Positions 1 to 64,000 of a DNA stretch of 64,000 bases are shown here, piece after piece. A program made the position numbers and the translations under genes. This DNA comes from Buxus sempervirens. Taxonomy: Eukaryota; Streptophyta; Magnoliopsida; Buxales; Buxaceae. The notes below the pieces were generated by a model, which was given only the letters and a program-made list of their open reading frames with translations, had not been told where the DNA came from and did not search any database. The stretch spans positions 3,038,001-3,102,000 of the forward strand of contig OX387193.1 in the NCBI GenBank assembly GCA_947561395.2, written 5' to 3'. Positions within the stretch are counted from its first letter, which is position 1. Each line of letters begins with the position of its first letter.

Positions 1-342
1 TAATAGAGTGCTGGTTTAAGCTTTTTTGAGTACTACAACATCCACCAAACAAATCAGGCAAAAAGTAACTCTGTTAACACAGGCAAATGCAGCCTCAGGT
101 AACTTGGTTCCATAGAACAGAATCTTTAGAAAATTGAAACTAGAACTCATTCATTTATAAACCAAACAGGACTTTGGATCCACAAGAATACTTAAGCCAG
201 AAAATTTGAATACAGAAAAAAAAAACATATTCAACGAACTTACATGAGTCATACAGTCTTTCGACAAAACAAGTTCCATGAATTGATTTAACTTCAGATC
301 AGGAAAAAAAATATTTTGAATTTATGGGGAAAAAAAATTTAC

Positions 343-3300
343 CATCATCTTTTCCACAGTTTGCCGAGTTTCTGGGTCTAAGTCAGAGAGCTTGCTATTC
401 TCTGGTTCAACTTTCTGAGTGTCGATTTCAGGATCACCTTTCACCAAAGACTTCCACCACTCCATTTGATTTTTCTTAGTCAAAAGAATGGAGATAAACT
501 TCTCATCCTCTGCAGAAAGTTGTACATGTTGTGAACATAATATCAAAAATCACAAAATCCAAAAAACAGCTCTTCAAGAATCGTTCACAAAGTCCAACTT
601 AAGTGTTTAATGACAGATACTAGCGATAGAACCATGGATTTCCATCCATCTCACTCTTCTGGAGAATACAAAGACATGCACCAAAATATCTCGGTATCTA
701 ATGACCTTTAAAACATCAAGTCATTCAGATGCCAGCTATATTAAAGATAACCCATGTGTGACTAGAAGCCTTGCACTTCATTTTCTCAAGATAAAAAAGG
801 ATAAAAAAAAAACAATCACGGCATTTTAAGCAAATCAATATATAGATTGAAAATTTGTTGAATTCATATATACAACAATCTTGAATACCTTACTTAAAAA
901 TAGAAAATAAGAGCATCCTAAAATTTTATATATGATTAATAATATCTTCCTTAAACCATCCGATGAGTATGTGAAAACCAAAACAAAGATCAACAAACTC
1001 GCACACATATTTTATGTGGTTCAGCATTTTGCTTAAATACACAAGAGAGAGAAGAAGATTTCCACCATATCAAATAAAAATAGGCTTACAACATATTTCC
1101 AAACCACAGTTATGAACCTAACACTGGTAAATTTGAGAAAATTACTAACATACTCTTCCCTTATCCATGGAATTCTTCACTCCCCACATCCCCCACCCCT
1201 CGATTAGAACCAACACAAAATAGATACACCCCTTGAAAGTCAGTAAAGTAGGAGATATGGTCCAACATGGTACAAGAAAGAAACTAATTACGTGTGAAAA
1301 GAAACTAACTTAAAACCCATAAATATGACTAAGTTTGCAAGATAAAAATTCCAAGTGTATAAGATGATATAAAAGAAAGTTTTAACAGCTTTATCCAAGC
1401 ACCTGGACTTTCATTTGGTTATTTTTAACCACCTGTGTTTTCCATTTTATTTTTCCCCCTCATTGCAATGATCATTGACTTGTTTAGTATTTCTTCTACA
1501 CATCTAACAAAACCCTTTTTTAGAGACTGCCAAATTTTTCCATGTATGCAGGAAAACTCTTTATTTTGAATTTTCGGGTAGCTGATTTTTTCACAAGAAA
1601 AAAGGTCTCGTCAATGCATAGATTCCCCAAACCCAGAATAGATAGGTTTTCTGGTCCCATTTATGCTTGAGACGTTAAATACTTCCAAATAAATTTATCA
1701 CAGAACAATCTACCAGTCTTCTCTATCTTCTTCTGCACCTCATTTTGTTTAGGTTTTATTTTTTTTTTCTTATTGAGAAAACCACTTGTTAACATGGAAA
1801 AATGATTTTGTTTCACAAGGAAAAAGGACATGCTAGCAACAAGAGTCATAGGCTTCATTAGAATTTAGGATTCAAACAAAATATGTCACTGGATTTATTT
1901 ATAAAGAGACTCAAACAAAATATTCAGTCTATTTGGAATAAGGTATGGTTGAATCTTAGTGTTCACACTGCAAGCCAGTAGAATTTAACAAAAGCGGCTG
2001 CAGTTGTACAAAACATAGATCTAAAAGATGTTTAAAGAAAGGAAAGAAAAAATGAGGCAGGATCACATACCTATACTCCAAAAACAATCATCAGCCTTGA
2101 CAGACTGATAGAGTTCACCCTGCAATCAGTTGACAGAGGAAAAGAGAGGGGAAAAAAATCAAAATATGGTGCTGGTATGAAAATGAAAATAAAAATATAG
2201 GGCATTCAAAACATGCAAAGTAGCGATGCATGGTGGACACTCACATCAATTATGGGAGCCTGACCTTTCAGCCCAACCTTCAGATGATTCTTCTTAATGT
2301 CACAGGCAATAAACCTTGATTTAGTTCCTTGAGGAATTGGAACATTGACAGTGACCTCTTGTAGGGTTTGTGTCCACGAATACTTCTCAAGGTCAAGACC
2401 ATTTCCCTTATTTGGAACTATTTAAAAGAGAAGAGAAAATTAAGAAAAATAAGAACCAAAAACAATTAAGAGAATCAGAACTAAGAACTTAAACGCCATT
2501 CCATGCAGTAAGATGCATGACATAGTAACAGGTAAAGGCCATATTTCAGCACTAAGTTAGAAACATAACAAGAAAGCACCAAGTTATTATGCACAAGATT
2601 TTATTTTTTTTTATATATTTATTTATTTTCCTTTTGAAACAGACTCAATATAACACTAAGCCTTCCATATCATGCTTTGAGTTCGTGTAAGGATGTAGTT
2701 CTCAGCAATGCATAAATGTTCACTTAATTTATTCGTCAAACAGGTTGCATGTAGTAAGCATTGATGCCCTCTGGGTCCGAGAGTGTATGGTGCCCCAAAA
2801 AAACAAGAGTTTTTTCTCCTATCACTGGGTCTACTAACCGTGAAAATCTTGGTGACCAACAAAATGCTGATTCCGTTTACAAAAAAGTGGCAGCAAATCG
2901 AATTGTGGGAATAAAGAGTGTGTGTGTGTGTTTATGGGTGTCTCTCTGTGTGAGTGTGATGCCCTTTGAATCTGAGTTTGTGCCCCTATTACTCAGTTAA
3001 CTAACCACTAAAACCCTGCAACCAATACAATGCTGATTCTGTTTACAATGCGAGCGAGCGTCTCTGCGTGAGTGTGATGCCCACCACCGGCGGAATTTCC
3101 AAAAGCTACAACAAGAAACTTTACAGTTTACCCTAGGGTTTTATCTGTCGACACTTTAGAAAGCGAGAAAACAGATCTTTACATTGAAATTTCACCCCCT
3201 CTACAAAACTCCCCTCAATGCATATTAGATCAGAAAAAATTACCATTGACAATACTCCATGAAATGTAGGTTTTAACTGTCTTGCAAGTACGGAAAATTG

Positions 3301-3790
3301 AACATATACGCATAACAAACTACTAGAAACAGAGAGATATAATCACAGACCTAGAGAAGTTCGAGAACAAACCTCGCAAGTTCTCCTTTCCGTCGGCCTT
3401 TGACTCCACTGCTGAATCTTCTTTATCTTTCTCTGGCTTGCCTTCCTTCGACGAAGACGCCACAGTTTTCTTCGGCACTTCCACCTTTTTCACTTCTTTC
3501 GCCGTATCAGAAGCCCGGGCCTCCGCCTCCTTCGGACGCTTTTTCTTTCTCTCCTCTTCGTCTCTATCCCTTATCTCCTGAACCCTGGCCAGGATCTCCT
3601 TCTTGGCAGCCGCCTCGTCCTTGAAGAAATCGGATTCACGGTGAATAAATTCAAACACAGCCTTCAGAAACGCTCCTGGGTTTTGAGGATCAAAGGCGGC
3701 TGTGAAGTTTTTTGAAGGGGAAGAAGATGAAGGAGCGTTTTTCTGCTGATGCTGGTGCTCTTCATCTTGTATGTCTGAGATAATTGCCAT
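343..3790 (-). CDS. BOB1: NudC/BOBBER1-like co-chaperone gene, 3' end outside the window
   Basis: Four coding exons can be spliced in frame with GT-AG borders: exon 1 3790-3373, exon 2 2417-2245, exon 3 2119-2071, exon 4 509-343. They give 269 residues, ending after [11 protein letters not shown]; the usual ~35-residue C-terminal exon must lie left of position 1. Residues 1-139 are the NudC-type N-terminus, with a helical segment ([18 protein letters not shown]) and then a Lys/Glu-rich charged linker. From about residue 140 comes the p23/CS-like beta-sandwich ([53 protein letters not shown]), followed by the conserved [22 protein letters not shown] tail. BOBBER proteins are small cytosolic heat-responsive co-chaperones needed for plant development (family knowledge). 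Intron 1 contains the left border of the tandem duplication at 2761, and the duplicated block starts 162 bp upstream of the ATG, so only a short native promoter remains in front of this exon. Positions 1-342 are intron 4 and 510-2070 are intron 3; both are AT-rich with nothing else recognisable. Confidence 0.9.
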
Positions 3791-3851
3791 CGCGGAGAAT
3801 AGTAGAGGCTTTCTGTACTTCGATTTCTGAGAGTAACGGAGCTTTGTAGAT

Positions 3852-3860
3852 CTTATAAAG
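3852..3860 (-). promoter_or_regulatory. TATA-like box of the NudC gene, inside duplicated segment E
   Basis: Read on the minus strand, TTTATAAG lies about 60 nt upstream of the NudC ATG. The third copy (around 37,995) keeps the same bases, but the second copy (around 18,810) reads TTTGTAAG. The core promoter is therefore part of the triplicated block and is damaged in copy 2. Assignment rests on position and motif only. Confidence 0.45.
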
Positions 3861-3952
3861 CGCTTCGGTGCAGAGGAAGTCCGAATCTTCCAGAGACCCC
3901 AACCGAGTTAGGAAGTCGAATAGCAAGAGACTTCCATAGCTTCATAAGGGAC

Positions 3953-5085
3953 GAAACTGGTCGGATCTGTCCGAGTCTAAGACCCGACCCATTAATTAGC
4001 TCTCCTTGTAGATGGCGCGTATCCAAGCGGACTTTTAAAATGCCCTTCCAAACACGGCGCAAACATTATGAAAATCAAATACCTCCACAACACACAAAGA
4101 TATAATAAAATTGCAAAAAGGTATATATTAAGTATTTTAATTATTTTTAAAATATATATTCCAGTCTAAGGATGTATTGCAACTTTTATCTTTAGATTTC
4201 CCAATTTCGACAGAATATTAAGTTTTGAAAATTTGATAAAATTTCCTAATAAAAATGTAAAAAGTGAAAAATTAGGGAATTTTATCCTTGCATAAAGCTA
4301 AAAGTTTTGATTTTAAGTTTTTGAACTATAGATGTCTATGTATCATCAAACTATAGATTTTCATATCAGTATGAACCAATAATCCCTTCAAGTCTGCAAG
4401 TTCTAAAACAAGGCAATTTAGTTCAGATTTTTTAAAAGACCGCCAACAAAAGTAAAGCCAAAAAGATAGAGGGTGTTTGGTAACGTTTTCAAACATAGTT
4501 TTCCTATTATTAAAAACGAACAAACCCAAAATAATGTTTGTTAAACATCATTTTCAAATCGTTTTTGAAAGAAAAAAACGATTGAAAAACAAGCCGTTCT
4601 TTGAAAACAGAAAATTTGAGTTTTTTAAAACGACTAATTTTTTCCGATGGTATTTTTGTAATAAAATCTTTTATCTCTTTGATACACTCTCCTCCTCCTC
4701 GCAAAGATCATTTCTTGATGAAGCAAAAATCCTGGCAGCTCCACTGAATTTGAGCCCCTCTGCTTTTCGTCGGTTTCAATGGGTACATAAATCAAAATCC
4801 ACTGGGCTCCATTTGGGGGTTTTCATAACACCCAATCAGCGTCGAAATCGACGACATGTAGGCATGCCGTTGATTGCACCTACCCCACTATCTCTCTACT
4901 CTCTCTCTGCTCTTGCCCTCTATCGTCTACTCTCTCCTTCCTCTTATCTCTCGCTTGCTCTATTAGTTTTTTCTCCACGCGGGTTCCATTGGGAGCAACT
5001 TGTATCCTCCTCCCCTTTATTTTGAAGGAAGAGTGCAAGTCCTCTTCTCCTCCCTGCACTCTATTTTTCTTCTTCGGTTTCATGG
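3953..5085. other. Start of spacer S: no gene, possible TIR element end
   Basis: No protein-coding gene is recognised. At 4469 begins GAGGGTGTTTGGTAACGTTT, whose imperfect inverted match (GAGGCTGTTCAGTAACGTTT on the minus strand) ends at 8339. The pair may be the ends of an old DNA transposon into which the 5091-7638 LTR inserted, but no target-site duplication is visible. Open frames across 4477-5025 have a composition unlike protein and are also interrupted in copy 2 (19433-19924). Confidence 0.4.
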
Positions 5086-5090
5086 GGAGC

Positions 5091-7638
5091 TGTAACGCCC
5101 CGGATCCGGGTTACGTAACCTATACCGTAACTCGTCACCGAAGGGTTGCTTTTCCACCCAGGAACGATAAATCAGAGTAAGGAAAACATGAATGAACAGT
5201 AAAATAAATAATCAGAGTCAACTAAAACCCAACTCAAACTAAATATCAAATTCTAATCTGAACTCACTTGACCCCAGCTTTTACCCTCCGATATCATCAT
5301 TTCTAAGATCTGAAAACAAAACAAAATAATACGGTATGAGATACAAATATCTTAGTAAATAGCACATGCATGCGCATAAACATTTTTCCCAGTTCTAAAA
5401 CATGATCCAGGTAAAAAATATGCATTAGTGACAAATACACGGATAAACTGAATAATTCCACGATAATACATCAACAAATACAAGATCACTAGAATAATTC
5501 CACATACCGATAAAATCTGAACATCAAATCATAAATAAACAAATCATAGCAGGATTCATGGATTAGCATGTCTGTAAATCGAGATAACCACCCTTGGCCG
5601 GTTTGCCATCTCACTGCTAGAAGGTCGAAGCCGCGCATGGTCATCCCCCGAAGTAGAGCACCTACGCATGGGCTGGCACAAAACAACCCAGTCAACAGTA
5701 ATCATAATACTCACACACACACAAGGAAACCTTGCCGATCCCACATAGCGGAAATGGGTTGCCGCAACCCTCTATCCCACAAGAGAGCCTCACCGATCCC
5801 ACACGGTGCAAATGCGAATGCAGCCCGGGGTGTTAACTCGACAAGCCAACACTAATACACTATCTAGATTGACCATGGATCCATAACAACCTCTATGCCC
5901 ACTAGACTCAATATAAATCAATAAAACAGTTTATATAAAACCAATCTCATAAAGGCACTGCTTGCCTAAAACACACAACCATATCAAGTGAACCTCTTGT
6001 TCACCTTCCTTTAAATCCCAAGGCCTCACTGCCTTTTTGGGTTACCATGGGCTCTCAGCCCCCTTTTGCAAGTCTACAAGAAGCCTCAGCTTCATCATTT
6101 AAATAACAAAAGAGTTCTCAATCCTCGCTTTCATAAATCCGAATCAGTCAAAACGAATGTCATAAAATCTTTAAACATGTTTTGGATGAGTGGGATAGTC
6201 TTAGGATCCCCAATATGGTCATCATACAAAAAATCAATTGATTCCGAAACAAAAAGTTTTGGACCTAAAAAATATTCTAAGTCTGATTAAAAACGTTGAC
6301 TTTTGGGTATATAATTTTTCTAGACAAATCTACGAGGAGTTTCGGGCTCAAATTCTGATTATAGTCTAATGAAGGGAAAACAAATCCTCTGGAATTTTAT
6401 GGGCTTCTGAATCACTCATTTGGGTATCTATCTCAAAAAGTGGCTTTTGATGAAAATCGGGAAAACTGAGAATTTAGGCATGAACTGGAAAGTTGACTTT
6501 TTATTGTTGGGAATTTGGCCTTGGGAGTATTTTTATTGGTTCCAAATAAAGGGTAAAACCTTATTTACATGTAAAGACTTAAGTAAATGGAATAATAAAT
6601 ACACATGACCTTATTTGGGAAAAGATTGGAGAAGAAAAAGATGAAAAAAAACTGTCAAAATGACCTTTTTCTAGGCTGGCACCTACCTCAAGGCACTGAG
6701 CACCCCTAAGCGCCCAGCCAAAAATGAAATAGTGGTTTATGGCAAGGCAAACTTCACCATGTCTGACCCTTCCATTCCACTTCAAACTACTTCTACCCTA
6801 ACTTAATTCCTCTAAAACAACCAATATATACCTAATTGCATTTAATTGGAGACATGAAATCTTCTCTATAGAATTAGACGCCCATTCTCATTTCAAACAG
6901 GATTTTCAGCAAAATTAATCACACATATCAATTTAATCTCTTCCATAGTTTATGCACATTTAAATTTAACTAAAACAACTTTCAACAAACACAAGACCAA
7001 CCGCTGATGTTCATAAGAAAATAGGTGTGATTTACGAAGAACAAGTTTAGATGCTAACGGAGAAACCATATGATAAATCAAACGTCAAAAGGGTGTGGAA
7101 CTTACCTGCAAACGTGCAATCCACCGCTCCAAGCTCTCTCTCCCTCTTCTTCCCTTCTCCCCTTCTTTCTCCCCTTCTCTCCCTGCGCTTGCGCCCCTTT
7201 TCCTCTAACCCCTTGATGAGCGAAAAATGAGAACCCTCGAGTTCTCACTTCAATTTATATAAAATTTTTAAATTAGACCACTTCAACCAGTTTAAATGAA
7301 CCGAACCCCCACTAAACCGAAACCAAGCAAATTAATCAATTAACCCGCTAAACCTCTAGATTAAATCCAACTAAATAAAATAATTCTTTTCCTCAAGTAA
7401 AGTAATTTAATTTAATCTCATTACACCTAAACCAACCAAATCGAATTCTAACACTTAAACCGGTTCAATTGAATGAACCAATCCATCAAAACTTGACCCA
7501 AACAATTTAACCTATTTACTTGAAGCAAACCCACCCAATTAAGCCTTTTCTTTAAAATTGGATTTAAATAACCTCATTAAATCCTTTAATCCCCTATTTA
7601 CCCTTAATTAAAATTTCTTAAAAATTCAGGGTCTTACA
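5091..7638 (-). mobile_element. Solo LTR (2.55 kb) of an LTR retrotransposon, copy in unit 1
   Basis: The element starts TGTAACGCCCCGG and ends CAGGGTCTTACA, so on the minus strand it opens with TGTAAGACCCTG. It is flanked by a perfect 5-bp target-site duplication GGAGC (5086-5090 and 7639-7643). No gag or pol reading frame is present, and a single terminal repeat lies between the duplications. This is the signature of a solo LTR left by LTR-LTR recombination. The length and the TGTAAGACCC start suggest a Ty3/Gypsy-type family, which is inference. The paralogous copy is at 20049-22595. Confidence 0.85.
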
Positions 7639-7643
7639 GGAGC

Positions 7644-8343
7644 AACATATACTCCTCCTTTTACTTTGAAGGAAGAGAGTCCGAGATCCCACACGAGTCC
7701 CTTCTCTCTTCTTTAAAAACAAATTTATTTTTCTTTAATTTCCTTTTATATATTTTTTATTTGATTTGATTTGATATTTTTTCTTTTTCCTTTACATATT
7801 TTAAGTTTTTCTATTATATTTGTCTTGTTTACCTTTTCACTTTTTGTCTTTTATAAATTTTGACGTGGGCAAACTTAACGCATACACAAGTTTGCCACTT
7901 GGCAAATTGAATTACAAAAGTTAAAAAAAACTCTTTTGTTTGTACCTTTTCTATTTGGACACTGATTTATGCATAATCAGTGGCTTTTGGAATTGTGTCG
8001 AAATCCTCTTTCAAAATATATAAAAATTGCTAGTCAACCCAACAGCTGGCAAAACGCTAGTTTTGATTTAGTGGTTTCAACGAATTATTTTAGGGTTCTC
8101 TTACAAATTTGAAGGGTGAAAATTTTGGGTGCTTACACGTCATAGAAAGATGTATGCATCATTTTGTACTCCTCATAGAAGGTTTTATAAATCATACGAT
8201 GTAAAATAATATAGGCAAAATCAAATTTTCAAACACATTATTAAAGATTTTTAAAATTATAATTGAATTTAACTTAAACGTTACCAAGCCGTTTCTCTTA
8301 ACTATTTAAAAAAATACAAAAACGTTACTGAACAGCCTCATAC
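7644..8343. other. AT-rich spacer, no gene seen
   Basis: Non-coding AT-rich DNA continues the sequence that was interrupted by the solo LTR. The right-hand member of the imperfect inverted pair described for 4469 ends at 8339. No open frame, RNA gene or further repeat is recognisable. Confidence 0.5.
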
Positions 8344-9600
8344 TTGAATACGATTAGAGGTGGCAATTGTGACCTGCCAATCCACCCAAACCCGCCCGGT
8401 CTTAGGCGGGTTAGGGTTGACTGTTTCAATAAACGGGTTGGGTTAGGGTCATATATTCTTAACCCGATTATAAACGGGTTGGGTTAGGGTTTGACCCCTC
8501 AACCCGAAATGACCAAATTACAACTAGGGGTGCAACTCGGTCCGGTTAAAACCGAACTCGAACCGACTTCGGTTCGGTTTGGTTCGGTTTTATAGTACTT
8601 CGGTTCGGTTTTCGGTCCAAAAATCCCTAAACCGAACTAGGTCGGTTCGGTTTTTGGTTTCATGTTCGGTTAAACCGAACCCGAACCGAAACCGAACCGA
8701 ATACATTATTTCCCTAAACCGAACCGAAATGAACCGAACCGAATTCATATATATATATATAATATATGTTTTATATATATGTAATATAATATATGATAAA
8801 CTTATAAAGTTTATTTTTAAACTTAGGATATTACAAAAAAACCATTGTTTAAGATAAGAATATTGGTCTAACCCGAACCGAACCGAACCGAACCGAACCG
8901 AACCGAACCGAATAGTTTTCATGTAGTTCAGTTTGGGTTTCGGTTTTTTTTATATATTTTCGGTTCGGTTTTCGGTTTTGTTGGTTCGGTTTTCAATTCG
9001 GTTCGGTTTAACTATGTATATTTTCGGTTTGGTTTTGGGTTGACATCAACCCGGATCGAACCGAACCGAGTTGCACCCCTAATTACAACCCGTTTATTTT
9101 TTTGTGTAACAAAAAGTTTGGAAAATTATAATAACAATACTTGTGGCTATTCAATCTTTCTTCTTTTAATATAAATAATGACAAAAAATAAAGTGAAGAA
9201 AGACTTTTTACGTATAAATATTTCAAATTTCTTAGCCTCTACTAATATAAATTGATGACAAGTAAAGTCTTTTAAAATTTTATTATTATGTTTTAGTTCT
9301 TTTTTCATGTTATTTTAATTCTATCTTAATGATTGTTGTGTTCTTATGCTTGTTAGGTGTCCTTTGATATTAGAATGAATTAAAAAATAGAATTTGTATA
9401 GACTTTGATATTAGAATGAATTAAAATTTTTAATTTTTAGTAGTAATTTAAATTATTTAAACGGGTTGGCGGGTTGAAGCGGGTTGGGATATTCCAACCC
9501 GTTTATTAAATGGGTGGGTTCGGGTTGAGCCTCGGCTTGTTAATCCCATACATCAACCCGACCCGAACCCGCCCGTTTATTCAAGGCATTCTTCAGCTCT
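8344..9600. repeat. GGGTT-rich inverted repeat element (host of the MITE)
   Basis: Runs of GCGGGTTAGGGTTG and AAACGGGTTGGGTTAGGG at 8400-8500 are answered by AACCCGACCCGAACCCGCCC at 9550-9575 and similar tracts from 9460. The whole has the look of a non-autonomous DNA element with subterminal repeats. The middle is AT-rich. A 557-bp MITE is inserted at 8525. The same element in unit 2 (23,310-24,010) is free of the MITE, and a Copia element lies about 100 bp downstream of it. Confidence 0.5.
8525..9081. mobile_element. hAT-type MITE, unique to unit 1
   Basis: The ends are inverted repeats (TAGGGGTGCAACTCGG at the left, CCGAGTTGCACCCCTA at the right). An exact 8-bp target-site duplication, ATTACAAC, flanks it at 8517-8524 and 9082-9089. 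The intact empty site is visible in unit 2 at 23475-23482. The body is packed with AACCG/CGGTT repeats in both orientations and a central AT tract, and carries no transposase. Eight-base duplications and short TIRs fit the hAT superfamily. Open frames across it are products of the repeat. Confidence 0.93.
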
Positions 9601-9958
9601 TCAACCCATTCTATTCCTCAATGGTCGACTATTGTTGGATTTGCAATGATTTCAGCATTTTATTAAATACATCACTCACGGCAATAGAAACCTAGCTCTG
9701 AATACCTCAATACTAATTTTTTTTTCCGTTAAATTGAAAGAACTAATACCCATCACTTGATTTCTTGGACCGATATACGACATGGTGAAGCATGCACGCA
9801 ATTGAAATCTCATCTTCACCTTATATCGTAGCAAGACAAAAAGATAGCTAATACTCTTATCATAAAAGCTGTACACTGAAAGCTTGTTATCAAACTAAAT
9901 TAGCAGTAACATCACAACAGGGAATTGCCGGAATCACAGAACATGATGCAATTACCAA

Positions 9959-10200
9959 TCAAAAAGCCAGCATAGAGATAGAGAGAGAGAGAGAGAGAAA
10001 GCTAGACCGCTCATCCTGCAAAACTGTGGAAACCGAGTGGTGTGAAGGAGAAGCATGGGGTGTGAGAGTAGTTTTGAGGTGTAAGGAGGAGGAGAAAAGG
10101 CGGGAAATTTGAGGAGAGAAGGGGAAGAGGAGGAGACGATGCATAGTGATGGTCCAATTGGAGGGGAATTGAGCGTCAGAAGATGATGTAGGCACCCCAT
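9959..10200 (-). pseudogene. First-exon-like fragment with transit-peptide-like N-terminus, unit 1
   Basis: On the minus strand an ATG at 10200 opens a Ser/Pro/Leu-rich, acid-poor frame (MGCLHHLLTLNSPPIGPSL then SSSSPSLLKFPAFSPPPY) resembling a plastid or mitochondrial transit peptide. It ends near QFCRMSG. An alternative ATG at 10195 gives another frame. In unit 2 the corresponding exon ends at a consensus donor CCAG|GTAGCT; here that donor has become TCTAGCTT and the (GA)n tract beside it is longer. No downstream exon is recognised, so this is probably a captured or left-over gene start. Its parent gene is unknown. Confidence 0.4.
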
Positions 10201-11172
10201 CTCGCTTCTACGCTGAGTCGCCGGTGAAGGAGACGGGGAAGTCGAGAGAAATAAATCAAACCGATTATATGTTTCGACGGGGATTTCATGGTTATGGGTC
10301 CCACCGGAAGTCCCACTTATTTAACTTATTTTGTTCTCTTTGTTTTGGTTTTGAGTTTTACATATATATTCATACAACATTGTTGTTTTGGACATTTTAC
10401 AAGAAATCCAGAATTGTACATGTAGACGCATGAAGATATTTTTAAATAGGTATAATTATAGTTTATAGATTTCACAATCCAACTTCTCCTTTTGAGATTT
10501 TTAAAATATCAGCTTAAAATCTCAAAAAATCAGTTTACCTCCTTAAGGTTTGGTGTGAATAATAATTTTTCATTTTGATTTTTAAAATATTAATTTATCA
10601 CCTTAAGATTTGGTACCACAGAGGTTTGGTGTGAATAATAAGTAATAACTTTTCATTTACAGAGGTGATTGTGAGGTGTTAAAAGAAAAAAACATATATT
10701 AACAACTTTATCCTTTTTATTCTAACCCACTAAAAAATAGTCTTAAATTTAAAGGGTGCAAAGTTCAAGGTCATAAAACACAACCACCCTTAAGGCAATA
10801 AACCATATTGCCAAAAGGAACTGCTTTATCAAAGCCAAATGGTCTTAACAAATTTTTCTTTAGACCGCAAGTAGGATTATTGACTCCTTCTATTTGAAGC
10901 ATATCATAATAAGTGAACACGAAATTACATGCGTGATTCCCTTTGCCTGTTATAGCTGGAATTTTTATACCTTAAATTCTCAAAATATTATTTGTCGAAG
11001 TGATGCATTAAGCCGTTGTTTACTAACATTTTTGAAAATAGTTTCTGTTTTTAAGAATATTAGTCTAGAAATTTACATTTGATAAACACAGTTTTAAAAT
11101 TGCTTTTAAAATTAACATTCCGAAATAGCTCTGTTTTTAGATTGCTAGAAACAGCAAATCGTTTTTAAAATT
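10201..11172. other. AT-rich spacer with short local repeats, no gene seen
   Basis: The motif GGTTTGGTGTGAATAATAA is repeated at about 10547 and 10624. From about 11020 the sequence has the GTTTACTAACATTTTTGAAAA style of the MITE-like ends noted at 4469. No open frame resembles protein. The second solo LTR is inserted at 11173. Confidence 0.5.
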
Positions 11173-12269
11173 TGTTTACACCCTATATGACTAACGAATA
11201 AGAAAAGGGCACGTGATGCCTATGTGGCTTATTTAGGCCACGGTATCAAAGCACGTAGGCCTTGCACAGTTGGTTAGGCCACGTCAGCATGAACACAGAA
11301 CCAAGAATACAGTTCGAGTCACGCCAATACGACAAAACCACGAATATCAGAAGATTGTGTCATCGGTCGTTCAAGAATAAACTAGTTTAAGATTGTGGCC
11401 GAGCGGTTATCATTCTGGAACGGAAGACTGAAGACGACCAACCGCCATGAAGATCGTGCAAGAGTAGGACGCTGAGCAAACCGTCAAAGATCGGCTATAA
11501 AAGGCACCAATTCGAAGAGCTCGAGGACACAATCCACCCAACCGCAACCGGTTATTATATTATTTTGATCATCCGTGATCTTTTATCCCCTCTACTACAG
11601 AGGATAAACTAGGACCTCTCTCACTGCTTCCAGTCGCAGTGACATCTTCGACCCCTCTTTACTCCGATTAACACCGGAATCCTGCCACCGGAGAGTAAGT
11701 TGAGGCCGCCCCTGACTCGCAGTTCTGTGTTTACAGAATCCCGAGCAGCCGGTCCCGAGACTTGCTCTGATCACGCCAGGTGACTTGTGTATTTTCGGGT
11801 AAGCAGCAATCCAAGGTGAATCCCCCGAATTGACTTTGCTAGTAGCCGCCCCCTTCCTCCTGCGCTTATACCCGATTATGGCTATAAGACCAGGACAGGC
11901 CGGTCCTGCAAGCCCTGTCGGTTTTCTTTTGTACTTTTGTTTCCCTTTTGAGGATTATCTGTTGTCGCTTTTGGCTCGTCGGCCGATTTTATAATAAAAG
12001 GATTTGTGTGCCATTAGTTGCTTTCGCTTTCAAATACTTACAAGAACTCAAACGAAGATCGGACCCCTAGTCTTCATATCATCGCCTGACCCGTTTTATT
12101 ACAGGTGACTTGCAGTACGACTGGACCGATCCCGGTTCAGATTCGGAACAGGTGCCTGGGGTCAGGGTTCGACCCGAAATCATTTGTATCAAACGATACT
12201 GGCACGCCCTCATAGAGACACATCATCACCTTCGACACGTGTCCACACCGGCCCAATTTCGGAGCAACA
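11173..12269 (+). mobile_element. Solo LTR (1,097 bp), unit 1
   Basis: The element begins TGTTTACACCC and ends CGGAGCAACA (TG...CA), between perfect 5-bp duplications AAATT at 11168-11172 and 12270-12274. A TATA box (GGCTATAAAAGG, about 11490) followed by a GC-rich transcribed-looking segment fits an LTR promoter reading on the plus strand. No internal retrotransposon sequence remains. The identical-length copy in unit 2 is 30197-31293. The GGGTTCGACCC stretch near 12170 resembles a pol III B box but lies in the LTR with no tRNA fold around it. Confidence 0.85.
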
Positions 12270-12274
12270 AAATT

Positions 12275-12534
12275 ATTAATTTAATTTCTGCGATTCCTTG
12301 TTTTGAATTATAATCATTAAATTTAAATTAACAAACACAATTTTTACTGATTATAACTAAATATTACCATTCTTCACTTGTTTCCAAAATCATAAAAACT
12401 ATCAAAGTTTTTTTTTTTGCCCAATAAATTTCTTTCTTCTATGTTTTCTTCTATCTTAAGATGCCAAGGGGTTATTAAAAAAAAAAGATGTCAATGATTT
12501 TAATTGATTGAGCCCAATTTCCCTTTCCTCAACT
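12275..12534. other. AT-rich DNA between the solo LTR and the LINE
   Basis: Non-coding AT-rich sequence with T and A homopolymer runs, including a poly-A of about nine near 12478. The LINE target-site duplication follows at 12535. Confidence 0.5.
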
Positions 12535-13439
12535 AAATCAAAACCCTAAATGGGACAAATTTTTTATGTCGTGTTTTTTGCTCCCTAAGTCTATTTTATG
12601 CAGATTGGACCAGCTGGCTAGACAATTTTTTTTGGAGAAGAGGAAGGGATACTCAAGCTATTCCCCTAGTCTGTTGGAACCGAATTACTTTACCTTGGCG
12701 AAATGGCGGATTAAATATCAAGCGCCCGGAACTAATGAATAAAGCTTTGCTGCTCAAAGCAGCATGGCAACTTCAAACTCAGAAGAAAGGAGTCAAAGGA
12801 CTATGGGTGCAGCAGATGAATAAACTATATTTTCCAAATTCTACGTTTCTGGAGGCTACTTTCAAACTTGGTCAGTCTTGTATATGGCGACAACTCCAAG
12901 CTTTGAAGAATTATCTACGTCAAGGATTAACTTGGATCGTGGCCAATGGATCAAAAATCCATATTTACCGTGATCAGTGGATCCAAAATCAAGAGTTTAC
13001 AGATCTTCCACCAGCAGCTACACAGGAAATCCAACTCCACTGGGTAAGCCAATTAATATATTCAGACACTAAAACATGGAATTTTCCTCTTATTTCCTGA
13101 TTATGGCCATCGTCCATTGCATCTTCTATTCTTGCTATCCCTTTATTTCCTTTACTCCAAGAAGATAAGCAGGTGTGGAAATTCTCGACACATGGCAATT
13201 TTACTGTGGCATCGGCTTACCACTCCTACCGGAAACATGGTAGAATCTACAGACAAATTATGGCTCAGAATTTGGCATTTAGTAGTTCCAGCCCACTGTC
13301 GACTATTTCTTTGGAAGTCCATCCATAATGGAATAGCATTTGCAGATATGATTTGCCGGTGTACTCAAAGAACGGATCTGTACTGTATTTTCTGTAAGAC
13401 TCAGAGAGAAACTGTAGAATACTTATGGCTTCAATGCCC

Positions 13440-14798
13440 CTTCTACGCACATCTTTACTACACACTTTACTACGCTCGCCTAGATTCGACAAGTGACAGG
13501 TCAGGTCTGTTTCAAACCCTACAATATTTTTACCTATTTCCCTACTAACCATGGTTTCCTACCCGCCAATTCATCTTACTGGCAAAACAATTAACTTTTC
13601 CGACAGTCTCACCCCAATTGAAACATTTCGCCTTTCCCGCCACTTCCAACTCTTGTTATTCCAAACCCATCCAAATCTGAAAATCTTCTATTATTATTAT
13701 TTTTTTTTGAAAATCTTCTATCGAACCTTGCTTTGAAATGCACATTGCAGAGGAACCTTGCATTTTGTTCCTTGTTATCTCCCAAACCCAAAAACTTCTT
13801 CAGATTTTCTATACCTGAAAAGTTTCAGCTGAACCTTGCTTTGGAATGTATCTTGCAGAGGCATTTTGTTCCTTGTTACCTCCCAAACCCAGAAGCTTGT
13901 TCAGATTTTCAATACCGGAAAAGTTTCAGTCAAACCTTGCTTTGGAATGCACTTTGCAGAGGAACCTTGCATTTTGTTCCATGTTATCTCCTAAATCCAA
14001 AAGCTTCTCTAGATTTACGATACCTGAAAGTATCCATGCTTTGACTTGCTGGGATTGAGACTCTCGCAAGTACAGATTCCGGAACTTAGGGGAATCGAAA
14101 AACATTAGATCTAAACTCCCACCACTTAAGGTTTTGTATCTCTCAGGCCCTACCTCTCTCATTCTTTCTCTTGGAAGAAGACAAATAGAAAAGGCCTCCA
14201 AAATTTTGTTTTTTCTTGGAGAGAGAAGAACAAAAACATAAGAATGATTAAAAAAGAAAAAGAAAAAAAAACAAAATAAGCTCCGATCGAATAGTCACTT
14301 AGTTATTGCTGTTAAAAAGATCAGGTACCGTTGATCTATGCCAAGGTGTTTGGGAAATGAAGAAAAAAAAAAGAGCGATGTTCTACCTTCCTCTCTACTT
14401 CTGCAAAGGAGTGCCGGCTTGCTTCTACTCCAAGAGATAAATAGAGAAAAGCAATGCCGGCTTGCTTCTGCTAATTCTCGTTAGAAAAGATGCAAAAAAA
14501 TAAAAGATGAGGATAAAAAAGTACACGAATCTGCACATACAAGTGTTTTTCAAAATTCAAAATTCAGCATCTATTCCTATGAGTTTCCCTGCAAGTCTGG
14601 ACGTTTATTCCGACGAGTCTCGGCTCCGTTCTGATGATTATCAATAACAATAGCCTTCGGTTCCGACAGGCAAAAGATGGGTCACATAACTCAGGTAATT
14701 ATGGTTTACTAAAGTCCGCCAAGCGTTGAATTGAGAATGGTGTAGTAAAGCTCATCGTACAGAGCTGCGTCGTAGAGGATTTGCTTTCTTTAATGCCC
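13440..14798. mobile_element. 1.36-kb insertion inside the LINE, unclassified
   Basis: The LINE zinc-finger codons stop at TCAATGCCCC (13440) and resume after TTAATGCCC (14798). AATGCCC (13433-13439 and 14792-14798) is thus a direct repeat at the insertion, extendable to about 12 bp with one mismatch. Near the ends CTTTACTACAC occurs in inverted orientation (13450s and 14740s), suggesting an imperfect-TIR DNA element. Inside are three tandem copies of a ~105-bp unit (13729-14040) starting CCTTGCTTTGGAATG. No transposase is recognised. The same insertion is present in unit 2. Confidence 0.6.
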
Positions 14799-15520
14799 TT
14801 TCTCGCGCATGATATGGATTCAGTGTTTGGGTGGGTCTACCCAATCTTATGGTCCACAGAATTCACTCCGGCAGTCGTTCCAAGCACTTTTTCGGTTTAA
14901 ATCAGATTTGCCTCTTTTGAATTTCAATGATATATTGGCTGATATTTCTTTTTTCGGGTGGATAATTTGGAATCATCGTAATAAAGTTATCTTTGATCAT
15001 TGTCATCCTAATGTATTTCAAGTGATCAAGCAATTCGAAGGGCTACATCAGGAATTGGAGATGTCAAAGAATGAGTCCTATTCACTTCCAAAATACAGTG
15101 AGATTATTCAAGTAAGTTGATCTCAAGTAAGTTGATCTCCTCCAGATGAATCACACATCAAACTAAATTTTGATGGAACACTGCATCAATCTAATGGAAG
15201 AGCAGGAATAGGGGTCATCGCTAGAGACCACACTGGGAAATTTTTAGCCTCAGTTGCAGCTACATGTGATGTCCAACATGCTTCAAGTAGAGGCCAATGC
15301 TGCACTTGAAGCGTTAAAATTGGCTCAAGCTAACAATTATCAGAACATTTTTCTAGAAGGGGATTCTCTGGTTATAGTCAAATTCCTTCAACAAATGCCC
15401 AACACCTCTCCTTGGTGATTGACTACTACATTGGATCATATCAACTCCTTGGCGATTGATTGTTACATTGGATCGTATCAAATCTATCTAGTCTGCATTT
15501 CAACACAATCAGGTGAGACA

Positions 15521-16946
15521 TATTTACCGAGAAGGCAACCGAGCAACAAACATCTTGTATGTGGGTCCAAAAACACCCCTCTTGTGTATTTACCGAGAAG
15601 GCAACCGAGCAGCAGACATCTTGTTTACCGAGAAGGCAACCGAGTAGAAGACATATTTACCGAGAAGGCAACCGAGCAGTACACGTATTTACCGAGAAGG
15701 CAATCCAAGCCAACCGAGAAGGCAATTGAGCAGCACACGTATTTACCAAGAAGGCAATCCAAGCCAACCGAAAAAGCAACCGAATAGCACATGTATTTAC
15801 CGAGAAGGCAACCGAGCAGCACACGTATTTACCGAAAAGGCAACCGAGAAGGCAACCGAACAGCACACGTATTTACCGAAAAGGCAACCGAGAAGCCAAC
15901 CGAGCAACACACGTATTTACCGAGAAGGCAATCCAAACCAACCGAGAAGGCAACCAAGCAGCACACGTATAGGCAATCCAAACCAACCGAGCAGCACACG
16001 TATTTACCGAGAAGGCAACCGAGAAAGCAATCCAAACCAACCGAAAAGGCAACCGAGAAGCCAACCGAGAAGGCAACCGAGCAGCACACGTATTTACCGA
16101 GAAAGCAATCCAAACCAACTGAGAATGCAACCGAGCAGCACACGTATAGGCAATCCAAACCAACCGAGAAGGCAACCGAGCAGCACACGTATTTACAGAG
16201 AAGGCAACCGAGAAGGCAATCAAACCAACCGAGAAGGCAACCGAGCAGCACACGTATTTACCGAGAAGGCAATCCAAGCCAACCGAGAAGGCAATCAAGA
16301 AAGCAATCCAAACCAACCGAGCAGCACACGTATAGGCAATCCAAACCAACCGAGCAGCACACGTATTTACCGAGAAGGCAACCAAGAAGGCAATCAAACC
16401 AACCGAGAAGGCAACCGAGCAGCACACGTATTTACCGAGAAGGCAACCGAGTAGCAGACATTTACCGAGAAGGCAACTGAAAAGGCAATCCAAGCCAACC
16501 GAGAAGGCAACCGAGCAGCACACATATTTACCAAGAAGGCAACCGAGTAGCAGACATTTACCGAGAAAGCAACCGAAAAGGCAATCCAAGCCAACCGAGA
16601 AGGCAACCGAACAGCACACATATTTACCAAGAAGGCAACCGAGTAGCAGACATTTACCGAGAAGGCAATCGAAAAGGCAATCCAAGGCAACCGAACAGCA
16701 CACATATTTACCGAGAAGGCAACCGAGCAGCAGACATTTACCGAGAAGGCAATTCAAGAAAACCGAGAAGGCAATCCAAGCAAACCAAACATCAAACATA
16801 TTTACCGAGAAGGCAACCGAGAAGGCAATCCAAGCAAACCGAGCAGCAGACATCGAGCAGCAGACATATTTACCGAGAAGGCAATCCAAGCCAACCGAGA
16901 AGGCAACCGAGCAGCAGACATCTTGTTTATTTACCGAGAAGGCAAA
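15521..16946. repeat. Minisatellite derived from LINE RNase H codons, unit 1
   Basis: The array is about 1.43 kb of variants of a 32-bp unit (TATTTACCGAGAAGGCAACC followed by GAGCAGCACACG), mixed with shorter AGGCAATCCAAGCCAACCG modules. The first unit is still in frame with the RNase H domain and encodes HIYREGNRA, the hallmark C-terminal motif of plant LINE RNase H (consensus YREGNRAAD). Because 32 is not a multiple of 3, the array is open in several frames and on both strands for hundreds of codons; those open frames are artefacts of the repeat. The unit-2 array is longer (1.60 kb) with a different unit order. Confidence 0.92.
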
Positions 16947-16977
16947 ATTCGATGGCGAGCGAATTTTGCCATCGAAT
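16941..16977. other. Two mutually exclusive hairpins at the end of the minisatellite
   Basis: GGCAAAATTCG (16941-16951) pairs perfectly with CGAATTTTGCC (16960-16970). Overlapping it, ATTCGATGGC (16947-16956) pairs perfectly with GCCATCGAAT (16968-16977). Only one of the two stems can form at a time. The same sequence occurs after the unit-2 array (about 36121-36157). Confidence 0.7.
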
Positions 16978-17114
16978 ACTTCTCCTGTATGTGGGTCCAA
17001 AAACCCCCCTCTTTTTTTACTTCTTGTATTGTCGATGATTCAAGACATGTAATATACTTTCGTAATACATAATAAATATGTTTTCTCCACCAAAAAAAAA
17101 TCAAAACCCTAAAT

Positions 17115-17717
17115 CAATGTGGCCAAAAACAAGGAAAATTAAATCAAATTTTGAAAAAAAAATAAAAGCATACAGAGAATAGAGTAGAGAGCCGTCAGAT
17201 AGGAGCGAAAGACGTGAAACGTAATCACGGAGATTATCATCTGAACTATGCATTTAGCTGTTCATCACTCGACTCTCAATCACAGATCCATAAAAAATAA
17301 ACAAAAAAAAATAGCCCTAAAGAGAAAAACTCAACAATAGCTTAATCCATCAAAAGGAAACAAAAATTAGAAAATAAAAACAAAAATAAAAGTAAAAAGC
17401 CTCAGAAGGAAGGCAGTAGTGGTATGAATGTAATCATCCATTATTCATTCTATGTTAAAAATACCATCCTTTCATCATCGACTACTTTCACGATCTAAGC
17501 AAGCCCCAAGACCCTAAACAATCAATCAAGAACAAAAATAAAAAACATAAAAACAGAAATCGATATAAGATATTGACAAAAGAAGATGGCCTCATAGAGA
17601 AGATTAGTTCGTCAACACAGATTGTTTCAGACATATGCTTGTCTTAATTTAATTGTTTAATCATCGGCCATCTTTGAATCCAAGCTAACGAGAAACATGT
17701 TTAATCATCGGCCATCT
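17115..17717. other. End of spacer S, no gene; direct repeat at the duplication junction
   Basis: AT-rich non-coding DNA. Just before the next E copy, the 21-base stretch beginning TTTAATCATCGGCC and ending ATCTTTGA is present twice (about 17660 and 17699), separated by AATCCAAGCTAACGAGAAACATG. The second copy runs directly into E (TTTGA|TGCCC). Confidence 0.7.
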
Positions 17718-18329
17718 TTGATGCCCTCTGGGTCTGAGAGTATATGGTGCCCCAAAAAAACAAGAGTTTTTGTTCCTATCACTCGCTCTACTAACCGTGA
17801 AAATCTTGGCGACCAACAAAATGCTGATTCCGTTTACAAAAAAGTGGCAGCAAATCGAATTGTGGGAATAAAGAGTGTGTGTGTGTGTTTATGGGTGTCT
17901 CTCTGTGTGAGTGTGATGCCCTTTGAATCTGAGTTTGTGCCCAATTACTCAGTTAACTAACCACTAAAACCCTGCAACCAATACAATGCTGATTCTGTTT
18001 ACAATGCGAGCGAGCGTCTCTGCGTGAGTGTGATGCCCACCACCGGCGGAATTTCCAAAAGCTACAACAAGAAACTTTACAGTTTACCCTAGGGTTTTAT
18101 CTGTCGACAATTTACAAAGCGAGAAAAACAGATCTTTACATTGAAATTTCACCCCCTCTACAAAACTCCCCTCAATGCATATTAGATCAGAAAAAATTAC
18201 GATTGACAATACTCCATGCAATGTAGGTTTTAACTGTATTGCAAGTACGGAAAATTGAACATATACGCATAACAAGCAACGAGAAACAGAGAGATATAAT
18301 CACAGACCTAGAGAAATTCGAGAACAAAC

Positions 18330-18747
18330 CTCGCAAGTTCTCCTTTCCGTCGGCCTTTGACTCCACTGCTGAATCTTCTTTATCTTTCTCTGGCTTGCCT
18401 TCCTTCGACGAAGACGCCACAGTTTTCTTCGGCACTTCCTCCTTTTTCACTTCTTTCGCCGTATCAGAAGCCCGGGTCTCCGCCTCCTTCAGACGCTTTT
18501 TCTTTCTCTCCTCTTCGTCTCTGTCCCTTATCTCCTGAACCCTGGCCAGGATCTCCTTCTTGGCAGCCGCCTCGTCCTTGAAGAAATCGGATTCACGGTG
18601 AATAAATTCAAACACGGCCTTCAGAAACGCTCCTGGGTTTTGAGGATCAAAGGCGGCTGTGAAGTTTTTTGAAGGGGAAGAAGATGAAGGAGCGTTTTTC
18701 TGCTGATGCTGGTGCTCTTCATCTTGTATGTCTGAGATAATTGCCAT
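18330..18747 (-). pseudogene. Orphan exon 1 of the NudC gene, copy 2
   Basis: The 418-bp exon is complete, from ATG at 18747 to the donor AG|GTTTGT at 18330, and remains open. It differs from copy 1 by a few substitutions, for example Pro to Leu and Ala to Thr changes in the charged linker (KKRLKEAETRAS against [12 protein letters not shown]). No NudC exons 2-5 lie downstream within reach, only the LINE and spacer of unit 1 and then the real gene 15 kb away. Translation would run through the donor into intron sequence. The TATA-like box is mutated. It could only be used as a distant alternative first exon, which seems unlikely. Confidence 0.85.
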
Positions 18748-20048
18748 CGCGGAGAATAGTAAAGCCTTTCTGTACTTCGATTTCTGAGAGTTACAGGGCT
18801 TTGTAGATCTTACAAAGCGCTTCGGTGCAGAGGAAGTCCGAATCTTCCAGAGACCCCAACCGAGTTAGGAAGTCGAATAGCAAGAGACTTCCATAGCTTC
18901 ATAAGGGACGAAACTGGTCGGATCTGTCCGAGTCTAAGACCCGACCCATTAATTAGCTCTCCTTGTAAATGGCGCGTATCCAAGCGAACTTCTAAAATGC
19001 TCTTCCAAACACGGCGCAAACATTATGAAAATCAAATACCTCCACAACACACAAAGATATAATAAAATTGCAAAAAGGTATATATTAAGTATTTTAATTA
19101 TTTTTAAAATATATATTCCAGTCTAAGGATGTATTGCAACTTTTATCTTTAGATTTCACAATTCGACAGAATATTAAGTTTTGAAATTTTGATAAAATTT
19201 CCTAATAAAAATGTAAAAAGTGAAAAATTAGGGAATTTTATCCTTGCATAAAGCTAAAAGTTTTGATTTTAAGTTTTTGAACTATAGATGTCTATGTATC
19301 ATCAAACTATAGATTTTCATATCAGAATGAACCAATAATCCCTTCAAGTCTACAAGTTCTAAAACAAGGCAATTTAGTTCAGATTTTTTAAAAGACCACC
19401 AACAAAAGTAAAGCCAAGAAGATAGAGGGTGTTTGGTAACGTTTTCAAACATAGTTTTCCTATTATTAAAAACGAACAAACCCAAAATAATGTTTGTTAA
19501 ACATCATTTTCAAATCGTTTTTGAAAGAAAAAAACGATTGAAAAACAAGCCGTTCTTTGAAAACAGAAAATTTGAGTTTTTTAAAACGACAAATCTTTTT
19601 CGATGGTATTTTTGTAATAAAATCTTTTATCTCTTTGATACACTCTCCTCCTCCTCGCAAAGATCGTTTCTTGATGAAGCAAAAATCCTGGCAGCTCCAC
19701 TGAATTTGAGCCCCTCTGCTTTTCATCGGTTTCAATGGGTACATAAATCAAAATCCACTGGGCTCCATTTGGGGGTTTTCATAACACCCAATCAGCGTCG
19801 AAATCGACGACATGGAGGCATGCCGTTGATTGCACCTACCCCACTATCTCTCTACTCTCTCTCTCTGCTCTTGCCCTCTATCGTCTACTCTCTCCTTCCT
19901 CTTATCTCTCGCTTGCTCTATTAGTTTTTTCTCCACGCGGGTTCCATTGGGAGCAACTTGTATCCTCCTCCCCTTTATTTTGAAGGAAGAGTGCAAGTCC
20001 TCTTCTCCTCCCTGCACTCTATTTTTCTTCTTCGGTTTCATGGGGAGC

Positions 20049-22595
20049 TGTAACGCCCCGGATCCGGGTTACGTAACCTATACCGTAACTCGTCACCGAA
20101 GGGTTGCTTTTCCACCCAGGAACGATAAATCAGAGTAAGGAAAACATGAATGAACAGTAAAATAAATAATCAGAGTCAACTAAAACCCAACTCAAACTAA
20201 ATATCAAATTCTAATCTGAACTCACTTGACCCCAACTTTTACCCTCCGATATCGTCATTTCTAAGATCTGAAAACAAAACAAAACAACACAATATAAGAT
20301 ACAAATATCTTAGTAAGTAGCACATGCATGCGCATAAACATTTTTCCCAGTTCTAAAACATGATCCAGGTAAAAAATATGCATTAGTGACAAATACATGG
20401 ATAAACTGAATAATTCCATGATAATACATCAACAAATACAAGATCACTAGAATAATTCTACATACCGATCAAATTTGAACATTAAATCATAAATCAACAA
20501 ATCATAACAGGACTCATGGATTAGCGTGTCTGTAAATCAAGATAACCACCCTTGGCCGGTTTGCCATCTCACTGCTAGAAGGTCGAAGCCGCGCATGGTC
20601 ATCGCCCGGAGTAGAGCACCTACGCATGGGCTGGCACAAAACAACCCAGTCAACAGTAATCATAATACTCACGCACACACAAGGAAACCTCGCTAATCCC
20701 ACATAGCGGAAATGGGTTACCCCAACCCTCTATCCCACAAGAGAGCCTCATCGATCCCACACGGTAGAAATGCGAATGCGGCCTGGGGTGTTAACTCGAC
20801 AAACCAACACTAATACACTATTTAGATTGACCATGGATCCATAACCACCTCTATGCCCACTAGACTCAATATAAATCAATAAAACAGTTTATATAAAACC
20901 AATCTCATGAAGGCACTGCTTGCCTAAAACACACAACCATATCAAGTGAACCTCTTGTTCACCTTCCTTTAAATCCCTAGGCCTCACTGCCTTTTTGGGT
21001 TACCATGGGCTCTCAGCCCCCTTTTGCAAGTCCACAAGAAGCCTCAGCTTCATCATTCAAATAACAAAAGAGTTCTCAATCCTCGCTTTCATAAATCCGA
21101 ATCAGTCAAAACGAATGTCATAAAATCTTTAAACATGTTTTGGATGAGTGGGATAGTCTTAGGATCCCCAATATGGTCATCATACCAAAAATCAATTGAT
21201 TCCGAGACAAAAAGTTTTGAACCTCAAAAATATTCTAAGTTTGATTAAAAACGTTGACATTTGAGTATATAATTTTTCTAGACAAATCTACGAGGAATTT
21301 CGGGCTCAAATTCTGATTATAGTCTAATGAAGGGAAAACAAATCCTCTGGAATTTTATGGGCTTCTGAATCACTCATTTGGGTATCTATCTCAAAAAGTG
21401 GCTTTTGATGAAAATCGGGAAAACTAAGAATTTAGGCATGAACTGGAAAGTTGACTTTTTATTGTTGGGAATTTGGCCTTGGGAGTATTTTTATTGGTTC
21501 CAAATAAGGGTAAAACCTTATTTACATGTAAAGACTTAAGTAAATGGAGCAATAAATACACATGACCTTATTTGGGAAAAGATTGGAGAAGAAAAAGATG
21601 AAAAAAAACTGTCAAAATGACCTTTTTCTGGGCTGGCACCTACCTCAAGGCACTGAGCACCCCTAAGCGCCCAGCCAAAAATGAAATAGTGGTTTATGGC
21701 AAGGTAAACTTCACCATGTCTGACCCTTCCATTCCACTTCAAACTACTTCTACCCTAACTTAATTCCTCTAAAACAACCAATATATACCTAATTGCATTT
21801 AATTGGAGACATGAAATCTTCTCTATAGAATTAGACGCCCATTCTCATTTCAAACAGGATTTTCAGCAAAATTAATCACATGTATCAATTTAATCTCTTC
21901 CATAGTTTATGCACATTTAAATTTAACTAAAACAACTTTCAACAAACACAAGACCAACCGCTGATGTTCATAAGAAAATAGGTGTGATTTACGAAGAACA
22001 AGTTTAGATGCTAAAGGAGAAACCATATGATAAATCAAACGTCAAAAGGGTGTGGAACTTACCTGCAGACGTGCAATCCACAGCTCCAAGCTCTCTCTCC
22101 CTCTTCTTCCCTTCTCCCCTTCTTGCTCCCTTTCTCTCCCTGCGCTTGCGCCCCTTTTCCTCTAACCCCTTGATGAGCGAAAAATGAGAACCCTCGAGTT
22201 CTCACTTCAATTTATATAAAAATTTTAAATTAAACCACTTCAACCAGTTTAAATGAACCGAACCCCCACTAAACCGAAACCAAGCAAATTAATCAATTAA
22301 CCCGCTAAACCTCTAGATTAAATCCAACTAAATAAAATAATTCTTTTCCTCAACTAAAGTAATTTAATTTAAACTCATTACACCTAAACCAACCAAATCG
22401 AATTCTAACACTTAAACCGGTTCAATTGAATGAACCAATCCATCAAAACCTGATCCAAACAATTTAACCTATTTACTTGAAGCAAACCCACCCAATTAAG
22501 CCTTTTCTTTAAAATTGGATTTAAATAATCTCATTAAATCCTTTAATCCCCTATTTACCCTTAATTAAAATTTCTTAAAAATTCAGGGTCTTACA
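20049..22595 (-). mobile_element. Solo LTR (2.55 kb), unit 2 copy
   Basis: Paralogue of 5091-7638 with the same TGTAACGCCCC...GGTCTTACA ends. The target-site duplication is GGAGC at 20044-20048 and a mutated AGAGC at 22596-22600. It is one base shorter than the unit-1 copy and differs by scattered substitutions. Confidence 0.85.
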
Positions 22596-24105
22596 AGAGC
22601 AACGTGTACTCCTCCTTTTACTTTGAAGGAAGAGAGTCAGAGATCCCACACGAGTCCCTTCTCTCTTCTTTAAAAACAAATTTATTTTTCTTTAATTTCC
22701 TTTTATATATTTTTTATTTGATTTGATTTGATATTTTTTCTTTTTCCTTTACATATTTTAAGTTTTTCTATTATATTTGTCTTGTTTACCTTTTCACTTT
22801 TTGTCTTTTATAAATTTTGACGTGGGCAAACTTAACGCATACACAAGTTTGCCACTTGGCAAATTGAATTACAAAAGTTAAAAAAAACTCTTTTGTTTGT
22901 ACCTTTTCTATTTGGACACTGATTTATGCATAATCAGTGGCTTTTGGAATTGTGTCAAAATCCTCTTTCAAAATATATAAAAATTGCTAGTCAACCCAAC
23001 AGCTGGCAAAACGCTAGTTTTGATTTAGTGGTTTCAACGAATTATTTTAGGGTTCTCTTACAAATTTGAAGGGTGAAAAAATTGGGTGCTTACACGTCAT
23101 AGAAAGATGTATGCATCATTTTGTACTCCTCATAGAAGGTTTTATAAATCATACAATGTAAAATAATATAGGCAAAATCAAATTTTCAAACACATTATTA
23201 AAGATTTTTAAAATTATAATTGAATTTAACTTAAACGTTACCAAGCCGTTTCTCTTAACTATTTAAAAAAATACAAAAACGTTACTGAACAGCCTCATAC
23301 TTGAATACGATTAGAGGTGGCAATTGTGACCTGCCAATCCGCCCAAACTCGCCCGGTCTTAGGCGGGTTAGGGTTGACTGTTTCAATAAACGGGTTGGGT
23401 TAGTGTCATGAATTCTTAACCCGATTATAAACGGGTTAGGTTAGGGTTTGACCCCCTCAACCCGAAATGACCCAATTACAACCCGTTTATTTTTTTTGTG
23501 TAACAAAAAGTTTGGAAAATTATAATAACAATACTTGTGGCTATTCAATCTTTCTTCTTTTAATATAAATAATGACAAAAAATAAAGTAAAGAAAGACTT
23601 TTTACGTATAAATATTTCAAATTTCTTAGCCTCTACTAATATAAATTGATTCATTGATGACAAGTAAAGTCTTTTAAAATTTTATTATTATGTTTTAGTT
23701 CTTTTTTCATGTTATTTTAGTTCTATCTTAATGATTGTTGTATTATTATGCTTGTTAGGTGTCCTTTGATATTAGAATGAATTAAAAAATAGAATTTGTA
23801 TAGACTTTGATATTAGAATGAATTAAAATTTTTAATTTTTAGTAGTAATTTAAATTATTTAAATGGGTTGGCAGGTTGAAGCGGGTTAGAGCGGGTTGGG
23901 TTAGGGTTGGGATATTCCAACCCGTTTATTAAACAGGCGGGTTCGGGTTGAGCCTTGGCTTGTTAACCCGATACATCAACCCGACCCGAACCCACCCGTT
24001 TATTCAAGGCATTCTTCAGCTCTTCAACCCATTCTATTCCTCAATGGTCGACTATTGTTGGATTTGCAATGATTTCAGCATTTTATTAAATACATCACTC
24101 ACGGC

Positions 24106-27100
24106 TAACAATGTCTGTAAAACCACACTAAGTATGGGTTGAGTTTTCCATTTATATAGAAGTATACAAAACAGAGCATCGTTTGAATACAAAGATAAAA
24201 TAAGAAAGGTTTTACAAATGGAAACCGTATTTCCTAAACTACATCTCCTGTAATCAAGGAGGATTCAATCAAGGAGGAATCCGTAAATCAATAACTGATT
24301 TACTGGAATCCTCTACAGCCCCCCGCAAGCTAAGAGTGGGATTAACACAAACTCGTAGCTTGGATCGAAAAAAAACATAGAGATCCCGTGAGACACTCTT
24401 GGTGAAAACGTCAGCCAGTTGTAAGTGAGATGGAATATGCTGAAGACGAAGAGTGCCAGCAACAACGAGTTCTCGGAGAAAATGGTAATCAAGTTCGATG
24501 TGCTTGGCGCGCTTGTGGGACACGGGATTGGAGCTCAGAAAAATCGCACTCTTGTTGTCACAAAGAAGAAGAGGTCGGTGAGTTAAAGTAACCCGAAGAT
24601 CTTGTAAGAGATGAGTGAGCCATAAAACTTCAGCAGCTGTAAGGGCGAGAGCACGGTACTCGGATTCGCAGCTTGAACGAGAAACCGTCGGCTGTTTCTT
24701 GGCACTCCAAGAGACAAGATTGTTGCCAAGAAAAATTGAGTAGCCAGAGGTGGAGCGTCTAGTGTCCGGGCAGCCAGCCCAATCGGCATCCGAGTATGCA
24801 ACTAAGCCCATTGAAGAGGATGAAGTAAACTTGAGACCAAAATGTATTGTGCCTTTAACATAGCGAAGAATTCGCTTGACTGCCTGAAAGTGAACATCAG
24901 TAGGAGCATGAAGAAATTGACTTACAGAGTTGACTGAATGGGCAAGATCAGGACGGGTGATCGTTAAATATTGCAAGGCACCCACTAAGGAGCGATAGAG
25001 AGTTGGATCTGCAAATGGAGCACCTTCAGAGGAGAGGCGTTGAGAGACAATCATGGGAGTAGGAACTGGTTTACTGTCCAACAGTTGAGCACGGGCCAAC
25101 ACATCAGTAGCATATTTAACTTGGCTGAGGAAAAGACCATCTGAGATGTAAGATGCCTCGAGTCCAAGAAAATAATTCAGTGGGCCTAAGTCCTTGACAG
25201 CGAACTCAGAGTGCAACTGGGAGATAAATCGGCTGATGAGAGCAGGATTATTCCCGGTGAGTATGATGTCATCAACGTAAAGGAGGAGATAAATGAGATC
25301 ATCCTGCCTATGAAAGACAAATAAAGAAGTATCCGCGCGGCTGCAAGAGAAACCAAGTCTGACAAGAAATGAACTAAAACGTTGAAACCAAGCACGGGGT
25401 GCTTGTTTCAAGCCGTAGAGAGCCTTCTTTAATTTGCAAACATGAAGAGGATGGCGAGGATCAACATAGCCCGGGGGCTGCTCCATATAGACAGTTTCAT
25501 GAAGAATGCCATTGAGAAAGGCATTTTTTACGTCAAGTTGACGTAGGGGCCACTTGTGAGACACGGCAAGAGAGAGAACAACACGAACTGTGGAGGCTTT
25601 GACCACAGGGCTGAAGGTGTCCGTGTAATCAAGACCTGGAAGTTGAGTGTAGCCCTTTGCAACGAGGCGTGCTTTTAAGCGCTCAATGGATCCATCGGAA
25701 AGAAATTTTGTCCGAAAAACCCATTTAGAACCGACAATATTGGTATTGGAGGGCCGAGCAACAAGATCCCAAGTATGATTTGTTTGAAGTGCCTTCATCT
25801 CGTCATCCATGGCAGCAACCCAAGCTGGGTTTTTGGCAGCTGATTTAAAACCCTTAGGCTCGGAAATGGCAAGCAGTGCATAGATCAAGGGAGAAGACTG
25901 CACTAAGCTGAGAAGAGCTGGATATCTTGTCTTGAAAATTCCTGATTTTGCACGAGTAATCATGGGATGAGAGACAGCAGGAGCTGATGAAGTAAGGGCA
26001 TGAATCAGGTCCATGGGAGCTACAGAAGGAACCAAGTCCGTAGTAGATGCAGGTGTGAGCGAGGCTTCAGCTGATGGAGACGTTGATTCCGTAGAGGAAG
26101 AAACCTGCAAGGGCTCAACAGCAGAGTCATCTACACAAAAATGACAAGGAGGAGTAGTAGGGACCTGCGTAGTAGTAGAAGATGTGCTAGGAGATGGTTC
26201 AAGGGAGCAAGGTTCAAAAAATTTTGAAAAACCAATGTCAGCAATAGAAGCGGCACTGGAAGTATTTGAAAATGGGAAAAAATTCTCATCAAATCGAGCA
26301 TGCCGTGTAATATATGTTCGAGAGGTTATAGTATCAAAACAACGGAAGCCTTTATGTGAGGAACTATAACCAAGGAAAATACACGGTAAGCTACGGGGAG
26401 AAAATTTGTGAGGGGCATAATCACGTAAGCATGGATAAACACGACAGCCAAAAGGGTGGAAATTCTCATAATTAGGAGACTTACCAAATAAAATTTCAAA
26501 AGGTGAAAGACCACCAAGAACAGGCATAGGCAGCCGGTTGATAATGTAGGCCGCTGTGCCGAAAGCATCAACCCAATGACGAGGAGGAATGTGGGAGTGA
26601 AAGAGAAGAGCAAGGCCCGTTTCTGTGACATGACGATGTTTGCGCTCAGCTCTACCATTCTGGGAAGGAGTGTACGGGCAAGACATTTGATGGTGGATGC
26701 CAAAGTGTCGAAGATGAGATTGAAACCGATTGCTTGTAAATTCTGCGCCACCATCACTTTGAAAAATCTTGATTTTGGTGGAGTGTTGATTTTCAACCAA
26801 TTTTTGAAATTGGAGGAAAATATCAAAAAAATCGGATTTTAATTTCATGGGATAAAGCCAAGTAAATCGAGAGTAATCATCGATAAATAAGACATAATAG
26901 GTAAACCCCAAATTAGATTTGATAGGAGCAGGACCCCAAATATCACAATGGATGAGACCTAACACAACATTAGATCGAGTAGTATTCGGAGAAAAAGGCA
27001 AGCGATGACTCTTAGCAAGTTGACAAGTAGAGCAAAGAGATGGATTAGGCAACAAAGAAGTAAGAAATAATTGTCCTTTTTTATTCAAAAGAGATAAAAT

Positions 27101-28701
27101 GGAGTGATTTACATGACCAAGCCGAGCATGCCATAACTCAAAGGATGCATGTAAATTCTTATTTCTAAGGACAGAAACAAATGCAGGGTTGCCGCGTTCC
27201 AGCACATACAGACCACCTTCTCGTTTACCTTTTGCCACCGCCGTTCCTGTTACTCGGTTCTGAACAACAAATTTGTCATGAGAAAAAGTAACAGAGAGAG
27301 GAAAGTCAGAGGTCAGTTTGCTGATGGACAACAAGTTTTTGGTAAGACGAGGAACAACAAGAACATCCAAAAGTTGAAAATTGGGAGAGGGAGAGAGCGT
27401 GCCAGTGTGTGTAATGGGAAGAGAAGCACCATTTCCTACTATTACGCAGTCCTTACCATGATAGGGCTCAACCTTGTCCAATTGAGAATGGTCAGGGGTC
27501 ATGTGAGCAGAAGCGCCGGTATCAGTGAACCAATCAGATTCCGAGCCATGTGAGAGGGAACAGGCTGTGGTGAAGGCTTCAGCAAGCTGTGCCGTAGGTT
27601 CGGCATGGTCGTAGCGGCTCCTGCAGCGATCAGCAGTGTGACCTTCAGTCTTGCAGATTTGACACCGAGGGGTATAGGAACCCCGTTTTCCACGTCCATG
27701 GCCATGGCCTCCATTGTAGCCACCACGAGAACGACGAGACTTGGAGTAACTACTACCCCGAGAGGGAGGAAAACGTCCTTTGGTGGCAGTAAATGCAGCA
27801 GAGGAAACCGGAGAGGAGGACCCGAGTGACTGCTGAAAAATCTCAAAACTTTCAGCTTTGGGAATCAAGTCTTTGAAAGCGGGTAAAGGGGTGAGAGATA
27901 TCTGGGCAGTAGAAAAATTAGCAAAGTCAGCGCCCAATCCTCTGAGATACCAGTGAACCTTGTCGGTATCATCAACCGAGCGGCCCATTGCAGTGAGTTG
28001 ATCACATAAAGCCTTAAATGAACGAGAATATTCAGTGACACTTCGGGTGCCACGTTTGATGAGTTGCAAGTCATCTTTGATGCGAAGCTCACGAGTCTTT
28101 GAAATATGGCTGAAGGAATTTTCCAAAGCAAGCCAGACATCACGAGCAGTGGTGAGACCAAGGACTTCGGCCATGGCTTCTTCAGTCAACGAAGAGAAGA
28201 GAAGACTGAGAAGACGTTGATCTTGAAGTTGCCATTCCACATATTTTGGATTCGGTTGAGAAGAAGAATCAAAATCAGAGATGATATTGATAGGTGGCGC
28301 TTCAACAGAGCCATCAACATGGCCAAGAAGATTCTGACATTGAAGAAGAGGAAGAAGCTGATTTCTCCAGAGAAGATAGTTCGTGGAGGAGAGTTTAATA
28401 GTAACCATGTGAATCATGGTGTTGAAGGAGAAAGAAGAGTCGGCCATGAGAGGATCGAGGAGGTTAATCCAGAGAAAGCTCCGATACCATAACAATGTCT
28501 GTAAAACCACACTAAGTATGGGTTGAGTTTTCCATTTATATAGAAGTATACAAAACAGAGTATCGTTTGAATACAAAGATAAAATAAGAAAGGTTTTACA
28601 AATGGAAACCGTATTTCCTAAACTACATCTCCTGTAATCAAGGAGGATTCAATCAAGGAGGATTCCGTAAATCAATAACTGATTTACTGGAATCCTCTAC
28701 A
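24106..28701 (-). mobile_element. Complete Ty1/Copia LTR retrotransposon, unique to unit 2
   Basis: The element has two 212-bp LTRs (24106-24317 and 28490-28701) that differ at only two visible positions, so the insertion is recent. The target-site duplication ACGGC is perfect at 24101-24105 and 28702-28706, and the uninterrupted site is seen in unit 1 at 9678-9682. On the minus strand the LTR opens TGTAGAGG and ends CATTGTTA, an unusual TG...TA terminus. The primer-binding site TGGTATCGGAGC (28478-28489) follows directly and matches initiator tRNA-Met with one change from TGGTATCAGAGC. A purine tract GCGGGGGGC abuts the 3' LTR at 24318. One long frame encodes gag-pol. Confidence 0.97.
24269..28447 (-). 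CDS. Copia gag-pol polyprotein, intact
   Basis: The frame is open for 1,392 codons from ATG 28447 (MADSSFSF). An earlier in-frame ATG at 28576 lies in the LTR and is less likely. Domains in order: gag (residues ~20-200); zinc knuckle CQICKTEGHTADRC (~262-275); aspartic protease DTGASAHMT (~309); integrase with HHCC (H440, H445, C472, C475) and catalytic D502, D565 and E601 in DIWGP, QSDGGAEF and GRAERK; reverse transcriptase with YVDD (~1057-1060); RNase H with SDADWAGC and DNKSAIFL near the C-terminus. Order PR-IN-RT-RH is diagnostic of Ty1/Copia. The gag start (TIKLSSTNYLLWRNQ) resembles the plant Ale/Retrofit lineage (inference). No stop or frameshift is visible, so the element may be autonomous. 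The stop codon lies inside the 3' LTR. Confidence 0.95.
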   Translation of the reverse strand: MADSSFSFNTMIHMVTIKLSSTNYLLWRNQLLPLLQCQNLLGHVDGSVEAPPINIISDFDSSSQPNPKYVEWQLQDQRLLSLLFSSLTEEAMAEVLGLTTARDVWLALENSFSHISKTRELRIKDDLQLIKRGTRSVTEYSRSFKALCDQLTAMGRSVDDTDKVHWYLRGLGADFANFSTAQISLTPLPAFKDLIPKAESFEIFQQSLGSSSPVSSAAFTATKGRFPPSRGSSYSKSRRSRGGYNGGHGHGRGKRGSYTPRCQICKTEGHTADRCRSRYDHAEPTAQLAEAFTTACSLSHGSESDWFTDTGASAHMTPDHSQLDKVEPYHGKDCVIVGNGASLPITHTGTLSPSPNFQLLDVLVVPRLTKNLLSISKLTSDFPLSVTFSHDKFVVQNRVTGTAVAKGKREGGLYVLERGNPAFVSVLRNKNLHASFELWHARLGHVNHSILSLLNKKGQLFLTSLLPNPSLCSTCQLAKSHRLPFSPNTTRSNVVLGLIHCDIWGPAPIKSNLGFTYYVLFIDDYSRFTWLYPMKLKSDFFDIFLQFQKLVENQHSTKIKIFQSDGGAEFTSNRFQSHLRHFGIHHQMSCPYTPSQNGRAERKHRHVTETGLALLFHSHIPPRHWVDAFGTAAYIINRLPMPVLGGLSPFEILFGKSPNYENFHPFGCRVYPCLRDYAPHKFSPRSLPCIFLGYSSSHKGFRCFDTITSRTYITRHARFDENFFPFSNTSSAASIADIGFSKFFEPCSLEPSPSTSSTTTQVPTTPPCHFCVDDSAVEPLQVSSSTESTSPSAEASLTPASTTDLVPSVAPMDLIHALTSSAPAVSHPMITRAKSGIFKTRYPALLSLVQSSPLIYALLAISEPKGFKSAAKNPAWVAAMDDEMKALQTNHTWDLVARPSNTNIVGSKWVFRTKFLSDGSIERLKARLVAKGYTQLPGLDYTDTFSPVVKASTVRVVLSLAVSHKWPLRQLDVKNAFLNGILHETVYMEQPPGYVDPRHPLHVCKLKKALYGLKQAPRAWFQRFSSFLVRLGFSCSRADTSLFVFHRQDDLIYLLLYVDDIILTGNNPALISRFISQLHSEFAVKDLGPLNYFLGLEASYISDGLFLSQVKYATDVLARAQLLDSKPVPTPMIVSQRLSSEGAPFADPTLYRSLVGALQYLTITRPDLAHSVNSVSQFLHAPTDVHFQAVKRILRYVKGTIHFGLKFTSSSSMGLVAYSDADWAGCPDTRRSTSGYSIFLGNNLVSWSAKKQPTVSRSSCESEYRALALTAAEVLWLTHLLQDLRVTLTHRPLLLCDNKSAIFLSSNPVSHKRAKHIELDYHFLRELVVAGTLRLQHIPSHLQLADVFTKSVSRDLYVFFRSKLRVCVNPTLSLRGAVEDSSKSVIDLRIPP

Positions 28702-29020
28702 ACGGCAATAGAAACCTTGCTCTGAATACCTCAATACTAATTTTTTTTTTCCGTTAAATTGAAAGAACTAGTACCCATCACTTGATTTCTTGGACCGATA
28801 TACGACATGGTGAAGCATGCACGCAATTGAAATCTCATCTTCACCTTATATCGTAGCAAGACAAAAAGATAGCTAATACTCTTATCATAAAAGCTGTACA
28901 CTGAAAGCTTGTTATCAAACTAAATTAGCAGTAACATCACAACAGGGAATTGCCGGAATCACAGAACATGATGCAATTACCAATCAAAAAGCCAGCATAG
29001 AGATAGAGAGAGAGAGCTAC

Positions 29021-29219
29021 CTGGACCGCTCATCCTGCAAAACTGTGGAAACCGAGTGGTGTGAAGGAGAAGCATGGGGTGTGAGAGTAGTTTTGAGGTG
29101 TAAGGAGGAGGAGAAAAGGCGGGAAATTTGAGGAGAGAAGGGGAAGAGGAGGAGACGATGCATAGTGATGGTCCAATTGGAGGGGAATTGAGCGTCAGAA
29201 GATGATGTAGGCACCCCAT
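29021..29219 (-). pseudogene. First-exon-like fragment with transit-peptide-like N-terminus, unit 2
   Basis: Unit-2 copy of the 9959-10200 fragment. From ATG 29219 the frame reads MGCLHHLLTLNSPP to QFCRMSGP and ends at a consensus splice donor CCAG|GTAGCT (29021/29020). This supports a genuine first exon and shows that unit 1 lost the donor. No second exon was identified towards the left, where the Copia element is inserted 300 bp away. Parent gene unknown. Confidence 0.45.
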
Positions 29220-30196
29220 CTCGCTTCTACGCTGAGTCGCCGGTGAAGGAGACGGGGAAGTCGAGAGAAATAAATCAAACCGATTATATGTTTTGACGGA
29301 TTTGGGATTTCATGGTTATGGGTCCCACCGGAAGTCCCACTTATTTAACTTATTTTGTTCTCTTTGTTTTGGTTTTGAGTTTTACATATATATTCATACA
29401 ACATTGTTGTTTTGGACATTTTACAAGAAATCCAGAATTGTACATGTAGACGCATGAAGATATTTTTAAATAGGTATAATTATAGTTTATAGATTTCACA
29501 ATCCAACTTCTCCTTTTGAGATTTTTAAAATATCAGCTTAAAATCTCAAAAAATCACTTTACCTCCTTAAGGTTTGGTGTGAATAATAATTTTTCATTTT
29601 GATTTTTAAAATATTAATTTATCACCTTAAGATTTGGTACCACAGAGGTTTAGTGTGAATAATAAGTAATAACTTTTCATTTACAGAGGTGATTGTGAGG
29701 TGTTAAAAGAAAAAAACATATATTAACAACTTTACCCTTTTTATTCTAACCCATTAAAAAATAGTCTTAAATTTAAAGGGTGCAAAGTTCAAGGTCATAA
29801 AACACAACCACCCTTAAGGCAATAAACCATATTGCCAAAAGGAACTGCTTTATCAAAGCCAAATGGTCTTAACAAATTTTTCTTTAGACCGCAAGTAGGA
29901 TTATTGACTCCTTCTATTTGAAGCATATCATAATAAGTGAACACGAAATTACATGCGTGATTCCCTTTGCCTGTTATAGCTGGAACTTTTATACCTTAAA
30001 TTCTCAAAATATTATTTGTCGAAGTGATGCATTAAGCCGTTGTTTAGTAACATTTTTGAAAATAGTTTCTGTTTTTAAGAATATTAGTCTAGAAATTTAC
30101 ATTTGATAAACACAGTTTTAAAATTGCTTTTAAAATTAACATTCCGAAATAGCTCTGTTTTCAGATTGCTAGAAACAGCAAATCGTTTTTAAAATT

Positions 30197-31293
30197 TGTT
30201 TACACCCTATATGACCAACGAATAAGAAAAGGGCACGTGGTGCCTATGTGGCTTATTTAGGCCACGGCATCAAAGCACGTAGGCTTTGCACAGTTGGTTA
30301 GGCCACGTCAGCATGAACACAGAACCAAGAATACAGTTCGAGTCACGCCAATACGACAAAACCACGAATATCAGAAAATCGTGTCATCGGTCGTTCAAGA
30401 ATAAACTAGTTTAAGATCGTGACCGAGCGGTTATCGTTCTGGAACGGAAGACTGAAGACGACCAACCGCCATGAAGATCGTGCAAGAGTAGGATGTTGAG
30501 CAAACCATCAAAGATCGGCTATAAAAGGCACCAATTCGAAGAGCTCGAGGACACAATCCACCCAACTGCAACCGGTTATTATATTATTTTGATCATCCGT
30601 GATCTTTTATCCCCTCTACTACAGAAGGATAAACTAGGACCTCTCTCACTGCTTCCAGTCGCAGTGACATCTTCGACCCCTCTTTACTCCGGTTAACACC
30701 GGAATCCTGCCACCGGAGAGTAAGTTGGGGCCGCCCCTGACTCGCAGTTATGTGTTTACAGAATCCCGAGCAGCCGGTCCCGAGACTCGCTTTGATCACG
30801 CCAGGTGACTTGTGTATTTTCGGGTAAGCAGCAATCCAAGGTGAATCCCCCGAATTGACTTTGCTAGCAGCCGCCCCTTCCTCCTGCGCTTATACCCGAT
30901 TACGGCTATAAGACCAGGACAGACCAGTCCTGCAAGCCCTGTCAGTTTTCTTTTGTACTTTTGTTTCCCTTTTAAGGATTATCTGTTGTCGCTTTCGGCT
31001 CGTCGGCCGATTTTATAATAAAAGGATTTGTGTGCCATTAGTTGCTTTCGCTTTCAAACACTTACAAGAACTCAAACGAAGACCGGACCCCTAGTCTTCA
31101 TATCATCGCCTGACCCGTTTTATTACAGGTGACTTGCAGTACGACTGAACCGATCCCGGTTCAGATTCGGAACAGATGCCTGGGGTCAGGGTTCGACCCG
31201 AAATCATTTGTATCAAATCATACTGGCACGCCCTCGTAGAGACACATCATCACCTTCGACACGTGTCCACACCGGCCCAATTTCGGAGCAACA
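30197..31293 (+). mobile_element. Solo LTR (1,097 bp), unit 2 copy
   Basis: Same TGTTTACACCC...GGAGCAACA element as 11173-12269, with AAATT duplications at 30192-30196 and 31294-31298. The TATA box is conserved. Confidence 0.85.
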
Positions 31294-32465
31294 AAATTAT
31301 TAATTTAATTTCTGCGATTCCTTGTTTTGAATAATAATCATTAAATTTAAATTAACAAACACAATTTTTACTGATTATAACTAAATATTACCATTCTTCA
31401 CTTGTTTCCAAAATCATAAAAACTATCAAAGTTTTTTTTTTGCCCAATAAATTTCTTTCTTCTATGTTTTCTTTTATCTTAAGATGCCAAGGGGTTATTA
31501 AAAAAAAAAAAGATGTCAATGATTTTAATTGATTGAGCCCAATTTCCCTTTCCTCAACTAAATCAAAACCCTAAATGGGACAATTTTTTTATGTCGTGTT
31601 TTTTGCTCCCTAAGTCTATTTTATGCAGATTGGACCAGCTGGCTAGACAATTTTTTTTGGAGAAGAGGAAGGGATACTCAAGCTATTCCCCTAGTCTGTT
31701 GGAACCGAATTACTTTACCTTGGCGAAATGGCGGATTAAATATCAAGCGCCCGGAACTAATGAATAAAGCTTTGCTGCTCAAAGCAGCATGGCAACTTCA
31801 AACTCAGAAGAAAGGAGTCAAAGGACTATGGGTGCAGCAGATGAATAAACTATATTTTCCAAATTCTACGTTTCTGGAGGCTACTTTCAAACTTGGTCAG
31901 TCTTGTATATGGCGACAACTCCAAGCTTTGAAGAATTATCTACGTCAAGGATTAACTTGGATCGTGGCCAATGGATCAAAAATCCATATTTACCGTGATC
32001 AGTGGATCCAAAATCAAGAGTTTACAGATCTTCCACCAGCAGCTACACAGGAAATCCAACTCCACTGGGTAAGCCAATTAATATATTCAGACACTAAAAC
32101 ATGGAATTTTCCTCTTATTTCCTGATTATGGCCATCGTCCATTGCATCTTCTATTCTTGCTATCCCTTTATTTCCTTTACTCCAAGAAGATAAGCAGGTG
32201 TGGAAATTCTCGACACATGGCAATTTTACTGTGGCATCGGCTTACCACTCCTACTGGAAACATGGTAGAATCTACAGACAAATTATGGCTCAGAATTTGG
32301 CATTTAGTAGTTCCAGCCCACTGTCGACTATTTCTTTGGAAGTCCATCCATAATGGAATAGAATTTGCAGATATGATTTGCCGGCGTACTCAAAGAACGG
32401 ATCTGTACTGTATTTTCTGTAAGACTCAGAGAGAAACTGTAGAATACTTATGGCTTCAATGCCTC

Positions 32466-33825
32466 TTCTACGCACATCTTTACTACACACTTTACTACGC
32501 TCGCCTAGATTCGACAAGTGGCAGGTCAGGTCTGTTTCAAACCCTACAATATTTTTACCTATTTCCCTACTAACCATGGTTTCCTCCCCGCCAATTCATC
32601 TTACTGGCAAAACAATTAACTTTTCCGACAGTCTCACCCCAATTGAAACATTTCGCCTTTCCCGTCACTTCCAACTCTTGTTATTCCAAACCCATCCAAA
32701 TCTGAAAATCTTCTATTATTATTATTTTTTTTTGAAAATCTTCTGTCGAACCTTGCTTTGAAATGCACATTGCAGAGGAACCTTGCATTTTGTTCCTTGT
32801 TATCTCCCAAACCCAAAAACTTCTTCAGATTTTCAATACCTGAAAAGTTTCAGCTGAACCTTGCTTTGGAATGTATCTTGCAGAGGCATTTTGTTCCTTG
32901 TTATCTCCCAAACCCAGAAGCTTGTTCAGATTTTCAATACCGGAAAAGTTTCAGTCAAACCTTGCTTTGGAATGCACTTTGCAGAGGAACCTTGCATTTT
33001 GTTCCATGTTATCTCCTAAATCCAGAAGCTTCTCTAGATTTACGATACCTGAAAGTATCCATGCTTTGACTTGCTGGGATTGAGACTCTCGCAAGTACAG
33101 ATTCCGGAACTTAGGGGAATCGAAAAACGTTAGATCTAAACTCCCACCACTTAAGGTTTTGTATCTCTCAGGCCCTACCTCTCTCATTCTTTCTCTTGGA
33201 AGAAGACAAATAGAAAAGGCCTCCAAAATTTTGTTTTTTCTTGGAGAGAGAAGAACAAAAACATAAGAATGATTAAAAAAGAAAAAGAAAAAAAAACAAA
33301 ATAAGCTCCGATCGAATAGTCACTTAGTTATTGCTGTTAAAAAGATCAGGTACCGTTGATCCATGCCAAGGTGTTTGGGAAATGAAGAAAAAAAAAAAGA
33401 GCGATGTTCTACCTTCCTCTCTACTTCTGCAAAGGAGTGCCGGCTTGCTTCTACTCCAAGAGATAAATAGAGAAAAGCAATGCCGGCTTGCTTCTGCTAA
33501 TTCTCGTTAGAAAAGATGCAAAAAAATGAAAGATGAGGATAAAAAAGTACACGAATCTGCACATACAAGTGTTTTTCAAAATTCAAAATTCAGCATCTAT
33601 TCCTATGAGTTTCCCTGCAAGTCTGGACGTTTATTCCGACGAGTCTCGGCTCCGTTCTGATGATTATCAATAACAATAGCCTTCGGTTCCGACAGGCAAA
33701 AGATGGGTCACATAACTCAGGTAATTATGGTTTACTAAAGTCCGCCAAGCGTTGAATTGAGAATGGTGTAGTAAAGCTCATCGTACAGAGCTGCGTCGTA
33801 GAGGATTTGCTTTCTTTAATGCCCT
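32466..33825. mobile_element. 1.36-kb insertion inside the LINE, unit 2 copy
   Basis: Same insertion as 13440-14798, again splitting the zinc-finger codons (LQCLF before, CPFSR after). It includes the three ~105-bp tandem units at about 32754-33065. Confidence 0.6.
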
Positions 33826-34530
33826 TTCTCGCGCACGATATGGATTCAGTGTTTGGGTGGGTCTACCCAATCTTATGGTCCACAGAATTCACTCCGGCAG
33901 TCGTTCCAAGCACTTTTTCGGTTTAAATCAGATTTGCCTCTTTTGAATTTCAATGATATATTGGCTGATATTTCTTTTTTCGGGTGGATAATTTGGAATC
34001 ATCGTAATAAAGTTATCTTTGATCATTGTCATCCTAATGTATTTCAAGTGATCAAGCAATTCGAAGGGCTACATCAGGAATTGGAGATGTCAAAGAATGA
34101 GTCCTATTCACTTCCAAAATACAGTGAGATTATTCAAGTAAGTTGATCTCCTCCAGATGAATCACACATCAAACTAAATTTTGATGGAACACTGCATCAA
34201 TCTAATGGAAGAGTAGGAATAGGGGTCATCGCTAGAGACCACACTGGGAAATTTTTAGCCTCAGTTGCAGCTACGTGTGATGTCCAACATGCTTCACGTA
34301 GAGGCCAATGCTGCACTTGAAGCGTTAAAATTGGCTCAAGCTAACAATTATCAGAACATTTTTCTAGAAGGGGATTCTCTGGTTATAGTCAAATTCCTTC
34401 AACAAATGCCCAACACCTCTCCTTGGTGATTGACTGCTACATTGGATCATATCAACTCCTTGGCGATTGATTGTTACATTGGATCATATCAAATCTATCT
34501 GGTCTGCATTTCAACACAATCAGGTGAGAC

Positions 34531-36126
34531 ATATTTACCGAGAAGGCAACCGAGCAACAAACATCTTGTATGTGGGTCCAAAAACACCCCTCTTGTGTAT
34601 TTACCGAGAAGGCAACCGAGCAGCAGACATCTTGTTTACCGAGAAGGCAACCGAGTAGCAGACATATTTACCGAGAAGGCAACCGAGCAGTACACGTATT
34701 TACCGAGAAAGCAACCGAGAAGGCAATTGAGCAGCACACGTATTTACCAAGAAGGCAACCGAGAAGGCAATCCAAGCCAACCGAAAAAGCAACCGAGTAG
34801 CACATGTATTTACCGAGAAGGCAACTGAGCAGCACACGTATTTACCGAGCAACACACGTATTTACCGAAAAGGCAACCGATAAGGCAATCCAAGCCAATC
34901 GAGAAGGCAACCGAACAGCACACGTATTTACTGAAAAGGCAACCGAGAAGGCAATCCAAGCCAACCGAGAAGGCAACCGAACAGCACACGTATTTACCGA
35001 AAAGGCAACCGAGAAGGCAATCCAAGCCAATCGAGAAGGCAACCGAACAGCACACGTATTTACTGAAAAGGCAATCCAAGCCAACCGAGAAGGCAACCGA
35101 GAAGCCAACCGAAAAGGCAACCGAGCAACACACGTATTTACCGAGAAGGCAATCCAAACCAACCGAGAAGGCAACCGAGAAAGCAATCCAAACCAACCGA
35201 AAAGGCAACCGAGAAGGCAACCGAGTAGCACACGTATTTACCGAGAAAGCAATCCAAACCAACTGAGAATGCAACCGAGCAGCACACGTATAGGCAATCC
35301 AAACCAACCGAGAAGGCAACCGAGCAGCACACGTATTTACAGAGAAGGCAACCGAGAAGGCAATCAAACCAACCGAGCAGCACACGTATTTACCGAGAAG
35401 GCAATCCAAGCCAACCGAGAAGGCAACCGAGAAAGCAATCCAAACCAACCGAGAAGGCAACCGAGCAGCACACGTATAGGCAATCCAAACCAACCGAGAA
35501 GGCAACCGAGCAGTACACGTATTTACCGAGAAAGCAACTGAGAAGGCAATCAAACCAACCGAGAAGGCAACCGAGCAGCACACGTATTTACCGAGAAGGC
35601 AACCAAGAAGGCAATCAAACCAACCGAGAAGGCAACCGAGCAGGCAACCGAGCAGCACACGTATTTACCAAGAAGGCAACCGAGTAGCAGACATTTACCG
35701 AGAAGGCAACCGAAAAGACAATCCAAGCCAACCGAGAAGGCAACCGAGCAGCACACATATTTACCAAGAAGGCAACCGAGTAGCAGACATTTACCGAGAA
35801 GGCAACCGAAAAGGCAATCCAAGCCAACCAAGAAGGCAACCGAGCAGCAGACATTTACCGAGAAGGCAATCCAAGAAAACCGAGAAGGCAACCGAGAAGG
35901 CAATCCAAGCAAACCAAACAGCAAACATATTTACCGAGAAGGCAACCGAGAAGGCAATCCAAGCAAACCAAACAGCAAACATATTTACCGAGAAGGCAAC
36001 CGAGAAGGCAATCCAAGCAAACCGAGCAACAGACATCGAGCAGCAGACATATTTACCGAGAAGGCAATCCAAGCCAACCGAGAAGGCAACCGAGCAGCAG
36101 ACATCTTGTTTATTTACCGAGAAGGC
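34531..36126. repeat. Minisatellite derived from LINE RNase H codons, unit 2
   Basis: About 1.60 kb of the same 32-bp and shorter modules as 15521-16946. The first and last units align with unit 1, but the interior order and number of modules differ, so the array has changed length since the segmental duplication. It also reads as long open frames on both strands, none of which is a credible gene. Confidence 0.92.
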
Positions 36127-36900
36127 AAAATTCGATGGCGAGCGAATTTTGCCATCGAATACTTCTCCTGTATGTGGGTCCAAAAACCCCCCTCTTTTTT
36201 TACTTCTTGTATTTTCGATGATTCAAGACATGTAATATACTTTCGTAATACATAATAAATATGTTTTCTCCACCAAAAAAAAATCAAAACCCTAAATCAA
36301 TGTGGCCAAAAACAAGCAAAATTAAATCAAATTTTGAAAAAAAAATAAAAGCATACAGAGAATAGAGTAGAGAGCCGTCAGATAGGAGCGAAAGACGTGA
36401 AACGTAATCACGGAGATTATCATCTGAACTATGCATTTAGCTGTTCATCACTCGACTCTCAATCACAGATCCATAAAAAATAAACAAAAAAAAATAGCCC
36501 TAAAGAGAAAAACTCAACAATAGCTTAATCCATCAAAAGGAAACAAAAATTAGAAAATAAAAACAAAAATAAAAGTAAAAAGCCTCAGAAGGAAGGCAGT
36601 AGTGGTATGAATGTAATCATCCATTATTCATTCTATGTTAAAAATACCATTCTTTCATCATCGACTACTTTCACGATCTAAGCAAGCCCCAAGACCCTAA
36701 ACAATCAATCAAGAACAAAAATAAAAAACATAAAAACAGAAATCGATATAAGATATTGACAAAAGAAGATGGCCTCATAGAGAAGATTAGTTCGTCAACA
36801 CAGATTGTTTCAGACATATGCTTGTCTTAATTTAATTGTTTAATCATCGGCCATCTTTGAATCCAAGCTAACGAGAAACATGTTTAATCATCGGCCATCT

Positions 36901-38092
36901 TTGATGCCCTCTGGGTCTGAGAGTATATGGTGCCCCAAAAAAACAAGAGTTTTTGTTCCTATCACTCGCTCTACTAACCGTGAAAATCTTGGCGACCAAC
37001 AAAATGCTGATTCCGTTTACAAAAAAGTGGCAGCAAATCGAATTGTGGGAATAAAGAGTGTGTGTGTGTGTGTTTATGGGTGTTTCTCTGTGTGACTGTG
37101 ATGCCCTTTGAATCTGAGTTTGTGCCCAATTGCTCAGTTAACTAACCACTAAAACCCTGCAACCAATACAATGCTGATTCTGTTTACAATGCGAGCGAGC
37201 GTCTCTGCGTGAGTGTGATGCCCACCACCGGCGGAATTTCCAAAAGCTACAACAAGAAACTTTACAGTTTACCCTAGGGTTTTATCTGTCGACACTTTAG
37301 AAAGCGAGAAAACAGATCTTTACATTGAAATTTCACCCCCTCTACAAAACTCCCCTCAATGCATATTAGATCAGAAGAAATTACCATTGACAATACTCCA
37401 TGCAATGTAGGTTTTAACTGTCTTGCAATTACGGAAAATTGAACATATACGCATAACAAACTACGAGAAACAGAGAGATATAATCACAGACCTAGAGAAA
37501 TTCGAGAACAAACCTCGCAAGTTCTCCTTTCCGTCGGCCTTTGACTCCACTGCTGAATCTTCTTTATCTTTCTCTGGCTTGCCTTCCTTCGACGAAGACG
37601 CCACAGTTTTCTTCGGCACTTCCTCCTTTTTCACTTCTTTCGCCGTATCAGAAGCCCGAGCCTCCGCCTCCTTCGGACGCTTTTTCTTTCTCTCCTCTTC
37701 GTCTCTGTCCCTTATCTCCTGAACCCTGGCCAGTACCTCTTTCTTGGCAGCCGCCTCGTCCTTGAAGAAATCGGATTCACGGTGAATAAATTCAACACGG
37801 CCTTCAAAAACGCTCCTGGGTTTTGAGGATCAAAGGCGGCTGTGAAGTTTTTCGAAGAGGAAGAAGATGAAGGAGCGTTTTTCTGCTGATGCTGGTGGTC
37901 TTCATCTTGTATGTCTGAGATAATTGCCATCGCGGAGAATAGTAGAGGCTTTCTGTACTTCGATTTCTGAGAGTAACGGAGCTTTGTAGATCTTATAAAG
38001 CGCTTCGGTGCAGAGGAAGTCCGAATCTTCCAGAGACCCCAACCGAGTTAGGAAGTCGAATAGCAAGAGACTTCCATAGCTTCATAAGGGAC
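36901..38092. repeat. Third, truncated copy of segment E
   Basis: Same 1,192-bp E segment as 2761-3952 and 17718-18909. It stops at TTCATAAGGGAC, after which units 1 and 2 continue GAAACTGG but this copy continues ACCCTCCTC into unrelated flank. This is the right border of the tandem array. Confidence 0.95.
37514..37930 (-). pseudogene. Orphan, frameshifted exon 1 of the NudC gene, copy 3
   Basis: The ATG at 37930 and donor at 37514 are kept, but one A is missing from the AAA run near 37794. The frame changes after FLKAV and ends at a stop 72 codons from the start. Several bases match copy 1 where copy 2 differs, and others match copy 2. The TATA-like box is intact. The flank beyond 38092 may be the original upstream region of the NudC gene (inference). 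Confidence 0.88.
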
Positions 38093-38267
38093 ACCCTCCT
38101 CTTACTCCTCTTCACAAACCCTACAGATCTATAAAAACGACGCCATGACGCCAACAGAAGCGCTACTACAACACCAACCCGAAGAAGCCCTGGACAACAG
38201 AGACGAAACCCTAAACCCTACAATATTACTGTCACAATGCTTACGCTTTTACCTTTCTCCGTTATAA
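38093..38267 (+). promoter_or_regulatory. Telo-box-containing flank with a 40-codon ORF
   Basis: AAACCCTAAACCCTA (38206-38220) is a double telo-box, common near plant translation and housekeeping genes. A short frame from ATG 38145 (MTPTEALLQHQPEEALDN, stop at 38265) has no recognised relative. The segment lies 160-340 bp upstream of the copy-3 NudC ATG and could be the ancestral NudC promoter side or the start of a rightward transcript. Both readings are inference. Confidence 0.35.
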
Positions 38268-38337
38268 AATGACGAAAAACTAACCATTCCTATATTATTA
38301 TAGTTATAAATTATCTGGAGAGCAGCTTTTAACTGCA

Positions 38338-38410
38338 GGGGGTGTAGCTCATATGGTAGAGCGCTCGCTTCGCATGCGAGAGGCACGGGGTTCGATTCCC
38401 CGCACCTCCA
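38338..38410 (+). tRNA. tRNA-Ala (anticodon CGC)
   Basis: The 73-nt cloverleaf is complete. The acceptor stem GGGGGTG/CACCTCC contains the G3:U70 pair that identifies alanine tRNAs. The anticodon stem CTCGC/GCGAG closes the loop TTCGCAT (anticodon CGC), and the T arm is CGGGG-TTCGATT-CCCCG. The discriminator base is A and there is no intron. The D-arm region TAGCTCATATGGTAGAGCG supplies the A box and GGTTCGATTCC the B box for RNA polymerase III. Confidence 0.97.
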
Positions 38411-38419
38411 GAAACGCAC

Positions 38420-38424
38420 TTTTT
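38420..38424 (+). terminator. RNA polymerase III terminator of the tRNA gene
   Basis: A run of five T residues starts 10 nt after the tRNA 3' end, the usual position and form of a pol III stop. Confidence 0.85.
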
Positions 38425-38489
38425 ACCTAGAAATTGAAACCTTCCTCTTACTGGTTTTTATTTTTCGTCATTTTATAACGGAGAAAGGT

Positions 38490-39740
38490 CCTTCTTCCTA
38501 CTCATTTTTTTGTAGTTTTTTATTTTAAATTTTTGAATTCCTCAAGAATGGTTAGTTTCTATTTTTCATTATTTTATAACAAAGAAAGGTCCTTCTCAAC
38601 AGCGGTCAGTTTCTATTCGTGAGTCATCAAAGAATTTCATACTTTCCCTTAGGGGCAGTGTTTAGAACTTTGGATTTGAAAAAAAAAGAAAAGAAAATTC
38701 TAAAATTTTCTTTTTTCTTGTTTGGTTTAAATGAAGGAAAATGAGATTTTCTCTCTCTATTTCTCTTCAATGTAAAAAAATTTCTTTCCAAAAAGGTAAA
38801 AATTTTGAAGGATAAGAAAATTCACCATCACTTATCACTATTTACACCACCACCTACCCCATCACTAGTACCATCCACCACCACCACAACTTACCAACAA
38901 CAATCACCACTACCCATGCACCATCGCTTGCCACCACCACCCATCACCACCACCACCCACCACCGCCCACCAGTAGCTGCCACCACCACCATAATCGTCG
39001 CCGTCACTGCCACCCCCACCAACCTTACCGACACCCGCCCAACACCCCAACCCATCATCTTATTAAAATATATTTTTCTTTTCTTCCTATTTCTCATCTC
39101 ATTCAAACATCGAAAAAGAAAAGAAAATCGGTATTTTTCTTTTCTTTTCTCTTCTTTTGATATCCTTTTAAGTTTTCTTTTCTTTTCTTCTCAAATCTAA
39201 GGCTCCAAACACAGCCTTAAGGCCTTTCTTCTCAAACCTTCTTCCTATTCATTTTTCTATAGTTTTTTATTTTAAAATTTTGAATTCCTCAAGAATGGTT
39301 ATTTTCCATTTTTCCTTATTTTATAAAGAAGAAAGGTCCTTCTTCTCAACAACGGTTAGTTTCTATTCCTTCCGTCAATCGTCAAAGAATTCCATACTTA
39401 ATGTTATTTTTTTTCAAAAACTCACTTTCCCTTCTGTCTTTGCCAGTATTCCATCTCTTCTTGATAGCGATTATTTTTCAAAAACTCACTTTCCCTTAAG
39501 GTCCTTCTTCTCAAACCTTCTTCCTACTCATTTTTCTATAGTTTTTTTTTAATTTTAAAATTTTGAATTCAAATGGTTAGTTTCTATTTTTCGTTATTTT
39601 ATAACGAAGAAGATCCTTCTTCTCAACAACGTCAGTTTCTATTCCTTCCATCAGTCGTCAAAGAATTTCATACTTAATGTAATTTTTTTCAAAAACTCAA
39701 TTTCCCTTCTCTCTTTGCCAGTATTCCATCTCTTCTTGAT
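38490..39740. repeat. Degenerate tandem repeat, about three ~280-bp copies
   Basis: The landmarks CTTCTTCCTACTCATTTTT, GAATTCCTCAAGAATGGTTA, TATTTTATAA(C/A)(G/A)AAGAAAGGTCC and GTCGTCAAAGAATTTCATAC recur in the same order in copies starting near 38490, 39230 and 39520. The first copy is interrupted by a MITE. No coding potential. Confidence 0.75.
38652..39216. mobile_element. Tourist-like (PIF/Harbinger) MITE
   Basis: The 565-bp insertion is flanked by TTA at 38649-38651 and 39217-39219. The ends form imperfect inverted repeats (GGGGCAGTGTTTAGAACTTT at the left; the right end read inverted is GGCTGTGTTTGGAGCCTTAG), typical of Tourist elements. The other tandem copies show the uninterrupted site CTTTCCCTTAAGG. 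The middle is CCA-rich (38,820-39,060) and gives a spurious open frame. No transposase. Confidence 0.8.
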
Positions 39741-41472
39741 AGCAATTTGAAGAAAAAACGAGGAAAAAAACCATGATATTTCGGTTACTTCTATACTAAT
39801 TTTATAGAACGGGCTTGGACGCAAAAAGGGCCCAAGATATAAAAGACCTATGCGGGAACTTGGATGATTATATTTGTTTCTTTACTATTATTATTTTTTG
39901 CTATTCTGCCATTTATAAATGAATAAATGTAACTTTTTGCATAAAATATGTATATAAAAATTACTTGAATTAAGATTTAGAACCCAACAAGGGATTGAAA
40001 TCATCTACTGAACCAAAGTGTGATTGCCATCTAGGCAATCGGTGAAACAAATGAATGAGCCAAATCATTCATTTATTGCAGGTTTGTAGTCACCTAGTAG
40101 GGGTGCTCATTGGGCGGGCTTGGGTGGGTTTGGGCCCCGGCAGAGGTTATACGTAAGCTATATGGTCTTTGTCCAACTAGAAGATCGGGCCTTAGGGGCA
40201 ATGCTTCATCCACATTTCATTAAAATCACCTGTTATTGTTAAAAAATTGCAACCTCACAGGTATAACTTTGAGTAATCCCAATTCTTTATCAACCTCACA
40301 GATATATTTATATAGGAACAAGATATATATTATTTAAAAAATGTTACTAAAGAAATAGTAGATAAAGATATTGCAACAAGATATATGTTATTTAAAAAAA
40401 TGTCCTATTAAAATAAATAGGAAACAACAACTAAGAAGATATAGGAATTCAATTACTAAAACTAAGAATTATTTAAACACAGTAAAATATATTTAAATTA
40501 TTTAATAAAACGTTATTAAAGGAAAATATATGTTCCTGTATGTGCTTAGCACGGGTAAATCAACTAGTTACATACGAGTTACATAGAGTTCAAGAGACCT
40601 CCACTGCGTCCTTGCTTACAGAGAGCCACAAAATCAATTGGGAAGAGGCATTGGAAAATATATAGAATATAAAATGTGATTAAATTAGAATTAGAGGTCT
40701 ATTGATAAAAAAATAAAAAATATTAAATGTCTAACTTAGCTATTTACGTAGAACATATATATATATAATCTTTGGTAGGTTATTGAGGTCTGTTGATCAT
40801 CTATATGTTAGTTAAGTGTTCTTTTCTATGTGCATATATAAGCACAATCATTCTTCCAATGGACCCACCGTGGTTTTACCACAAGAGCCACGTCATGCAT
40901 GGTAGTGGATGCGAATTGAGGACTTAAAAGTCAAATAGCATTTTTTACAGTTAATTCAATTATGCTTGCTTCAGAGCTTACCCTACAGAGTTAATTTTGT
41001 ATACCTATTGTGATTTTTGTATTTTCCTGTTGATATAAGGAGGTGCTGGGGCAGTTATTTTGTTTATTTTTCCAGATCTAGTATTTTTTATGGTTTAAAA
41101 CCATCTTGATTTAGCATACTAGATGGGATAGTTTCCTTTTTTTCCCTTGACATTTCATTCCTATACAAATTTCAGTTGACATGTTTGAAAAAAATAAGTG
41201 CGTCTTTCTGTATTTTCTTTATGCCCATGCATTTAGCATTAAATGGGCATCACTCTAAAGAAAAAGGTAGAGAGGGAGCGGTAGTACTGTTAGTAGGGTA
41301 AGATATATATTTCTTGTATCTGTCCATGTACATTGCTTCCTAGAAGATAGATTGTGCAGAGGTGATAATTCCCACATTTTCTTTTCGGCTTTCAGTTCAT
41401 ACAAAGGCAATATCTTCCCAATATTCATCAGCATTAAAGCCTGTGGATCATAATGGGCCCGTGTAATTGCAG
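39741..41472. other. Intergenic AT-rich DNA, no gene seen
   Basis: No coding region is supported. A G-rich patch (GGGCGGGCTTGGGTGGGTTT, about 40114-40133) resembles the GGGTT element at 8344. The rest is AT-rich with short repeats such as AACAAGATATATNTTATTTAAAAAA at about 40318 and 40376. Confidence 0.5.
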
Positions 41473-41870
41473 AGGATGAAATGCGACAAGAGGGACCTGA
41501 CAAAGTGGGATCTATCATTGGGAGTTCAAAGGTTGTGTAGGATTATTCTATCAACCCTACTGATGATGTTATATTGTGAATTCCATCAGGAATTTGTATC
41601 TCTCTTGTACAGTTGTACTTAGCGGTTTTTGTTATAGCAAAACTGCAAACTTACCTTTATTGGCCCATACAGAAATTTACCATACCTGGTACCGGAATGG
41701 AGCAACCAAGATTCAAGAGTAACATCTTGTCATTGTAATCTCTGCAGAAACTCCAAGATAATCTAGAAAAGCTGGGACTAAAGATTAAACAGCGGAGGAG
41801 AATATGAAATTTCTGAAGATTCAGACAAACAAGTTAGATGAGTCAATTCTTTCATTGATTGATTCTTTCA
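41473..41870 (+). pseudogene. Two-exon fragment resembling DMS3 N-terminal coiled coil
   Basis: Exon-like block 1 (41473-41531, acceptor TTGCAG, donor AAAG|GTTGTG) reads EDEMRQEGPDKVGSIIGSSK. Block 2 starts at 41748 after TCTGCAG and reads KLQDNLEKLGLKIKQ, then needs a one-base shift to continue ENMKFLKIQTNKLDESIL. This resembles the coiled-coil start of DMS3, an SMC-hinge protein of RNA-directed DNA methylation (a LExxLxxxGxKIKQHEDNxKFLK pattern). The shift and a stop soon after DESIL mean it cannot encode the full protein, and no hinge domain follows. A fragment of a related family member is equally possible. Confidence 0.5.
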
Positions 41871-41991
41871 ATTGAAATACAAAAGGATCAGCTCCCGTAG
41901 TCCGGAAAAACATCACAATTTGCAATTGATTTCTTTCAATGGTGAAGGCACGGGGTCATGACTGTATGATTGTGTCTTCGGCTTGACCACC

Positions 41992-44382
41992 TCACTGAAT
42001 TGTAACCACTATCGTTGCTTCTCCATCTGTATCCTCCTGTTTGAAGTGAACACAAGAAAGGAAAGTTATGATTCGATCGTTTTAGATTTGTAATAATGTT
42101 CCCCAAGTATCATTATATTGCGTATTTGTTTGCAAGCATTCGATTCATGTGTTTGTTTGTGTATGTGTGTATAAATAAATGCTGCAGATCTAAACATATA
42201 TGGCTACAAGTGGAGAGATATCATTCAGTAATGATTTCATGAACACAATACTAATTCCTGCAAACGTTGTACGCACACAGGAAAAACATTTCTGAATATG
42301 TATGTATCATAGTTTCAATCGTGCTTACCTTTTTCCTCACAATCTTCTCTTGAGAGGTAAAGCTTCCATATGAAAGGGAGTCCATGGCAGGTGAATCCTG
42401 AAAGGAAGTGGCCCTGCGCCTTGAGTTGCTATCTTCACCTTTAATCATCTTTAGCTTTGCGACATAGCTCTTCGGATATTTACGGTACCCTCCCAAATCT
42501 CTAAGCAACTCAACTGTAGGAGCCGGATTACTATGGTAGGTCTCTCTGGAAGCTGTTCGTTCACAATGACCTGAAGATGAAGGATTCGTACAATCTTTGA
42601 ACTTTTCACTGCTCTGTAATAACGCCAGAAATTCAGAAAATGGTCTAAAATTGTGATGAATGAAATCGGAAACCACGAATCCTGCAAGTACAGAAAATAC
42701 AACTAAAATAGCAGCTTCGGACATTGATTCATCTTTCAAAGCAGAATAGACAGCCTTTCCAGTGCTGGAAACATCCGAAAATGAATTTGCAAAGGCCATC
42801 ATCTTCTCTAAAATGAATTGGACTTTTGAAGAATGGGTATTTTTTGGTTTTTTTCTCTCAGGGAATAATTCTCTCTCTCTATTTTTTCTCTCTCAGTCTC
42901 AGCGTCTAATTCATCCATAATATCAGCGATTTCTCTCTCTATTTTTTCTCTCTCTATTTTTTCTCTCTCAGTCTCAGCGTCTAATTCATCCATAATATCA
43001 TCGATTTCTCTCTCTATTTTTTCTCTCTCAGTTTCAGCGAATAATTCATCCGAAACATCATCGACTTCTTTCTCTACTCCGTTCGCAGTTATGTCAGTTA
43101 TGTATTCTCTCTCCTGTAGAGTGGACAATTCGTCCATTCCATCAACGACATTACTTTCTTTCTCTACCATCCCTGTTTTCCCAATTTCTTCTTCAACAAT
43201 TCTTTTGGCCTGTTCTATCCCAACCTTATATTCCCGTTCTTTAACATTGCGAGGAGACCAAATTTTGTTTTCAGCAGGCTCCTCCCCGTCCAAATTCACT
43301 TCTGTTTCACAGGTACTGGGAAGATCACACTTCAGATTCTGATGGTCTACTAAGCCTGACATGAACTGGGTGTGAGAATGACTTAAAGACTCAAAATTTT
43401 CAGCATTCTCTATCTCCTTTGGCTTCAACATTTGAGACTTCTTCCGATCAGCAATCCCCCTTATTTTATCCATTTCACAGAGAGAAACATCTGCTTTCTC
43501 TCCACTTAATGCATCTAAAACTTGGCTCAACTCCATATCATTTGTTTTCACTGATTCCTGGAATTCATGCTCAAGTACTTCTTCCTTTTCAGTCCCCACA
43601 GATACAGCTCCTGCATTCACATCCAAACAACCTGAATTATTTTCTTTCTTTTTGTCTAACAGACTTGCACCAAGTTCAAAATTCTTTATAGCTGCTTGTA
43701 ACAGATGACATTCTTCGATGACTTGCAAAACTTTTTCAGAGCGTGGAGGTGTGGGAAAGTTCATGTAAGACATAGACAACGTAGAGAGGACAAGAGCACC
43801 AAATAGAAACAACGTAGAGATGACAAGAACACCAAATAGAAACCCAAATGTTAATATCTCATTCAAAGGCAATCGACTACTTATCTGAGATTCAGACAAG
43901 CCACACCCATCCACGCCTAAACCATTTCCTTCTCTACACAGTTCATGACTCCTACTGCGGTGCAAAGTTTGGAGACGCCTGTTTGGATTGTATTGGAGGA
44001 ACCTTGGCCTTGGGGACAGATAATTTGTCAATGGGTCATGACTTTTAGGCGACGAATCAGTATGAAAAACGTTCCTTTCTTCTTTATCAAACTCATAGGC
44101 CATAGAAGAAAATGGCGGGAACTGTGACGAGTTTCTTGGATCGATATTTGGGGTTTTCTGGCCATGGGCATGGGGGAATATCGGTCCAGAAGCTTCGTTA
44201 CTCTCGACCAAAATCTTCTTTCTTGGAGCAGCAGACTTCGAAGCTGCGCAGATAGTCGGTGACATGAAGTTCTTCGTGGCTGAATTGTTTGGGTTCGGTA
44301 ACTTTGAACCCATTTCTTGACGATAACAATAGTTATCTCTAACTTCTGCAGTGTCTTGGGACGAAAAGGGCTTTAGTTGCAT
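41992..44382 (-). CDS. Plant membrane protein with YLSPRP motif, probable frameshift
   Basis: The main frame opens at ATG 44382 (MQLKPF; an in-frame ATG 44313, MGSKLPNP, is an alternative) and shows conserved marks of an uncharacterised plant family: SPTICAASK (residues 41-49) and NYLSPRPRFLQYNPNRR (~120-136). A long hydrophobic stretch at 176-204 could be one or two membrane helices. An acidic, Glu-rich region ends in tandem DELDAETEREKIEREI repeats. This frame stops at 42808. A second frame takes over (SSKVQFILEKMMAFANSFSD..., membrane segment AAILVVFSVLAGFVVSDF, then SYGSFTSQEK) down to donor AAG|GTAAGC at 42329. A last exon 42036-41992 adds EDTDGEATIVVTIQ and a stop. The two frames meet in a (GA)n tract near 42871-42881. 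Function unknown. Confidence 0.7.
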
Positions 44383-44399
44383 GCCTAAAGCTTATAAAG

Positions 44400-44640
44400 C
44401 ATTCAAAGATTCTGGTCAGTAAAGATTGTTCAAGATCTGTAAAGAACAAAAGAGAGGGAAAGTTAACAAAAGAAATAAAAAATATGGAGAGTGGGAAGGA
44501 TTCGTACCAGACGACGAGAATTTCGGCACCAAGGAAGGTTTGTTGGAGCAGACGACGAGGGATTCTTCTGGAACCGTCGATTTGATCTTCTTCGTCCTCA
44601 ATGACGATTTCCCTTGCCGAACAAAACTAATCTATTTCTT
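44400..44640 (-). promoter_or_regulatory. 5' leader of the membrane-protein gene with a likely intron
   Basis: Upstream of the ATG on the minus strand a donor (CGTCTG|GTACGA, about 44511) and an acceptor (TTCTTTACAG|ATCTTG, about 44436) would remove a ~75-nt intron. The first exon contains an ATG at 44601 (MRTKKIKSTVPEES) whose frame, even after splicing, ends before the main ATG, so it would be an upstream ORF. Deduced from splice signals only. Confidence 0.4.
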
Positions 44641-44757
44641 TATTCTTTGATTCTTTTTATCTTTCTCAAGCAGATTCAGTTGCAGAACGAGGTACTGCAG
44701 GATACCGGAGGCAAGTGTTGTTGGATCCCTAACGTCCAACATATACACATACATGGG

Positions 44758-45015
44758 AAAGCTTCTGTTTTCGGAGATGAAATCTTCTGCAATCGTAGTA
44801 GATTAGAAAGCTTCTGTTTTTGGAGATGAAATCTTCTGCAATCGTAGCAGATTAGAAAGCTTCTGCAATAGTAGCAGATTAGAAAGCTTCTGTTTTTGGA
44901 GATGAAATTTTCGGAGATGAAATCTTCTGCAATCGTAGCAAAGCTTCTGTTTTTGGAGACGAAATGTTCGGAGATGAAATCTTCTGCAATCGTAGCAGAT
45001 TAGAAAGCTTCTGTT
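44758..45015. repeat. Minisatellite of ~50-60-bp units with AAGCTTCTG cores
   Basis: AAGCTTCTG recurs six times at about 44759, 44809, 44857, 44884, 44943 and 45006, with GGAGATGAAATCTTCTGCAA and TCGTAGCAGATTAG between. The units vary in length, with internal deletions and duplications. Confidence 0.85.
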
Positions 45016-45031
45016 GAGATGAAACCAATAG

Positions 45032-45405
45032 AAAAACCTTGGGTAAATTGGTTTTTAGTGATGCTTTATCAAACTAATTCAGATTCAATCAATCAAATCT
45101 TGTTAATTGGTTTTTAGTGATACTATTTTAAAATAATTGAAAAGCGGTGTCATTTTACTATTATTAAGAATTTCTTCCAAAAATGCCCTCAAAGACTTTG
45201 AAAACCTTTACACTCATTTTGTTATAAAAGAGGTTTGCAACTTTGTTGAGGGCATTTGTGGAAAAATCTCTTAAGGAACAGTAAAATGACACCGTTTTTC
45301 AATTCTTTTAAAAAAGTATCACTAAAAGCTAATTACAAAGATTTGGCCGACTGAATCTAAATTACTTCGATAAAACATCACTAAAAACCAATTTACTTGG
45401 TTTTT
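45032..45405. mobile_element. Foldback MITE with ~150-bp terminal inverted repeats
   Basis: The left half (AAAAACC, then GTAAATTGGTTTTTAGTGAT, to GGTGTCATTTTACT) is matched in inverted order by the right half, which ends ATCACTAAAAACCAATTTAC then GGTTTTT. Each arm holds the TTTTTAGTGAT motif twice. The centre includes TGCCCTCAAAG and its inverse CTTTGTTGAGGGCA. No coding capacity. A target-site duplication could not be fixed with certainty. Confidence 0.8.
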
Positions 45406-45409
45406 ATAA

Positions 45410-46619
45410 TAGTAATAGATATATGCGGAAAGCCGAGTCTTAAATATCTTTATATTTTCTCCAATATCCTTTTCGGTATTATCTTTATGTTTATATCTTT
45501 ATATTGAATATTTTTATCTTTGTATTTATATTTATCTTTATATTTAATATCTTAATCTTAATCTTAATCTTTTTTAAATAACATGTATATCTAACATATT
45601 TGTAATGCTTTTAATAAATGTGATCTTTATTAATTTAAAACCTTTGAATATAAATTCAAAACTTAAAATTATATAAAATTAATATATTAATAATAATTAA
45701 TATATAATTAATAATAATAAAATTGAGATATGTTATTAATATAAATCTTTATAAAATTAAATATAAAGATAAGCATATTAATAAATTAATATATTATCAA
45801 AGCAATCAAAACCTTAGAAGTTATGCAGAATAAATAAGTTGAAGGAACTTGAGAATCTCTAGAAGAAGGTCATTGAAATCAATCTAGGAGAAATCAAATG
45901 ACTTATAGAAGAGATAAAAACTAATAATTTTCTTTTAGAATATTAAAGATTTTTGGTACTTTATACAGATTTATATTGAATTATTTAAATAAATCTATAT
46001 TATGCTTTTAATAATATATTACATATATTAGATATCTATCTAATATATAATATATTATCACGTATACAATCTCGGATTTATAAAAATTGTGTGTTAGAAA
46101 AATATGAAGAGTGGGGTAGGATTTATGGTCATGTACTCTACGTATTTTTGTTTTTAATTCCGAATGTTGTATAACTATTATACATGTGGAAATTCTGAAA
46201 ACAACAACTAAATTCAATAAATATGGGACATGTAAAACCATAACACAAGACCTGAAAAACATTGCTATTCAAACACAAAACCATACAAAATTCTTTTTAA
46301 AGAGTTTCTTTAGTGATTATAAAAAAAATGAAACTGAGAAAATTGAACAATAAAGGCCCAATTCAATCATGGTCCAGGAAGGGATCGGAGAAAATTAATT
46401 GGATCAACACAAGATCAACACAAGATCAACACAAGACCATGTCAGTAGGCTCAAAGTGATCGAATTTGATGTGTCATTGTGACTACCAACGGGTAGTTTG
46501 CTCGGAACCCCCTTTTTTTTTTCTTTTTGTGGTGGTGGGGTTAAGAAAACATTCTATTATATGGTAATACTAATAACTTATAATATTCAGAAATCAGTTG
46601 AGCCATTTTGTTATGATAT
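45410..46619. other. Very AT-rich intergenic DNA, no gene seen
   Basis: Long stretches of TTTATATTTAT and AATATATTAATAA. A small triple repeat of AGATCAACACA lies at about 46400-46435. Nothing else recognisable. Confidence 0.5.
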
Positions 46620-47281
46620 CTATCTAGCTAACAGAAGGAGAAAAAGGGCCATTTTCCATCCGCAACTTTGTTTAGCTAAACCAGCCGCAACTCCGTTTGC
46701 AGCTCTTCTAGTGTGCTGAGCTCCACCTGTTGAAACATTTTGTGGCTTTCTTTGATGTCCTACACGAGATTGCTTGCCACGGTACAAAAGCTTTGCCGTT
46801 GATTCCATTGATGCCCTGTGAAGCATTGCCCTCAATTTCTATTATCTTTAGTTCCTGCCTCACAAAGCAGCTTTCATGCCTTCATACAATTAGGTGGATT
46901 AGCCAAAAACAGCAAAGCGTTGATAAGTTACCATCTTTTCTACGCAAGGAATGTCTTTACCCAGATGAAGTGAAAGTGCCCCAAGTCCAAACCAACCCTC
47001 CAAGTATATGTTCCTTCATCCAGCGGGTCCCTCCTGCTGGAAGATCTGCTGGTCCAACGCTGACATTAATAGGGATTTTTTGCACCGAATAGCTTCAAGA
47101 TCACAACAAAAATATTCAAATGAACAATCAAGAGAAATAAAACAAATGGGGGATTTGAACCTCGAGAAACAGAAAGCATCACCAAATTTCAATCTCGACC
47201 TTTACAGACTTTTCTTCTATGTTACAAAGAGGGGTTTGTTTATGTGTGAGGGAAGGCAGAGTGAGGATGAGTGTTTCTTCG
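46620..47281. other. Unassigned non-repetitive DNA with open frames on both strands
   Basis: A 120-codon plus-strand frame (46730-47092) and a 71-codon minus-strand frame (46620-46835) overlap. Neither shows a motif I recognise nor clear splice sites. Part of it may be the 3' flank of the orphan kinesin-light-chain exon that follows on the minus strand. Confidence 0.3.
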
Positions 47282-47516
47282 TCAAGTTCTGAACCCCAAA
47301 CCAGACCATCTTTTCGTTACTTCTTTCTTTGTCCTCTGGGCCTTGGAATCAATAAGGTTTTCGAGTGATTTTGCTTTTCTGTTGCGGGACCTGCCTGCTT
47401 CTTTCAAGAGTTCAGACAGCCTTTTCTTCTCGTCATCAAAGTCAGGATTTGCTGTTCCAAGCTTCTCTTCCCTCGTCTTAAGAATATACTCCAAGATCTC
47501 AATTGAATCTTCTACC
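47282..47516 (-). pseudogene. Orphan last exon of a kinesin light chain-related (KLCR/CMU) gene
   Basis: After the acceptor TTGTTACAG the exon reads VEDSIEILEYILKTREEKLG, TANPDFDDEKKRLSELLKEA, GRSRNRKAKSLENLIDS and TKKEVTKRWSGLGFRT, then stops. This is the characteristic C-terminus of plant kinesin light chain-related TPR proteins that anchor cellulose synthase microtubule tracks at the cell cortex (family knowledge). The exon is intact with a good acceptor. No TPR-encoding exon is recognisable in the ~16 kb to the right before unrelated sequence, so it is probably a separated duplicate. Confidence 0.8.
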
Positions 47517-47539
47517 CTGTAACAAAAATTCAAGTATGA

Positions 47540-48193
47540 CTAACATAGCAGGTTCAACAGCAAGGCTTCTGAAATTTTGCTTGCGCAGTGGTCCACACTC
47601 TACAGTGTCGAGTAATTAAGCTAAAGTCAAAATAGTAATTGAGCTAACTATCATAAAGAGTAACTGAGCTACCGTTTAAAGAGCCAAAAAGAGTACAAAT
47701 AACTAAAAATCATGAAGATTTATTGACTTAATTTCAAAAGAGCGAAAAAGAATCTACAAACATTTATTGAGATTTGAGCCTACACAGGTTAATTTCTGTT
47801 GGATATTTGCCCCCTTCTTGAGTTGCAGATGAAATAGAAAGTTTGAGAGCACATGCAAAGTTGTAACTAAGCCAAAGATAATTTGCAGAAAGATTATTCA
47901 GTTAAGGTAAACTTCAATTACTCTCAGAATTTTAGACAAAAAGAAAGAAGATCCATTTTCAAATACAAGGCCTTCTCCAAACTGGTTCATGCACTTGTCA
48001 GATTCATGGTTGTGGCGCCTGAATCTGGAACCAGAAAAACACAACTTAAACATTTAAATTGAAGTGAGAATATAATATTAAAGTGAAAGAGGACGAATAT
48101 ACAAAATGTACAGAATGGAAAAAACACAAGAACTGCCCAGCCCAACCCTTAAACAAGATCACCTAATATCACAACTATCTCACATCTATTAGA
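47540..48193. other. Intergenic DNA, no gene seen
   Basis: AT-rich non-coding sequence with partial repeats of GAGCTAACTATCATAAAGAGTAA (about 47640). No exon of the kinesin-light-chain gene is recognisable here. Confidence 0.5.
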
Positions 48194-48323
48194 ACTCATC
48201 AAAAGATGGAATGCCAAAGAAAAATTCAGCTTTCCTAGCTCTTGCTTTTGCCAATTTATCTGCAACATCATTTGCCATTCTAGGCACATGATTGAACGAA
48301 GCGTTCAACTCAACTTCAGATAT
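48194..48323 (-). pseudogene. LINE RNase H C-terminal remnant
   Basis: The minus-strand frame reads VELNASFNHVPRMANDVADK, then LAKARARKAEFFFGIPSF, then a stop. The HVPRxANxxADxLA pattern is the end of the RNase H domain of plant LINE ORF2. No other part of the element is evident. Confidence 0.7.
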
Positions 48324-49103
48324 CATGCAGACAGATATCGGAAAAGAGAATTAGATGGGGATGTCATGTGGGGACCAGAACTTGGAAGAGAAAGGGCACT
48401 GATAAAGGCCAATACATTTCAGAAAAAAAAAATATATATATATATATGTCAAGAGAAGTCATCAGGGACAAAATAAAGAGAAATGGACAATCAGAAGCTT
48501 TTGGAAACCTTGATCCCTAGCCTGCTTCACCCCACTGTGCAACCACTTTCTGAGCTGCATCAGATATTCATTGGAGTTTAAAACATGAATAAACAGTTGT
48601 GAGACAATATATTGATTGAATCAAGCCACAGGGCTCAAGCTAGATGGTTCCTCTTGATGTTCCACAAAGCCGGATTCAAACAAAAAGAGCATGATTCTGA
48701 TACAAAACAGCGGAGTTATGGACTTAAGCCTAGGTTCTTTAATGGATTCACATTAAATACTGGTAGAAATATTAGAAAGACCTTAGGTAGATTAGTAGGA
48801 ATAGATAGTTCCCAAAACAAGATTCAAAGCTTGCTCTCAAGGATTGATTTTTAAAAAAGGAACCTAAATGGAACCAATCAAAAAGGATTTGGATACACAA
48901 ACATGGAAAAAAAATAATAAGGGAAAACAAATTTCTTGGAACTCATTTTGTTATTTGTTAACCAAACAATTTTCTGACTGAAAATTCATTCTGCTACGTG
49001 CTAACCAAATGCAAATAGAAAGACTTCAAAATTAATTCGCAACTCTAAATAGCTGATATAATGGAAATAGAAAGTTAAAAAAAAGGAAAGCAATTCTTAC
49101 GAC
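48324..49103. other. Intergenic DNA with a short AT microsatellite
   Basis: Contains (AT)n at about 48431-48447 and AT-rich sequence. An 80-codon plus-strand frame (48612-48854) has no recognisable motif and is not supported as a gene. Confidence 0.5.
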
Positions 49104-49379
49104 GGGCTGACATCGTCCACCGCTGTATTAAGCTGCAAAACCTGCCGCGTATAGGATGACGCCACGTGGATTATAGGCCACGTCATCAGAGCCCGTTAAC
49201 ACAATAACACCTCTCCGTTTCGGGCTTGCATCGTCTACAGCATGTCCTTTCACAGCATGTACTACAGCGTAGAGGAAACATCACCACGCGTCCAGGCACT
49301 CCCGCGTGCCTGGCACGCAATCCATTAACGTTATCTCCGTTCCGTTAAGCTCTTATTAAACCAAAAATACAATGTGCAG

Positions 49380-49670
49380 TCCCTCATCAGCTTTGAAGAG
49401 GCCTGACAACTAATCGCCCGGAGTAACCCCCATGAGCCCTTTCCTCCTCCACTTTTAACAGAAACCGTTTCCCCGCCGTTTAAAGTTGGCCGACTGAGTC
49501 GATCCTGCCGGATTCTTAAATCTTCCATCTCCATCTTCCGCGGAAATCTCGTCAATCCATACAAACCCATATACCATCTGGGTTTCATCGGAGGCTGGTA
49601 ACTTGACGGTAATGGCATTGGCAAAGCTCTGGAGCTTGAAGTTCTCTGAAACTTGTCGTGACCCAGGCAA
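49380..49670 (-). pseudogene. Second captured gene piece in the Pack-MULE
   Basis: A minus-strand frame reading MPGSRQVSENFKLQSFANAI, then TVKLPASDETQMVYGFVWID, looks protein-like but ends without a recognisable domain. A different frame (49331-49624) overlaps it, so the correct reading is uncertain. Its composition differs from the 49718-50041 ORF, which suggests capture from a second locus. Confidence 0.3.
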
Positions 49671-49717
49671 CGATTATTGCCTATAACTCGGCCTCTGTCA
49701 CTACCAAACGAAGAGCT

Positions 49718-50041
49718 CTATAATTTGTATAAGTTCAACGGCTCTGACCGTAAACGGGGATGAAGTTCGAAGGTTTTAGGGATGTGGGTATGGTGGGAAA
49801 GAGGTGATTTGGAAGGAAAAAGCTTCCCACAGAAGATGATATTCTCCGTAGGGCAAGTCTCCACCTTCGGATCACGGGAGAACTCAAAGTGCTCATGCTC
49901 CGATGAGGTCAGTGTATCGCCGGCAGAGGCATCTTCCCAGTTGATGAGTTCGTCGTCTTTGTGATGTAAAGGAAGATCGCAGAGAGAAAGAGCGTCCTCT
50001 GCGTCTTCGAGGTCCTGAAGGAGATCAACGTTGTCCTGCAT
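49718..50041 (-). CDS. Captured ORF of 107 codons inside the Pack-MULE
   Basis: From ATG 50041 the frame reads MQDNVDLLQDLEDAEDALSL, then CDLPLHHKDDELINWEDAS, HEHFEFSRDPKVET and NIIFCGKLFPSK, ending LYKL and a stop. The acidic start and the FEF...NIIFCGKL pattern look like a natural plant protein (small nuclear-type proteins share FEF and a short I/FxGxL motif), but I cannot name the family. The frame is uninterrupted and a leader lies upstream inside the element. It may be a copied gene fragment or a small chimeric gene; whether it is expressed is unknown. Confidence 0.5.
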   Translation of the reverse strand: MQDNVDLLQDLEDAEDALSLCDLPLHHKDDELINWEDASAGDTLTSSEHEHFEFSRDPKVETCPTENIIFCGKLFPSKSPLSHHTHIPKTFELHPRLRSEPLNLYKL

Positions 50042-51042
50042 TGCTTCTGAGTGGAGTCCGATTCTTACTTCCCTTGCTTGGGGTAAGCAAAGGGAATTGA
50101 AGAAGATGTGATGAGTTGTGAAAGTGAGATCACGAAGGAGAATATAAATAAAGTGGGAGAATCAGATACCAGGGATTTTCTTGGACGCGTCGAGCCTTGG
50201 ACTTTCTGCGGCTTCTAAACGACGGAATGTTAATCACATCGAGACGGTTTGACATGCCGGACGTTATTTTCTTTTTTGTATTTTTGGTTTAATAAGAGCT
50301 TAACGGAGATAACGTTAATGGCTTGCGTGCCAGGCACGCGGGAGTGCCTGGACGCCTGGACGCGTGGCGATGTTTCCTCGACGCTGTAGTCCATGCTGTG
50401 AAGGACATGCTGTAGACGATGCAAGTCCCTCCGTTTCTCTTCTCCGCTCAAATCGAATGAGCGACTCCAGAGAGGAATCGGATCCTTGAACTCCGGTGGC
50501 CTAATATAACCTCCGACGTTTCATAACTCCGGTGATCTAACTTCTGTTTCTGTTATCCATGTTCACATACATAAAAAAAGGGGTATGGGATGGAACTTCT
50601 ATTTGATTTCTGGCATCAATCAACTCATCCCGTTCCGTCATCTTTGGTTTCAGAAACTACCTCTCCAATATACTTTGTTGCTTCCGGGACCTACCTCAGT
50701 TCCAGTGTACTCTGCTGCTTCCAGATTAAGTTCTTCCTGTAGCATATCATTATTCTTCATTTGTCCCTATCGCTGTTCCAATTGCTATGGATCTCAATGA
50801 AGAGTCCGGTTAAACGAGCACGATCCGGCGTGTTTGTTTCACAGGGGAGGTCTCTGTTTCCGGCGACCTCACCTGAGATCGATAGAGGCTATGGGAAGGA
50901 ACTTCTCTTCTATTTGATTTTAGCAGAGAGGCGTTAACGCCTTCACGATGACGCGTCCATATGCTCCACGGGGCCGCATCCGATATGAGCGGCAGGTTTT
51001 GCAGCATGATACAGCGGTAGACGATGTCAGTCCTCTTACAAC

Positions 51043-52503
51043 GACCTTTACTCCATTTATCCGAAGACAACGCGTGACATACCTTTGTTAACCATAGCTG
51101 CTCAACTTCAGTTATGCGACCCGTTCTTTGCATTGCCGGAATCGGAAGTTGCTGCCATCAGGACTCGTCGGAATGAAGTCCAGACTTGCCGGAATCGAGG
51201 CTTACCAGAAATCGACCCGTGTTTTGCCTTGTGGGAACCGAGATTCGCCGGAATAGTCAAGGGTAATTGTGAGAACAGAAGCTGATTGTAGTTCTGTTAT
51301 CACCCCGACAAAGGTTTCCTGGTATTTCTCTGGCACCTTCTCGGTGGAAGTTTTAGTATTTCACTGGATTATTGATGGGGATGAAAAGGATGTGAGTTTC
51401 AGGGGATTATTGAGATTCTGTGGCGAGTGCAGCGAAGAGCGCTGAAGCGGAGAGAAGAAAGGGCTTTTGGATTTGATCATTAGAGGTTACAGAAGGAAGA
51501 CCAGTTGCTTGCGACCGACCCGATCCTAAAGAAGGTGGACGAGAAGTGCTCCTCCATACATAGTGTTGGAAGCCTTAACGGCGTTTGATTTTTTTGTTTT
51601 ATATTTTTAAAATTTGTAACCGATCGTCTCTTTCTCCATTTAAAAACCAGAGAGAGGAAAAGTGTGTAACTGTGTTAGACCTTCTTCTTCCTCCAATCAA
51701 GCCAATGAACCGGGCCAAAGATAAAGAAAAAAACCGAGAGGAAGATGAGCAAGAGAGAGGGGAAGGAAGAGGAAGCGGGAAAAGTGTAAGAGAAGAGAGG
51801 AGTTGACCCTACAAATGTGTTTCTTTAAAAAAAAAAAAAGAAGAAGAAGAAGAAAATGTGTGAAAGAGGAATTTCCGCAAGCTTCTATTGTTAAAGTTGT
51901 GGAGAAGATGGGTGCCAGAATCGTCAAGACTTGCCAGAAGAACAGATGTGCAGTGACTCCGCTCTTGTTTCAATGGCCGCAGCCTCAGGGATTCTGATAT
52001 GGGCGATTACCGTATAGACTGGTATGTTTCTACCCTATCGTCATGAATTCTGGTGTTTACTAGCTTTTGAGGAATACGAAATAAATAGTTTTTAGGTTTT
52101 GGTGGAGGTGGTTGGTCCTTCTTATCCTCTTTTTCTTCTGATCTTGCATATGCTTCTTGCATGCACTTTGCAAAATCAAAAACTGTTTGAGACGGTTTGG
52201 GTGTCTTCTGCGGCAAAAGAAAAAGAAAAGGGTGCTGGCAAGATCAATTCTGTGGAAGGGGTGTGTGGGAGAAGTAAGTGGGGAGAAGAGAGGGCGACTA
52301 GTAGAATGGTTTTGGGTGCTGTCTTTTCTTGGTGGTTTTACTATTTTATTTTAGTGATCCTGTTTCATTTTTTTCCCTTTGTTTTCTACAGTTGTCAATT
52401 GCTGTTTCATATCGCTGTTAAGAGCAACATGGAAGCAATTCTTGGTAGGGATACACTTTTGAGAGTTGGGTAAGCCATGTAAAGAAAATATTGAATTTTT
52501 GCT
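51043..52503. other. Intergenic region with unsupported open frames
   Basis: Repeats of GCCGGAATCG-like motifs occur at 51130-51250, and (GAA)n at about 51838-51855. A minus-strand frame at 52216-52007 (MPQKTPKPSQTVFDFAKCMQ then EAYARSEEKEDKKDQPPPP) looks protein-like but matches nothing I know. Other frames (51585, 52099) are compositional. Confidence 0.35.
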
Positions 52504-55161
52504 AACTTAATGTGGTTGTTTGGGATTTGTTAGGTATTTTTGTTTCTCTTATCTTTAATTCTATTTCTGCATCTTTATTCTAGTTTCTGTTTGGAGTTTA
52601 CATCACTCTATCTATCACCTCCTCTCCATCTCTCTAACCGCCTCTCCCTCGCTCCTTCCATCCACTTTCCTTATCTTTCACTGCTTATTCCTCCTTTCCT
52701 CTCTTTCTCTCTCTGTCTCTATCGTCTTCCTCTTATCTCCCCTACTGTGAATTCCAAATCTCCAATTTCTGACCCTAGATACCTGATTTCCTTATAGAAT
52801 TGTGGAGCTGAATTGAGATTATGGATTGAAAAATGCCCAATGCAAATAACCAACTAGCCAAGTAATCTCTTTCTTTCTGAATCGTCTCCCTCCCTCCCTC
52901 CCCCCCCCCCCCCCCCCCCCCCCCCCCCGAAGTAAAGCTTAGAATGGTGCCAAAGAAATAAAAGTTTCATCTACCTTCTCTACTTAGTCTCAAACCAAAT
53001 CTTCCTCATGACATAGGCACATAGCACAAAAGTTCTTAATCTACATGACCAATGTGTTTAAACACCAATCTCGCAAAATAGCGCTCCCTTGTTTTTGTTC
53101 AAGCATTGGTATTGCGATTGATTACTATCATTCCCATATAGATTGATTACTATCATTCCCATATAGAATGTGTTTACTAGTCACAATAGTCTCCTGAAAT
53201 GCAGCAATGATTTTAAGGATAACCTTTTTTTTTTTTTTTTTGGAATACGGTAAGTTTATATTCATGTATTCCAAAAGAACGATTTAGAAGAACAGTACAT
53301 CCAACCCTCACACTAAGGGATCGGCTGAAAACTACAACCTGAAATCAAAGATCAAAACTATTAGGCTCAACCTATACCTGAAGTAATAGAGAGGCAAAAA
53401 TATTACGTATAAAACCAAGTTTTTCATAAGAACCTCATTAAAAGGGTTGTCTTGTATAAGCTTTGTATGCCATGAAACTTCATTGGTATGTCTCTTGTTG
53501 TTGAACTTGAGGGTAACTTCTTAGTAACCTTTTGGCTAACACCTTAACAAGTATCTTACTGGATTTGCAAAGCTAAGGGTTTGGGGTCTCTAATTTCTAT
53601 GTTTGATAGGCCCTAATACCGTAGGAGTAAGGATGGAAACTGTGTCATGTTAGTAAAGCCAAAAGGGAGCCATCCAATCACCGTGTGGAAGTCTTGTGAT
53701 ATTTAGTAATTTACTAGTTTTTTTTCACTTTCATGATTTAGTAATTGTCTACATTTACTGTGTCTTTTTCACTGATTTTAATCTCTGAATGTTATGATAT
53801 TTATTCTTGTTTTCGTAATTTGATTTGTTTTTACATGTTTTGAATAATATTTAAATATTTTTTTCCTTTGTTATGCTCATAATTTTATTTTTTCATTTCA
53901 TTATGGGCTACTTATGTTAACCTTCTCATGTGATAAGATGGTTAATAAATATTTTTATTCTTTTAGAATTCAATTATAACATGTCATTCTTGTACCTATC
54001 CTTTTTTTAAAATTTTTTTTGGTTCAACTATTTATTCATTTTTTGCTTTTTAATGTTGTAATTCTTTATATTAACCTTTTTGGCCTTTTTTTTTTTTTAC
54101 TTATTTCCTTTGCTGTCTTTTTTTAAATATTTACGTTTATTTTATGTTTTGATTTTCGTTTACAAGTTTTCATTGTGATTTAAACTGTTATCTCATTTTT
54201 CTCTGATTTGAGGTCTTTGATTTGGATTTTCATCTTTGTTTTCCTTTTTTTTTTAAGTTTGTGTTATAAATGCTTATTTTTCATTTTTTGTTCATCTTTA
54301 CATCTATATATATTTTCTAAATAATTTGATTTGATTCTTATTTACCTCTATCATTTAATTTTTATTTTGTTGTATATGACGATAAGTTGAGTAAATATTT
54401 TTTGTTTTACTTTTTTTTATGTCCTTTATCCTCTCATACCTTTCCTTTTTTGAACATTTTTCAATTATTTATTCTTTTTTTCAATTTTTTTATTTAGTAT
54501 ATTTTGTATGTTCAGCATATTTGTCTTTTTAGCTTATTTCATCGTAATTGAATGGTAAACCATGTTAAATAAAATAATCATTAAACTTCCTGTCATATTT
54601 TAGACAAAGAAAACCAATGGAAAATAGCTATAACATTCAAATCTAATTTAAACAAAAACTCGATTAAACTGAAAAAAGGCCAAATAAGGTTTAAACTTGG
54701 TGAAAAATATATGTATATAGAAGTATGCTACAACGAACATATAAGAAATCTAATTTCTAAAGTCACTCAAATTAAAAGATAAATGAGTTTAAAGCGTAAT
54801 GAAAAAGAAATATAAATACTTGCTGAAATCAATTAAGATAATAAACATAAATAGAAAATCGAAATTGATAACGAAAGCATTACAAAATAGGAGAAAAGGT
54901 TAAATCACGACAAATATATATGAAAACAAATTAAAAAATAAAAGTGCAAATAAGTATATTTAAAATTTTCCTTTGTTTTTTCTTTCTTTAAGGTATGATG
55001 GGAAGTTGAAAAGGTATTCTATTTAGGTTTCTTTTTAAACTTCATTCCATTGAATGTTTATATTTCTTTTGTTTTTATATTATGCTTTAAACTTTTTTTA
55101 ATTAACTTTTTACTATGATTTACTTAGTCTCTGTCTGATTTGACTTTTATTTACAATTATC
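52504..55161. repeat. ~2.7-kb direct repeat, left copy
   Basis: The sequence from GTGGTTGTTTGGGATTTGTT through CT-rich, T-rich and AT-rich parts recurs at 57955-60783 with substitutions and indels. No coding capacity. A 29-base C homopolymer lies at 52900-52928; the other copy has only CCCTCCCTCCCCCCTC there. Confidence 0.9.
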
Positions 55162-55221
55162 TTTTGATTTATCTTTCTTGACGGTTTGATTAGATTTTTT
55201 GTAAATATTTATATTGTCATT

Positions 55222-57816
55222 CTATAATGTCCCCGTTATAGAGAAAGAAAGGGGGAGGGAGGGAGGATGGAGAGGCGGTGAGAGATAGAGAGGGGAAGGG
55301 AAGGAGGGGCAATGAGAGAGAGAGATGGGTGTAGGAAGAGAAGGAGAGTAAGTGAGAGATACGGACAGAGGGGAGGGAGGGAGGGAGGCACAGTGAGAGA
55401 GGGGGGAAGGAAGGGAGTGGCGGCGAGTGATGGAGAGGGGGGAGAAAGAAAGAAGGAAGGAGAGGCGAGAGAGATAGAGAGAGGGAGGGAGGGAGGGAGA
55501 GCTGGCGAGAGATAAGATAAAGAGAGCGGAAGGGAGGAAGGGAGAGGTGGCGAGAGATAAAGATAAAGGGAGGTGAAGGGAGAGAGGCGAAGGCAGTTAA
55601 AACCTTGTTAAGATGAAAACCTAGTTAAGTAAAAGAAAAGGAAAGTTAAAAACGTAAAATGTGGTTACCTGATGGTAACTACAATCTAAGGTTAAGCTAT
55701 ATTAAATTTAATAAACTATGTTATTAGGTAACTTATATTACAAGATATATTATATGTGTAATATTATATTTTTCTAGTTTAGTTCAGTTTTAGGCTTAGG
55801 GTATGAAAATCGGTTTTTAATTCGATATAATTTAACCAAGCCTTGAAAATAAGGAGAAAAAAAATTGCAACACATGCTAAATATTTATTTGCTATCATGC
55901 CAAATATATATAATATACACTTACATATAAGCAGTAAAAAATATACCACGAATTACGAAGACAATTGATGAAAGTTAAGTTGAAAATCAAACCATAAATA
56001 TATTTGGGAATGAAAATTTGGAATTTGTCATATGTACTTCCCTCACAAAGCTACCTGCGTTTCATTGAAAATGCAACACCATCACTGCCATAACATAAAA
56101 CAAGACCAATCAAATTATAGATCTGTTAAGCTGTTAGATAATAGCATACACAGTTTCCTAAAAACTAAAGAACTACACATATGCTTGTGATTCTGTAATT
56201 AAGTTCCACAGCTGAATGATTAAGAACTTACTATAGGCCAGCATGGTCCAGTCAATTGCTGTAAATGTTGTAGGAAAAATGGAAAATAAACACGCACACT
56301 AACTGTAGACTTAAAAATTTGTCTTTCAACTCAACCAAGCAGCCCAAACAAGCACTGTAAATTGATAGATCAAACTACTGGAAAATATAATTTTGGATAC
56401 TTCTTTGAAGGATAATCACGTTGGAAAATTGAGTTATGATTTCTGCAACCTATTCTTAGCTTCTGGTTCTCATATAATGATTTTGCATTCTCCAAGATTG
56501 CAGCTGCAAATAGAAAACCATGAAAATGATAAGTTTCAAATGTTTTCAAAGCTCCCTTGCTTCTCCTTTAGTCTGCATAATAGATGAATTACAGAATAAT
56601 ACATATGAAATGGCATTACTCCATGTTATCACAAGGTAAGTTAGCAAAAATTCAATATTTTCCAGTAGTTTGATATATCCAGTAGCAGTACTTGTTTGGG
56701 CTACTTGGTTGAGCTGAAAGACAAATTTCTAAGTGTACAGTTAATATGCGTGTTTATTTTCCATTTTTCCAAGACCATTTACAGCAATTGACTGTACCAT
56801 GCTGGTTTATAGTAAGTTCTTAATCAATCTGCTTTGGAACTTAATTACTTAATCACAAGAACATGTATAGTTCCTTAGTTTTTAGGAAACTGTGTATGCA
56901 ATTATGTAATAGTTAACAGCTCTATAATTTGTTTGGTCTTGTTTTATGTTATGGCATTGATGGTGTTGCATTTTGAATGAAAGACAGGTAGCTTTGTGAG
57001 GGAAGTACATATGGCAAATTCCAAATTTTCATTTTTAAATATATTTATGGTTTGATTTTGAACTGAAATTTCATCAATTGTGTTGGTTATTCATGGCATA
57101 TTTTTTACTGCTTATATGTAAGTGTATATTGTATATATTTGGCATGATAGCAAATAAATATTTAGCATGTGTTGCAATTTTTTTCCCCTTATTTTGAAAG
57201 CTTGGTTAAATTGAATCGAATTAATAACCGATTTTCATACCCTAAGCCTAAAACTGGACTGAACTAGAAAAATATAACGTTATACATATAATATATAATT
57301 TAGTATAAGTTATCTAATAATATAGTTTATTAAATTTAATATAGCTTAACCTTAGATTGTAGTTACCATCAGGTAACCACATCTTACGTTTTTAACTTTC
57401 CTTTTGTTTTACTTAACTAGGTTTTCATATTAACAAGGTTTTAACCGCTTCCGTTGCCCTCCCTTCCCCTCTCTTTATCTTTATCTCTCGCCACCTCTGC
57501 TTCCCTCCCTCCCTCCCTCTCTCTATCTCTCATCACCTCCTCCGCCCCCCTCCTTCCCTCTCTCTCTCTCGCCTCTCCTTCCCTCCTTCCTTCTCCCCCC
57601 TCTTAATCTCTCGCCGCCACTCCCTTCCTTCCCTCCTTTCACTGTGTCTCCCTCCCTCCCTCCCCTCTCTCTGTATCTCTCACTGACTCTCCTTCTCTTC
57701 CTGCCCCCATCTCTCTCTCTCATCGCCCCTCCTTTCCTCCCTTCCCCTCTCTATCTCTCACCGCCTCTTCATCCTCCCTCCCTCCCCCTCTCTTTCTCAA
57801 TAATGGGACATTATAG
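55222..57816. repeat. 2.6-kb palindrome (foldback structure)
   Basis: The left arm 55222-56388 is the reverse complement of the right arm 56655-57816 with minor differences. The outer ends are CTATAATGTCCC and GGGACATTATAG; the inner ends are CAAACTACTGGAAAATAT and its inverse. A 266-bp unique spacer (56389-56654) separates them. The outer ~350 bp of each arm is purine-rich GGGAGGGAGG (left) or its CT-rich complement (right), and the inner part is AT-rich. No gene. No target-site duplication is evident, so it may be an inverted duplication rather than a transposon. Confidence 0.9.
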
Positions 57817-57954
57817 TTATTTATTTATTATTGGGTTTTTTTTTAATTATTTTGGATGTAGGTAGTTTTATTTAATATTGGGTTATTGTAATGGACTTGG
57901 CCCAAATCAGCAAGGGTAGTTAGGTATTTTAGTTTTGTTAGGGTTAATGTACAA

Positions 57955-60783
57955 TTAATATGGTTGTTTGGGATTTGTTAAGTATTTTTGTTTCTCTCAG
58001 CTTTTATTCTATTTCTACATCTTTATTCTAGTTTCTGTTTGGAGTTTACATCACTCTATCTATCACCTCCTCTCCATCTCTCTCACCGCTTATTCCTCCC
58101 TCCCTCTCTCATTGCCTCTCTTTCTCTCTCTTTCTCTATCTATCTTCCTTTTATCTCCCCAACAAACCCTATTGTGAATTCCTAATCTCGAATTTCTGAC
58201 CCTAGATACCTAATTTCCTTATAGAATTGTGGAGCTGAATCGAGATTATGGATTGAAAAATGCCCAATGGAAATAACCACCTAGCCAAGTAATCTCTTTC
58301 TTTCTGAATTGTCTCCCTCCCTCCCCCCTCTGTCTGAAGTAATTCTTAGAATGGTGCCAAGAAATAAAAGTTTTATTTACCTTCTCTTCTTAGTCTCAAA
58401 CAAAATCTTCTTCGTGACAAAGCACAAAAGTTCTTAATCTACATGACCAATGTGTTTAAAGACCAATCTCGCAAAATAACGCTCCCTTGTTTTTGTTCGA
58501 GGATTGGTATTGGGATTGATTATTAGGGTTACCAAATAGAATGTGTTTACTAGTCACAATAGTCTCGTGAAATGCACAAATGACTTTATGGATAATTTTT
58601 TTTGGAATACGGCAAATTTATATGCATGTATTCCAAAAGAACGATTTACAAGAACAGTACATCCAACCCCCACACTAAGCGATCGGCTGAAAACTACAAC
58701 CTAAAATCAAAGATCAAAAGTTCTTCCTTGTGACATAGCACAAAAGTTCTTAATCTACATGACCAAATGTGTTTAAAGCCCAATCTCGCAAAAATAGTGC
58801 TCCCTTGTTTGTGATGAGGACTGGTATTGCGATTGATTACTAGGGTTCCCATATAAAATGTTTTTACTATTCACAATAGTCTCGTGAAATGCAGCAATGA
58901 CTTTAAGGATAACTTTTTTTTTTTTTTGGAATACGGTAAGTTTATATTCATGTATTCCAAAAGAACGATTTAGAAGAACAGTACATCCAACCCTCACACT
59001 AAAGGATCAGCTGAAAACAACAACCTGAAATCAAAGATCCAAACTATTAGGCTCAACCTATACCTGAAGTAATAGAGAGGCAAAAATATTACGTATAAAA
59101 CCCAGTTTTACATAAGAACCTCATTAAAAGGGTTGTCTTGTATAAGCTTTGTATGCCATGAAACTTCATCGGTATGTCTCTTGTTATTGAACTTGAGGGT
59201 AACTTCTTAGTAACCTTTTGGCTAAGACCTTAACAAGTATCTCTCTGGATTTGCGAAGCTAAGGGTTTGGAGTCTTTAAATTCTATGTTCGATAGGCCCT
59301 AATACCGTAGGAATAAGGATGGAAACTGTGGCATGTTAGTAAAGCCAAAAGGGAGCCATCCAATCACCGTGTGGAAGTCTTGTGATATTTAGTAATTTAC
59401 TAGATTTTTTCATTTTCGTGATTTAGTAATTGTCTACATTTACTTTGTCTTTTTCACTGATTTTAATCTCTGAATGTTATGATATTTATTCTTGTTTTTA
59501 GAATTTGATTTGTTTTTACATATTTTGAATAATATTTAAATATTTTTTTTCCTTTGTTGTGCTCATACTTTTATTTCTCATTTGATTATGGGCTGCTTAT
59601 GGTTACTTATGTTAACCTTCTCATGTGATAAGAAGGTTAATAAATATTTTTTTTTCTTTTAGAATTCAATTATAATGTGTCATTCCCATTACCTATCATT
59701 TTTTTAAAATTTTTTTGTTTTAATTATTATTCATTTTTTTCTTTTTTATGTAGTAATTTTTATATTAACCTTTTCGGCCTTTTTTTTTTTATAACTTATT
59801 TCATTTGCTGACTTTTTTTGAATATTAACTTTTATTTTATGTTTTGATTTTCGTCTACAAGTTTTCATTGTGATTTATACTGTTTTCTAATTTTGCTCTG
59901 ATTTGAGGTCTTTGATTTGGATTTTCATCTTTTTTTGCCCTTTTTTTTATAGTTTGTGTTATAAATGCTTATTTTTTATTTTTTGTTCATCTTTACTTTT
60001 ATATATATTTTCTAAATAATTTGATATTATTCTTATTTACCTCTATCATTTAATTTTTATTTCTTTGTATATGACAATAAGTTGAGTAAATATTTTTTGT
60101 TTGACTTTTTTTATGTCCTTTATCCTCTCATAACTTTCCTTTTTTGAACCTTTTTCAATTATTTATTCTTTTTTTCAATTTTTTTATTTAATATATTTTG
60201 TATGTTCAACATATTTGTCTTTTTAGCTTATTTCATCGTAATTGAATGGTAAACCATCTTAAATAAAATAATTATTAAGCTTCCTGCCATATCTTAGACA
60301 AAGAAAACTAATGGAAAATAGCTATAACATTCAAATCTAATTTAAACAAAAACTCGATTAAACTGAAAAGGCCAAATAAGGGTTAAACTTGGGGAAAAAT
60401 ATATATATAGAAGTATGCTACAACGAACATATAAGAAATCAAATTTCTAAAGTCACTAAAATTAAAAGATAAATGAGTTTAAAGCGTAATGAAAAAGAAA
60501 TATAAATACTTGCTGAAATAAATTAAGATAATAAACATAAATAGAAAATCGAAATTGATAACGAAAGCATTAAAAAATAGGAGAAAAGGTTAAATCACGA
60601 CAAACATATATGAAAACAAATTAAAACATAAAAGTGCAAATAAGTATATTTATAATTTTCCTCTGTTTTTTCTTTCTTTAAGGTATGACTGGAAGTTGAA
60701 AAAGTATTCTATTTAGGTTTCTTTTTAAACTTGATTCCATTGAATGTTTACTTTGTCTGATTTGACTTTCATTTTCAATTATA
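57955..60783. repeat. ~2.8-kb direct repeat, right copy
   Basis: Paralogue of 52504-55161 in the same orientation. It contains an extra tandem duplication of about 330 bp (around 58400-59040): TTCTTAATCTACATGACCAA, the GGAATACGG stretch and AGAACAGTACATCCAACC each appear twice here but once in the left copy. Confidence 0.9.
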
Positions 60784-61769
60784 TCAAGATTTTTATTTTT
60801 TATTTTTTATTTTTTGGGGGGCTTTATCTGACAATTTTGTTAGGTTTTTTTTCTTTTCTTTGTGGTTATAAATTCGATGAAATAATTAACATGGATAGAA
60901 AAAGGAAGAGCTATATGCAATTATGAGAAGCATATCTACTCCTTTCAAAAGAATAGCCAAATAATCAATTTAGTGGAGGTTGTGTCTTAATACTATCCAG
61001 TACTAGAGGATTTCTAAATTTTCATTTCTCAAATCTGTAACCAAAGAAGGGGAGATAAGGAGAAGAAAGTATCTAATGTTCTTTTTTCTGTTAGCAAATG
61101 ACAAGTGACAATTCCAATTGCAATGAATGACCAAAGTTCATCATTTGGCACTTCATCATCAAATGGTGGAGTTGTTGAATCCATGCTTTCTGATACAAGC
61201 TGTAAACAACTAATGATTGCTGATTTCATTTGGTTGGCACAATTCTTCAATGATGTTCAGTTTGATATAGTGGCTTGCAGAATGCAGATATCAAATATCT
61301 TGTAAATGTGAATATTTTCCATTACTTGACTATTTTGTTTATATAGAACCGATCATGGAATGAATCCTATCGTCCACAAATATTTTTTCCACTGGTCTTA
61401 AATATCCCTTCAATATTCAGAATGCAGCTTTGAGCCCTACCTTAATGATTTGAAGTCATTTTTGTGTTCTTATTAGATACCTTCCACGAACAAGGAATTT
61501 TTTGCATGTAAGCAGTGAAAATACAGATAGATCTTAAAATGAAGAAATGACTAGAAAATTTAAAAAATTAATGTCATAGAATGACAAATGCACGTCTCAT
61601 TCCTGTATTGTAGTGTTATTACTAGTAACTAAGAATGTTGTACAATTATAGCATTTTATTTCTGATGATTTTCAAAACATAGAATTGCTTGTATTCAGCA
61701 TTTATTTGGCATTCAAAATCGTGTTTTGTCATAAATTGTCCTCTCTGATATGTCATATTGATTCCATAG
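60784..61769. other. AT-rich DNA, possible intron of the right-hand gene remnant
   Basis: No exon is confidently identified. A 66-codon frame at 61105-61305 (MTIPIAMNDQSSSF) lacks recognisable similarity. Confidence 0.4.
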
Positions 61770-64000
61770 GGTTGGTTCCTGCTGTCCACTTCTCTCCATC
61801 GCATGTTATGACTCATACCAGAACCGTGTTCCATTCATATGCATTCCTGAAGTGACATTCAAAATAGATTCAAATGCAAGCATGCTTGTCCATATGGACA
61901 AAATAAAGGTGGATCTTTCATCCAGCAAAATGACAATGCAAATTAAGGTTAGGTTTACATAATTATCTCCTACATGCTGTTATTTTTAAATCACTGTATT
62001 CATATCCTCTTATATGCAATAGGTCTTGAAGGATCTCAAAATGATGTAGGACTTACTGATTGAAAGTAGTGAACTAGACAAGCTTAGACCCTACTATAAA
62101 AGCAAGATTGGTGATATGTGCAAAGGATGAGTTGTTCTTTGTCACTGTTCCTTGTCAAGGTATTCTTTCTATTTTTATATTCTTATGCTAATTTACTGAG
62201 TCCATGGAGTAATTCTTCGTAATTTTTGGATTATACAAATCATATTTGGTTGTTTTTGTGGAACAAGAAGAGCAGCATTTCTGATTTATTTTCTCAAATC
62301 TACCTGAATCAGTTATTCCTGGCCCTTTGCATAATATCAGGGCTCTGTCCCTAAAATTGGAGAAACATTTGCTTCCTGGGGATGTGATTGAAGAGCTATT
62401 AATAGATGTATTTTGTAACAAGCTATGCATGGTTAGCATGTTTTTCTACCAATGTGGTTATGTGTACAGATATCCATATTTCTGTTGATATTGGAACATC
62501 TTTCCATTTTCACATTGATACTCTTGCAAATCATGCCTAGTATGGCAATATCTTCATCTGGATGTTTGCAAGTTAATGGAGGTTGAGTATTGGAATTTGA
62601 TTAAAATTGAAATTTCTGCCTTGAGAAATTTGTTGGGCATACTTGTTTGTAAAGGCACTTTTGCAATTTATATCAGTTTAGACTCTCTGGGAATGGGCCA
62701 GGCAGCTTGAGAAACCAGGTATTTAGATTACTCAGACAAGATGCAGTAGGCCATGGCTTTATACTTAGAAGACCAGACTGGACCAGTCTGGCTGGTCATA
62801 TTACAGGTGATGTTTTAGCAATGCAAGTGGAATCCTGGCTTCGGCATCTTATTTTCATATACTTTTAAATGTTTGAATTTGAATTCAAAAAATATGAATT
62901 TTTGCTTTTCATCAGAAGTACACATAATCTTATGTATCTAAGATATAGTCTAAAATGTAAGACAAATTTAGTTCTTAAGGCAGGGATGGGCTGCGCTTTG
63001 GTCTAAAGAAGTCTAAGGCTGGGCCAGGTTGGGCTGGGGAAGACATGAGAGGTGTTAGTGTGAAAGCCTATCCTAAGCCCATCCTGGCCTGGTCTGTGGT
63101 CACCCATAGCTGAGACATCATCCTTTATAGTACTTTTAGTACAATACTCATTCTTTTTATATATGTGAAAAAGGGGAAGGTGAGAGAGAGAAGAACCAAC
63201 CTTACTCCATTCTTCCTTTTCTTTTTTCTTCCCCCCTCCCCCTTTTCTTCTATTTTTCTTTCTTTATCCTCCTTACAGACCCTGGAATCAACTATACAGT
63301 TGAAGACCTGATGTTTTTTTTGCTGCATAGAGAACAAATATTTTTTCAAGATATTGGCTAAGACAGGAACTAGTCTCTTTTAGAATCAATTCCAAAAGTA
63401 AGTATATTTTTACGAATGATGGAAATTTAGACATTGATGAATTTTTATTTCATCAATGTTTGAAATGCACTTCCTGACTTTTAAGCCTTTTCTAATTCTT
63501 GTTTGAGCTGTGTATTCCTGATTTAGGGCCTAGGAACTTTAAACATTGATGATAAATCTATATATTATTTTCCTTATAAATTGCCATTTTGTTTTGAGCC
63601 CTAGCATACAAGAAGTGCATTTCCACTTTTTCTGATTTTTTTTTTCATTTTTCTTCTTCTTTCTGTTCTTGCCTTTCATTTTTTTTATCAGAAAATTTTA
63701 ATAGAATTCATGATCATAATTTCTGGAATGATTTTATATCCATCCTCTGTGTTTAATTTGTTTGTTGTGTTTCTTATTTGTCCTTGATGCAATTATTGAA
63801 AATGGAACATTTAAATGAATTTGTCATAGATGCTTCATGATTGAGAGTTATCATCTTTCTCGTTTGACTTACACTTATCAACTTTTTGCTTATGTACTTC
63901 CTCCAGTTGTTCGATGCATATGATAACCATGTCAAAAGCGGATCAGAAATTGTTGTGAATTTGGATGGCTTTCATTTCCAAGATCATATGGATTTGAAGC
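61770..64000 (+). pseudogene. GMI1-like (SMC hinge-domain family) gene remnant, continues past the right edge
   Basis: Four exon-like blocks with GT-AG borders: 61770-61947 (NRVPFICIPEVTFKIDS, ending SSKMTMQIK), 62023-62159 (VLKDLKMM, a TAG stop at 62047, then LDKLRPYYKSKIGD), 62313-62407 (VIPGPLHNIRALSLKLEKHL, then LPGDVIEELLID) and 63907-64000 (LFDAYDNHVKSGSEIVVNLD). Phases join correctly between blocks 2-3 and 3-4. The IPGP...LLPG...ELxLxxFDAYxNHV pattern resembles the middle of plant GMI1-type proteins, GHKL ATPase/SMC-hinge factors of DNA repair. The stop and an internal frame change in block 2 (between 62110 and 62145) argue for a pseudogene. 62408-63906 would be an intron. Confidence 0.55.

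Follow-up and report, generated by a model that had tools for sequence, protein, structure and literature searches.

A minisatellite array probably seeded by RNase H codons of a single LINE insertion in Buxus

Results

Structure of the array and its host LINE

The window, i.e., the whole 64-kb stretch of Buxus sempervirens DNA that was analyzed (C19 where it is compared with other genomic places), contains a minisatellite array enclosed in a truncated LINE insertion, with the following features:

12535..12551 (+), 5' target-site duplication AAATCAAAACCCTAAAT, an exact 17-bp match to 17098-17114
12552..17097 (+), 5'-truncated LINE insertion enclosing the array (17-bp direct repeat at its bounds, zf-RVT and RVT_3, poly(A) end)
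13249..13452 (+), zf-RVT domain remnant (PF13966, E 9.2e-9, residues 65-132 of ORF 13057-13548)
13722..14029 (+), 101-bp tandem repeat, 2.9 copies, between the zf-RVT and RNase H parts (Tandem Repeats Finder, TRF)
15521..16946 (+), minisatellite array, 1426 bp (TRF, block split, unit match count)
16960..17097 (+), LINE 3' end, made up of the codons that follow the founder motif, the untranslated tail, and poly(A) (alignment with array-less relatives)
17098..17114 (+), 3' target-site duplication, a 17-bp direct repeat directly after the poly(A)

The original prediction described a tandem array of a 32-bp piece and shorter derivatives over 1.4 kb, and this array is real (1.43 kb by TRF and block split). 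TRF was run on both window arrays, as had been proposed, and reported tandem repeats for each: overlapping arrays over 15587-16945 (e.g., period 32 with 3.6 copies and 87% matches, and period 96 with a score of 605) and a second set at 34598-36105. Splitting 15521-16946 into blocks yielded the 12-mer ACCGAGAAGGCA, 20-mers such as ACCGAGCAGCACACGTATTT and 22-mers such as ACCGAGAAGGCAATCCAAGCCA as the bulk of the array, the main composite unit of 32 bp being a 12 + 20 block. In a unit scan, the 32-bp unit from 15587 was found with at least 26/32 matches at 17 array sites, and its best match on the + strand of the remaining window (56 kb) was 18/32. Head-to-tail units of 12, 20, 22, and 32 bp, within the roughly 10-100 bp of minisatellites, and length variation between copies (1426 vs 1598 bp in the window, about 0.2-3.2 kb over six arrays) make it a minisatellite; it is also a LINE-derived tandem repeat, the unit matching, by homology and in collinear position, a LINE segment of which relatives without the array have one copy. 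It is not satellite DNA, which is long, abundant, or dispersed independently of its source element, because unit-word matches were found at three related places only (see below) and the longest array is about 3.2 kb. Elsewhere in the window, TRF reported a perfect 5-bp repeat, CCGAA x 8, at 8873-8912.

We read the 17-bp repeat as the target-site duplication of a single 5'-truncated LINE insertion, 12552-17097, that contains the array. With at most two mismatches, AAATCAAAACCCTAAAT has four matches in the 64-kb window, two per duplicated unit, vs a mean of 0.08 in shuffled sequence, where none of 100 shuffles reached four. The zf-RVT and RVT_3 domains, the poly(A), the target-site duplication, and the 5' truncation all agree with a LINE, putatively of a plant L1-like class with RNase H; plant L1 elements carry archaea-like RNase H. 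The reverse transcriptase core is absent from this truncated copy, with no Pfam match for 12537-13100. The 101-bp repeat at 13722..14029, which is also found in a copy at C21, probably sits in a nested insertion. About 140 bp of LINE tail lie downstream of the array, followed by poly(A), and this LINE 3' end has six close genome copies plus more distant ones.

RNase H codons in the first array unit

The RNase H region upstream of the array and the first unit itself are composed as follows:

15130..15306 (+), RNase H (RVT_3) N-terminal piece, first frame (PF13456, E 1.6e-5, above the Pfam cut-off)
15290..15418 (+), RNase H (RVT_3) middle piece, second frame (PF13456, E 2.9e-5, above the Pfam cut-off)
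15408..15481 (+), 37-bp tandem duplication (TRF period 37, 2.0 copies), of a length that displaces the reading frame ahead of the founder motif
15519..15557 (+), first unit of the array, with codons HIYREGNRATNIL, running on from the LINE sequence upstream (translation; alignment with array-less relatives)
15558..15584 (+), LINE tail stretch of TATGTGGGTCCAAAAACACCCCTCTTG type within the first unit (15553-15583 vs 16983-17013, 93.5% match)

The first unit translates into RHIYREGNRATNIL, an RNase H coding stretch of the LINE. The motif piece is below the Pfam cut-off for RVT_3 (14.5 vs 21.6 bits, E 0.035) and aligns to profile positions 89-117 of 123, the place expected for it in this domain. 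That the first unit encodes the RNase H motif HIYREGNRA, as the original prediction had it, was borne out; the in-frame relation to the domain before it does not hold literally, the RNase H pieces and the motif of the window copy lying in three different frames, because of which this LINE copy must be dead. The last frame shift before the motif equals that of the 37-bp duplication (37 = 12x3+1). Two C21 copies are free of this duplication; one has a shared frame from the middle piece to HIYREGN, with two stops, and the other only from PWRLTATLDHI to HIYREGN. Sequence from the 3' LINE tail is also part of the first unit, and the initial duplication must therefore have exceeded 32 bp. We also considered slippage seeded by the 12-bp similarity of the REGN and RAAD codons and rejected it for want of contrast: the founder matches at 8/12 and 12 relatives at 4-8/12, three closely alike relatives also reaching 8/12 and one C21 unit 9/12.

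Hairpin at the 3' edge

The array ends in a predicted hairpin:

16941..16970 (+), hairpin with 11-bp arms GGCAAAATTCG / CGAATTTTGCC (DNA fold -12.9 kcal/mol, z -4.39, 0/200 shuffles as stable)

The hairpin of a C21 copy is comparable (z -4.55, 0/200 shuffles as stable), and the same place in two array-less relatives folds weakly (z -1.55, 17/200 shuffles; z 0.48, 125/200). It is intact in five of the six arrays and is split by inserted sequence in C8. A palindrome beside the plant minisatellite BvMSat05 is proposed, in the part of that report dealing with it, to promote slippage (PMC2820488). As the fold is strong at the array edge and weak in the two relatives folded, we retain the hairpin only as a possible cause. 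A more speculative idea, to which we give little credence, is that minisatellites are born in the RNase H tail of this LINE family, i.e., that a near-palindrome (GGCAAAYTTTGCC type) at the post-motif codons LANFAI stalls copying, and that template switching there made the 3'-edge hairpin and launched the duplication of the upstream codons.

LINE relatives without the array

A search of the 676.5 Mb assembly with the RNase H region gave 37 matches, genome search counts being lower bounds, and 22 LINE places outside the array loci were checked by translated search (three of them, L024, L026, and L027, holding more than one LINE copy each). At 20 of the 22, the motif runs gapless into LANF-type codons; the remaining two are cut before the motif (L022) or interrupted (L042). 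The tail search returned 11 matches, six of them the array loci, one (C14) a LINE already counted, and four at other places; in three of these four the motif is directly followed by LANF-type codons, and the fourth, on C3, is 72 bp long. Pooled, 23 of 26 other LINE places are without array and have the normal next codons after the motif, and three are uninformative (cut, interrupted, or too short). Please note that the array-less status of the relatives rests on gapless translated matches. At the DNA level, when 12 relatives were aligned with the left and right array flanks of the window, the flanks met at the motif point. The motif followed directly by LANF-type codons is the state that preceded the array.

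Among relatives without the array whose sequence covers the motif, the closest are about 70-79% identical; a closer relative on C3, with 94% over 72 bp, is too short to span it. The latter (L062, C3:11717963-11718034) consists of a 72-bp LINE 3' end, 94% identical to the host LINE tail, and then a long poly(A), and is a very short sibling insertion. Among the loci listed, TRF found unrelated tandem repeats in several array-less relatives, e.g., L024, L025, L027, and L033. Another LINE family (ending ..LLANYCIDKFSCFWIKHPP..) carries a roughly 48-bp minisatellite beginning GAATCTGAGA directly after its poly(A) in three of three copies examined (L033, C14:2315851; L034, C3:59369771; L044, C22:29718799), explained either by targeting of the insertion or by LINE and repeat having spread together.

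Genome distribution and one insertion event

A search of the same genome with the whole array recovered the two window arrays, C21, and C8. A 21-bp unit word, with at most one mismatch, had 59 matches in the whole genome (37 forward, 22 reverse), all of them at three places: 37 at C19 (the window), 13 at C8, and nine at C21. The reversed control pattern gave 0 matches in the same search. At this stringency, no other LINE copy and no unrelated place carries the unit, the question for which the original prediction had proposed a genome-wide unit search, and an array elsewhere without LINE context, named there as the contrary result, was not found, C8 being linked by the LINE tail alone.

The three places have in common the LINE tail and the 3' genomic flank. 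At C21 the LINE 3' end has been duplicated locally, giving three arrays; against the window, its LINE body is 90.7%, its 3' genomic flank 96.2%, and part of its 5' flank 90.7% identical, and a further ~4.8-kb stretch ending in another poly(A) separates the LINE from the 5' flank. C8 matches the window at 88.4% in the tail and 95.2% in the 3' flank, and the 15 kb examined there show no LINE sequence left of the C8 array. Six genome matches exist for the 3' genomic flank, each abutting a LINE tail match; together with the shared LINE and flank sequence, they indicate one insertion event that was duplicated. An empty site preceding the LINE insertion was not found among these six flank matches. 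Likewise, the genome yielded no copy of this particular insertion lacking the array, and the expansion may therefore have occurred before insertion, in the source RNA.

Segmental duplication and turnover of the array

The second array of the window belongs to a large duplication:

2761..38092 (+), tandem segmental duplication (self-comparison of the window)
34532..36129 (+), second array, 1598 bp, copied with its LINE by tandem segmental duplication (TRF, self-comparison, block split)

The duplicated segments are 2761-8524 ~ 17718-23482 (97.7%), 9678-16911 ~ 28702-35896, 15691-18909 ~ 34942-38092, and 2761-3952 ~ 36901-38092 (97.4%). An independent origin of the second window array was rejected; it lies in the tandem segmental duplication, its LINE and flank are 99.3-99.7% identical to those of the first, and it is a recent copy of the first array. 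The duplication units are about 15 and 19 kb, and a 1.2-kb segment, repeated at 2761, 17718, and 36901, could have served as recombination substrate. All three copies of this segment contain an open frame (window 18187-18864, - strand) whose match to the NudC N-terminal domain stays below threshold (E 0.023, 15.1 vs 31 bits), possibly a NudC-like first exon. The right part of the window has further repeats: a direct duplication, 53019-55060 / 58733-60750 (92%), an inverted pair, 55222-56394 / 57816-56647 (89%), and a self-inverted repeat, 45043-45396 (81%).

Between the two window copies, 943/949 bases agree in the LINE body, 599/603 in RNase H, 144/145 in the tail, and 584/586 in the flank, with 0-1 gap events each; the two arrays agree at 1328/1365 (97.3%) with 27 gap events and a length difference of 172 bp. 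Exact recurrence of block words in another locus (C19a, C19b, C21_1, C21_2, C8) is 10-46%, vs 83-86% within C19; for C19a, 34% of the block words also occur in C8, 46% in the long C21 array, and 86% in C19b. Unit make-up is different too, the 3.2-kb C21 array being dominated by 22-mers and C8 by 20-mers ending GATATATTT plus 32- and 25-bp words that, among the top words, are unique to C8. The edges are conserved: both arrays of C19, the C8 array, and the first of the C21 arrays have the joint between first unit and LINE tail stretch, and all six arrays close on the right with a unit ending ACATCTTGTTTATTT. Plant substitution rates are about 7e-9 per site per year, at which the C19 copies would roughly be 0.3-0.5 million years apart and C19 some 3 million years from C21 or C8.

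Discussion

We consider it highly probable that RNase H codons of one LINE insertion seeded the tandem array, that segmental duplications copied the locus, and that the copies re-expanded differently. The central claim of the original prediction, an RNase H motif of a LINE as the seed of a tandem repeat, is supported by the LINE sequence at both array edges (on the left the RNase H pieces and the first unit, on the right the LINE tail followed by poly(A) and the target-site duplication), by the array-less relatives, and by the three linked places. The events would have been as follows. A plant-type LINE, demonstrably 5'-truncated and with a 17-bp target-site duplication, inserted once. At or after insertion, a stretch from the RNase H codons HIYREGNRAADIL into the LINE tail was duplicated in tandem, to which the tail fragment in the first unit testifies; the tail part would then have been mostly lost, and the 32-bp motif piece, together with the 12-bp blocks inside it and the 22-bp blocks derived from it, would have multiplied. 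Slippage during replication and unequal exchange may account for later growth among 12- to 34-bp blocks, with possible help from the hairpin at the 3' edge. Segmental duplications, evident from the shared flanks, then carried the locus to C21, C8, and the second place on C19, each copy demonstrably keeping its edge units and re-expanding different inner units. The array itself is presumably neutral, unstable DNA for which no function is needed.

Other origins have to be weighed against this one. The array might have been born with the insertion, through template jumping or stuttering close to the 3' end of the LINE while it was being reverse transcribed or inserted by target priming. It lies about 150 bp or less from the poly(A) end, which is consistent with this; the LINE 3' end near the poly(A) is the part copied early in target-primed reverse transcription. 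Motif and tail sequence joined in the first unit, and the hairpin marking the 3' edge, point the same way, but the arrays were still changing after each segmental duplication, so that later DNA-level processes must supply most of the growth, and we regard such a birth as unlikely. Much less probable still is an array already present in the source LINE and brought in by retrotransposition, in the manner of tandem repeats in some LTR elements: retrotransposon-borne repeats that later expanded are documented, in the portion of the work on Ogre elements bearing on them (PMC7004042), but here all three places with an array have the same genomic 3' flank, the 59 unit-word matches include none in a LINE at another site, and none of the 23 informative LINE relatives has an array. 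Within this assembly and at the search sensitivity applied, carriage by the source LINE is refuted for other full insertions.

It would take an extraordinary coincidence for a pre-existing minisatellite to have come to lie beside the RNase H domain with an accidental coding match. We found no point in favor of this, beyond the fact that LINE-satellite neighbors occur in this genome (the 48-bp case, 3/3 copies), and against it the motif occupies the collinear place in the RNase H domain, the relatives carry the same sequence once at that place, and both array edges are LINE. The alignment with array-less relatives already contradicts such a chance origin.

Similar origins are on record. A review, in its section on such repeats, lists satellites or minisatellites from LINE coding sequence, i.e., PROsat, Pvc20 (LINE-1 ORF2), and HinfI (CR1 ORF2 plus 3' end) (PMC9659126), and like these the Buxus array is part of a LINE coding region turned into a tandem repeat. 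As far as that section describes them, the Buxus case is different in its 32-bp unit from the RNase H motif, in its small array, restricted to a single insertion plus the segmental copies of it, and in the founder and both LINE flanks still being in place. The Ogre LTR retrotransposon, whose 3' tandem repeats give satellites in Lathyrus, resembles our case in a source near the retrotransposon 3' end and in expansion to different degrees; according to the relevant part of that work, however, Ogre repeats reside in the untranslated region of many element copies (PMC7004042), whereas the Buxus array stems from coding sequence and belongs to one LINE insertion, with no carriage by retrotransposition seen for it. 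BvMSat05 of sugar beet is likewise a plant minisatellite with palindromic sequence at its edge, but its arrays are head-to-head, an arrangement not seen in the Buxus array, and the passages of the report on it state no retrotransposon origin (PMC2820488). The original prediction had called this a path seldom seen with the founder in place: the founder is indeed in place, but the path is less rare than this, LINE-derived satellites already being covered in the review (PMC9659126). Our literature searches found no paper describing this array.

The array is a well-documented example of a known process with unusually complete evidence, and the general picture, i.e., that retrotransposons seed tandem repeats, is unchanged. 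The founder of a tandem repeat has usually disappeared by the time its origin is inferred. In this genome the founder codons still stand in their LINE, relatives have kept the single-copy state, and six related arrays can be ordered in time by their shared flanks, so that the gain and loss of units can be counted against a substitution clock.
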